Assembly: GCA_017471245.1 (NCBI GenBank) | Contig: JAFUVB010000093.1 | Location: 1 to 39,735 of the forward strand | Reading direction: 5' to 3' | DNA: 39,735 nucleotides | Source of the DNA: Prevotella sp. | GTDB lineage: Bacteria; Bacteroidota; Bacteroidia; Bacteroidales; Bacteroidaceae | In this document: positions 1-39,735 of the stretch, piece after piece | Layout of the letters: every line of letters starts with the position of its first letter | Numbering within the stretch: position 1 is the stretch's first letter | Notes under the pieces: model-generated | The model's input: only the letters and a program-made list of their open reading frames with translations | Database searches by the model: none | What the model was told of the DNA's origin: nothing | Position numbers and translations under genes: made by a program

Positions 1-20
1 ACACACACACACACACACAA
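1..20. repeat. AC dinucleotide run at window edge
   Basis: The window opens with about nine consecutive AC dinucleotides followed by AA. It is cut by the window edge, so its full length is unknown. The remaining bases up to the first gene at 196 contain no convincing gene; just before that gene are two short A/T-rich near-repeats (TTAAATAGT and CTAAATAGT). No clear TAnnTTTG promoter box was found here. Confidence 0.6.
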
Positions 21-195
21 TTAGCGCTACTGGCGTAGACCACATTGTTAATATCCGCGCAGACGCGCGTAAATATACGGCTTTCCATGCATTCGTGCAA
101 GGGAAGCCGATGTGTTTTTTATGTATGAACCAACAAGAATCAACAGAGAATAGTAATTAACCCTTAAATAGTAACCCCCTAAATAGTTATTAATT

Positions 196-1449
196 ATGAG
201 AATCAAACAATTAATCAGTAGAATCGTGATGGCACTAATCATCACATTCGGAGTGCAGACAACGGCTTCTGCACAGTTCGGCAGCCTTAAAGGTCTCGCT
301 AAGAAGGCAAAACAGGCTGTCACCGACAAAGCCAAGGAAACAGTGAGCGACGCAAAGAAGGATGCTAAGACAACTGTAAAGCAGCAGGCAACGCAGACTG
401 TCAGCGAGACAACAGGCGTGAATGTTGGTTCAGACGGTGATGAGACCAGCGCAGGCGACGTTACGGAGAGCCTGAGTGACTTCGATGTGGACTACTCGAT
501 AGCCAAGCAGACTACATGGGATTATGAGTCACCAACAACCGATGTTCTTGCCGACGCTGCTTATTGGTGTCAGCGTCTTCGTAATAGTCTAAAGGCAGGA
601 AAGGCCGGTGCTATTGATTTCGATGCACTGAGTCATATAAACAATGGGGTTCCCAGTTTCTCTTACCTTGAGAAGCAGTATCACCAAGGCTCGGACGCAC
701 GCAACTTGGAGGCCGTCTGGCAGTGGGGACTCGAAAGGGATCAACTGGTCAAGGCTGCTTGGAAACTCATCAGCAAAGACCTACCGCAGCGTCCCGACTA
801 TGCTGGTATGGTGAAGGGGTTGCTGAGCCGTGCAGAGAAGGCTGGCAGCCAGTCGGCTCGAAACTATTATTTCGATCGCGCTTTCGAAACAACATCGCTT
901 GCAATCAAGTTTGGTAAGATTTCTGCTGGAAATAGCGATGCATCCTCAATTGCCAGTCGTTTGCAAGCACTTTACAGCGGATTGGACGCAACACAGAAGG
1001 CAAACTATCCCTCATCGTTCACTGTTAGCGACATCGAGGCATTCGACGAAAAGCGTATTGCTGGAGCCAACGTCGGTGGTGAACAGTTGAAGATGAAGAA
1101 GGGCTCATTGATGAGGTCGTACAAGCGTGCCGAAGCCGAAGGTCGCTACAAGGCCATGCCCGCCTCGAAGGGCTCGCAGGCGGAGCAGGGCATCAAGGCC
1201 TACATCGAGAAAACTTATCCCGAATGGGGCAAGTTGGTGCGCGTGTCGTGCGCCGAGCAGTGGAACGTGGTGCGCGATAAGCTTGGCAACATCCAGTATC
1301 GCTACTGCGGTGCCAGCATCCTCTGCGAGGACCAGGGCTACAAGGTCATCCACGGTGTCGACGTCCACCAGACCTACAGCGGCGGCAAGTACGAGAACAG
1401 GCTGGTTCGCAACGACGCGTGGAACAACATGATTTATCTGGCGAAGTAA
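196..1449 (+). CDS. Secreted protein of unknown function with an LEA-like Lys/Ala-rich N-terminus
   Basis: I do not recognise this 417-residue protein. It starts with a clear signal peptide (basic MRIKQ, hydrophobic stretch, TTASAQF cleavage region), so it is exported. Residues of about 27 to 75 are rich in Lys, Ala, Asp and Thr (KAKQAVTDKAKETVSDAKKD), with the periodicity of an amphipathic helix like those of LEA or apolipoprotein-like segments. The remainder is mixed, with a helical middle and a Cys-containing C-terminal domain ending NNMIYLAK. It stands alone on the plus strand and is followed by a strong hairpin. No enzyme motif was seen. The start is chosen because it gives a complete signal peptide directly after an A/T-rich leader. 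Confidence 0.85.
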   Translation: MRIKQLISRIVMALIITFGVQTTASAQFGSLKGLAKKAKQAVTDKAKETVSDAKKDAKTTVKQQATQTVSETTGVNVGSDGDETSAGDVTESLSDFDVDYSIAKQTTWDYESPTTDVLADAAYWCQRLRNSLKAGKAGAIDFDALSHINNGVPSFSYLEKQYHQGSDARNLEAVWQWGLERDQLVKAAWKLISKDLPQRPDYAGMVKGLLSRAEKAGSQSARNYYFDRAFETTSLAIKFGKISAGNSDASSIASRLQALYSGLDATQKANYPSSFTVSDIEAFDEKRIAGANVGGEQLKMKKGSLMRSYKRAEAEGRYKAMPASKGSQAEQGIKAYIEKTYPEWGKLVRVSCAEQWNVVRDKLGNIQYRYCGASILCEDQGYKVIHGVDVHQTYSGGKYENRLVRNDAWNNMIYLAK

Positions 1450-1456
1450 ACCAATA

Positions 1457-1554
1457 CTCCCCCCGACAGCGGTGCCGCCGCGGTTTCTTTGGGCTTTCAC
1501 GATTGGCCCTACGTTTCATTACCGCGGGGCGGGCGCAGGCTCGGGGGGATTTTT
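1457..1554 (+). terminator. Large GC-rich hairpin followed by a T run
   Basis: Six Cs plus GA at 1459-1466 pair with TC plus six Gs at 1541-1549. Inside them GC-rich arms (GTGCCGCCGCGG against CCGCGGGGCGGGCGC) continue an imperfect stem of roughly 28 bp. The right arm runs directly into ATTTTTCC. The position 8 bp after the first gene's stop suits an intrinsic terminator. The stem is unusually long and GC-rich for this genome. Confidence 0.6.
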
Positions 1555-1595
1555 CCTCTAACGCATAGCGTATGCAGCAAGAGTAACCAGGGGAC

Positions 1596-1647
1596 GGTTC
1601 CGTGATCATTTCTGTCTTGTTCATCATTTCTGGAAAATCATGGAACC
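1596..1647. other. Second inverted repeat after gene 1
   Basis: GGTTCCGTGAT at 1596-1606 pairs with ATCATGGAACC at 1637-1647 (ten Watson-Crick pairs and one G-T), with a 30-nt loop. No long T run follows on either strand. It may form a hairpin in RNA or mark an old insertion. Its function is unknown. Confidence 0.4.
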
Positions 1648-1708
1648 GGCTCTATTGATCATTTTATTAACTTCTGAACCACGCCAAATGAAACATCAGC
1701 AAGAGGGC

Positions 1709-1840
1709 GTGTCATTAAAAAACCACAACGGATTTCACGGATTAAACAGATTATTTTTTAGTTCCTGATGATCAGTATGACTTAAATCCGTAGAATCCGT
1801 GAAATCCGTTGTTTCTATAGGAATATCTGTATTTTGACAC
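1709..1840. repeat. Element A, copy 1: MITE-like inverted-repeat element
   Basis: The copy is bounded by GTGTCA (1709-1714) and its inverse TGACAC (1835-1840). Inside is a perfect 19-bp inverted repeat: ACAACGGATTTCACGGATT at 1725-1743 and its complement at 1794-1812. No open reading frame is shared with copy 2 at 2126-2275. The small size, terminal inverted repeats and lack of coding capacity resemble a non-autonomous mobile element or an intergenic hairpin repeat. Confidence 0.7.
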
Positions 1841-1885
1841 ACCTTCCTGTTGTTCATTCAGTTGTCGGCAATATTCAAAGTTACT

Positions 1886-2033
1886 AATCGGCGATTTTTA
1901 CGTGTGAGAGCGGCATTTTGGAGCCTCGGAAACGGCGAGATGGAAAAGTAAATCAAATTAATTTGCTGAGTAAATCAAATTGATTTGAAAAGTAAATTAA
2001 ATTAATTTGCAAAGTAAATCAAATTGATTTGCT
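1886..2033. repeat. Element B, copy 1 (four palindromic TAAATCAAATT units)
   Basis: This 148-nt block matches 35192-35340 with nearly the same length and orientation. It begins AATCGGCGATTTTTACG and ends with four tandem A/T-rich near-palindromic units of the type GTAAATCAAATTRATTTG. Weaker similarity continues to about 2100 (ACGGCG and TTTCGGAG motifs). No conserved reading frame was seen. It lies between the two copies of element A. Confidence 0.75.
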
Positions 2034-2125
2034 GGAGCGCGAGAATGCTATGAAACAAGAAAAACGGCGCTTTTCAGGCACAAGAACGGCGTTTCGGAGA
2101 TGCCTTTACGCTTTCGTATGAAAAG

Positions 2126-2275
2126 GAGGGCGCGTGTCAAAAAGAAACTACAACGGATTTTTCGTATTAAACGGATTTCACGTATTAAACAGATTATCAA
2201 AGTTCCTGATGATCAGTATGGCTTAAATCCGTAAAATCCGTGAAATCCGTTGTTTCTATAGGAGTATCTGTATTC
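2126..2275. repeat. Element A, copy 2
   Basis: It is a direct copy of 1709-1840, sharing the start (GCGTGTCA followed by an A run), the middle (GTTCCTGATGATCAGTATG) and the end (CCGTTGTTTCTATAGG). A duplicated stretch near the left arm (CGTATTAAACGGATTTCA) makes it longer and its left hairpin arm imperfect. It lies just beyond the 3' end of the minus-strand peptidase gene and could end transcription of the six-gene operon by its hairpin; that role is a guess. Confidence 0.7.
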
Positions 2276-2284
2276 CGATGGCTG

Positions 2285-5116
2285 TTAGTCCTTGGCAACG
2301 GGTGTAGACATCACCACCGTGACGCAGTTGCCGCTGTTGAGCAGTTCTTTCATCAGCTGTTGAATGTCGGCAAGCGTGATGCTGTTGAGCGTTTCCTTGT
2401 AGTTCTTCGAGAAGTCAACGCCCGTGAACCACTTGTTGATGAGCACATACTCCCAATAGGCGTTTGCCGAGCGGTTGCCTTCGTCGATTTTCAGCAGGTT
2501 TTCGCGCACCTTGTTGAATGCCTCTGCATCGGGACCTTCATCGGCAATCTGCTGCATGCCTTCTTTCACCAACTTCAGGGCAAGGTCTTTCTTGTCGGGG
2601 CTGGTGGGGAAGCTTACCTGGCAGCGAGAATAATGCAGCGGGAACATGTGCTGCTGCGCACCTGCCGACACGCTGTAGGCTGCACCGGCATCCTCGCGGA
2701 TGGTCTTGGTGTAGAGTATGGTCATGATTTCTCCCAGCAGCTGTGCCGTGAGATAGTTCTTCATGCTATACTTGCGTGGCGTGGTCAGCGTGATGTTGAT
2801 GCGGGCAGTGGGCGTTTCCTGTTCTTTTTCGAACATCACCGTGCGCACACCGGGCTTGATGGCTCCCACGGGGAACTCCACGGGGTTGCTCCATGTGGAG
2901 GGCAGCGATGCCAGATATTTCTTCACGTAGGGGCGCATCATGTGAACGTCAACGTTTCCGATGAAGAAGAAGGTGAACGACGATGCGTCGCTGTAGGCCT
3001 TGCGCAGCACGTCTAACAGATGGTCGTAGTCGATGTTGTGGATGTCGTCGGCTGTCAGCTTCACGTTATAGGGGTCATCAGGATGCAGCGCCTGTGTCAG
3101 CGAATCGCCCCATGCCGAATTTGGCTGCTTCTCCGACTCGCGGTATTGGCGCTCCAAGCGGTTGCACAGCGACTTGAATGCCTTCTCGTCCTTATGGGGA
3201 TAGAGGAAGGCTGCGTGAGCCTGCTCCAGCATGTTGCCGATATATTCGGGCGAGCACGAGCCGGATACGGCAGAATAGTTGGCAGACAGTGCTGTTGATG
3301 CCGTGGCGTTGATGCCGTTGAACGCCTTGTCTTTCTGCAGCAGCGTATAGTTGCCTAAGCCTGCCACGTCGGGCTGATAGTTGAGGAACGACCCAAACTT
3401 ATGGTCATCCGGCGAAAGCAGCGAGAGACCGCCGCGGCTGACTGCCATCATGCGCACCTGATCCTTGCGGAAATCGGTCTTCATCACAACCACCTTGGCA
3501 CCGTTGCCCAAGCGCATCTTATACAATCCGTCTTCCTTGTCGATGCCTTCACTCACGATGGTGCCGTCGACAGGCTCCTTGGGCAGGAACGGTTCGTTGC
3601 TCACATTGTCAACGTATGGCTCCGTCTGCTCCTGCATTCCCTTTTGATAGATGGCGAGCAGTTCCTCCTTGGTGGGTACGACTGTCTTGCCGTCGTCCTT
3701 CACATAGAGTGTCAAGGCAAAGTTAGAGCCGTCGGCAGAGAAATATTCGTTGAAGCGTTTGTTCAGGTCGTCAACCGTCAGCTCATTCAAGAGGTTCTTA
3801 TACATGTTGTATTCATACTCAATGCCGGGAATCGGGCTGTTGTCGAGGAAGTGGCGCACATACTCCTGCACATATCTCGACGAGTAGCGCTTGTCGCGGT
3901 CGCGATAGGCGCTCTCTATTCCGATGAGCGTTCCTTCCACTTCGCGCTTGAACTCCGACTCGGTGAAGCCGTGCTGGCGCAGGCGGCGAATCTCGCGCAC
4001 CATTGCCTCTTCGCCCTTCCGTATGCCGTCGGAGTCGCTCTTGCACATCACGTAAGGCGAGAAAGCCTCCATGGTGTTAGCCAGGAAATAGTTACCATTG
4101 CCACCCGCACACAGGGAGAACTCTGCCGTTCCGTCCTGAACCTTCTCAACGGTCCTGCCATGGAACAGGTCTTTGATATAGCTGTCGAGCAGTGCTTCCT
4201 TCACTGCCTGCAGCGTGTTCTTCTGTTCACGCTTCAGCGTGGGGTGCTTGAAATACATCTGAACGCTGGGAGAAGAATTCTCCTTATCGCTTCCGATGAA
4301 CACGATGGGTTCCTTGTTGTCCTGCACGGGATAGTATTCGCGCTTTGCTGCATCGGCAGGAGGCGCGGGGATATCGGCGAAAATCTTCTTGATTTTCTGC
4401 TCAACCACGTTCACGTCTACATCACCCACCACGATGATACCTTGCAGGTCGGGGCGATACCACTTCTCGTAGTAGTCGCGCAGAGCCTGGTGCTTGAAGT
4501 TCATCACGATGTCCATCGAACCGATGGGCATGCAGTCGGAATACTTGGAACCGGCAAGCAGCACTGGCATGGCAGCCTCGTGCATGCGCTGGCTGGCAGT
4601 GTTGCGCATGCGCCATTCCTCTTGAATCACGCCGCGCTCCTTGTCGATTTCTTCTCCGTCGAGTGTCAGGTCGTTGCTCCAGTCGTGAAGAATCATCAGG
4701 CAAGAGTCGATGGCATTCTTCACCTTCACGGGTACATTGTCTATATTGTATACCGTTTCATCCACGGAAGTATAGGCATTCAGGTCTTGTCCGAACTTCA
4801 CACCGATGCGCTCCAGGTATTCACGCAGGGCATTGCCGGGGAAATGAGTGGTTCCGTTAAAGCACATGTGCTCCAGGAAGTGTGCCAGTCCGCGCTGGTC
4901 GGGATTCTCCTGAATGGCTCCCACCTTCTGCGCGATGTAGAAGTAGGCCAGGTCTTTGGGTTCCTTGTTGTGGCGGATGTAGTAGGTTAGTCCGTTGGGC
5001 AGCTTCCCGATTTTCACTTTCGAGTCAACGGGCAGTTGCGCATCCCATTTGTTTTGTGCCGTCATCACCACCGACGACAGCAACATCAACATCAATAATA
5101 GTTTTCTTTGTTTCAT
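2285..5116 (-). CDS. M16 (insulinase/pitrilysin) family zinc metallopeptidase, exported
   Basis: This is a 943-residue two-lobe M16 peptidase like the Bacteroidetes 'insulinase family' proteins. The signal peptide (MKQRKLLLMLMLLSSVVMTAQ) places it in the periplasm or outside. The inverted zinc motif is seen as HFLEH (H79, E82, H83), with the downstream helix ERGVIQEEWR supplying the third ligand and the usual glutamates. The C-terminal half repeats the fold without a second zinc motif, as is normal for full-length members. It is the last gene of the six-gene operon, 12 bp after the thioredoxin-like gene. It probably degrades peptides entering through SusC/SusD; the substrate is unknown. Confidence 0.93.
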   Translation of the reverse strand: MKQRKLLLMLMLLSSVVMTAQNKWDAQLPVDSKVKIGKLPNGLTYYIRHNKEPKDLAYFYIAQKVGAIQENPDQRGLAHFLEHMCFNGTTHFPGNALREYLERIGVKFGQDLNAYTSVDETVYNIDNVPVKVKNAIDSCLMILHDWSNDLTLDGEEIDKERGVIQEEWRMRNTASQRMHEAAMPVLLAGSKYSDCMPIGSMDIVMNFKHQALRDYYEKWYRPDLQGIIVVGDVDVNVVEQKIKKIFADIPAPPADAAKREYYPVQDNKEPIVFIGSDKENSSPSVQMYFKHPTLKREQKNTLQAVKEALLDSYIKDLFHGRTVEKVQDGTAEFSLCAGGNGNYFLANTMEAFSPYVMCKSDSDGIRKGEEAMVREIRRLRQHGFTESEFKREVEGTLIGIESAYRDRDKRYSSRYVQEYVRHFLDNSPIPGIEYEYNMYKNLLNELTVDDLNKRFNEYFSADGSNFALTLYVKDDGKTVVPTKEELLAIYQKGMQEQTEPYVDNVSNEPFLPKEPVDGTIVSEGIDKEDGLYKMRLGNGAKVVVMKTDFRKDQVRMMAVSRGGLSLLSPDDHKFGSFLNYQPDVAGLGNYTLLQKDKAFNGINATASTALSANYSAVSGSCSPEYIGNMLEQAHAAFLYPHKDEKAFKSLCNRLERQYRESEKQPNSAWGDSLTQALHPDDPYNVKLTADDIHNIDYDHLLDVLRKAYSDASSFTFFFIGNVDVHMMRPYVKKYLASLPSTWSNPVEFPVGAIKPGVRTVMFEKEQETPTARINITLTTPRKYSMKNYLTAQLLGEIMTILYTKTIREDAGAAYSVSAGAQQHMFPLHYSRCQVSFPTSPDKKDLALKLVKEGMQQIADEGPDAEAFNKVRENLLKIDEGNRSANAYWEYVLINKWFTGVDFSKNYKETLNSITLADIQQLMKELLNSGNCVTVVMSTPVAKD

Positions 5117-5128
5117 AAAATAGTTTTA

Positions 5129-6190
5129 TTATCGTTCTACATTGTTTGCATCCGTGTTTTTTCTCACGGCTCTCAGTTCCTCTATCTTGCCGAGTATGGT
5201 CTCGTCGTCCTTGGCTTTCTCGCTCAGCAGCTTGCAGCCGTATTCAAACTGCCCTGATGCAATAGATGGCATCTTGGCACTTTCGGTGAGCGTCTTCAGG
5301 AAAAGCTGGCGGTCATCTGTCTGGAAGCAGTAGGGCAAGAGGAACTGCACGATTCGCTCGCGGGCATTCTCCACGCCCATCTCCTGCATGTATTGCTGAA
5401 GCTGCGCAGCCTTATCGAAGTCAAAGTCCAGTTTGTTGCCTTCACCATAGATGTAGAGTCCCTTGCATGCCTGATGCCATTTGTCGTTGATATATACCTG
5501 TGCCTTGTCGCCGTAATGCTGTTTGAAGGCATCGCGGTTTTTCCAGGCATAGACGAAAGGTGTGCTTTTGCAATCGGAAACATAGTAGACAAACAGTTTC
5601 CAAGCTGCCGAATCGCTGAGCATGATGGAGGGATCGGATGAAAGATAGCCATCGATCACTTCTTTCAGCTTGCCCGTCTGCCGGTTCTGCTCCAACCATT
5701 TGATATACTGCTGCACCACTTCGGGCGAGCGGTTACCTTCGCCATAGCTCACCACAAACGCGGGATCCTTGTAGTTTTCCACACGATTCTTCATGTCATC
5801 CACAAAGGCTTGAGGGGTCATCGACCCAACCGTGCGGAACTTCACGCTCCCGTCGGGGTTGAGAACCAGCAGCGTGGGATAGGCATTCACATCCCATTGC
5901 TTGCCCAACTGCGGACCTTCGCCCTTTTCCATGTCAATCTTCGTGGAAACGAAAACCTTGTTGAAGTAGTCGCCCACCACCTTTTGGGGGAACACTTCCT
6001 GAGTCATCTTTTTGCAAGGACCGCACCACGAGGTGTAGCAATCCACGAAAACAAGTTTTCCTTGTTGCCTTGCCATCTGGAGAACCGTGGCGATGGGGGC
6101 ATCCACAAAGTGGATTCCCTCTTCTGCGGTCTGCGCCATCACTGGCGCAGCGCAGAAGAGCATCAAGAGAGAGAATAGCTTGTGCTTCAT
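5129..6190 (-). CDS. Thioredoxin-fold periplasmic protein
   Basis: The 353-residue protein has a signal peptide (MKHKLFSLLMLFCAAPVMAQ). A thioredoxin domain at residues of about 22 to 135 carries the redox motif WCGPC (C56, C59) and the cis-Pro region AYPTLLVLNPDG. The C-terminal 215 residues are helical and look like TPR-like repeats, a layout common in Bacteroidetes redoxin-family proteins. It probably reduces or rearranges disulfides of exported proteins or imported peptides in the periplasm. It begins 1 bp after the FISUMP gene stop and ends 12 bp before the peptidase gene, so it is co-transcribed. Disulfide reduction before peptide cleavage is a plausible joint role, by inference. Confidence 0.9.
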   Translation of the reverse strand: MKHKLFSLLMLFCAAPVMAQTAEEGIHFVDAPIATVLQMARQQGKLVFVDCYTSWCGPCKKMTQEVFPQKVVGDYFNKVFVSTKIDMEKGEGPQLGKQWDVNAYPTLLVLNPDGSVKFRTVGSMTPQAFVDDMKNRVENYKDPAFVVSYGEGNRSPEVVQQYIKWLEQNRQTGKLKEVIDGYLSSDPSIMLSDSAAWKLFVYYVSDCKSTPFVYAWKNRDAFKQHYGDKAQVYINDKWHQACKGLYIYGEGNKLDFDFDKAAQLQQYMQEMGVENARERIVQFLLPYCFQTDDRQLFLKTLTESAKMPSIASGQFEYGCKLLSEKAKDDETILGKIEELRAVRKNTDANNVER

Positions 6191-6191
6191 A

Positions 6192-6830
6192 TCATTTATT
6201 TCTCACACAACGTACATTCAGGAAATTAGCCTTGGTCATCGACTGCAACTGCACGTCGGTGCTATTGTAGAGCAGCTTCACGTAATAGGCATACTGGTCG
6301 GTCTTGTCGCTGTCGGTGGTGCTGGTCCAGTATAGCGACATGGCGTAGGTATAGTCGTAAAGCCCGATTTGGCGGTCGAGTTCAGGATCCAAGTAGAAAC
6401 CGCCGAACTGCAGGTTCACTGCCTTGGCGAGATTCTCTGCACCTACCTCGCTGATCAGCTGTTCCCAGTCTTCCTTCGTGGGCAGTCGCCAGCCCTCAGG
6501 TACGGATGCCGTGGCAGCTGTGAAGTCGTAAAGCCCGCCAAACTCATTATAATAACGCTTGTTGATGGGGTCGTTATAATAATAGGTGCTCTCGGTGAGA
6601 TCGGGATAAAACGTGCCTGTCGTGGCCTTAAACCGCAGGTTCTCCGTCATCCATTCCAGCTTTCCATACTGCACATAGCCATAATGCGTGCCGTCTCGCT
6701 CGTCGGTGAACGTACCCGAACTTACGGGGGCCGGCAACTCTCGTGCATTGTCATCATCGTCATTGCATGCCGTGAAAGCAAACAGAGCCATCGCCAGCAT
6801 CAGGAATATATTCTTTTTCATTGTCTTCAC
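6192..6830 (-). CDS. FISUMP-domain lipoprotein
   Basis: This 212-residue protein has a lipoprotein signal with lipobox FTAC (C22) followed by acidic NDDDDN, typical of surface-exposed Bacteroidetes lipoproteins. The body fits the Fibrobacter succinogenes major paralogous domain: WMTENLRF, VPEGWRLPTKEDWEQL, YWTSTTDS and the ending NVRCVRNK. The domain is frequent in SusC/SusD operons and probably mediates surface binding; its ligand is unknown. It is the fourth gene of the operon, separated from its neighbours by 11 bp and 1 bp. Confidence 0.85.
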   Translation of the reverse strand: MKTMKKNIFLMLAMALFAFTACNDDDDNARELPAPVSSGTFTDERDGTHYGYVQYGKLEWMTENLRFKATTGTFYPDLTESTYYYNDPINKRYYNEFGGLYDFTAATASVPEGWRLPTKEDWEQLISEVGAENLAKAVNLQFGGFYLDPELDRQIGLYDYTYAMSLYWTSTTDSDKTDQYAYYVKLLYNSTDVQLQSMTKANFLNVRCVRNK

Positions 6831-6841
6831 AGTTTTATCAG

Positions 6842-7786
6842 TTAAATAATCACGCCCAGTTCCTCAATGATATTTCTGAGAATGTAGTACTTCTTCATCA
6901 CGATGGGATACTGTCCGTAAATGGCATTGAACTCCTCTTCGGTCATGTCGAAGATGGCATTGGTATAATCCTCAAGGTCGTACTCCTTTGCCTTGATGTT
7001 ATACATCGGGAACCCGTAGGGCGAGCCCCATGCGTATGCAGAGAGCAATCCCACGTCATACATGGTTGGATATTGTGCAAGGAAAGGTTCTGCGGCAGCA
7101 TTCATGGCGTAGGTGGAATAAAGATTAGAGCAGAACGAATAGAATTCCTCGAAGCGGCTCTCATCCAACGCAGTGATCTTGTTGGATACCAGACTCTTCA
7201 ATATCGAGATACGCTTGGCATTCTTCTGCGTGTCGTTCAATTCGGCAATGCCGTTCACATCGATGGCGAGGCATCGCCAGCCCGAATATACATCTGCGGT
7301 GGAGGGAACCAGTCTGCCATACGAATAGGCGTTATACCTGATGGCGTTCACCAAGAGGAACGAGTAAGGGCGCATGGCGGGGCCAAGGGAGGGCAGCACA
7401 CTGTTCTTCACGAAGTCCACGGCTTCGCGTTTGTCTGCATCCGTCGTGAGATAGTCGAAAGCAAAATTCCGCATATCCACGCTGTTCTGCGTTCCGTTCA
7501 GAGCCCATTGCAGGTCGATGGTCTTCGTGTCGTAGTAGGGCGTGCCGTCGGGGTTCACGCTTGTTTGCTTCTTGTAGAGCGTGTCGTTGAAGAGCACGTA
7601 GATGCCCGTCTGCTGGAAGAAAGCCTGCTGCAGTTGCTGATCGGCAGCCGTCGCTCCGTAGGGATTCAGGAAGATGTCTTCCTCAAGGGCGGAGGGTTCC
7701 GCTTTGTCGTCGCCGCATGCCGTCAGTGAGCCGATAACCAAGGTTGCCGACAGCATCATATATAGATATTTTTTCATTGCATTCAT
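6842..7786 (-). CDS. SusCD-associated lipoprotein of unknown function
   Basis: The 314-residue protein has a lipobox SLTAC (cysteine near residue 25) and a short acidic linker. Its position right after susD and the opening region (NPYGATAADQQLQQAFFQQTGIYVLFNDTLY) resemble the lipoproteins called 'putative zinc-binding metallopeptidase' in similar operons. However, no HExxH motif exists anywhere in it, so a peptidase activity is not supported. It could be a non-catalytic relative that helps bind substrate at the cell surface. It lies 20 bp after susD and 11 bp before the FISUMP gene. Confidence 0.8.
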   Translation of the reverse strand: MNAMKKYLYMMLSATLVIGSLTACGDDKAEPSALEEDIFLNPYGATAADQQLQQAFFQQTGIYVLFNDTLYKKQTSVNPDGTPYYDTKTIDLQWALNGTQNSVDMRNFAFDYLTTDADKREAVDFVKNSVLPSLGPAMRPYSFLLVNAIRYNAYSYGRLVPSTADVYSGWRCLAIDVNGIAELNDTQKNAKRISILKSLVSNKITALDESRFEEFYSFCSNLYSTYAMNAAAEPFLAQYPTMYDVGLLSAYAWGSPYGFPMYNIKAKEYDLEDYTNAIFDMTEEEFNAIYGQYPIVMKKYYILRNIIEELGVII

Positions 7787-7806
7787 GTTTTATTACGTTT
7801 CAGCTG

Positions 7807-9381
7807 TTAATAATTCACTGTTTCCACCACATTGCGCTTCGGATGGTCATTGTCTTTCATTCCCAGGTTGAAGTTGAGCACTTCGCGGGGGATGGGCAGC
7901 GTGTAGGCCGGATCGTTTGGAGCCAGCTCATACCAGAGCGTCATTACCGGTTTGTTCACGTATGCCCACACCGAATAGTCGTAGGCATAGATAAATGTGG
8001 TATAGCTGTGGCGGATGGTCTTGCTCATCGGTGCCACCGCAGAAACAGTATAGCGGCGCAGGTCGAACCAGCGATGCCCCTCGAAGCACAGTTCGCGGAA
8101 CCGCTCTTCGCGGATGGCGTTCACCAGTTCTGTCCCCGATGCCGTAACGTCGGTGTAAGCATCTGCGCTGATTCTTGCCTTGCGAAGGGTGTTCAGCGTC
8201 TGCCTTGCCTCATTGTCTTTGCCTGCGCATGCCTGCGCTTCAGCCAGGTTCAGGTAGGCTTCGGCGGTGCGGAAGCAGAAGTTGCCCGACGGTGTGGAGC
8301 GGCTCAGGTCGCTGTTGGTGGTGGCTTCCTTCACATATTCCCAACCGTTGGCGGTAAGGCTGATAAAGCGTGACTTGCGCAAGTCGTTGTCGGCATACGC
8401 ATTCACCAAGTCTTCTGAGATGCCGTAGCAGCCCGACGTGGTTATTATCGAATGGCGCATGCCGCCTGTTCCCATGGTGAAGATCAGTTCAGGCAGCTGG
8501 GCTGTGAGGAAGTTCTCGTCTTCGGCAAGCGTGTTCAGATCCTGTAGCGAGCGGTTCTTGCTGAGCACCTTCTGTGCATATTCGGCTGCCTTGTCCCAGT
8601 TTTGCATGTAGAGATAAACGCGGCTCAGCAGATGGCAAACAGCGGTTACGTCGGCGCGGAAGTTGCTCACCTTCTCGGTGTTGGTCAACAGACTCTCGGC
8701 TGTCAGCAGGTCGTCTAATACCTGATCGTAGCACTGCTGCACGGTGGCGCGCTCAAAAATCTTGTCTTCGATGAACTCGGAAGTCTTCACGGGTACGCCC
8801 AGATCGGCAGAGGCTGTTGCAGGGTTGTAGGGTTTTCCGTAAAGGTTGACCAGCGTGAAGAGATAGGCACCTCTCAGGAAATAAGCCTCGCCCTTGATGC
8901 GGTCGGCATCTATGCGGCGGTTGTCGGCAACGTCTAAGTCGTCAATCTTCTTGATCACCATATTGGCAACATTGATGAACTTATAGAGAGCCTCCCAGTC
9001 GTAGCTCTCCGTGGATACGGCAGTGCCTTCAGGATTGATGCCTGCCTGATCCTGCCAGGTGAAGTAGCCGAAGAAGTGGTTTGTTTCGTTATATATGGAG
9101 CTGCCGCTGCCGCTAAGGTTCTCCTTGGCTTCGTCGCCCATCACATGGATGTAGGGGTAGAACCACTGGCGGTCTTTCACCGCTGTGTTTCCAATATACC
9201 AGTCGTAAGCAAAGTTCCATGGTTGTGCAATCGGCATGTACACACTGCCCAGCAGCAGTTCGTCCAAATCCTCTATGTTGCGCACGTAAGAAGTGTCTTG
9301 CGAATACTCTTCCAGGAAATCCGAGCATGCCGTGAGGCTCATCACTCCCGCAAATGCTATCAAATATATGAATCTTTTCAT
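7807..9381 (-). CDS. SusD/RagB-family substrate-binding lipoprotein
   Basis: The 524-residue surface lipoprotein has a lipobox SLTAC (about C19). The N-terminal SusD-like region includes ADRIKGEAYFLRGAYLFTLVNLYGKPY, and the C-terminal signature EERFRELCFEGHRWFDLRRY is diagnostic for the RagB/SusD fold. It forms a lid over the SusC channel encoded 25 bp upstream and delivers ligand to it. The absence of sugar-cleaving enzymes and presence of a peptidase in this operon suggest peptide or protein ligands rather than glycans; that is inference. Confidence 0.95.
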   Translation of the reverse strand: MKRFIYLIAFAGVMSLTACSDFLEEYSQDTSYVRNIEDLDELLLGSVYMPIAQPWNFAYDWYIGNTAVKDRQWFYPYIHVMGDEAKENLSGSGSSIYNETNHFFGYFTWQDQAGINPEGTAVSTESYDWEALYKFINVANMVIKKIDDLDVADNRRIDADRIKGEAYFLRGAYLFTLVNLYGKPYNPATASADLGVPVKTSEFIEDKIFERATVQQCYDQVLDDLLTAESLLTNTEKVSNFRADVTAVCHLLSRVYLYMQNWDKAAEYAQKVLSKNRSLQDLNTLAEDENFLTAQLPELIFTMGTGGMRHSIITTSGCYGISEDLVNAYADNDLRKSRFISLTANGWEYVKEATTNSDLSRSTPSGNFCFRTAEAYLNLAEAQACAGKDNEARQTLNTLRKARISADAYTDVTASGTELVNAIREERFRELCFEGHRWFDLRRYTVSAVAPMSKTIRHSYTTFIYAYDYSVWAYVNKPVMTLWYELAPNDPAYTLPIPREVLNFNLGMKDNDHPKRNVVETVNY

Positions 9382-9406
9382 TGTATTTCCTTTATTTCGT
9401 TAATGG

Positions 9407-12400
9407 TTAGAAAGAAACAGACAGTCCGAATGAATAAGTGGGGCGGTCGCTCAGCGTAACCGTGGAGAATCCGCTCTGTTGCGGAGTCTGCCCCTTCAGC
9501 CGTGAAGAGCAAATGGTGAACAGGTTATTGCCCGTGAGGCTCAGTGCCAGGCGCGTCAGTCCCATCGATGCCAGCGCCTTTGCGTCGAACTCGTAAGTGA
9601 GGCTCAGTGTGGTCATCTTCATGAAGTCGCCGCTCACCACGCGCATGTCGCCGTAGTTATACATCTCCGAGTAGGTTGAGGCAATGGTGCCATGCGACCA
9701 GTGAGTCTGACCCACGAGCGATATCGGATTAGGAATATCGGTTGTGAGTTCATCGCCCGGCTGTCGCCAATGGTTCACAAATTCTTTGCGGATGTTGGCC
9801 ACAGGGTCGTAGCCATCATAGAGGCGGAACAGGCGCACGTTGTTGCCCATGCTGTAGGTGAGCACGGCATTCAGTCGCCACTGTCGCCATGTGAGCGTGT
9901 TGTTGATGTTTCCGCTGATGGTGGGTTCGCGGCTTCCCGTGGGTGTGAGCACGGTGGTATAGAGATCGTATTTCGACATGCCCTCCAATTCATCCTGCCG
10001 CTCGCGGTAATCATCGAACAGCGGTGAGCCGTCGCTGGGGTTCAGTCCCAAATACTTATAGCTGTAGAAGGTTCCCACTGGCTGTCCTTTCACCACGGCG
10101 GTGCCGCTGAGGAAGTCGCTCAGTTCATACTGCTCTTGTCCGGGCAGCGTCTTCACCTTGTTGAACACCTTGGAGAAAGACGACGAGAGAATCCACTTGA
10201 AGTCTTTTGTCTGAACGGGAACGCCCGTTACGGATACTGAATAACCGGAATTACGGATGTTTCCGGAGTTGACCACATACTCGCCCACGCCGTTTTCAAT
10301 GGCAATTTTCTTGGTGAGGAACGCATCTTCCGTGTTCTTCAGATAGCCTTCTATCTCCACTTGCAAGCGGCGATGGAAGAGAGAGAACGACAGACCGGCA
10401 TTGAACGAGCTGGTCTTTTCCCAGCGCAGGTTCGGGTTGGGATATACCGACAGCCGGCTCACCAGTTCGCCATAGAGGGGATCCATGGGTTGCTGCTGGA
10501 TGATCATCTGCGGCGACTGCCCTTCGAGCATGTTTCCCTGATAGCCGTAAGAGGCTTTCAGCATCACGAAGTCGATCCAGTCTTTCTTCAGGAAGGGATG
10601 CTCGGAAATGTTATAGTTGCCCGAAACGCTCCATATCGGCAAGAGTTTCTCGTTGCTGCGGTCGCCGAACTTGTTGGAACCGTCGACACGCGCATTGGCA
10701 TTGATGGTGAAATACTGCTTGTAGCCGTATGTGATGCTGGCATAGCCTGATAGCAGGTTGGTCAGGTTGTCGATGATGGTGGGATAGGCATTGTCTTCAA
10801 GCCACTGGCGGTAATAGGGATAGTCGTTCAATACAGTGTGTGAGAATTGCTTTCCGCGGTCTTCATAGTAGCCGCGCCAAATGGCATTGGTTCCGCGGTA
10901 TTTGTTGGAGTTCATCTCATAGCCAAAGCTGGCACTGATGTTGTGCTGCTGGTCGGCTCCGAAATACTTGTTGGCATCTATCTGCAAGCGAAGCATATAG
11001 TCGGTGTTGCGGAAATGCCCCTGTGAGAGTTCTCCGCCAAAGGGCAGGGTGGACTGATCCTGGTATGAGAGTACTTCACCTGAAGCAGCCGGTGTTCCAT
11101 ATTCGGTGTTGCGCAAGCCTGCCACGTGGTTGGTTTTCTCGCCCCACCACTGATTCTGGTCGGTGTTGCTCACCTGATATGAGGCTATCGCCTTGGCACT
11201 GAGCCATGACAGCGGTTTCCAATCGAGCGTCAGGTTTGCCTGTATGGATGAACCCTCCTGTTTGTTATAGCTGTTGTCAATCTCGTTCAGTATGTTATAA
11301 TTGAACAAGTTATACCCGGCGCGTTTCTGGTAGTAATAGTAGCTGCCGTCGGTCTCTCGCGCCGGAATGGCGCGGCTGGTGTTGTAGGCATAGTTGAGTG
11401 GAGAAATCTCGTCGTTCACGTATTTGCGCTTATTGGTGTTGGCATTTACGGCGAAATGGGTGGAGAACTGCTTTGTGAGTTGTGCATCGATGTTGAGCGC
11501 AGCCGTGTAGCGGCGGTTGGAAGAAACGTCGATTACGTCCTTGTCGTCGGTATAGCTGATGGAGGAATAGTAGCGCACGTCCTCGCTGCCTCCTGAAACG
11601 CTCACTGAGTGCGACATTGACAGGGCATCGCTGGTGAGAATGTCGAACCAGTCGGTGTTTGTGGTTTCCAACTGCTGCACGGCGGAGGCGAACTCATTAT
11701 GAGTAATGCTGCCTGAGTAGAGCTGATGAACCAGTGCTTCATAGCCTGCCATGTTCATGGATGATCCGAAGCTATAGCCATGGTCAACGAGGTAACGCGA
11801 GAAAGCCACGCGTTCAGCGGAGTTCATCAGGTCGATCTTTGAGTCGGTGTATTGGGGTCGAACTTTCATCGAGAGATTTGCATTGTAGTTGACGATGGGT
11901 TTGCCGACGTGACCTTTCTTCGTGGTGATAACGATAACACCGTTGGCAGCTTTTGCTCCATAGAGGGCGGTGGCAGAAGCATCTTTCAAAACGTCAATGC
12001 GCTCGATGTCCTGCGGGTTGATGCCGGCAATGGCGTTTCCCACACGGTTGATGTAGTCGGGATTGTTGAGTTCCTCGGGACTCACGTCAACAGGATCTTG
12101 CATCACCACTCCGTCGAGCACCCAAAGAGGTTCGCGGTTACCAATCAGTGTGCTGGTACCACGGATGCGGAGGCGTGGCACAGTGCCCACTTCACCGCTG
12201 TTGCTGATGAACATCATGTCGGGAATGCGACCTTCGAGCATCTGGTCGATGCTGTTCACGTCGGGTCGGAGAATGTCTTCTGCCTTCACTGAAGTGACGG
12301 CACTGGTGAGATGGCGCTTGTCGATGACCTGATAACCCGTTACGACCACATCGTCGAGGACCTGATTGTCTTCTTCCATCACAATTCGCATGTCTTTCTT

Positions 12401-12934
12401 CACTTGGGTAATCACCGTCTTCATGCCCACGTAGCTCACCTCCACCTGCATGTTGGGCTGCAGGAAATAGTCGAAGTGAAATGCGCCATTGATGTCGCTC
12501 ACGGTGACGATCTTTGTGCCGATGATGCGGAGCTGTGCACCGATGATGGGGCTACCCTGCGTGTCGACCACATATCCGCCAACGGAATTTGTGGAGGTGG
12601 CAGAGGCAGATTTCTTCTGGTTGTCTTTCTGTGTGATGTTGATGAACTTCCCGTCGACGGTGTACTCTAAGGGTGTGTCTTTCAACACGAAGGCAACGAT
12701 GTCGAAGAATCTGGCATTCTGCATCTTTCCGTTTACCTTGTATGGCATGATATCCTCATAGGTGAACAGGAATTTGTAACTCGACGACTGTTCCAACCTT
12801 AACAAGACGCTGTGAAGCGGTTCGTTCTTGAAGGTTATTGACAGACGTACATCCGAATCTTTCTCTTGTGCTGTTGCCGCAAAGGGCAAAGCGAGGAAAA
12901 GGGCTAAAATCAAAAAGAATCGTGTTCTCTGCAT
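9407..12934 (-). CDS. SusC/RagA-family TonB-dependent transporter with STN signalling domain
   Basis: The 1175-residue outer-membrane transporter has this domain order: signal peptide (to about residue 23), STN domain (about 30-105, LSITFKNEPLHSVLLRLEQ), carboxypeptidase-regulatory-like beta sandwich (about 115-195, VGGYVVDTQGSPIIGAQLRI), plug (about 195-350, with VLKDASATALYGAKAANGVI), then a beta barrel ending YSFGLSVSF. The STN domain is the part that normally contacts a FecR anti-sigma factor, and a FecR/ECF sigma pair is encoded divergently next door. It is the first gene of a six-gene operon (gaps of 25, 20, 11, 1 and 12 bp). A sigma-specific promoter-like sequence lies about 70 bp upstream. 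Confidence 0.96.
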   Translation of the reverse strand: MQRTRFFLILALFLALPFAATAQEKDSDVRLSITFKNEPLHSVLLRLEQSSSYKFLFTYEDIMPYKVNGKMQNARFFDIVAFVLKDTPLEYTVDGKFINITQKDNQKKSASATSTNSVGGYVVDTQGSPIIGAQLRIIGTKIVTVSDINGAFHFDYFLQPNMQVEVSYVGMKTVITQVKKDMRIVMEEDNQVLDDVVVTGYQVIDKRHLTSAVTSVKAEDILRPDVNSIDQMLEGRIPDMMFISNSGEVGTVPRLRIRGTSTLIGNREPLWVLDGVVMQDPVDVSPEELNNPDYINRVGNAIAGINPQDIERIDVLKDASATALYGAKAANGVIVITTKKGHVGKPIVNYNANLSMKVRPQYTDSKIDLMNSAERVAFSRYLVDHGYSFGSSMNMAGYEALVHQLYSGSITHNEFASAVQQLETTNTDWFDILTSDALSMSHSVSVSGGSEDVRYYSSISYTDDKDVIDVSSNRRYTAALNIDAQLTKQFSTHFAVNANTNKRKYVNDEISPLNYAYNTSRAIPARETDGSYYYYQKRAGYNLFNYNILNEIDNSYNKQEGSSIQANLTLDWKPLSWLSAKAIASYQVSNTDQNQWWGEKTNHVAGLRNTEYGTPAASGEVLSYQDQSTLPFGGELSQGHFRNTDYMLRLQIDANKYFGADQQHNISASFGYEMNSNKYRGTNAIWRGYYEDRGKQFSHTVLNDYPYYRQWLEDNAYPTIIDNLTNLLSGYASITYGYKQYFTINANARVDGSNKFGDRSNEKLLPIWSVSGNYNISEHPFLKKDWIDFVMLKASYGYQGNMLEGQSPQMIIQQQPMDPLYGELVSRLSVYPNPNLRWEKTSSFNAGLSFSLFHRRLQVEIEGYLKNTEDAFLTKKIAIENGVGEYVVNSGNIRNSGYSVSVTGVPVQTKDFKWILSSSFSKVFNKVKTLPGQEQYELSDFLSGTAVVKGQPVGTFYSYKYLGLNPSDGSPLFDDYRERQDELEGMSKYDLYTTVLTPTGSREPTISGNINNTLTWRQWRLNAVLTYSMGNNVRLFRLYDGYDPVANIRKEFVNHWRQPGDELTTDIPNPISLVGQTHWSHGTIASTYSEMYNYGDMRVVSGDFMKMTTLSLTYEFDAKALASMGLTRLALSLTGNNLFTICSSRLKGQTPQQSGFSTVTLSDRPTYSFGLSVSF

Positions 12935-13003
12935 AAAATAATATAATGATTAAAACTAAACCAAAGTCAAAAAAGGTCGTTGAGAACCCTCTCTATTGAT
13001 ATC

Positions 13004-13029
13004 TACGAAGCAAAAATGAAATAAGTCAC
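13004..13029 (-). promoter_or_regulatory. Putative ECF-sigma promoter for the susC operon
   Basis: Read on the minus strand, GTGACTT (13029-13023) is followed 15 nt after its last T by CGTA (13007-13004). This matches the geometry of ECF promoters (a GGAACTT-like -35 and a CGTC-like -10). The surrounding 36 nt match the fecR-facing sequence at 13584-13619 in 32 positions. No TAnnTTTG housekeeping box faces susC in this intergenic region. The predicted leader to the susC ATG is about 60 nt. Confidence 0.7.
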
Positions 13030-13079
13030 GCTTTTTTAAAAAATATTTCCAAAAAGACATTATTTTCCTTTTTTCATCG

Positions 13080-13087
13080 TATCTTTG
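13080..13087 (+). promoter_or_regulatory. Housekeeping -7 box for the sigma gene
   Basis: TATCTTTG matches the Bacteroidetes primary-sigma -7 consensus TAnnTTTG. It ends only 7 nt before the ATG at 13095, so the mRNA would have almost no leader. Confidence 0.75.
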
Positions 13088-13094
13088 CAACCAG

Positions 13095-13628
13095 ATGACT
13101 GAGAAAGAAAAGTTTGCTCCCGTCTACCGACAATACTATCAGCAGCTCTATCTGTTTGCCACCAGATATGTCTCTGACGGAGAAGAATGCCACGACATAA
13201 TCAGTGGGGCATTCGAGGAGTTGTGGCGGAATTTCGACCATGTGGATCTGTCATCGGTGAAAAGATATCTATATGTTTCGGTGAAGAACAGATGTATCGA
13301 CCTGCTGCGTCGCAAGGTGAAGCAAGACAGATATATAGAATATGTCGGCGTGATGGCGAAAGACTATATCGACGAGCAACGGTATGAGCAGAGTGAATAT
13401 AGGAGTGCCGTGGTGAGGAAAGTGTTGGACAGCCTTGTTTCTCCAGACCGTGAAATTCTCATTGCCTGCTATATCGAAGAGAAGAAATACCGCGAAGTGG
13501 CGGAAGAGATGGGCATCTCGGTATCCATGGTGAGGAAACACATGATGAAAGCCTTGAAAAAAGTGCGCCAGATGAAAGAATCTTTTAAAAAGAGTGACTT
13601 ATTTCTTTTTTTCTTCGTATTAAGTTAA
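13095..13628 (+). CDS. ECF-type RNA polymerase sigma factor (Bacteroidetes FecI-like)
   Basis: The 177-residue protein has sigma region 2 at residues of about 10 to 75 (FAPVYRQYYQQLYLFATRYV, then VKRYLYVSVKNRCIDLLRRK) and region 4 at about 110 to 165 (LVSPDREILIACYIEEKKYREVAEEMG followed by the helix SVSMVRKHMMKALKKVRQ). The start at 13095 is needed to keep the N-terminal part of region 2. It is transcribed divergently from susC and sits 7 bp before fecR. The last 13 codons (KKSDLFLFFFVLS) overlap the promoter-like sequence for fecR, so this tail is probably shaped by DNA signal rather than protein function. It likely directs transcription of susC and fecR once released by FecR. Confidence 0.95.
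   Translation: MTEKEKFAPVYRQYYQQLYLFATRYVSDGEECHDIISGAFEELWRNFDHVDLSSVKRYLYVSVKNRCIDLLRRKVKQDRYIEYVGVMAKDYIDEQRYEQSEYRSAVVRKVLDSLVSPDREILIACYIEEKKYREVAEEMGISVSMVRKHMMKALKKVRQMKESFKKSDLFLFFFVLS
13594..13619 (+). promoter_or_regulatory. Putative ECF-sigma promoter for fecR, inside the sigma gene
   Basis: GTGACTT at 13594-13600, a 15-nt spacer, then CGTA at 13616-13619. It is nearly identical to the susC-facing copy on the opposite strand at 13004-13029. It lies within the last codons of the sigma gene, 16 nt before the first possible fecR ATG. This would let the sigma factor raise expression of its own anti-sigma factor as feedback. Confidence 0.7.
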
Positions 13629-13635
13629 TAAAAGG

Positions 13636-14799
13636 ATGATCATGGAAGAAGAAAGAATAGACGATGGATTAGATTTGGCTTTCGAAGTCTTTGAGAGCGA
13701 AAACAACATCACTGAGGAGCAGTTGGAGCTGGTGAAAAGGGATAAACAGCTGCGCAATGACCTTCAGGCTATTCACGACATAAAAGCCGGGATGAAGCAT
13801 GGGGGAGAAGACTTGCACGTGGAGCAGCGACTCAGGGCATTCAATGTTTCTCATGGAATGGGGAACGATGCCATGACAGAAGAAATGAATTGCGAAGATA
13901 GCAGCAGGACGAGGGGCAGCCATTCCTTTATTAAATATATAACTGTAGCCGCTGCTGCGGCGGCAGTGTTGGCGTTTTTCCTGTTGAAGCATGGAGAACC
14001 TGAAGCCGCGCCTGCGGGAAGAGTGTTCACGGCTGATGCCACGTCTCGCGAAATCAGCATCATCACCAACGACAATCAGGAAATCTCTCTGCCTGTAAAA
14101 TCGGATGTCGACGAACCTGTTTCGATTGACGACTACCGGAAGTTGCTGGCTTCAGATGCCATCACCGACCGCATCACTGTGAACGTGCCATACGGGAAAA
14201 CGTCGGCAGTTGTGTTGCCTGACAGCAGTATGGTATATCTGCGTCCAGGCAGCCGTGTGTCGTTTCCCACTTCGTTCACCCAGACAGAGCGTGTTGTGAG
14301 AATAGAGGGGCAGGCTTATTTCAAAGTGAAGCATGACAACAGGCGACCTTTCATCGTGCTCACCCAACTGGCGCAGACCACCGTTCTTGGCACGGAATTC
14401 GATGTGAATGCCTGGGATGGTAAAGACACGGAAGTGTCTCTGGTGAATGGCTCTGTTGCTGTGAAGGCCCTCAAGAGCGGCGACCACCTTCGCCTTTCAC
14501 CCGGTCAGCAAGCTGTGGTGTCGGCAGATGCCGTCAGGGTTGCAGACATAGACCCCACGCCCTATCAATATTGGAGCGAAGGCTATCTGTATTACGAGAA
14601 CGAGGAGCTGCGCACTATCATGGAGGATATCGGCAAGAATTTCAACATGACAGTGGATTTCCAAAACGAGAAAGCGATGTCGCTCAGGATGCGCTTCATT
14701 ACGGAGCGCGACAAGGGCATTGATGTCGTTGTCAATCGCATGAACAAAATGAAGAAGGTAACGGTCACCGTTGACGCTGGTAGGATTATTGTGAACTGA
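13636..14799 (+). CDS. FecR-family anti-sigma factor
   Basis: The 387-residue inner-membrane regulator has a cytoplasmic sigma-binding segment at residues of about 1 to 95, a transmembrane helix at about 96 to 115 (YITVAAAAAAVLAFFLL), a periplasmic FecR domain at about 175 to 285 (VPYGKTSAVVLPDSSMVYLRPGS, RVVRIEGQAYFKVKHD, VLGTEFDVNAW) and a DUF4974-type C-terminal domain (YQYWSEGYLYYENEELRTIMEDI to the end). It should hold the ECF sigma factor until the STN domain of SusC signals occupancy. ATG at 13636 or 13642 are both possible. Its 3' end overlaps the convergent gene on the other strand by 14 bp. Confidence 0.95.
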   Translation: MIMEEERIDDGLDLAFEVFESENNITEEQLELVKRDKQLRNDLQAIHDIKAGMKHGGEDLHVEQRLRAFNVSHGMGNDAMTEEMNCEDSSRTRGSHSFIKYITVAAAAAAVLAFFLLKHGEPEAAPAGRVFTADATSREISIITNDNQEISLPVKSDVDEPVSIDDYRKLLASDAITDRITVNVPYGKTSAVVLPDSSMVYLRPGSRVSFPTSFTQTERVVRIEGQAYFKVKHDNRRPFIVLTQLAQTTVLGTEFDVNAWDGKDTEVSLVNGSVAVKALKSGDHLRLSPGQQAVVSADAVRVADIDPTPYQYWSEGYLYYENEELRTIMEDIGKNFNMTVDFQNEKAMSLRMRFITERDKGIDVVVNRMNKMKKVTVTVDAGRIIVN

Positions 14800-17164
14800 G
14801 CGGCAGCTCGCCGCTCACGATGCGCCCCTGAGAGGTGATGCCCTCTACGCGGACAGTATAAGTGGTTGGTATGTCGGCACTGAAGAAGTCGAGGTGCATC
14901 GGTGTGTCTTTCACCATACGCAGATAGGGGTTCCAGTAGAGCGTGCGGCGCACGTCGGGCGACATTCCAGTCGGCTGACTGCCTTTCGGGTAGCGTGGGA
15001 AGTAATACTCGGCAGGAGCCTGATAACCCTCTATCCTCACCACTTTGTTGTTGAATATGTTCTCAGTGGAACGGCTCAGCCCCCCGCGCATGGTGATGTT
15101 GAGCACTCCGCCGCCGACATCGTCGAGCCCGAATACCAAGGCGCGGCTTCCCAGATAGAGATCCACCCTGTCTACATCCTCCAAATTGATATCCTCGAAA
15201 GTCACTCCAGGGATGTGCACGCCGTTGATGTAGATCTTCACAAGAGAGCTTTTCGTCGGCATGCCTTTTCTTGATGACCGGTCGCGAAGTAGCCGGTCGA
15301 TACCAGAAGTTTCCATGTCGTCGCAGTAAATGTTTCCGTTACCGTAGTTTACAGAGAGCCGGTTGGTGCAGAGCAGCAGCATGGCAAAATCGGGATAGTT
15401 GCCTTCGTCTATCTGCTGTCGGTTGAGCGACTTCGTTGGATTATCGTAGACGAGTGCAGGACCTTTCGCTTTCACCACCACTTCGTCCAAGAGATGACTG
15501 TCGCGGGCATAGCGGTCGAGCAGCTCTTGGTCAATGTCAACCCACGTGATCCAATCGGTTGCCTTGCTGCCGGGCATCACGTTTGGAGTGTAAGGGCTTT
15601 TCTGTCTTTCCACTTCCACTAAGCAGTGACGCTTCTTCTCCCTCTGTGCGTAGACAAAGGCTTCGGCATCTTCTGTGAAGTTCAGGTTGTCGAATTGGAA
15701 ATGCCCTAACGAATCACTGAGCGTCTCACCCACATATTTCTGCTTCATGATGGCGAGAACCACTTGAACGCTGTCGATAGGCTGGTTTCTGAATACCGCC
15801 CTCACCCTGCCTTTCACGCTTTGCGAATGCTCGTGCTCCTCCTTTGGGTGTGCATACTTTCCTTGCAGCACGGAAGGGATGTCGTATCTGCGCCAGCCGT
15901 TCACCAGCATCAACAGATCAAGCTTGTCGGTTTGTGGTGTCGGGGTGAAATAGTAGTCGGCTTGCGGAATAAATCCTTGCAGATCGGAGGTGAGCAGCAG
16001 CTGGCTCCATAGCGAGGGGCTTCGCCTGCCACCGGTGATGCCATCATCGGTGACCGACATGGAAAGGAATGCAAATTCTCCCTCTTCCATGCCAGGAAGG
16101 GTGAGTTCGAGCGGAATGCTGTCGCGCAGGCCGAAGCGGTGGTCTGAACTCTTTATCGTTAAGGGCAACAGGCTTTCTCGATTGCTGGAAAACACCAATC
16201 GCTCGCTTAGCACACGAGCATCATCGTCAATCAGCAGCAGACTGTTCACTCCTGCCGGCAGTCTGGATAGCGAAAGATGATAAACAGTACCGGGCTTTAT
16301 CTCCTGAAAGGTTACTTTCCTTCCGCGGCAATGCACCAGTAGGTGCAGTTTCCTGTCAGCAAAACTCCTGCCGCAATTCACGCTTACTTGAATGTCGTTG
16401 CTGCTGTGCCTGCAGTGCAGACATGCCACGTCGGCTTGGGGCTTCGGCAACGGAAACGTAAAGCGGCGACCATTGGCGTGCCGACATACTGCCGTATATT
16501 GCTCACCAGCCTCAACTGCCAGGGGAAACACGCCCATTCCACGGTGCTTCGTGGCAAAGCGGCTTACCGTCTTTCCGGCTTTGTTCACCACTTCGCCAGA
16601 GAGATTGATGCTGTCTCCTCCGCTATCTGCCACTTCAAAGCCTACCATGCACACCGCCCCCTCCACCAGATAGCCACCCTCAGGGAAGAAGCGCAGTTCT
16701 GGTGCGGTGTTCTTGGCAATGTTCTCAGGCTTCTCACTTCCCACCTGTATGGGAATCAGGCATTCGTGATTTTTCACTTGCGCAGAATAAAGCGAATATG
16801 CCCATAGATAATATGTTCCTGCCTCTTGGTCGGGAGGCAGGTTGATATGGCCGGTATAAAGATTGTTTGAGGCAATGAGCCGTTTGCGCTGAAGGCTACG
16901 GTTCTTGTTGTTGAGCAGCTCCACGTAGACAAACTGACTCTTCAGCGACGGAACCAGTGTAGCGGCATCAACGGCATACACCTTCATGCAAATGCTGTCA
17001 CCCGGCAGGAAAACCGTGCGGTCTACATGCATGCTCACTTTTTCTTGCGGAAACAAAGTAAGCTGCCGTTGCAGCCTCACACTCACAGAATCTGCCAGCC
17101 CTTGCGACCAGATTGGTGCACAACAGCTCATCAACCAAAACAATAATGCCAGTGTGTGCCTCAT
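14786..17164 (-). CDS. Macroglobulin-like (MG2) protein with TonB receptor plug-like domain
   Basis: This exported protein of 792 residues starts with the signal peptide MRHTLALLFWLMSCCAPIWSQ. The reading frame is open back to 17248, but the promoter box at 17219-17226 lies inside that extension, so the start at 17164 is preferred. N-terminal beta domains resemble alpha-2-macroglobulin MG2 (VSMHVDRTVFLPGDSICMKV, TYYLWAYSL, LRFFPEGGYLVEGA). The middle holds a carboxypeptidase-regulatory-like fold (VKGRVRAVFRNQPIDSVQV), and the C-terminal third a plug-like region (LDEVVVKAKG, VKIYINGVHIPG, GGGVLNITMRGG) without a barrel. Such proteins often sit beside FecR-controlled systems; the function is unknown. 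It converges on fecR and overlaps it by 14 bp. Confidence 0.85.
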   Translation of the reverse strand: MRHTLALLFWLMSCCAPIWSQGLADSVSVRLQRQLTLFPQEKVSMHVDRTVFLPGDSICMKVYAVDAATLVPSLKSQFVYVELLNNKNRSLQRKRLIASNNLYTGHINLPPDQEAGTYYLWAYSLYSAQVKNHECLIPIQVGSEKPENIAKNTAPELRFFPEGGYLVEGAVCMVGFEVADSGGDSINLSGEVVNKAGKTVSRFATKHRGMGVFPLAVEAGEQYTAVCRHANGRRFTFPLPKPQADVACLHCRHSSNDIQVSVNCGRSFADRKLHLLVHCRGRKVTFQEIKPGTVYHLSLSRLPAGVNSLLLIDDDARVLSERLVFSSNRESLLPLTIKSSDHRFGLRDSIPLELTLPGMEEGEFAFLSMSVTDDGITGGRRSPSLWSQLLLTSDLQGFIPQADYYFTPTPQTDKLDLLMLVNGWRRYDIPSVLQGKYAHPKEEHEHSQSVKGRVRAVFRNQPIDSVQVVLAIMKQKYVGETLSDSLGHFQFDNLNFTEDAEAFVYAQREKKRHCLVEVERQKSPYTPNVMPGSKATDWITWVDIDQELLDRYARDSHLLDEVVVKAKGPALVYDNPTKSLNRQQIDEGNYPDFAMLLLCTNRLSVNYGNGNIYCDDMETSGIDRLLRDRSSRKGMPTKSSLVKIYINGVHIPGVTFEDINLEDVDRVDLYLGSRALVFGLDDVGGGVLNITMRGGLSRSTENIFNNKVVRIEGYQAPAEYYFPRYPKGSQPTGMSPDVRRTLYWNPYLRMVKDTPMHLDFFSADIPTTYTVRVEGITSQGRIVSGELPLSSQ

Positions 17165-17218
17165 GTTGTCGAGCGATTCAGTTGTAGTCATTGCAGCAAA
17201 TAATACATAGAGATGGCA

Positions 17219-17226
17219 CAAAGGTA
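17219..17226 (-). promoter_or_regulatory. -7 box for the macroglobulin/plug gene
   Basis: On the minus strand this reads TACCTTTG, fitting TAnnTTTG. It lies 55 nt upstream of the ATG at 17164 and decides against starts further upstream. Confidence 0.65.
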
Positions 17227-17321
17227 CAAATTTCTTCCGTAATAACATTCTTTTTTAGCACCTAATTGATATAGTTAAGCAAAAAAACAGCAAAAGAACG
17301 AAAGAAATCGAAAAAAAACAT

Positions 17322-17329
17322 TATCTTTG
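17322..17329 (+). promoter_or_regulatory. -7 box for the glycosidase/corrinoid operon
   Basis: TATCTTTG is followed 32 nt later by the ATG at 17362. No other matching box was found in the gaps between the following genes up to 26341, so this is the likely main promoter of that gene group. Confidence 0.7.
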
Positions 17330-17361
17330 CAAACCAGAATGGGCAAATCAAAAACAAACCT

Positions 17362-19215
17362 ATGAGAAGATTATACATCACGATGGTGGCAATGGTGTGC
17401 TGCATGCAGATGATGGCGGGAGACATATTCGTTTCACCAAGCGGCAACGACGGCAACCCTGGGACGCGCGAGAAACCGCTCGCCACGCTGGAACAGGCTC
17501 TGCGGCAGGCACGCGAATGGCGACGACTGCAGCGAAAAGAGGTGGAAGGCGGCATACGTATCAACCTTGAGAGCGGCACTTACTTGCTTTCGCGCCCCAT
17601 CTTCATTCGTCCGGAAGACAGCGGCACGGAACTTTCGCCCACCATTATAAGAGGGGCGGCAGTATTGAGGGGCAGCATCAGGATTGAAAAATGGCAGCGC
17701 GGATGCAATGATGAGCGCGTGGCTCCTGCTTTGAGAGACAAGATTTGGACGGCAGAGGCTCCGATGGCGGGAAACAAGATTCTCTGGTTCAGACAGATGG
17801 ATCAGGGGCGCATGGCAACGCAGTTTGGAACGTTTTATGTAGAAAACGGCGGCAATGTAGCCATGCAGACACCGTCTGTGAAAATGGAGCGCATGCTGAA
17901 TTTCAACACGAATGAGAGAACGATCACCATACCTACGCCAAGACAAGACCTGAGCCGGGCAAACCAATTGGAGATGCTGGTGCATCAGCGATGGGCAACG
18001 GCGATACTGCGAGTGAAGAGCATGCGGGTGATGGGCGATTCCACTATCGTATCCTTCCACGAGCCGGAAAGCAAGATAGAGTTTGAGCATCCCTGGCCGC
18101 AACCTGTAATCAACGGTGAGAAAGGCAGTTCTTCGTACTGTCTGCAGAATGCATTGGAGCTGCTCGATGAACCGGGAGAATGGTATCAAGACTATCCTTC
18201 CGGGCGTGTTTATTATTATCCTTACGACGCTGAAATCCTGCAACTACAAGACAGCTTCTCAGCATGGTCATACGCGCCGGCGTTGAAGACCTTGGTGAAT
18301 ATCAGCGGAACGCCCGAGCGCCGCGTGCACCACATCCGTTTTGAGGGAGTGAATTTCATGGACGCAGCATGGACACGTCCGTCGGAACAAGGGCATGTCA
18401 CCCTGCAAGGAGGTTTTGCGATGATTGATGCCTATAAGCTGTTGGAACCCGGATTGCCCGAGAAGGCCGAGTTGGAGAACCAAGCCTGGATAGAGCGTCC
18501 GGATGCTGCGGTGAAGGTGAGCTATGCCGACGATATTGTTTTCGACGATTGTTTCTTCCGTCATCTTGCTGCCACAGGTCTTGATATGGAGAAAAGCGTG
18601 ACGCGTTCCGTCGTTCAGAACTGTTCGTTTCAGGAAATCGGCGGCACCGCCATCATGGTGGGTACATTCCCCGATCAAGGCTTTGAAACGCATGTTCCCT
18701 ATTCCCCGAAGCATGATGAGGACATCTGCGACATGGTTACGATCAGCAACAACGAGATACACCATTGCACAACTGAAGACTGGGGTGCTGTTGGCATCGC
18801 TGCAGGCTACGTGCGCAATATCCTGATACAGAATAACGAGGTGTCTGATCTTAACTATTCCGGCATTTGTGTGGGTTGGGGGTGGACAGCACTGGAAAGT
18901 GGCATGCGCAACAACCGTATTGAAGGTAACCATGTGTATTACTATGCCAAGCAGCTCTACGATGCCGGCGGTATCTATACGCTGAGTTATCAACCGAACT
19001 CTTTCATCCGAAACAATACCATTGAGGCTCCCGTAAAGGCTCCATACGCCACCAACGACCGCGCCTTCTGCATCTATTTCGATGAGGCTACCGATGGCTA
19101 TACGGTGGAAAACAACTGGATGCCTTTCGAGAGTTTCGGATATAACAAGCCCGGACTACACATGATCATACGAAATAATGGTCCTCAGGTGAAGGTGGGA
19201 AAGATAGAAGATTAG
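17362..19215 (+). CDS. Secreted right-handed parallel beta-helix protein, possible GH141-like glycosidase
   Basis: The 617-residue protein has a signal peptide (MRRLYITMVAMVCCMQMMAG). It opens with IFVSPSGNDGNPGTREKPLA, the usual start of a large group of beta-helix carbohydrate enzymes, and continues with LESGTYLLSRPIFI. Further hallmarks are NALELLDEPGEWYQD, GRVYYYP, and helix rungs such as VQNCSFQEIGGTAIMVG, ISNNEIHHCT and IQNNEVSDLNYSGICVGWGW. The pattern and length recall GH141 (alpha-fucosidase/xylanase) proteins, but the catalytic residues cannot be confirmed by eye, so only the beta-helix class is firm. It is the first gene after a clear promoter and 60 bp before the GH31 gene, which suggests joint attack on a plant polysaccharide fragment. 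Confidence 0.82.
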   Translation: MRRLYITMVAMVCCMQMMAGDIFVSPSGNDGNPGTREKPLATLEQALRQAREWRRLQRKEVEGGIRINLESGTYLLSRPIFIRPEDSGTELSPTIIRGAAVLRGSIRIEKWQRGCNDERVAPALRDKIWTAEAPMAGNKILWFRQMDQGRMATQFGTFYVENGGNVAMQTPSVKMERMLNFNTNERTITIPTPRQDLSRANQLEMLVHQRWATAILRVKSMRVMGDSTIVSFHEPESKIEFEHPWPQPVINGEKGSSSYCLQNALELLDEPGEWYQDYPSGRVYYYPYDAEILQLQDSFSAWSYAPALKTLVNISGTPERRVHHIRFEGVNFMDAAWTRPSEQGHVTLQGGFAMIDAYKLLEPGLPEKAELENQAWIERPDAAVKVSYADDIVFDDCFFRHLAATGLDMEKSVTRSVVQNCSFQEIGGTAIMVGTFPDQGFETHVPYSPKHDEDICDMVTISNNEIHHCTTEDWGAVGIAAGYVRNILIQNNEVSDLNYSGICVGWGWTALESGMRNNRIEGNHVYYYAKQLYDAGGIYTLSYQPNSFIRNNTIEAPVKAPYATNDRAFCIYFDEATDGYTVENNWMPFESFGYNKPGLHMIIRNNGPQVKVGKIED

Positions 19216-19275
19216 AAACTTCTTTCCTCTTGCTTTAAAAAAGAATAAGACATTATAAAAAACAAGAATTAAGAT

Positions 19276-21537
19276 ATGAAACCAACCAACTACCATCTGT
19301 TCGACTTCATGGACTTTGACCCGGAACTGAAACGGGAGGAGAGTCTCTGGAAGGCGGGTAGACCCAATGGCATCTATATGCGTGATGGCGACATTTGCGT
19401 AAACATTCCTTTTGTTAAACAAGTTCTGTCAAACGACATGGCTGAAGATCCAACCAGTGAAAATGAGGAATACACGCTTGTCATCAGATACTATGAGCCA
19501 AACATTATCAGGGTGTTCGTCGATTTCGAGCACCCGGGCAACACCTCTCCTGTTGAGGCTGACGAAATGCTTAAGTTTGCCAAGCAAATAAAGAAAAAAC
19601 CGCTGCAGCTTTTTGCTGAAACCGACACTCAAGGTAACTATTATGCCTCTACAGAAGATGGCATCAAGCGTATACACATTGTGCAGACAACACCTGATAT
19701 CGACTTTTGGAGCAACTTGCAGCCTGCCCCTCAGGAAACCGTAGACATACGTTTCTTCCCTGATGGAGAGCATGAAGTGAGACTGGCATCATACGATCAT
19801 TTCTCACCACCACGCTATGATGCATTGCCTGTTGCTTTTTGTAAGACAACCAGTAACAACAACCGTGCCACCCTTTCTTTTGAATGTAAGCCCGATGAAT
19901 GTTTCGTCGGTACGGGAGAGCGGTTCATGAAGATGGATCTGAGTGGTCAGACTTTCTTCCTGAAGAATCAAGACGGGCAAGGTGTGAACAATCGCCGTAC
20001 TTACAAGAACATTCCCTTCTACCTGTCAAGTCGTATGTACGGAACGTTCTATCACACCACGGCACACAGCAAACTGTCGCTTGCAGGGCATTCCACCCGC
20101 AGTGTGCAGTTCCTCAGCGATCAGGCAATGATTGATGCTTTTATCATCGGTGGAAACAGTGTGGAGGAGATTATCCGCGGTTACCGCAATCTTACCGGCT
20201 ATCCATCTATGCCTCCTTTGTGGAGTTTCGGCGTGTGGATGAGCCGCATGACCTATTTCTCAGCCGACGAAGTGAACAGTATCTGCGACCGCCTGCGACA
20301 GGAGCATTATCCGTGTGATGTGATTCATTTGGATACGGGTTGGTTTAAGACTGACTGGCTCTGCGAATGGAAATTCAATGATGAACGTTTCCCTGACCCA
20401 CCAGCATTCATCAAAGGGCTGAAAGACAAGGGATTCCGCGTATCGCTCTGGCAATTGCCTTACGTGGCTGAAGATGCGGAGCAGATAACCGAAGCCCGTG
20501 AAAACAACTATATCGGTCCGCTCACCAAGCAGCAGGCTTCTGAAGGCAGTAATTTCTCCGCCCTCGATTATGCTGGTACCATTGACTTCACCTACGATAA
20601 GGCTACCGAATGGTATAAAGGATTGCTCAGACGTCTCTTGGAGATGGGTGTGGCTTGTATCAAGACCGATTTTGGTGAGAACATCCACATGGATGCGAAA
20701 TACAAGAACATGTCGCCCGAACTGCTGAACAACCTCTATGCATTGCTCTATCAGAAGGCAGCCTATGAGGTGACGAAGGAAGTGACAGGCGACGGCATCG
20801 TATGGGCACGTGCTGCATGGGCTGGCTGCCAGCGTTATCCCTTGCATTGGGGTGGCGACAGCTGTTCGTCATGGGATGGCTTGGCGGGTTCGTTGAAGGG
20901 CGGATTGCATTTCGGACTGTCTGGATTTGCTTTCTGGAGCCACGATGTGCCGGGGTTCCACACGTTGCCCAATTTCATGAACGGTATCGTGAAGGATGAT
21001 GTGTATGTGAGATGGACGCAGTTTGGCGTGTTCTCTTCCCACATCCGCTATCATGGCACCAATAAGCGCGAGCCGTGGCACTATCCCAACATTGCACCGA
21101 TTGTGAAGAAGTGGTGGAACCTGCGCTATGCCTTAATACCTTATATCCTGCAAGAGAGTATGATTGCGTGTGAGACAGGATACTCCCTTCTGCAGGCATT
21201 GGTGTTCCATCACCACGAAGACAAGGTGTGTTGGCATATCGACGATGAGTATTATTTCGGCAACGACTTCTTGGTGGCTCCCGTGATGAACAGTGAGAAC
21301 CGTCGCGAAGTCTATCTGCCCGAAGGTTCGTGGGTGGACTTCTTCACTGGCAAGTGTTATGAAGGCAGGCAATGGCTACAGCTTGAGAACATTCCATTAG
21401 AGAAGATGCCTGTCTTTGTGCGTGATGGCGCAGAGATTCCCATGTATCCGGAACATGTGGAGTGTACAGATGAAATGGATATGAACAAGGTGGTAACAGT
21501 GAAAATCAACCGTGCATTTACTGGCTATCAGCTCTGA
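19276..21537 (+). CDS. GH31 family alpha-xylosidase-like glycoside hydrolase
   Basis: The 753-residue protein has no signal peptide and so is probably cytoplasmic. The (beta/alpha)8 core shows MPPLWSFGVWMSRMTYFS, DVIHLDTGWF and the nucleophile motif IKTDFGE (D465). A further acid/base motif is WGGDSCSSWDGL (D528), followed by GLHFGLSGFAFWSHDVPGF. Length and order match YicI-type alpha-xylosidases, with the N-terminal beta domain at about 1-300 and C-terminal beta domains after about 640. It would remove alpha-linked xylose, or a modified xylose, from imported oligosaccharides. It follows the beta-helix gene by 60 bp and precedes the methyltransferase fusion by 27 bp, so co-transcription is likely. 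Exact sugar specificity cannot be read from sequence. Confidence 0.92.
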   Translation: MKPTNYHLFDFMDFDPELKREESLWKAGRPNGIYMRDGDICVNIPFVKQVLSNDMAEDPTSENEEYTLVIRYYEPNIIRVFVDFEHPGNTSPVEADEMLKFAKQIKKKPLQLFAETDTQGNYYASTEDGIKRIHIVQTTPDIDFWSNLQPAPQETVDIRFFPDGEHEVRLASYDHFSPPRYDALPVAFCKTTSNNNRATLSFECKPDECFVGTGERFMKMDLSGQTFFLKNQDGQGVNNRRTYKNIPFYLSSRMYGTFYHTTAHSKLSLAGHSTRSVQFLSDQAMIDAFIIGGNSVEEIIRGYRNLTGYPSMPPLWSFGVWMSRMTYFSADEVNSICDRLRQEHYPCDVIHLDTGWFKTDWLCEWKFNDERFPDPPAFIKGLKDKGFRVSLWQLPYVAEDAEQITEARENNYIGPLTKQQASEGSNFSALDYAGTIDFTYDKATEWYKGLLRRLLEMGVACIKTDFGENIHMDAKYKNMSPELLNNLYALLYQKAAYEVTKEVTGDGIVWARAAWAGCQRYPLHWGGDSCSSWDGLAGSLKGGLHFGLSGFAFWSHDVPGFHTLPNFMNGIVKDDVYVRWTQFGVFSSHIRYHGTNKREPWHYPNIAPIVKKWWNLRYALIPYILQESMIACETGYSLLQALVFHHHEDKVCWHIDDEYYFGNDFLVAPVMNSENRREVYLPEGSWVDFFTGKCYEGRQWLQLENIPLEKMPVFVRDGAEIPMYPEHVECTDEMDMNKVVTVKINRAFTGYQL

Positions 21538-21564
21538 ATATGATTTACTAAAACTTATATAATA

Positions 21565-24500
21565 ATGATGAACACGTGGAAACCAAATTTAGAGGAAACC
21601 AAGAAAAGATACATCAATTGGTGGAATCATAAGGGTATTATATTGAATATGTGGGAGCACTTTCAGGAAGGTGTATCCCCACATGCAGATATCCAGATGC
21701 CAAAGGCACCCAAGGACTTGAACCAGAAATGGTTTGACCCTCAATGGCGTGCCGACTACTTAGACTGGTATGTGGCTCATTCATCACTGATGGCCGACAT
21801 GCTGCCCGTTGCCAACACACAACTGGGACCAGGCTCTTTGGCTGCCATTCTCGGTGGTGTGTTCGAAGGTGGTGAAGATACGATATGGATTCACCCCGAC
21901 CCGAATTATTCTGATGAAATCAAGTTCAACCCCAACCATCCCAACTACCTGCTTCACAAAGAACTGCTCAAGGCTTGTAAGAAGAAAGCTCAAGGACACT
22001 ATTATGTGGGTATGCCCGACCTGATGGAGGGAATGGATGTGCTGGCTGCCATCAAGGGAACAGACAAAGTGTTGCTCGACACGGTGATGCAGCCCGAGGT
22101 GCTTGAACATCAGATGCAGCAGATAAACGACATCTATTTTCAGGTGTTCGATGAGTTGTATGACATCATCCGCGAAGGTGACGAAATGGCATTCTGCTAT
22201 TTCTCATCATGGGCACCGGGTAAGATGTCGAAGCTGCAGAGTGATATATCAACGATGATCAGTGTAGACGATTATCACCGCTTTGTTCAACCGTTCATCC
22301 GCGAGCAATGTCAGAAGATTGACTATACACTCTATCATCTTGACGGTGTGGGAGCCATGCACCATCTTCCTGCCTTGCTGGAGATTGAAGAACTGAACGC
22401 TATTCAGTGGACGCCTGGTGTGGGTGAGCCGCAGGGCGGTAGTCCGAAATGGTATGACCTTTACAAGAAGATACTCGCTGGTGGAAAGAGCATTATGGCT
22501 TGTTGGGTTACTCTTGACGAGCTGAAACCACTGCTTGATAATATCGGTGGTGATGGCGTTCATATCGAAATGGACTTCCACAACGAGCGCGAAGTGGAAC
22601 AGGCAATGCGCATCATAGAGGAATACCAGAGCGAAGGCGAGGTTGAACGCGAAGTGGAAGATATCATACGCATCACGGAGAATGCCATGAGGCAAGATGC
22701 AGAGCAATCCGTGCAGGATAAAGAAACAGACCGCGAGGTGATGAGCATCATCCAGCGCGTGGAGGAAGACAGCCACATGCACGGAGGAAAATGTCCTTGT
22801 GGGATTGATCATGAGGTGAGAGGTGAGAAATTAGAGGTGAGAGGTGAGAAGTCAGAGGTGAGAGGTGAGGAGTCAGAAGTTAGAGGCGAGAAGTTAGAGG
22901 TTAGAGGTGAGAGTGTTGAAAGGGATTTGGAGGAATCCGCTCGCCGCCGTATCCTCATTCTCGATGGTGCCATGGGAACGATGATTCAGCAGTATCAGCT
23001 GACAGAAGAACATTTCCGCGGTAGGCGCTTTGCCCATCATGACAAGACTTTGCGGGGATGCAACGACCTGCTATCGCTTACATGTCCGTATATAGTCAGC
23101 GATACCCATCGCAGATATTTAGAAGCCGGAGCCGACATCATTGAGACGAATACGTTTAATGCCCAGCGGATATCAATGGGCGACTACGGCTTGCAGGACT
23201 ATTGCCGTGAAATCAACCTGGCTGCTTGCACACTCGCACGCGCCGTTGCTGACGAATACACGGCGAAGACACCCGAAAAGCCACGTTATGTGCTTGGTTC
23301 TGTGGGACCGACAAGCAAGACCTGTTCCATGACAACAGGCGGCAACGAGGCATTTGATGAGGCGATACTGCGCGCTGCCTATGCCGAACAAATAGAAGCA
23401 CTCATCGATGGCGGAGTAGATGGTATCCTGATTGAAACCATCTTCGATATCAAGAATGCACAGGTTGCTATAGATGCAGCTGAGGCTGTCATGAAAAAGA
23501 AACATACGGAACTCCCCATCCTGCTGAGTTTCTCCATTGCCACCGCCGACGGACATAACATGTTGGGGCAGTCGATTCACGAATTCCTCAATACCTTGAA
23601 AGGAAAGAGAATCTTCTCTGTGGGTATTAACTGCCTGAGCGATGTAAATCAGATGTTACCGTTTATCCTCGATGTCTGTAGCACGCAGGATTTCCGTTTC
23701 TCGCTGTATCCCAATGCGGGAATGCCCGATGGCAACGGAAAATATCACAAAACCGCCAGTTCTCTGCAAGCCGAACTATGGCCATTGATGGATGCCCATT
23801 TGCTGAATATCGTTGGCGGATGCTGTGGCACTACGCCAGAGCATATTCAGAAACTGGCACAACTGGTGGAGCCGGCTTCAGGATTGTTTGTCAGTCCGAG
23901 AATCCCCGGCAAACAAACGGGAATTCAGATAACGGTGGCCCGTGAAGACGGTGCCGAACCAGTAAACGAAGAGCGTGAAGCCGACAGTTCTGAGGTTCCT
24001 GCAGTTCCGCCATCACCAGCTCCGACATCCGTCGATGATGTTCTCCACCGTATCTTCGATGCCATTCTCAACGGAAAATCGGATGAGGCGGCAGCAGCTA
24101 CGCGCGATGCCATCGCACAAAACATTCCTCCACAGGACATCATTAACAGCCAGATGATTCGCGCCATGGGCGAAGTGGGGCAGCGCTTCCAAGACGGAAA
24201 GGCGTTTGTTCCTCAGTTGCTGATGGCAGGACGCGCCATGAAGGCTGCTTTGGAATTGTTGAAACCCATGTTGGCTGGCTCTGCCTCCACCACACTTGGC
24301 AAAGTGGTTATCGGTACGGTGAAAGGCGACTTGCACGACATTGGCAAGAACCTTGTGGCATCAATGCTCGAAGGCTGTGGTTTTGAAGTGGTGAACATCG
24401 GTATCGATGTGTCGGCAGACAAGTTCATAGAGGAAGTAAAGAAGAACGAACCGGATATTCTGTGTATGAGCGCACTGCTCACCACCACAATGGGCTACAT

Positions 24501-24672
24501 GAAAGAGGTGATTGATGCCTTGGAATCTGCTGGTATTCGCGACAAGGTGAAAGTGATGGTGGGCGGAGCTCCTGTCACTCAAGGCTTTGCCGATGAGATT
24601 GGTGCCGACGGATACAGCGACAATGCCAATTCTGCTGTTGCCGTTGCCAAGCAGCTGCTCGGTAAACTGTAG
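21565..24672 (+). CDS. Three-part corrinoid methyltransferase fusion: UroD-fold domain, homocysteine methyltransferase, B12-binding domain
   Basis: The protein has 1035 residues. Residues of about 1 to 355 have the uroporphyrinogen decarboxylase fold shared with MtaA/CmuA methyltransferases, but carry HLD (258-260) where MtaA has HxC, so it is not obviously a thiol methylase. Residues 356-416 are an acidic linker ending in GGKCPCG (C410, C412). Residues 417-451 are five EVRGEKL-like heptads encoded by a DNA repeat. Residues 460-765 form a MetH-type homocysteine methyltransferase (LDGAMGT at 466; zinc cysteines C690, C753, C754). Residues 823-905 are the helical cap, and 906-1035 bind cobalamin (DLHDIG, H924). 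Inferred function: the first domain methylates the corrinoid from a substrate and the second passes the methyl to homocysteine. No SAM activation domain is attached, but one is encoded at 27597. Confidence 0.92.
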   Translation: MMNTWKPNLEETKKRYINWWNHKGIILNMWEHFQEGVSPHADIQMPKAPKDLNQKWFDPQWRADYLDWYVAHSSLMADMLPVANTQLGPGSLAAILGGVFEGGEDTIWIHPDPNYSDEIKFNPNHPNYLLHKELLKACKKKAQGHYYVGMPDLMEGMDVLAAIKGTDKVLLDTVMQPEVLEHQMQQINDIYFQVFDELYDIIREGDEMAFCYFSSWAPGKMSKLQSDISTMISVDDYHRFVQPFIREQCQKIDYTLYHLDGVGAMHHLPALLEIEELNAIQWTPGVGEPQGGSPKWYDLYKKILAGGKSIMACWVTLDELKPLLDNIGGDGVHIEMDFHNEREVEQAMRIIEEYQSEGEVEREVEDIIRITENAMRQDAEQSVQDKETDREVMSIIQRVEEDSHMHGGKCPCGIDHEVRGEKLEVRGEKSEVRGEESEVRGEKLEVRGESVERDLEESARRRILILDGAMGTMIQQYQLTEEHFRGRRFAHHDKTLRGCNDLLSLTCPYIVSDTHRRYLEAGADIIETNTFNAQRISMGDYGLQDYCREINLAACTLARAVADEYTAKTPEKPRYVLGSVGPTSKTCSMTTGGNEAFDEAILRAAYAEQIEALIDGGVDGILIETIFDIKNAQVAIDAAEAVMKKKHTELPILLSFSIATADGHNMLGQSIHEFLNTLKGKRIFSVGINCLSDVNQMLPFILDVCSTQDFRFSLYPNAGMPDGNGKYHKTASSLQAELWPLMDAHLLNIVGGCCGTTPEHIQKLAQLVEPASGLFVSPRIPGKQTGIQITVAREDGAEPVNEEREADSSEVPAVPPSPAPTSVDDVLHRIFDAILNGKSDEAAAATRDAIAQNIPPQDIINSQMIRAMGEVGQRFQDGKAFVPQLLMAGRAMKAALELLKPMLAGSASTTLGKVVIGTVKGDLHDIGKNLVASMLEGCGFEVVNIGIDVSADKFIEEVKKNEPDILCMSALLTTTMGYMKEVIDALESAGIRDKVKVMVGGAPVTQGFADEIGADGYSDNANSAVAVAKQLLGKL
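22813..22917 (+). repeat. Repeat C inside the methyltransferase gene (five 21-bp units)
   Basis: Five consecutive units of 21 bp of the form GAGGTGAGAGGTGAGAARTYA encode five seven-residue repeats (EVRGEKL, EVRGEKS, EVRGEES, EVRGEKL, EVRGESV). The same sequence in reverse complement fills 32673-32858 and part of 37008-37083. The unit length divisible by three preserves the frame. It joins two protein parts that are separate proteins in many other organisms. Confidence 0.9.
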
Positions 24673-24769
24673 GTGAAACGAAAAAGATATATAATGTATC
24701 AGGATCGTCAATCACAGTCACTGAATATGAATAGCAACATTATCAATATCAAATAAAACTATAAAACCT

Positions 24770-26341
24770 ATGCAAGCAAAATTCTTAGGAACACTCGACT
24801 GGACAATTCTCGTTGCCTATTTCCTTATATTATTAGCAATCGGGGTATGGGCAAGCACCAAGCGCAAGAAAGGCAGCAGTCTTTTCTTGGCAGAACATTC
24901 TCTGAGATGGCACCATATCGGTTTTTCGATGTGGGGAACCAACGTGGGACCTTCGATGCTGATAGCTTCAGCCAGTGCGGGATTCACCACAGGTATCGTT
25001 TCTGGTAACTATGCCTGGTATGCCTTCGTGTTCATTTTCCTCTTGGCTTTCGTCTTCGCACCTCGCTATTTAGGAAGCAATGTGAACACGTTGCCCGAAT
25101 TCATGGGACTGCGATTCGGTCAGCAGACGCGAAACATCCTTGCGTGGTATACCATTGTCACCGTTTTGATTTCCTGGCTTGCGCTCACGCTCTTTGCCGG
25201 AGGTATTCTCATTCGCCAGATTTTCGACATTCCCATGTGGGCATCGGCACTCATCCTGCTTGCCATCTCGGCATTCTTCACCATGCTGGGTGGACTCAAG
25301 GCAGTTGCTTATACCAACGTTTATCAGATGGTGCTGCTCATTATTGTCAGTGCCACGCTCACCATTGTGGGACTTGTCAAAGTGGGAGGCGTGGGCAATC
25401 TCTATGATGCCGTGCCTCACGGTTTCTGGAATTTATTCCAGCCTAATGACGATCCGGCATTCCCGTGGCTGCCCATTCTGCTTGGCTATCCCATCATGGG
25501 TGTGTGGTTCTGGTGCACAGACCAAAGTATGGTGCAGCCAGTGCTGGCGGCAAAGAGTCTCAACGAAGGTCAGAAAGGAGCCAATTTCACAGGTTGGCTG
25601 AAGATTCTGGATGTTCCTCTGTATATTCTTCCCGGTGTGTTGTGCCTTGCTTTGTACCCGTCGTTGCAGAATCCTGATGAGGCTTACATGACGATGGTCA
25701 CCAATTTGTTCCCTGTGGGCATGGTGGGACTGGTGCTTGCCGTGCTTACTGCAGCCCTTGTGAGCACCATCGGTTCAGCGCTTAATGCACTGAGCACCGT
25801 GTTCACCATGGATATCTACGTGAAGAAATATAATCCGAAAGCCAGTCAGCCGGAGATTATCCGCATGGGACAGTATGTAACTGTTGTTGGAGCCGTTATC
25901 TCAGTGTTGATATGCATTGCTATCGACAGCATCAAAGGGCTCAATCTGTTCAACGTTTTCCAGTCGGTGCTGGGGTTCATTGCCCCGCCGATGGCTGCTG
26001 TTTTCCTCTTCGGGGTGTTCTGGAAGCGCACCACAAGCCGTGCTGCCAATATGGCTTTGACGCTTGGAACGGTATTCTCGATAGGTGTTGGAATCCTTTA
26101 TCTGTGGGTTCTTCCTGCTGAGAAATACACATTCTGGCCTCACTTCATGATGTTGTCATTCTATATCTTCATCATCATCAGTATGGCGATGATTATCGTT
26201 TCTCTGCTTGACAAGACGCCACAGCAGGCCACCATGATGAAAAAACTCGCTGACAAGCCGACGATTGGTGTGAAGATAGGATGGGCAATGCTGATTATCG
26301 TGATGATTTGCCTGTACATCTTCTTCAACGGACATGTATGA
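24770..26341 (+). CDS. Sodium:solute symporter (SSS/SLC5 family), sugar-type
   Basis: The 523-residue inner-membrane protein has about 13-14 hydrophobic helices beginning LDWTILVAYFLILLAIGVWAS. The segment GVWFWCTDQSMVQPVLAAKS is the signature of the sugar-transporting SLC5/SGLT branch rather than proline or pantothenate carriers. SALNALSTVFTMDIY fits the conserved SSS sodium-site helix. It would import a sugar or cyclitol with sodium. It follows the methyltransferase fusion by 97 bp on the same strand, with no promoter box between, so the imported compound is a good candidate for the substrate of the GH31 enzyme or its products, or of the methyltransferase. The exact sugar is not predictable. 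Confidence 0.93.
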   Translation: MQAKFLGTLDWTILVAYFLILLAIGVWASTKRKKGSSLFLAEHSLRWHHIGFSMWGTNVGPSMLIASASAGFTTGIVSGNYAWYAFVFIFLLAFVFAPRYLGSNVNTLPEFMGLRFGQQTRNILAWYTIVTVLISWLALTLFAGGILIRQIFDIPMWASALILLAISAFFTMLGGLKAVAYTNVYQMVLLIIVSATLTIVGLVKVGGVGNLYDAVPHGFWNLFQPNDDPAFPWLPILLGYPIMGVWFWCTDQSMVQPVLAAKSLNEGQKGANFTGWLKILDVPLYILPGVLCLALYPSLQNPDEAYMTMVTNLFPVGMVGLVLAVLTAALVSTIGSALNALSTVFTMDIYVKKYNPKASQPEIIRMGQYVTVVGAVISVLICIAIDSIKGLNLFNVFQSVLGFIAPPMAAVFLFGVFWKRTTSRAANMALTLGTVFSIGVGILYLWVLPAEKYTFWPHFMMLSFYIFIIISMAMIIVSLLDKTPQQATMMKKLADKPTIGVKIGWAMLIIVMICLYIFFNGHV

Positions 26342-26425
26342 TGTCGCGCCGGAAGGCACCGGCATCTGCATGTTCTAAGTTAATGGACACAATTATCTAA
26401 TATCAATAGTTAATCATCAGGGAAT

Positions 26426-27439
26426 ATGAAAAGGATACTTCTTTCGCTGTTGCTTTTTGCAGGCGTTTTCCAGGTTTGTATGGCGCAGTATGACTACGTC
26501 GTAAAGTTCGATTCTTATAGATTCAAGCCAAGATTGAATGTTCCTGTCGACACCATCCGGCGACCTGCAACGCTCTATATAAGCCGTGAGGGAACAATTC
26601 GCGTGGAGCTTAGCGGCAAAAGCACCTATACCATACCTTTCGACGAAGTGAAGGTGGAGACCGGTAGTGGGTGGTTTATCATCTTGATTTCATGGACAAA
26701 TCTGAAGTTTTACAAGAACGGGAAAGAGATGGCTGAAATTTCGGATGATGGTGAATTCACCGCTCGCTCTACCGATTATCCGTACATCAATATGAAAAAC
26801 CCGCAACTCAGAGACCTCTTCTACACCATCAAACCGCTGGCAGAAAAAAACACTTTCTTCCAAAAACGGCAGCCTAAGCCGCAGCCCCAGGCTCCCACTA
26901 AGGCGGTTAACAGCAACACGATGATATGTATCTACGACGGGGGCTACTTTATCCGCGACGGAAACAAGTGGTATGAATACCGCCCGAAGCAGAACCCCAC
27001 TGCCCCGTGGGCATATTACGACCAGTATCATGAGGAGTCGGGCTTCTACAACATCAAGAGTTCGGCGTGCTTTGTGAGCATTCCGAAAACGGCGAACAAC
27101 AACATTTTCATTTACAGAAACAACAAGTGGGAGGTGATCTACTACACGAAACAGATGTTCAACTTCTGTCCTGAGCGGGGCAACAAGTTGTTCTGCCACA
27201 CGCGCGGATTCTTTTTCAAGACCGGAAACCAATGGCGGGAGTATCTGCCTGGCAGCAACAGCTCGGGCGTTTGGGCATCTTACACGGAGACAGGTCACGA
27301 TGACGGCTTCTACTATATCAAGAACAACACCAATGAAGTGGCGGTTCCGCGAAAGGCGGTCAATAAGTTTTTCCTTCGGAAAACGGCTAACGACGCATGG
27401 ACGGAGGTATATACCACCACGCAAGTGTTCGACTATTGA
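26426..27439 (+). CDS. Secreted protein of unknown function with two internal repeats
   Basis: I do not recognise this 337-residue protein. It has a signal peptide (MKRILLSLLLFAGVFQVCMAQ). The first 150 residues look like a small beta domain. The second half contains two related segments of about 80 residues: KWYEYRPKQNPTAPWAYYDQ...ESGFYNIK... and QWREYLPGSNSSGVWASYTE...DGFYYIK..., each ending in a hydrophobic KWEVIYYTKQMF / AWTEVYTTTQVF motif. This suggests a duplicated beta module. It lies 84 bp after the symporter gene on the same strand, so it might be the last gene of that operon, but its function need not be related. Confidence 0.8.
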   Translation: MKRILLSLLLFAGVFQVCMAQYDYVVKFDSYRFKPRLNVPVDTIRRPATLYISREGTIRVELSGKSTYTIPFDEVKVETGSGWFIILISWTNLKFYKNGKEMAEISDDGEFTARSTDYPYINMKNPQLRDLFYTIKPLAEKNTFFQKRQPKPQPQAPTKAVNSNTMICIYDGGYFIRDGNKWYEYRPKQNPTAPWAYYDQYHEESGFYNIKSSACFVSIPKTANNNIFIYRNNKWEVIYYTKQMFNFCPERGNKLFCHTRGFFFKTGNQWREYLPGSNSSGVWASYTETGHDDGFYYIKNNTNEVAVPRKAVNKFFLRKTANDAWTEVYTTTQVFDY

Positions 27440-27467
27440 TTTCTCAAAGATGAGGCTTCTTTGAGTG

Positions 27468-27553
27468 AAACCTATGCTTTTGCGCCCTGAAACCTATGTT
27501 TTTAAAGGGCAAAAGCATAGGTTTGCTGAAATGGGTACGCAAAAGCATAGGTA
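27468..27553. repeat. Repeat D, site 1: two inverted and two direct copies; bidirectional hairpin
   Basis: The core AAAAGCATAGGTTT appears in reverse at 27468-27481 and 27490-27503 (spaced exactly 22 bp), then forward at 27511-27524 and in shortened form at 27541-27553. The first reverse copy and first forward copy, with flanking GCGCCCT and AGGGC, form a stem of about 19 bp with a 2-nt bulge. This lies between two convergent genes (stops at 27439 and 27597) and could terminate both transcripts. Confidence 0.75.
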
Positions 27554-27596
27554 TTAATGATTCTCAGATGATTGAAAAAGGATGATTTGGGGAAGT

Positions 27597-28340
27597 CTAT
27601 TTCCGCTGCTTCATCCTTTTCTTAAAGCAATTCTTGAAGTCGCAAAGACCGCAGGTGTAGTCAAGATAGCGCACCTTCGGTCCCACTCCGATGATGCCGC
27701 TCACCGACTTGATGGGTGTCATCAGCGAGCTGGCGGTGAGTTCCACGCCGCAGGGATTGCCTGCAATGGTCGCGCCGTTGCCTGCTGCTGCCGCGCCGCT
27801 GCTGTCTGCCTGTTGCTGATTAAATAGGGGAAAGAGTTTCTGCTGCTCACTGACGTGCCATCCGCAGTAGCCAGGTGAGAAACGGTTGGTGCGGTTCCAT
27901 TGCAACTTGTCTATCGATTCCTGAAGCGACAGTTCCATCTGGTCGGCACATTTCTCAGCTATCACGCTGCCCAAGGCATCGGCTATGAACACGCGCACCA
28001 TGTCGCCGTCGCGCATGAGCCTCCGTTGATAGTCCTCATATTCCGTTCCTGCGGTGCATATAAAGAGGGCAAACGCCTCGCTGCCGCGCAACTGGCGGGC
28101 TATGATCTTGCCAATGGCGAAGCGTTGACCCATGGTCAGCTCTTCGTTTTCTACCGACAGGCTTCCACGTTTCACCATAAAGCAGTAGCGCGGGTGCAGA
28201 AAAGCCTTCACCTCTTCCACGATGCGGCTCATCTCTGAGCGCACTGCTGCATCGGGAACATGGTTGTCGTAGCCCATCTGCACGTAGATGTCAGATGCAG
28301 AAATCTTAAGGTCGGAATATGAAAGCTCCTTGTATGTCAA
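27597..28340 (-). CDS. Vitamin B12-dependent methionine synthase activation-domain protein
   Basis: The 247-residue cytoplasmic protein matches the MetH activation-domain fold as a stand-alone protein: FALFICTAGTEYEDY, DALGSVIAEKCADQMEL, the signature FSPGYCGWHVSEQQKLFPLF and LTASSLMTPIKSVSGIIGVGP. In MetH this domain binds S-adenosylmethionine and re-methylates oxidised cobalamin with an electron donor. The C-terminus adds a cysteine cluster (C230, C233, C238; TCGLCDFKNC), which might bind metal or an Fe-S centre as in corrinoid reactivators. A Gly/Ala-rich insertion (SSGAAAAGNGATIAG) interrupts the domain before CGVELT. It lies 13 bp after the MtaA-type gene, in the same operon, and probably repairs the corrinoid protein at 21565-24672, which lacks such a domain. 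Confidence 0.88.
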   Translation of the reverse strand: MTYKELSYSDLKISASDIYVQMGYDNHVPDAAVRSEMSRIVEEVKAFLHPRYCFMVKRGSLSVENEELTMGQRFAIGKIIARQLRGSEAFALFICTAGTEYEDYQRRLMRDGDMVRVFIADALGSVIAEKCADQMELSLQESIDKLQWNRTNRFSPGYCGWHVSEQQKLFPLFNQQQADSSGAAAAGNGATIAGNPCGVELTASSLMTPIKSVSGIIGVGPKVRYLDYTCGLCDFKNCFKKRMKQRK

Positions 28341-28353
28341 CGGTGTTCAGCTG

Positions 28354-29367
28354 TTATTGATGTGAGCGATTATATGCTTCGAGTGCCTCGAAGAACGCAT
28401 CGATGTTGGCAGCCGGTGTGTGCGGCGGTGTGTCGCAGCCGCTTGAGAGCACGAAGTTGGGATAATCGCGGGTTTTTTCCAAAAGATCTGCCACCACTTC
28501 CTTCATATTTTCAGGTGTAGCATCTTTGAAGACAGACACCGGATCCACATTTCCCATGGCGAGCGCAGTGGGCGGAACGTCCTTCAAAACCTCCTCCATG
28601 CGGCACTTGTTTCCAAAGTGATAGGCAGCGGCTCCGGTGGCAACCATTGCCTCGGTGCAATGTCCTGTATTGCCGCAGTTGTGGAGCACCACGATGAATT
28701 CATCATCCTGCACCTTGTCAACAATCTGTTTCACATACTGCGATGAGAATATCTTGCAGTCGTCGTTGCTCATCAGGCCGGCGGCAGGTTCCGCCATCAC
28801 CACGCCGTTGGCACCTGTTGCCTTCAGTGCCATGCAGTATTTCAGGATAAAGTCGGTGCATTTCTGCAACAAGGTGTGAGCTGCGTCGGGATTTTCGTAT
28901 ATGAGCACCATGATCTCAGACATGTCGTAGAGACGCCCTGCGAGTGAAAACGGACCGATGCAACCACTGAAGAGCGGACGGTCGTTGATGCTCCTTGCTG
29001 CCAGCAGGTTGGCTTTTAGATAGGCAGGAATGCGCCCTGTATTGAGCGACGGCACTTCCAGCCTGTTGATAGCGTCGGCATCGGGAAGCAGTCGGTTAGA
29101 AACGGCAGGCACGGCAATGTCGGAGAACTCAATCTTTGCGCCAAAAGATTCTGCCTCAGTGGTCAGATCCATGATTGTTGCAGCCGCTGCACTGGGATAG
29201 CTCTCTGTGAGTTTCATCACCGCATTGTAGTGAACGCGCCCGTCGCTGACAGCCTCTTTCACCGTGTTTCCGTTCATTTCAATGCCCGGATGCGTCATGA
29301 TGGGTACTGCCATCACTTCTTTCTTTTGGATCACATCGTGGATCCACTGTGTCATATTCATTTTCAT
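28354..29367 (-). CDS. MtaA/MtbA-type zinc methyltransferase (UroD fold)
   Basis: The 337-residue protein has the uroporphyrinogen decarboxylase fold. The pattern H229-N-C231 (LHNCGNTG) with C311 (SSGCDTPP) matches the His-x-Cys...Cys zinc site of MtaA and MtbA, which move methyl groups between a corrinoid protein and a thiol. True UroD catalytic residues are not evident, so a haem role is unlikely. Other family marks are GPFSLAGRL and the ending YNRSHQ. It has its own promoter at 29411 and is followed by the B12 reactivation gene, so the pair forms a corrinoid methyl-transfer operon. Methyl donor and thiol acceptor are not known; Bacteroidetes lack coenzyme M as far as is known. Confidence 0.88.
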   Translation of the reverse strand: MKMNMTQWIHDVIQKKEVMAVPIMTHPGIEMNGNTVKEAVSDGRVHYNAVMKLTESYPSAAAATIMDLTTEAESFGAKIEFSDIAVPAVSNRLLPDADAINRLEVPSLNTGRIPAYLKANLLAARSINDRPLFSGCIGPFSLAGRLYDMSEIMVLIYENPDAAHTLLQKCTDFILKYCMALKATGANGVVMAEPAAGLMSNDDCKIFSSQYVKQIVDKVQDDEFIVVLHNCGNTGHCTEAMVATGAAAYHFGNKCRMEEVLKDVPPTALAMGNVDPVSVFKDATPENMKEVVADLLEKTRDYPNFVLSSGCDTPPHTPAANIDAFFEALEAYNRSHQ

Positions 29368-29410
29368 GACTTTTCAGTTAATTGTTTTTAGTAATTCGTT
29401 TTTTCGCTTA

Positions 29411-29418
29411 CAAAGATA
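29411..29418 (-). promoter_or_regulatory. -7 box for the MtaA-type/B12 activation operon
   Basis: On the minus strand it reads TATCTTTG, 44 nt upstream of the ATG at 29367. It is back to back with the box at 29462. Confidence 0.7.
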
Positions 29419-29461
29419 CGAATTATTCGCCATTCATCGTTCATCATTTATAATTATTTTC

Positions 29462-29469
29462 TACCTTTG
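29462..29469 (+). promoter_or_regulatory. -7 box for the MFS transporter gene
   Basis: TACCTTTG lies 22 nt before the ATG at 29492. Its position rules out the longer open frame that begins at 29264 inside the opposite gene. Confidence 0.7.
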
Positions 29470-29491
29470 CACCGAAAAAACAAAAAAACGC

Positions 29492-30697
29492 ATGGAAGAA
29501 AAGACAGAGAAACTGTGGAACAGGGATTTCATCAAGGTGATGACAGCCAACTTCTCGCTGTTCTTCGCCTTCTATCTGCTCACCCCATTGCTTCCGTTAT
29601 ATCTCCATGAAGCATTCGGAGCGACAAAAGACACCATCGGCGTGATGCTTTCCGGCTATACGCTGGCAGCATTGCTCACCCGTCCCTTCAGCGGTTTCAT
29701 TGTCGATACGTTCAACCGCAAGAAGGTTCTCATGACATGTTTCTTCCTTTTCTTTGTCTTCTTTGCAGGCTATCTGGCTGCCGGCACGTTGCTGATGTTC
29801 GCCATCGTGAGGACGTTGCATGGTTCTCCCTATGGCGCACTTACGGTTGCCAACAGCACTGTTGCCATCGACGTGCTGCCTTCAAGCCGCCGCAACGAGG
29901 GAATTGGCTTTTACGGACTGAGCAACAACCTCTCCATGGCAATAGCTCCGTCGATAGGCATCTGGATCTACAAGGCATCCAACAATTTCGAACTGCTCTT
30001 CTGGCTGGCACTCATTGTGGCAGGCTTCGGATTGTTAGTGGATTCCACGGTGAAAGTTCCCACAAATGAAATCGTGCGCAACAAGAGCAAACTGTCGTTA
30101 GACCGCTTTTTCCTCACCCGCGCATGGCTCCTTGCCATCAACATAGCGCTGTTCGGTTTCTGTTTCGGTGTGCTGAGCAACTACCTCGCCATCTACAGCA
30201 AACAGGTATTAGGCATCACCAGCGGCACCGGCACCCATTTCATGCTCCTTTCCATAGGTTTGTTCGTGAGCCGGCTGCAGGGCGCTGCCGAACTCCGCAA
30301 AGGTCACATGGCGCACAATGCGGCAGAAGGCATTGTCATATCGCTCATCGGCTACACGCTTTTTGCCTCTACAGCCCATTTCTCTTCGCCCCTGATGGTC
30401 AACATCGGCTATTACGGCTCTGCCATCCTCATCGGTCTCGGCAACGGCCACATGTATCCCGCCTTCCTCAATATGTTCATTAATGTGGCAAAGCACAGTG
30501 AGCGCGGCACTGCCAACAGTTCCATTCTCACCTCATGGGACATCGGTTTCGGCATCGGCATCTTGCTGGGAGGCATAGTGTCTGAGCATCTCGGCTATAG
30601 CGCCGCTTTCTGGATGGTGGCCGTAGACAATGCCATCGGCTCAGCCCTTTTCTTCCTTGCCACAAGGAATTTCTTCGAGCGCAGAAGGCTGAGATGA
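29492..30697 (+). CDS. MFS transporter, probable efflux permease
   Basis: The 401-residue protein has 12 predicted transmembrane helices. The start MEEKTEKLWNRDFIKVMTANF is chosen since it follows the promoter box; the frame is open upstream to 29264 but that part overlaps the divergent gene. The loop after helix 2 has the MFS motif GFIVDTFNRKKVL (GxxxDxxxRKxxL). A second half starts near FFLTRAWLLAINIALFGFCFG. It resembles the arabinose-efflux-like/YfcJ group of small-molecule exporters. The substrate is unknown. It is divergent from the corrinoid operon, so a role in exporting a product of it is possible but unsupported. Confidence 0.9.
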   Translation: MEEKTEKLWNRDFIKVMTANFSLFFAFYLLTPLLPLYLHEAFGATKDTIGVMLSGYTLAALLTRPFSGFIVDTFNRKKVLMTCFFLFFVFFAGYLAAGTLLMFAIVRTLHGSPYGALTVANSTVAIDVLPSSRRNEGIGFYGLSNNLSMAIAPSIGIWIYKASNNFELLFWLALIVAGFGLLVDSTVKVPTNEIVRNKSKLSLDRFFLTRAWLLAINIALFGFCFGVLSNYLAIYSKQVLGITSGTGTHFMLLSIGLFVSRLQGAAELRKGHMAHNAAEGIVISLIGYTLFASTAHFSSPLMVNIGYYGSAILIGLGNGHMYPAFLNMFINVAKHSERGTANSSILTSWDIGFGIGILLGGIVSEHLGYSAAFWMVAVDNAIGSALFFLATRNFFERRRLR

Positions 30698-30763
30698 ACG
30701 GCAGAAAGTCATCATTTTTTGATTTTTATCTGTCACCATGGGTGCAGATTCACAATATTTTTT

Positions 30764-30771
30764 TATCTTTG
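30764..30771 (+). promoter_or_regulatory. -7 box directly before ruvB
   Basis: TATCTTTG ends 5 nt before the ATG at 30777. Given the usual distance from this box to the transcript start, the mRNA would begin at or next to the start codon. Confidence 0.7.
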
Positions 30772-30776
30772 CACCA

Positions 30777-31814
30777 ATGAATGAAGATTTCGACATAAGA
30801 AGAGAATCGCTATCGTCATCGGAGAAGGAGTTTGAGAATGCGCTCAGACCCCTGCGCTTCCATGATTTCAGCGGACAGAAGAAAGTGGTGGAGAACTTAG
30901 AGGTGTTCGTTGAGGCTGCCAAATATCGCGGAGAACCGCTCGACCATACACTGCTGCACGGTCCTCCGGGACTGGGAAAGACCACGCTTTCTAACATTAT
31001 TGCCAACGAACTGGGTGTGGGTTTCAAGATTACCAGCGGACCGGTGCTCGACAAGCCAGGTGATCTGGCAGGCATACTCACGTCGTTAGAAACCAACGAC
31101 GTGCTGTTCATCGACGAGATTCACCGTCTTTCGCCCGTGGTAGAGGAGTATCTGTATTCCGCCATGGAAGACTATCGCATCGACATCATGATCGACAAAG
31201 GACCATCGGCGCGTTCCATACAGATCGACCTGAACCCTTTCACCCTCGTGGGAGCCACCACCCGCAGCGGTTTGCTTACGGCACCGTTGCGCGCCCGCTT
31301 CGGCATCAACATGCATCTGGAATACTATGAGCCTGAGATTCTGCAGAAAATCATCAAGCGCTCGGCATATATCCTCAAGGTGCCTATCACCGAGGACGCC
31401 GCCATGGAGATTGCGCGGCGCTCAAGAGGTACGCCCCGTATTGCCAACTCGCTGCTTCGCCGTGTGCGCGATTTCGCACAGGTGAAGGGAAACGGCAGCA
31501 TCGACACCGGCATTACCAAGGTGGCGCTCACAGCACTGAACATCGACCAGTATGGATTGGATGAAATCGACAACAAGATTCTGCTCACCATCATCGACAA
31601 GTTCAAGGGAGGTCCCGTGGGAGTGGGCACCATTGCCACCGCCATTGGCGAAGACTCCGGCACCGTGGAAGAGGTTTACGAGCCCTTCCTCATCATGGAA
31701 GGCTTCATCAAGCGCACGCCCCGCGGGCGAATGGCAACGGAGCTTGCCTATCAGCACTACGGTCGCAATCCCTATCAGGGCAATATCATGGAACCAAATT
31801 TGTTTGACAACTAA
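30777..31814 (+). CDS. ruvB: Holliday junction branch migration helicase RuvB
   Basis: The 345-residue AAA+ motor subunit of RuvABC drives Holliday junction migration. Visible motifs are Walker A ([11 protein letters not shown]), Walker B (VLFIDEIHR), sensor 1 ([10 protein letters not shown]), the arginine finger region (PLRARFG) and the C-terminal winged helix ([29 protein letters not shown]). The start [10 protein letters not shown] at 30777 is preferred over an in-frame ATG at 30738, since that one lies upstream of the -7 box and adds residues not expected in RuvB. It is followed by coaD after 12 bp. Confidence 0.98.
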
Positions 31815-31826
31815 TTCCCCTATCAC

Positions 31827-32264
31827 ATGAGAACAGGAATATTCGTGGGTAGTTTCGACCCCTTTACCATCGGACACGACAACATAGTGCGCCGCGCACT
31901 GCCGCTTTTCGACCGGATCATCATCGGCGTGGGCGTGAACGAGCGCAAACAGTATATGCTCAGTGCGGAGACACGGAAGCAAAAGATTCAGGAACTCTAC
32001 AAAAACGAGAAGCGAATCACCGTGAAGACCTATTCAGACCTTACTATCGACTTCGCCCATCGCGAAATGGCAGACTATATCATCAAGGGCGTGCGCTCGG
32101 TGAAAGACTTTGAGTATGAGCGCGAGCAGGCTGACATCAACAAGCGCATAGGCAATATCGACACGTTGCTGCTCTTTGCCGAGCCAGAAATGGCAAGCAT
32201 CAGCAGCAGTCTGGTGCGCGAACTCATTCATTTCGGCAAAGACGTGAGGCAGTTTCTTCCATAA
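31827..32264 (+). CDS. coaD: Pantetheine-phosphate adenylyltransferase
   Basis: The 145-residue enzyme adds AMP to 4'-phosphopantetheine, the penultimate step of coenzyme A synthesis. It has the nucleotidyltransferase motif GSFDPFTIGH (T/HxGH type), the substrate-binding region DYIIKGVRSVKDFEYE, and the C-terminal ISSSLVRE motif. Length is normal to slightly short. It lies 12 bp after ruvB and 13 bp before ybeY, forming a compact housekeeping operon. Confidence 0.97.
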   Translation: MRTGIFVGSFDPFTIGHDNIVRRALPLFDRIIIGVGVNERKQYMLSAETRKQKIQELYKNEKRITVKTYSDLTIDFAHREMADYIIKGVRSVKDFEYEREQADINKRIGNIDTLLLFAEPEMASISSSLVRELIHFGKDVRQFLP

Positions 32265-32277
32265 AATTTAGGCAACA

Positions 32278-32706
32278 ATGATAACTTACAATACCGACGG
32301 CGTGAAAATGCCGCAAATCAAGAGAAGGGAAACCACGGCATGGATACGCCGCGTGGCTGCCACGTATGGCAAAAAAGTGGGCGAAGTGGGCTATATGTTC
32401 GTCAACGATGAGAGAATACTGGAAGTAAACCGTGAGTATTTGGGACACGACTACTACACCGACATCATCACTTTCGACTATGACGAGGGAAACATCGTCA
32501 ATGGTGACCTGGTGATAAGTATAGACACCGTGAAGACCAATGCAGAGAAATTCGGAAAGCCATACGAAGAAGAACTCTACCGGGTAATCATCCACGGCAT
32601 CCTACATCTGTGCGGCATCAACGACAAAGGACCGGGAGAGCGCGAAATCATGGAAGCTGCAGAGAACCGAGCACTCACCTCCTCACCCCTCAACACCCAT
32701 CTCTAA
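32278..32706 (+). CDS. ybeY: Endoribonuclease/rRNA maturation factor YbeY with repeat-derived tail
   Basis: The 142-residue metal-dependent RNase acts in 16S rRNA processing and ribosome quality control. Motifs: LEVNREYLGHDYYTDIITFDYD and IIHGILHLCGINDKGPGE. In Escherichia coli the motif is HGxLHLxGxDH; here the third His position is Asp (IND), which I recall as common in Bacteroidetes YbeY. The last residues (LTSSPLNTHL) and the stop codon are encoded by the start of repeat C, which has extended into the gene and replaced the natural tail. Confidence 0.95.
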   Translation: MITYNTDGVKMPQIKRRETTAWIRRVAATYGKKVGEVGYMFVNDERILEVNREYLGHDYYTDIITFDYDEGNIVNGDLVISIDTVKTNAEKFGKPYEEELYRVIIHGILHLCGINDKGPGEREIMEAAENRALTSSPLNTHL

Positions 32707-32858
32707 TCTCTCACCCCTAATCTCTCACCTCTCACCTCTAATCTCTCACCCCTCACCCCTAAGTTTCTCACCTCTCACCTCTAATCTCTCACCTCTCACC
32801 CCTAAATTTCTCACCTCTCACCCCTAAGTTTCTCACCTCTCACCCCTCACCTCTAAAT
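32673..32858. repeat. Repeat C array between ybeY and panE
   Basis: About eight units of 19-22 nt based on TCTCACCTCTCACCTCTAA, with variants CACCCCTAAGTT and CACCCCTAAATT. It supplies the last ten codons and stop of ybeY and ends about 10 bp before panE. The same sequence occurs, in the opposite sense, at 22813-22917 and, in this sense, at 37008-37083. Confidence 0.9.
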
Positions 32859-32868
32859 TACTAAAACA

Positions 32869-33792
32869 ATGAAATACGGAATCATCGGCACAGGAGCCAT
32901 CGGCGGGTTCTATGGCAGCAAACTGGCAAAAGCCGGGCAGGAAGTGCATTTCCTGTTCCATCGCGATTATGAATACGTTAAGCAACACGGATTGCAAGTG
33001 GATTCCTGCGACGGCTCTTTCCATCTCGATCAGGTCAACGCATGGCAGAACGCAGAAGACATGCCGCAGTGCGATGTGGTGCTGGTGGGACTGAAAACCG
33101 TCAACAACCATCTTCTTTCACGCCTGCTTCCGCCGTTGCTCCACGAGCATACGGTGGTGGTGCTCATACAAAACGGCATCAGTGTCGAAGCCGATGTGCA
33201 GCTGATGTTCCCCGGCGTGGCATTGGTGGCAGGGCTTGCCTTTATCTGCTCGGCCAAGACAGAGCCCGGACGAGTGAGCCATCAGTGCTACGGCAGCATC
33301 AACCTTGCCAACTATTCCTGTCGCGACGAACAGCTTTTCAGCCGTATCCTCCGCGATCTCACCGACGCAGGCATACAGGCAAAAGCCGTTGCCTATGAGG
33401 AGGCGCGATGGAAAAAGGCAGTGTGGAACATGCCCTTCAATGGGTTGACCGTTGCCTTGAACACCCGTACCGACCTCTTGCTGAGCAATCCATCCACCCG
33501 TCAGCTGGTGCGCGACCTGATGTTTGAGGTGATCCATGCCGCGCAGCATCTCGGTGTCGAGGGCATCGACGAGCGTTTCGCCGATTTGATGATTGAGACC
33601 ACCGATGCCATGACGCCCTATTCCCCGTCGATGAAACTCGACTACGACTTCCATCGCCCCATGGAGATACACTATCTCTACTCCCGTCCGATAGAGATAG
33701 CGCGCGAAGGCGGATTCAGAATGCACAAGTTGGAGATGCTCGAACAGCAACTGCGCTTCTTGCAAGAGCAGGAATCATCAACGCGCAAATAA
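32869..33792 (+). CDS. panE: 2-dehydropantoate 2-reductase (ketopantoate reductase)
   Basis: The 307-residue NADPH-dependent enzyme makes pantoate for vitamin B5 and coenzyme A. It has the N-terminal nucleotide motif IIGTGAIGGFYG, the strand VVLVGLKTVNN, and a catalytic-lysine region RWKKAVWNMPFNGLTVALN. The C-terminal helical domain contains the usual Ser/Glu-bearing segment SPSMKLDYDFHRPMEI. It is the second coenzyme A-related gene here, after coaD, but the repeat C array separates it from ybeY. Confidence 0.93.
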   Translation: MKYGIIGTGAIGGFYGSKLAKAGQEVHFLFHRDYEYVKQHGLQVDSCDGSFHLDQVNAWQNAEDMPQCDVVLVGLKTVNNHLLSRLLPPLLHEHTVVVLIQNGISVEADVQLMFPGVALVAGLAFICSAKTEPGRVSHQCYGSINLANYSCRDEQLFSRILRDLTDAGIQAKAVAYEEARWKKAVWNMPFNGLTVALNTRTDLLLSNPSTRQLVRDLMFEVIHAAQHLGVEGIDERFADLMIETTDAMTPYSPSMKLDYDFHRPMEIHYLYSRPIEIAREGGFRMHKLEMLEQQLRFLQEQESSTRK

Positions 33793-33863
33793 GAATGATG
33801 AGGAGCATTATCTGCTGATTACATTGAAACGGCATTCCGGTTTTTTAATTTGAAAAATTCGGC

Positions 33864-34178
33864 TCAATGTCACTTTTCGCGGTATCCTTCTGACTATAAA
33901 CAAGTTACATGGGGTGACATTGAAATTTTCAATGTCACTCAATCTCACTTCCGCATCATCGCATTCTCCATTGCCGCCACAAAAAAACCTATTCTTCAAA
34001 AGTAAAACAACTTGTTTTACCTTCCCAAAACCATGCTTTCGTTCTCCAATAGCTGCACTCCACAAACCAAAACAACTTGTTTCCCTCCCATAAAACCGCA
34101 GTGACATTGAATCATTCAATGTCACCCAATCCATCATACTGTATATCAGACGCTTGCAACAAAAAGTGACATAGAACG
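33864..34178. repeat. Element E: nested palindromes in an inverted arrangement (gene-free 33793-34421)
   Basis: Two 25-nt palindromes (12-nt arms, single central base; arm starting GTGACATTGAA) lie at 33914-33938 and 34101-34125. Outer half-sites TCAATGTCAC (33864) and GTGACATAGAA (34166) stand at similar distances, so the whole is a large imperfect inverted repeat with arms of about 75 bp. Between the palindromes is GTAAAACAACTTGTTTTAC (34002-34020) and a partial copy (34070-34082). The 129-codon minus-strand open frame across it shows no protein features. The rest, 34200-34421, is A/T-rich with nothing recognised. Confidence 0.7.
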
Positions 34179-34421
34179 AAAAATCGCGTATCCCCATGAT
34201 TCCAGTATAGTTCAGCCCTCAGGTATTAATAGCTGTTATTGTATGAAATCGGGATTCTTGCTCTTTCCTTTCGCGGCATTTGAGATTATTTTTTATACAG
34301 TGCAAATACAGTAACTTTTTCTAAAACTTTAATACTATATTCAAAAACATGTTCGCAGAGCCTTCCCCTGGTCACCATAGATAGTAACTATGATTCGCAA
34401 AGATCAACACTTAACACATTT

Positions 34422-34958
34422 TCAGTGACTGAACCTTCCAGCTTTGTTAATCCAAAAGTATTTGAAATCTTTATCAGTATTAAAACAGATTTCCGGTATG
34501 GTGTAGTTTTCTTTTATAGCATCTGTTTCGTTTCTTTTGTATTTGAATGACATCGCTTTCACACTTGCCTCTAATGTGCTGTCCTTTAATTTCAATTTAT
34601 ATAAGTCTTCCTGCGATAATCTAACATCTATAAAGGCGCTGTCTCCTATGTTGATAATGTTGGTTTCTTGGTTGCCAGCCTTTATTCTTGAGGATGCCAT
34701 AACAGATACATTATTATAATTCACTTCAATGAAGGAAGAAAATAGAGATGAGGAGTCGTTATACATTGGAAGGAATAGTTTTTTGCTACATGTATTCCTT
34801 AATTTGAAAGTAATGATAACATCCCCTTTTGAGTCATGCTCATCTGTTATATAGAAAGAATTATTGTCGATAACGTACTCTATGTCTGACGTTACGACAG
34901 GAACATTCTCACAAGAAATAAGGAATGCCCATAATAGCAAGATAATAAATTGCTTCAT
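34422..34958 (-). CDS. Small lipoprotein of unknown function
   Basis: The start at 34958 (MKQFIILLLWAFLISCENVP) gives a lipoprotein signal peptide with lipobox LISC; the frame is open further upstream to 35039 but that extension is not needed. The mature part of about 160 residues is likely all beta, with DVIITFKLRNTCSKKLFLP and similar segments. No enzyme motif was seen. It is preceded by a -7 box at 35092-35099 and stands alone. Its low GC compared with neighbours could mean later acquisition. Confidence 0.75.
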   Translation of the reverse strand: MKQFIILLLWAFLISCENVPVVTSDIEYVIDNNSFYITDEHDSKGDVIITFKLRNTCSKKLFLPMYNDSSSLFSSFIEVNYNNVSVMASSRIKAGNQETNIINIGDSAFIDVRLSQEDLYKLKLKDSTLEASVKAMSFKYKRNETDAIKENYTIPEICFNTDKDFKYFWINKAGRFSH

Positions 34959-35091
34959 GTTCGTTCTTTTTGTCCTTTGATTCATATTCCATTGAGTATA
35001 TAGCCAGTCATAAAACTGGCTTGTTGTTGATTTGAACACAGGCTTCAGCTCTTCTTTATAGCCATATAAGGATTTCCTATACGTTACCTTG

Positions 35092-35099
35092 CAAAGATA
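35092..35099 (-). promoter_or_regulatory. -7 box for the small lipoprotein gene
   Basis: On the minus strand it reads TATCTTTG, about 134 nt upstream of the preferred ATG. The gene-free region 35040-35692 also holds element B copy 2 and the tandem copies before cbiJ, and nothing else recognised. Confidence 0.6.
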
Positions 35100-35191
35100 C
35101 TAATATATTCCCGAATCCCCAAGTGATTACTCGAAAAAATGATCAGCAGAATAGCTTATCATATATAAGAGAGCATTAAATATAGCGATGA

Positions 35192-35340
35192 AATCGGCGA
35201 TTTTTACGTATGAGGGCGGCACTTCGGAGCTTTGAAATGGGCGAGATGGAAAAGTAAATCAAATTAATTTGCTGAGTAAATTATATTGATTTGAAAAGTA
35301 AATTAAATTAATTTGCGCGGTAAATTATATTGATTTGCTG
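35192..35340. repeat. Element B, copy 2
   Basis: It matches 1886-2033 closely, including the opening AATCGGCGATTTTTACG and four tandem units. Units 2 and 4, which read TAAATCAAATTGATTTG in copy 1, both read TAAATTATATTGATTTG here, so the two units have changed together. Weaker similarity continues to about 35405. Confidence 0.75.
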
Positions 35341-35605
35341 AAGAAGAGTGTTGTTCTGAAACGGGGAAAGCGGCGGTTTGGAGTGAGAATATCGGCGTTT
35401 TGGAGTAATGAAGGCGACACTTTGGAGTGAAAGTGGCGGCGGATTCTTTTGAGTGTTTATGAGGAATATGGAAGAAATGTGGGGGAGTATAGGATAATGT
35501 GGGTGGATAATGGAACAAATGTGGGCGAAAAATTTGGCGGTTTGCAGCTTTTTCCTTTACTTTGCAGTACAGTTTACGGAAAAATCAAAGAATGAACGGG
35601 AGACT

Positions 35606-35741
35606 GTTATATTAGTTTCCGAAGGATTCACAGAAGGAGCGTAATGCTGAAATATAAGTTTTCGGAGAATTCGCAGAAGGGAAGGAAGGAACATGATATT
35701 AGTTTTCGGAGGAACCACAGAGGGAAGGAATGCCGTGAAAG
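35606..35741 (+). repeat. Three degenerate 45-bp tandem copies ending in the cbiJ start
   Basis: ATATTAGTTTCCGAAGGATT (from about 35608), ATATAAGTTTTCGGAGAATT (from about 35653) and ATATTAGTTTTCGGAGGAAC (35696) begin three related blocks of 42-47 bp. The third is the real start of the gene and encodes ILVFGGTTEGR. The first two, read in the same way, give near versions of this peptide broken by stop codons. Confidence 0.6.
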
Positions 35742-37753
35742 TGATGGAAGAGGCCGGCACCACCTATTATTATTCTACGCGCGGATGCGCGCAGGAGGTG
35801 GAGATGGTGCATGGACGTCGACTGCAAGGGGCGATGGAAGCAGAAGATATCATGGCATTCTGCCGCGAGAAGGATATCCGATTGTTGGTGGATGCGGCTC
35901 ATCCGTTTGCCGTGAACGTGCATCGCAATGTGCTTTCTGTTGCTGATGAGTTGAGGATTCCCGTGGTAAGGTATGAGCGGCAATATGCTCCTCATACCGA
36001 GGACATCACGTGGTGCAGCGACTATGATGATGCCGTGAAGAAGCTTTGCGATGCAGGCGTCGGCCGTCTGCTGGCTCTTACGGGCGTGCAAACCATTGGC
36101 AAGCTGAAAGACTACTGGCATGCTGCACCCTCAGACCATCCGCACGGCGGCGCACAACGTGAGTGCTGGTTCCGCATTCTCAACCGCGAAGACTCGCAAA
36201 ACATTGCCCGACGACAGGGATTTCCTGAAGACCACCTCGTGTATTACGAGGAAGACGGCACGGCAGAACTGATTGCCCGACTGCATCCCCATGCCATACT
36301 GACCAAGGAAAGCGGCAAGAGCGGCGGCTTTGAAGAGAAGATCAGTGCTGCCAAAGCTGCGGGCGTGAGCGTCTTTGTGGTATGCCGCCCCGACGTTTTC
36401 CCCCTTCGCGAAGCCCCGACCGATGCCTTCCATGCCCCGCGCCCCGCAGCTTTTGCGAGCGTGAACGGCCCTCACGGCCTGCGTAGAACGATTGAACAGC
36501 GGCTGCCCGAGTTCTTTCCCCTGAAGACAGGACTCACCACCGGCACCTGCGCAACGGCTGCTGCGAAGGCGGCACTTATGGCACTGATTGCCCAAAGCTC
36601 GTTTTCGCACGACCATTCCTCGGAGCCCGGCTCCCAAACCACGGTTTCGGTGCGCATTCCCGATGGTGAAGACATTGAGGTGCCGGTGGTTTCGGCGGTA
36701 TGCAACGGCGACGAGGCAATGGCAACGGTCATTAAATATGCCGGCGATGATCCCGACGTGACCGACGGGCTCGCCATTTGCGCCACGGTGAAAATAACAG
36801 ACAAGCAGGCAACGGGCAACGAAACCGAATCCGGAACGGGAAGTGCGGCGGATGAAGACGGCGCACAACGCGATGAACAGATTATCATCAAGGGCGGCGA
36901 GGGCGTAGGTATCGTGACGTTGCCAGGCCTCGGACTGCCCATCGGAGCACCTGCCATCAACGCCGTTCCGCAACAAATGATCCGTGAAAATCTCCATGAC
37001 GTGCTCGCTTCTCACCTCTCACCTGTCGAAAAATCTAATCTCTCACCTCTCACTTCTCACCTCTCACCTCTCACCTCTAATTACTTCGAAGTCACCATTT
37101 CCGTTCCTGACGGGCGCGAAACGGGCGCTCACACATTTAATCCGCGTATCGGCGTGGTTGGCGGAATATCGATTATCGGCACCAGCGGCATAGTAAGGCC
37201 GTTCAGCAGCGATGCCTGGATAAGCAGCATACGCAAGGAAATGTCGGTGGGATATGCGCTGACGGCCGCCCAGCCAGCCGGTGAGGGACCGCAGATTGTG
37301 ATCAACAGCGGTGCCAAGAGTGAGAAATTCCTGCGCGCTTATTATCCCGAACTGCCCGAACAGGCGTTTGTTCACTACGGCAACTTCGTTGGCGAGACGC
37401 TCGGCATAGCCAATGAGCTGGGCGTGAAGCATATTGCGATGGGCGTGATGATAGGCAAGGCGGTGAAACTGGCAGAAGGAAACCTCGACACACATAGCCA
37501 TAAGGTGACGATGAACCGCGATTTCATTCTCCAAATGATCAGCGAGGCGGGCATACCGGCAGAGCAACTGGGCGCGCCGCTCTCATCTCTGAACATGGCG
37601 CGCGAGCTTTGGGACATCCTCCCGGCTGCGAGTCTGGAGCGCTTCGCCCGCGTGGTGACGGCCCATTGTCACCGCCATTGCGCGCCGTTGGTGGCGCATT
37701 CGCAGTTGGATGTCTTGCTCATTTCGGAGCAAGGAAAAATCTATTGTTTTTGA
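35693..37753 (+). CDS. cbiD: CbiJ-CbiD fusion: cobalt-precorrin-6A reductase and cobalt-precorrin-5B C1-methyltransferase
   Basis: The 686-residue protein joins two steps of anaerobic cobalamin synthesis. Residues 1 to about 250 are CbiJ/CobK (start MILVFGGTTEGR, VDAAHPFAVNVH, LALTGVQTIGKLKDYW, ILTKESGKSGGFEEKI). From about 277 it is CbiD (LKTGLTTGTCATAAAKAAL, GEGVGIVTLPGLGLPIGAPAINAVP, FNPRIGVVGGISIIGTSGIV, GNFVGETLGIANELG). CbiD has two unusual insertions: an acidic stretch (GNETESGTGSAADEDGAQ) and residues of about 440 to 463 encoded by repeat C. Both are predicted loops, so activity may be kept. The start is supported by AAGGAAGG just upstream and by the conserved CobK N-terminus. The B12 product would serve the corrinoid enzymes at 21.6-29.4 kb. 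Confidence 0.94.
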   Translation: MILVFGGTTEGRNAVKVMEEAGTTYYYSTRGCAQEVEMVHGRRLQGAMEAEDIMAFCREKDIRLLVDAAHPFAVNVHRNVLSVADELRIPVVRYERQYAPHTEDITWCSDYDDAVKKLCDAGVGRLLALTGVQTIGKLKDYWHAAPSDHPHGGAQRECWFRILNREDSQNIARRQGFPEDHLVYYEEDGTAELIARLHPHAILTKESGKSGGFEEKISAAKAAGVSVFVVCRPDVFPLREAPTDAFHAPRPAAFASVNGPHGLRRTIEQRLPEFFPLKTGLTTGTCATAAAKAALMALIAQSSFSHDHSSEPGSQTTVSVRIPDGEDIEVPVVSAVCNGDEAMATVIKYAGDDPDVTDGLAICATVKITDKQATGNETESGTGSAADEDGAQRDEQIIIKGGEGVGIVTLPGLGLPIGAPAINAVPQQMIRENLHDVLASHLSPVEKSNLSPLTSHLSPLTSNYFEVTISVPDGRETGAHTFNPRIGVVGGISIIGTSGIVRPFSSDAWISSIRKEMSVGYALTAAQPAGEGPQIVINSGAKSEKFLRAYYPELPEQAFVHYGNFVGETLGIANELGVKHIAMGVMIGKAVKLAEGNLDTHSHKVTMNRDFILQMISEAGIPAEQLGAPLSSLNMARELWDILPAASLERFARVVTAHCHRHCAPLVAHSQLDVLLISEQGKIYCF
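37008..37083 (-). repeat. Repeat C inside the CbiD coding region
   Basis: About 75 bp of TCTCACCTCTCACCTC-type sequence encodes SHLSP...SNLSPLTSHLSPLTSN, residues 440-463 of the fusion. It is in the opposite orientation relative to the gene from the copy at 22813-22917. A short break (GTCGAAAAATCTAA) interrupts the first units. Confidence 0.88.
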
Positions 37754-37877
37754 AAAGCATAGGTTTCACGCTTCAAAAACATAGGTTTCAGCCTCCAAAA
37801 GCATAGGTTTTGAGGGTCAAAAGCATAGGTTTTGCGGCTCAAAAACATAGGTTTTGCGACCCGAAAGCATAGGTTTT
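37753..37877 (+). repeat. Repeat D, site 2: six cores at exactly 22-bp spacing
   Basis: Cores of the form AAARRCATAGGTTT start at 37753, 37775, 37797, 37819, 37841 and 37863, each exactly 22 bp apart, with variable 7-8-nt spacers. The first overlaps the stop codon of the cbiJ-cbiD gene. The same core occurs at 27468-27553. Regular two-helical-turn spacing resembles protein-binding iterons, though no replication gene is nearby. Confidence 0.9.
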
Positions 37878-37943
37878 GAAAAATCATACCGCAAAACGGC
37901 AAAAAACAACCTGTCTTCTTGCTCTCTTTAGCGGAATTTTTCA

Positions 37944-37951
37944 TACCTTTG
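37944..37951 (+). promoter_or_regulatory. -7 box for the beta-barrel protein gene
   Basis: TACCTTTG lies 58 nt before the ATG at 38010. It separates this gene from the cbiJ-cbiD transcript. Confidence 0.65.
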
Positions 37952-38009
37952 CACCGCGAAATACGGTAGTTTTGTGAAACTAATGTTAACTTGAAATTAT
38001 TGAATTATT

Positions 38010-38594
38010 ATGAAGAAAATCATTTTGTCATTCTTCTTGCTCACGGTTGTGGGCGCAACAAATGTATGGGCCGGACCCGTGCAAGATTCCTTAAACGTGG
38101 TGAGTAAAGAAAGACCCGTCCACACATTATCACTGAATTACGGCGTGGGATGGATCACTTCAGAAGTCACCGACGGCTATGCCGGGCGCGTTTACCGATG
38201 GCGCACGGGGCAAGAACTGTCTGCCGAGTATTCGTTTGTGCGCAACGGGAGCTACGGTTTCGGCGTTCTTGGCGACCACAGCAGTACTGATTATCCTTCG
38301 GGTGCAATAAATATCACCTACATAGCCCCCGAAATCGCGATGCTTAACTCTACGAACAAGTGGCTCTACCAGTGGGCGGCAGGCCTGGGATGGGCACATT
38401 ACAGCGAAGACTATGCCAGCAAGAGCGGCCTCGGACTGCACACCAAGGCAGGCATCGAGTACCTGCTCACGCGCCATATTGGCATCGGAGCCGATGTCCT
38501 GGCAATGTATACTTTCTTCGGGAAAGGCACAGAGTATCGCGTTGACGGCTTCAGCCGCATCTCGATAGTTGCAGGCCTGCGGTTCCATCTGTGA
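38010..38594 (+). CDS. Small outer-membrane beta-barrel-like protein of unknown function
   Basis: The 194-residue protein has a signal peptide (MKKIILSFFLLTVVGATNVWA) and then alternating hydrophobic strands rich in Tyr, Gly and Trp (LSLNYGVGWITSE, NITYIAPEIAML, WLYQWAAGLGWAHY, GIGADVLAMYTFFG), ending SIVAGLRFHL. This pattern fits an 8-stranded outer-membrane barrel of the OmpW/porin-like type. No function is known. It is followed after 51 bp by another exported protein and may be co-transcribed with it. Confidence 0.82.
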   Translation: MKKIILSFFLLTVVGATNVWAGPVQDSLNVVSKERPVHTLSLNYGVGWITSEVTDGYAGRVYRWRTGQELSAEYSFVRNGSYGFGVLGDHSSTDYPSGAINITYIAPEIAMLNSTNKWLYQWAAGLGWAHYSEDYASKSGLGLHTKAGIEYLLTRHIGIGADVLAMYTFFGKGTEYRVDGFSRISIVAGLRFHL

Positions 38595-38645
38595 TGGCGC
38601 AGCCCGAAACATGGCGAATATCAACGAAAACAACCCTAAAAAGCA

Positions 38646-39311
38646 ATGACGATGAGACAGTTTATTCTGATGATATGCATGATGGCGGCAACCGCCGTGC
38701 ATGCTCAAGTGAAGTATTGCAACAGTTTCTACGACTACAAGAATAACCAATGGCACGAGCTGAACGCCGATGTGCAGATGGAACGCAACAGCAAAGCCAA
38801 GACATATTGGTGGGGCAGCAGCGAGATAAAGTTCGTGAGCAGCGACAAACAGGCAGAGAAGCTGCTCAAGAAAGAGGCTTTTGCCGTGATGTTTGAGGAC
38901 AGCATCTACGTGAATTGCAAGATGATCATGTGCGGGGGATATAAGTTTGGCCATGGTTTCACCAAGGCATTGCCCTTCTACAACGACAATCTGATGATTG
39001 TTTACCTGCCCGTTGAGGAAGCCGGATTCACCTCGTCGATGACGGTGATGTTTGGTTTGATCGGTGGACTTGCCGCTGCCGCCGCCTCGTCGAAGAGCAT
39101 GTTAGAGAATCTGGCATGCTATTTGGTGAACACCAACAGCACGGAGAAGAAGATAAAAGTGAAGAGAATGGACACCGACCTGGTGGGAAAGCTCTTGCAA
39201 GAAGACCCCGAACTGCTTGGGGAATACATGTCGGTGAAGAAGAAAAAAGTGCACGAGGGCGCTGCCAATACGGTGGATATTTTCCTGCGCAAGGGCTGGA
39301 TCAGGCAGTGA
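38646..39311 (+). CDS. Exported protein of unknown function (DUF6563-like)
   Basis: The 221-residue protein has a signal peptide (MTMRQFILMICMMAATAVHAQ); ATG at 38646 or 38652 are both possible. The middle contains YWWGSSEIKFVSSD and a hydrophobic glycine/alanine segment (MTVMFGLIGGLAAAAASS), which may be a membrane helix. The C-terminus is basic (VKKKKVHEGAANTVDIFLRKGWIRQ). It resembles small Bacteroidetes proteins of the DUF6563 sort, but this is from memory and not certain. Confidence 0.75.
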   Translation: MTMRQFILMICMMAATAVHAQVKYCNSFYDYKNNQWHELNADVQMERNSKAKTYWWGSSEIKFVSSDKQAEKLLKKEAFAVMFEDSIYVNCKMIMCGGYKFGHGFTKALPFYNDNLMIVYLPVEEAGFTSSMTVMFGLIGGLAAAAASSKSMLENLACYLVNTNSTEKKIKVKRMDTDLVGKLLQEDPELLGEYMSVKKKKVHEGAANTVDIFLRKGWIRQ

Positions 39312-39369
39312 TTCATCAGGCAGACATTGCTTTTTTCGCCGTTTTATTGGTGGATTCAAGGAAAAACCG

Positions 39370-39377
39370 TAAATTTG
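39370..39377 (+). promoter_or_regulatory. -7 box for the binding-lipoprotein gene
   Basis: TAAATTTG lies 25 nt before the ATG at 39403. No cobalamin riboswitch-like structure was seen in the short leader. Confidence 0.6.
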
Positions 39378-39402
39378 CACATCAATAAATGCAAATAGGA
39401 AA

Positions 39403-39735
39403 ATGAGAAGAATCATGCTGATTTTTGCCTGCGCACTGCTCGTTTGTGGTTGCCGGCAGGCTGCAAACAAAGGTGGCGAATGGCAAGACAATGGCAGCGA
39501 CACGGCGAAAGTGGTGCTGAAATATGCCAAGGGATTCGCTGTGGAGTATCGCGACGGCTACAGATTGGTGACGATAGCCGACCCGCAGAAAGACGATGCC
39601 AAGGAATATCGTTTTGCCTTGGTGCCGCGAGGAGAGAAACCCGTAGGTCTGCCCGAAGGATGCACGGTGATAGAGACCCCTGTACGCGGCGTGATTTGCA
39701 TGACAGCGCTGCAGTTGAGCAGTTTCATTAAGTTG
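39403..39735 (+). CDS. ABC transporter substrate-binding lipoprotein, siderophore/cobalamin type, partial
   Basis: Only the first 111 codons are present; the gene runs off the window. It begins with a lipoprotein signal peptide (MRRIMLIFACALLVCGCRQ). The next part, KYAKGFAVEYRDGYRLVTIADP and VPRGVICMTALQLSSF after a short linker (VIETPVRGVICM), matches the N-terminal lobe of Bacteroidetes periplasmic binding proteins for iron complexes or cobalamin (BtuF-like group). It is on the same strand as the cobalamin gene 1.6 kb upstream, which makes a corrinoid ligand attractive but unproven. Confidence 0.8.
   Translation, partial: MRRIMLIFACALLVCGCRQAANKGGEWQDNGSDTAKVVLKYAKGFAVEYRDGYRLVTIADPQKDDAKEYRFALVPRGEKPVGLPEGCTVIETPVRGVICMTALQLSSFIKL

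Follow-up and report, generated by a model that had tools for sequence, protein, structure and literature searches.

Gene content and layout of the locus

The stretch of DNA analysed here (the 'window'; 39,735 nt from Prevotella sp., assembly GCA_017471245.1, contig JAFUVB010000093.1, positions 1-39,735 of the forward strand) carries an operon-like plus-strand run encoding a GH141 protein, a GH31 protein, a fusion of a UroD-fold domain with a homocysteine methyltransferase (HMT) and a B12 protein, and a symporter of the SGLT type; the opposite strand encodes a zinc methyltransferase resembling MtaA and a MetH activation domain that stands alone. This gene set, claimed in an earlier note on the same DNA, is borne out by ORFs confirmed at 17362-19215, 19276-21537, 21565-24672 and 24770-26341 (plus) and at 27597-28340 and 28354-29367 (minus), and by their Pfam domains and folds. 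The features are:

17322..17329, plus strand: TAnnTTTG, presumably a -7 box of the Bacteroidales promoter type (pattern scan, upstream of the plus-strand run)
17362..19215, plus strand: GH141, relative of BT_1002 (Pfam GH141_M 4e-53 plus beta-helix; PDB 5mqp 2.2e-148)
19276..21537, plus strand: GH31 of the YicI-like alpha-xylosidase type (Pfam GH31; NCBIfam alpha-xylosidase 2.1e-138, below cut-off; 5f7c E 0)
21565..22764, plus strand: fusion domain 1, about residues 1-400, candidate UroD-fold substrate:corrinoid methyltransferase (predicted structure, profile comparison)
22789..22929 (approximate), plus strand: fusion linker, repeat-built, EVRGEK type (sequence)
22954..23865, plus strand: fusion domain 2, residues 464-767, homocysteine S-methyltransferase (Pfam S-methyl_trans 1.7e-84)
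24043..24639, plus strand: fusion domain 3, residues 827-1025, corrinoid protein with DxHxxG (Pfam B12-binding_2 and B12-binding)
24770..26341, plus strand: SGLT-type sodium:solute symporter (Pfam SSF; best PDB match SGLT1 1.1e-63; bacterial vSGLT-type 1.5e-56)
27597..28340, minus strand: stand-alone MetH-type activation domain with C-terminal cysteines (Pfam Met_synt_B12, 33-residue stretch only; structure model)
28354..29367, minus strand: MtaA/CmuA-type zinc methyltransferase (Pfam URO-D 5.2e-56; NCBIfam mtaA_cmuA 7.4e-39, below cut-off; 4ay7 1.1e-12)

The plus-strand genes are separated by gaps of 60, 27 and 97 bp, and the scan that detected TAnnTTTG found no matching -33 box by the pattern tried. 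Control of the cluster by a B12 riboswitch is not supported, the window having no Rfam match at gathering thresholds. A defence-type role for the ORF at 26426-27439 is not supported either (0 matches in PADLOC, Pfam and NCBIfam).

The three-domain corrinoid fusion

Domain 1 yielded no usable sequence match in Pfam or the PDB. Its structure model, of modest confidence (mean pLDDT 66.9, pTM 0.68), (i) has MtaA 4ay8 as the best PDB match in Foldseek (E 1.4e-6) and (ii) retrieves at E<=1e-3 14 PDB matches, 13 with the UroD fold and one being GH138, while (iii) a profile of the domain, set against 12 UroD-type proteins, scores a probability of 93.9% across 121 columns. Judged from this modest-confidence model, domain 1 probably belongs to the UroD-superfamily MTI type. 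At the zinc-site positions His258 is kept and Asp260 takes the place of the HxC cysteine. The domain is 83-94% identical to the window's in 29 others, a sample biased by consisting of best matches only, and it remains beside a corrinoid domain, either fused or in a separate frame (G077 and G109). A wider family recognisable by sequence is rejected, as a search of 395 phylum genomes yielded, outside the host genome (G000), no more than four weak matches at 21-29% identity.

Residues C690, C753 and C754 of the HMT domain, the presumed zinc ligands by analogy with MetH, are present in 72, 71 and 71 of 80 alignment rows, and D922/H924/G927 of the corrinoid domain in 77 of 80; the remaining rows are gaps in both cases. 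No pterin (folate) domain is among the Pfam matches of the fusion. One other homocysteine-methyltransferase protein was found in the host genome (1244 aa, MetH-like), and the HMT domain reaches 54% identity with the family's short MetH-like proteins of about 920 aa. Repeated capture of this domain, which identities of ~44% at some loci had suggested, is not supported by the HMT tree: 49 fusion rows form one side of a branch with support 100/100. Sequences with stops, matches spanning <250 residues and fusions more than ~80% alike were left out of the tree, and the stand-alone HMT of the distant locus L113 failed the inclusion criteria.

The minus-strand proteins

The MtaA-like gene retains the HxC...C zinc ligands in 52/52 rows and represents the sole URO-D match in the host genome (assembly 94% complete). 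Its identification as HemE is rejected, since MtaA/CmuA models score above hemE (all below cut-off) and the zinc site is present. Orthologs at E<=1e-40 occur in 9/326 phylum genomes, the window's own counted; close to them no corrinoid-protein cluster is in view at L154 and L157, and only a corrinoid-like ORF at L156. The neighbouring protein, called from a TTG codon with the true start uncertain, is confirmed by its structure model (pLDDT 85.4) to have the predicted MetH activation-domain fold, the best match being TM0269 (E 1.3e-12; TM 0.85 on target), and its C230, C233 and C238 are found in 49/49 rows.

The glycosidases

Inspected by eye, the N-terminus of the GH141 protein resembles a signal peptide, and none is seen in the GH31 protein. 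BT1002 (5mqp) is the nearest solved GH141, with full-length similarity, and D534/D574 of the operon enzyme align with D523/D564, reported as the catalytic residues of BT1002 (PMC10154630); the pair is kept in 47/50 rows, the other three being gaps. BT1002 is described as releasing 2-O-methyl-xylose-α1,3-fucose (PMC10154630). Since BT1002 has a closer relative at another place in the same genome (G000:C73, with GH127), the operon GH141 may have another specificity.

The nucleophile motif KTDFGE of the GH31 protein, also identified on its alignment to 1we5, is present in 46/47 rows, the remaining row differing. The residues C307 and F308 of YicI, which we take to be xylose pocket and specificity residues (positions counted on the alignment to 1we5), are replaced by T354/G355 in the window protein, with the same letters in 5f7c and T/G in 46/47 rows.

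Conservation, co-occurrence and the link to RG-II

The GH31, GH141, symporter and methyltransferase genes are linked, in two gene orders, in many relatives belonging to Prevotella, Bacteroides, Phocaeicola, Xylanibacter and Marseilla. A lack of conserved linkage in related genomes, which the earlier note had named as refuting its proposal, was thus not observed: all six parts are present at 23/36 loci with full flanks, a nearby GH31 and a nearby MtaA-like gene each being missing at 8/36. Moreover, domain 1 was found in 14/301 family genomes, and a GH31 ortholog is confined to exactly these 14 (>=70% identity, as against <=44% elsewhere among the matches listed; the best three candidates per genome were scored, so that a weaker-ranked ortholog could in principle escape). 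The homocysteine domain is absent at 8 loci of Bacteroides/Phocaeicola type, so that a methyl route to homocysteine by way of this domain cannot be the rule. The demethylation operon envisaged earlier is thus supported in part, in its linkage and its RG-II association, but not in a general homocysteine route.

The RG-II marker exceeds its cut-off in 29/301 genomes, including all 14 with domain 1 (p 2e-16, kinship ignored). An RG-I lyase control is weak (11/14 against 7.8 expected; p 0.07, kinship ignored), and general pectin degradation is on this ground rejected as the cause of the association. Together with BT1002 being the nearest solved GH141, the 14/14 association lends support to what had been a guess at RG-II. 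Domain 1 is missing in 15/29 genomes carrying the marker and is hence not needed for RG-II use. The host genome has RG-II type loci (apiosidase, GH95, BT_1020-like), and, with one representative per group scanned, genes for L-fucose isomerase and for BT_1020-like, GH78, GH106 and GH127 proteins were seen near the cluster in relatives. Genes for a corrinoid protein, an MtaA-like protein, an activator and a UroD protein also adjoin a GH31 in distant Bacteroidota (L113, L114).

A proposed pathway and its alternatives

We consider it fairly probable that the cluster is an oxygen-independent, corrinoid-dependent O-demethylation module for an RG-II methyl sugar, with the 2-O-methyl-D-xylose in side chain A as the likeliest candidate. 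This would account for domain 1 coinciding with GH31 and with the RG-II marker in 14/14 genomes each, for the conserved ligands and for the activator fold, and the UroD fold is reported to be that of O-demethylase MTIs (PMC13222342). We infer reactions, order, cell locations and substrate as follows. Secreted GH141, together with BT1002-type enzymes of RG-II loci, would free 2-O-Me-Xyl-α1,3-Fuc, which the symporter would bring in and a cytoplasmic GH31 would cut at the α1,3 linkage to fucose and 2-O-Me-xylose. The UroD-fold domain may then move the methyl group onto Co(I) in the corrinoid domain of the same chain, leaving free xylose, and in the Prevotella-side versions the fused homocysteine methyltransferase would pass it on to yield methionine. 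The zinc MtaA-like enzyme could serve as a second methyl outlet to a thiol and take over where the homocysteine domain is missing, while the activation-domain protein would re-reduce and methylate inactive Co(II) using AdoMet.

Several observations count against this pathway. 2-O-Me-Xyl-α1,3-Fuc, described as the one RG-II linkage that B. thetaiotaomicron leaves uncut, is reported to accumulate in cultures of the wild type (PMC7939467), which is annotated in the literature with the cluster genes BT_0338, 0339, 0340, 0342 and 0343. The four known B12 proteins reported as captured by a B12 probe (PMC8941943) do not include BT_0340, 0342 or 0343. The loci without a GH31 or MtaA-like gene, the GH31 without C307/F308 and the modest model of domain 1 point in the same direction, as do the closer BT1002 relative at G000:C73 and the 15 marker-bearing genomes that lack domain 1.

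The build-up of the disaccharide would fit an alternative in which GH141, GH31 and symporter prepare another RG-II-linked methylated substrate for the same corrinoid chemistry. This could be the 2-O-methyl-L-fucose found in chain B, a methylated oligosaccharide taken whole, or some methyl sugar, so far not recognised, that these bacteria encounter. The association with RG-II names no particular sugar, the T/G pair of GH31 fits this view as well, and at some loci (L055, L058, L098) the fusion is accompanied by genes for L-fucose isomerase and rhamnosidase, with no nearby GH31. However, the genomes with a GH31 ortholog are the very 14 with domain 1, 2-O-methyl-fucose needs no α-xylosidase-type enzyme, exo-acting GH139 BT0984 reportedly releasing it (PMC12282258), and a figure legend labels this sugar, too, in spent media, so that B. 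thetaiotaomicron may not use it either (PMC7939467). We regard another substrate as rather unlikely.

Less likely still, and in our view improbable, is a variant methionine synthase drawing on a non-sugar methyl donor (methanol of pectin methyl esters, betaine-like or methylthio compounds), with the sugar genes as mere regulon neighbours. The resemblance of the HMT domain to short MetH-like proteins, corrinoid-domain matches to NCBIfam methylamine/betaine corrinoid models (below cut-offs) and the origin of methanol from pectin, as reported in PMC13391211, speak for it; the MetH-like protein elsewhere in the genome, eight orthologs without the HMT domain, the strict co-occurrence with GH31 and the lack of MtaB- or MttB-type Pfam matches among the 27 window ORFs speak against it. 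The replaced zinc cysteine of domain 1, for which no activity is known, could also indicate an inactive or regulatory domain in a historical neighbourhood. We deem this highly improbable given the 83-94% identity (in the biased sample), the retained proximity to a corrinoid domain and the reported existence of UroD-type MTIs without zinc (PMC13222342).

Returning to methyl-xylose as the substrate, we tentatively suggest, with somewhat less conviction than for the module as such, that GH31 of gut Bacteroidales cuts 2-O-Me-Xyl-α1,3-Fuc, the one RG-II linkage not known to be cleaved in B. thetaiotaomicron, and that the 2-O-methyl-xylose set free is then demethylated in a B12-dependent, oxygen-free way, the methyl group of a dietary sugar ending up in methionine, as one branch of a wider Bacteroidota corrinoid family for methylated glycans that includes L113 and L114. 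If so, (i) candidate genes would be at hand for the RG-II linkage that B. thetaiotaomicron reportedly leaves uncleaved (PMC7939467), (ii) plant food would be a B12-dependent methyl source for gut bacteria, (iii) the ability to use one particular dietary glycan would be linked with how gut bacteria compete for vitamin B12, and (iv) B. thetaiotaomicron genes labelled in PMC8941943 as methylamine/trimethylamine methyltransferase corrinoid proteins would be given a job.

Comparison with known systems

Corrinoid O-demethylases are already known, and no glycan substrate for one, nor the present set of fusion, acceptors and activator, was found in the openly licensed literature searched. The cluster shares with them a UroD-fold MTI candidate, a DxHxxG corrinoid protein, a second methyltransferase and an activator; it differs in that the MTI is fused to the corrinoid protein, the acceptor enzymes are of the homocysteine and/or zinc MtaA-like type, and glycan genes surround it instead of an aromatic-methoxyl context. 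A pterin-binding MTII, which would transfer methyl to tetrahydrofolate, has no Pfam match among the 27 window ORFs. The O-demethylase activator is of the ATP-dependent Fe-S type, whereas the cluster has a MetH-type activation domain, and a RamA/AcsV-like activator was identified only in the distant L158. For MtvB, OdmB, VdmB and MtoB, and also CdmBCA for chloromethane, a UroD-superfamily MTI, a corrinoid protein, a second methyltransferase and an activator are described (PMC13222342).

With MetH, the fusion system shares the homocysteine domain with three zinc cysteines, the corrinoid domain and the activation-domain fold; unlike MetH, it has a UroD-fold domain, no folate domain and the activation domain in trans, and the genome encodes a MetH-like protein besides it. 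Like CmuA (chloromethane; PMC13222342), it carries a UroD-type MTI on the same polypeptide as the corrinoid protein, but with an inserted homocysteine domain, no haloalkane context and a domain 1 too diverged for sequence detection. The RG-II loci of B. thetaiotaomicron (BT1002, BT1020) have in common with it the GH141 family, and the RG-II marker is present in all 14 domain 1 genomes; the cluster, however, would act after depolymerisation and in the cytoplasm, and BT_0338-0343 do not appear among the listed RG-II genes in passages of the RG-II literature. Finally, in marine Formosa and Zobellia a cytochrome P450 monooxygenase is reported to demethylate 6-O-methyl-galactose with release of formaldehyde (PMC8360166). 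Both routes would take an O-methyl group off a polysaccharide-derived sugar, but the route of the cluster, as an anaerobic counterpart, would need no oxygen, and the methyl group would be retained.

Gene layout and composition of the fusion protein

An operon-like forward-strand run (GH141, GH31, fusion, SGLT-type symporter) has a single TAnnTTTG at 17322 and intergenic gaps of 60, 27 and 97 bp, while a reverse-strand pair consists of an activator gene and an MtaA-like gene separated by 13 bp. The features of the window discussed here are as follows.

2285..14799: SusC/SusD-type locus, with an M16 peptidase, a thioredoxin-like protein, a sigma-70-type factor and a FecR-like protein
21565..24672, + strand: fusion, 1035 residues; first domain (no Pfam match), then, by Pfam, S-methyl_trans 464–767 (homocysteine methyltransferase domain, HMT) and B12-binding_2 plus B12-binding 827–1025 (corrinoid domain)
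22789..22929: in-frame GAGGTGAGAG/TTAGAG repeat forming the linker between two fusion domains
26426..27439, between both gene groups: protein that looks secreted by eye; zero matches in Pfam, NCBIfam and PADLOC
27469..27553 and 37795..37831: dispersed repeat of 22-bp period, core CAAAAGCATAGGTT
32640..32840, other strand: further GAGGTGAGAG/TTAGAG repeat
35693..37753: CbiJ-CbiD fusion gene (cobalamin synthesis), ~6 kb from the B12-dependent cluster
− strand: activator, 247 residues; Pfam Met_synt_B12 match over 33 residues
− strand: MtaA-like protein, 337 residues; URO-D, MtaA/CmuA type

Since the GAGGTGAGAG/TTAGAG repeat occurs also at 32640..32840 and on contig C88 of the same genome, the protein linker of the fusion seems to derive from a dispersed repeat. 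The CAAAAGCATAGGTT core has 96 exact copies in the genome, frequently as short arrays (reversed control, 0), and GCAAAAGCATAGGTT is found in one of the 158 fetched loci (L120), identical with the window site.

Fold of the first domain and nature of the activator

Sequence searches of Pfam and the PDB with the first domain, including a 30-sequence profile, gave no useful match. AlphaFold2 modelled it with modest confidence (pLDDT 66.9, pTM 0.68), and Foldseek comparison with the PDB places MtaA from Methanosarcina mazei (4ay8, E 1.4e-6) at the top of 14 matches at E≤1e-3, 13 of which have the UroD fold, the other being GH138 (6hze). A profile-profile comparison with 12 UroD-type proteins, namely 11 from distant Bacteroidota clusters and the MtaA-like protein of the window, yielded 93.9% over 121 columns. 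The UroD-like domain proposed in the earlier note is supported as a fold, though by a model of modest confidence. In a joint alignment, His258 falls on the histidine zinc ligand of HxC, and the cysteine position is occupied by Asp260; since UroD-type methyltransferases devoid of zinc are described (PMC13222342), this replacement is compatible with a role as substrate methyltransferase.

The activator model (pLDDT 85.4, pTM 0.82) matches TM0269, a stand-alone MetH activation domain, with E 1.3e-12, and a further 18 MetH structures at E≤1e-3; three C-terminal cysteines are present in 49 of 49 aligned rows. The similarity in fold to TM0269 confirms the B12 activation-domain protein that had been recognized on the other strand.

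Conservation of the gene set

A GTDB genome scan with the first domain gave 229 stretches, the best 80 of which were retained; these are mostly from Prevotella-type MAGs and hence not independent. The named sequences ranking highest as relatives of the fusion come from Prevotella or Prevotellaceae MAGs, and the window's genome is accordingly Prevotella-like. Neighbourhoods were counted at the 36 of these loci having ~10 kb on each side: GH31, symporter, MtaA-like gene and activator are each nearby at 28 and GH141 at 26, eight loci lack a nearby GH31 and eight a nearby MtaA-like gene. All six parts, including the corrinoid domain, are found at 23 of the 36, so that the suggested linkage of symporter and GH31 with the methyltransferases holds in many of the relatives. 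GH31 lies upstream at six loci and downstream at 22, and the set is thus kept in at least two gene orders. Named carriers include Phocaeicola vulgatus ATCC 8482, Xylanibacter caecicola and Marseilla massiliensis and, with partial loci, Bacteroides faecis (contig end) and Prevotella pectinovora. A Bacteroidota-type cluster also occurs in L070, a record titled as a Paenibacillus MAG, probably wrongly.

Predicted methyl outlet

In the tree, a branch (100/100) separates the HMT domains of the fusions (49 rows) from the family's short MetH-like proteins, their neighbours, which fits a single capture; the zinc cysteines of these HMT domains are preserved in the alignment. The domain is absent at eight loci, from four Bacteroides or Phocaeicola isolates and four MAGs (by title three Bacteroides and one Paenibacillus); in genomes G077 and G109 a stop ends the first domain and the corrinoid protein follows in a frame of its own. 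At loci without HMT the likely methyl outlet is the MtaA-like enzyme, which has its zinc ligands in 52 of 52 rows; HMT-bearing clusters retain both. The MtaA-like gene is the sole match in a URO-D search of the window's genome.

That genome also encodes a separate MetH-like protein of 1244 residues (L108; 39% to the HMT domain of the fusion). MetH-like matches listed for the family are mostly ~920-residue frames, and the fusion-bearing genomes G023 and G049 also have long ones.

Association with RG-II and the probable substrate

The first domain occurs in 14 of 301 family genomes, spread over four of 30 genera, and a GH31 ortholog (≥70% identity) in exactly the same 14 of 301; the next GH31 matches at E≤1e-100 reach at most 44% (≤3 candidates scored per genome). 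The RG-II marker Beta-prop_BT_1020 exceeds the cut-off in 29 of the 301 genomes (31 at E≤0.001) and is present in all 14 first-domain genomes versus 1.35 expected (p 1.8e-16, kinship ignored); 15 of the 29 lack the first domain. Within the window's genus (n=22), the marker is found in 4/4 genomes with the first domain versus 3/18 others (p 0.005, kinship likewise ignored). An RG-I lyase control, matched in 168 of 301 genomes (159 over cut-off) and without a match in the window's genome, occurs in 11 of the 14 versus 7.8 expected (p 0.066, again ignoring kinship).

Elsewhere in the window's genome, contig C108 carries an apiosidase, GH95, an esterase-like gene and a BT_1020-like gene, and C73 carries GH127, a second GH141, a GH78-like gene and a GH2 gene; C5 has a third GH141_M match, which is weaker. 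As the C73 GH141 is closer to BT_1002 than the operon GH141 (782.8 versus 498.5 bits), the latter is a second GH141 type. In relatives, the fusion neighbours L-fucose isomerase, BT_1020-like, GH78, GH106 and GH127 genes (one representative scanned per group).

The closest solved GH31 structure to the operon enzyme is 5f7c (PDB chain named Alpha-glucosidase; E 0, 1368 bits), which we take to be BT_0339. The B. theta counterpart cluster is known here from published annotations rather than from its DNA: BT_0338 is annotated as GH141 (PMC8264420), BT0339 as α-xylosidase (PMC10434189), and BT_0340, BT_0342 and BT_0343 as methylamine/trimethylamine methyltransferase corrinoid proteins (PMC8941943); the openly licensed literature consulted yielded no mention of BT_0341. 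In co-culture, BT_0338, BT_1002, the 2-O-methyl-fucosidase BT_0984 and BT_4136 reportedly change >2.8-fold (PMC8264420).

Use of 2-O-methyl-D-xylose-α1,3-L-fucose would call for just such a pairing, a cytoplasmic α-xylosidase-type GH31 with a one-to-one link to a methyltransferase. This disaccharide of RG-II chain A is described as the product released by BT1002 (PMC10154630) and as the exception among 22 RG-II linkages, 21 of which B. theta cleaves (PMC7939467); a further source likewise states that all but one are cleaved (PMC12282258). Its accumulation by wild-type B. theta in minimal medium (PMC7939467) is, in our analysis, the strongest evidence against this reading; 2-O-methyl-fucose is also labelled in a figure legend on spent media, and the main text mentions neither vitamins nor B12 (PMC7939467). 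Accumulation despite the cluster could mean that the genes are not expressed, that the released disaccharide is not taken up again, or that the substrate is another one.

Wider family and comparison with known systems

In the distant Bacteroidota loci L113 and L114, a corrinoid protein, an activator (38%), an MtaA-like gene (50–51%), several UroD-type genes and GH31 (36–37%) occur together, L113 additionally having HMT as a separate gene and an RbsD/FucU-type gene. L153, L155 and L158 each combine a corrinoid protein with HMT and an MtaA-like gene, and their activator is window-like in the first two and RamA/AcsV-like in L158; no relative of the two GH31 query proteins was found there. HMT is thus present in four and GH31 in two of these five clusters. 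Corrinoid systems with a link to sugars may therefore be more widespread.

In its predicted working mode, the cluster resembles the corrinoid O-demethylases. However, known systems of that kind comprise a pterin-type acceptor enzyme and an ATP-dependent activator, neither of which was found in the window, and the fusion, devoid of the folate domain of MetH, is not a MetH. Hence, we file the cluster as a variant of corrinoid methyltransferase systems outside the MtvB/OdmB class.
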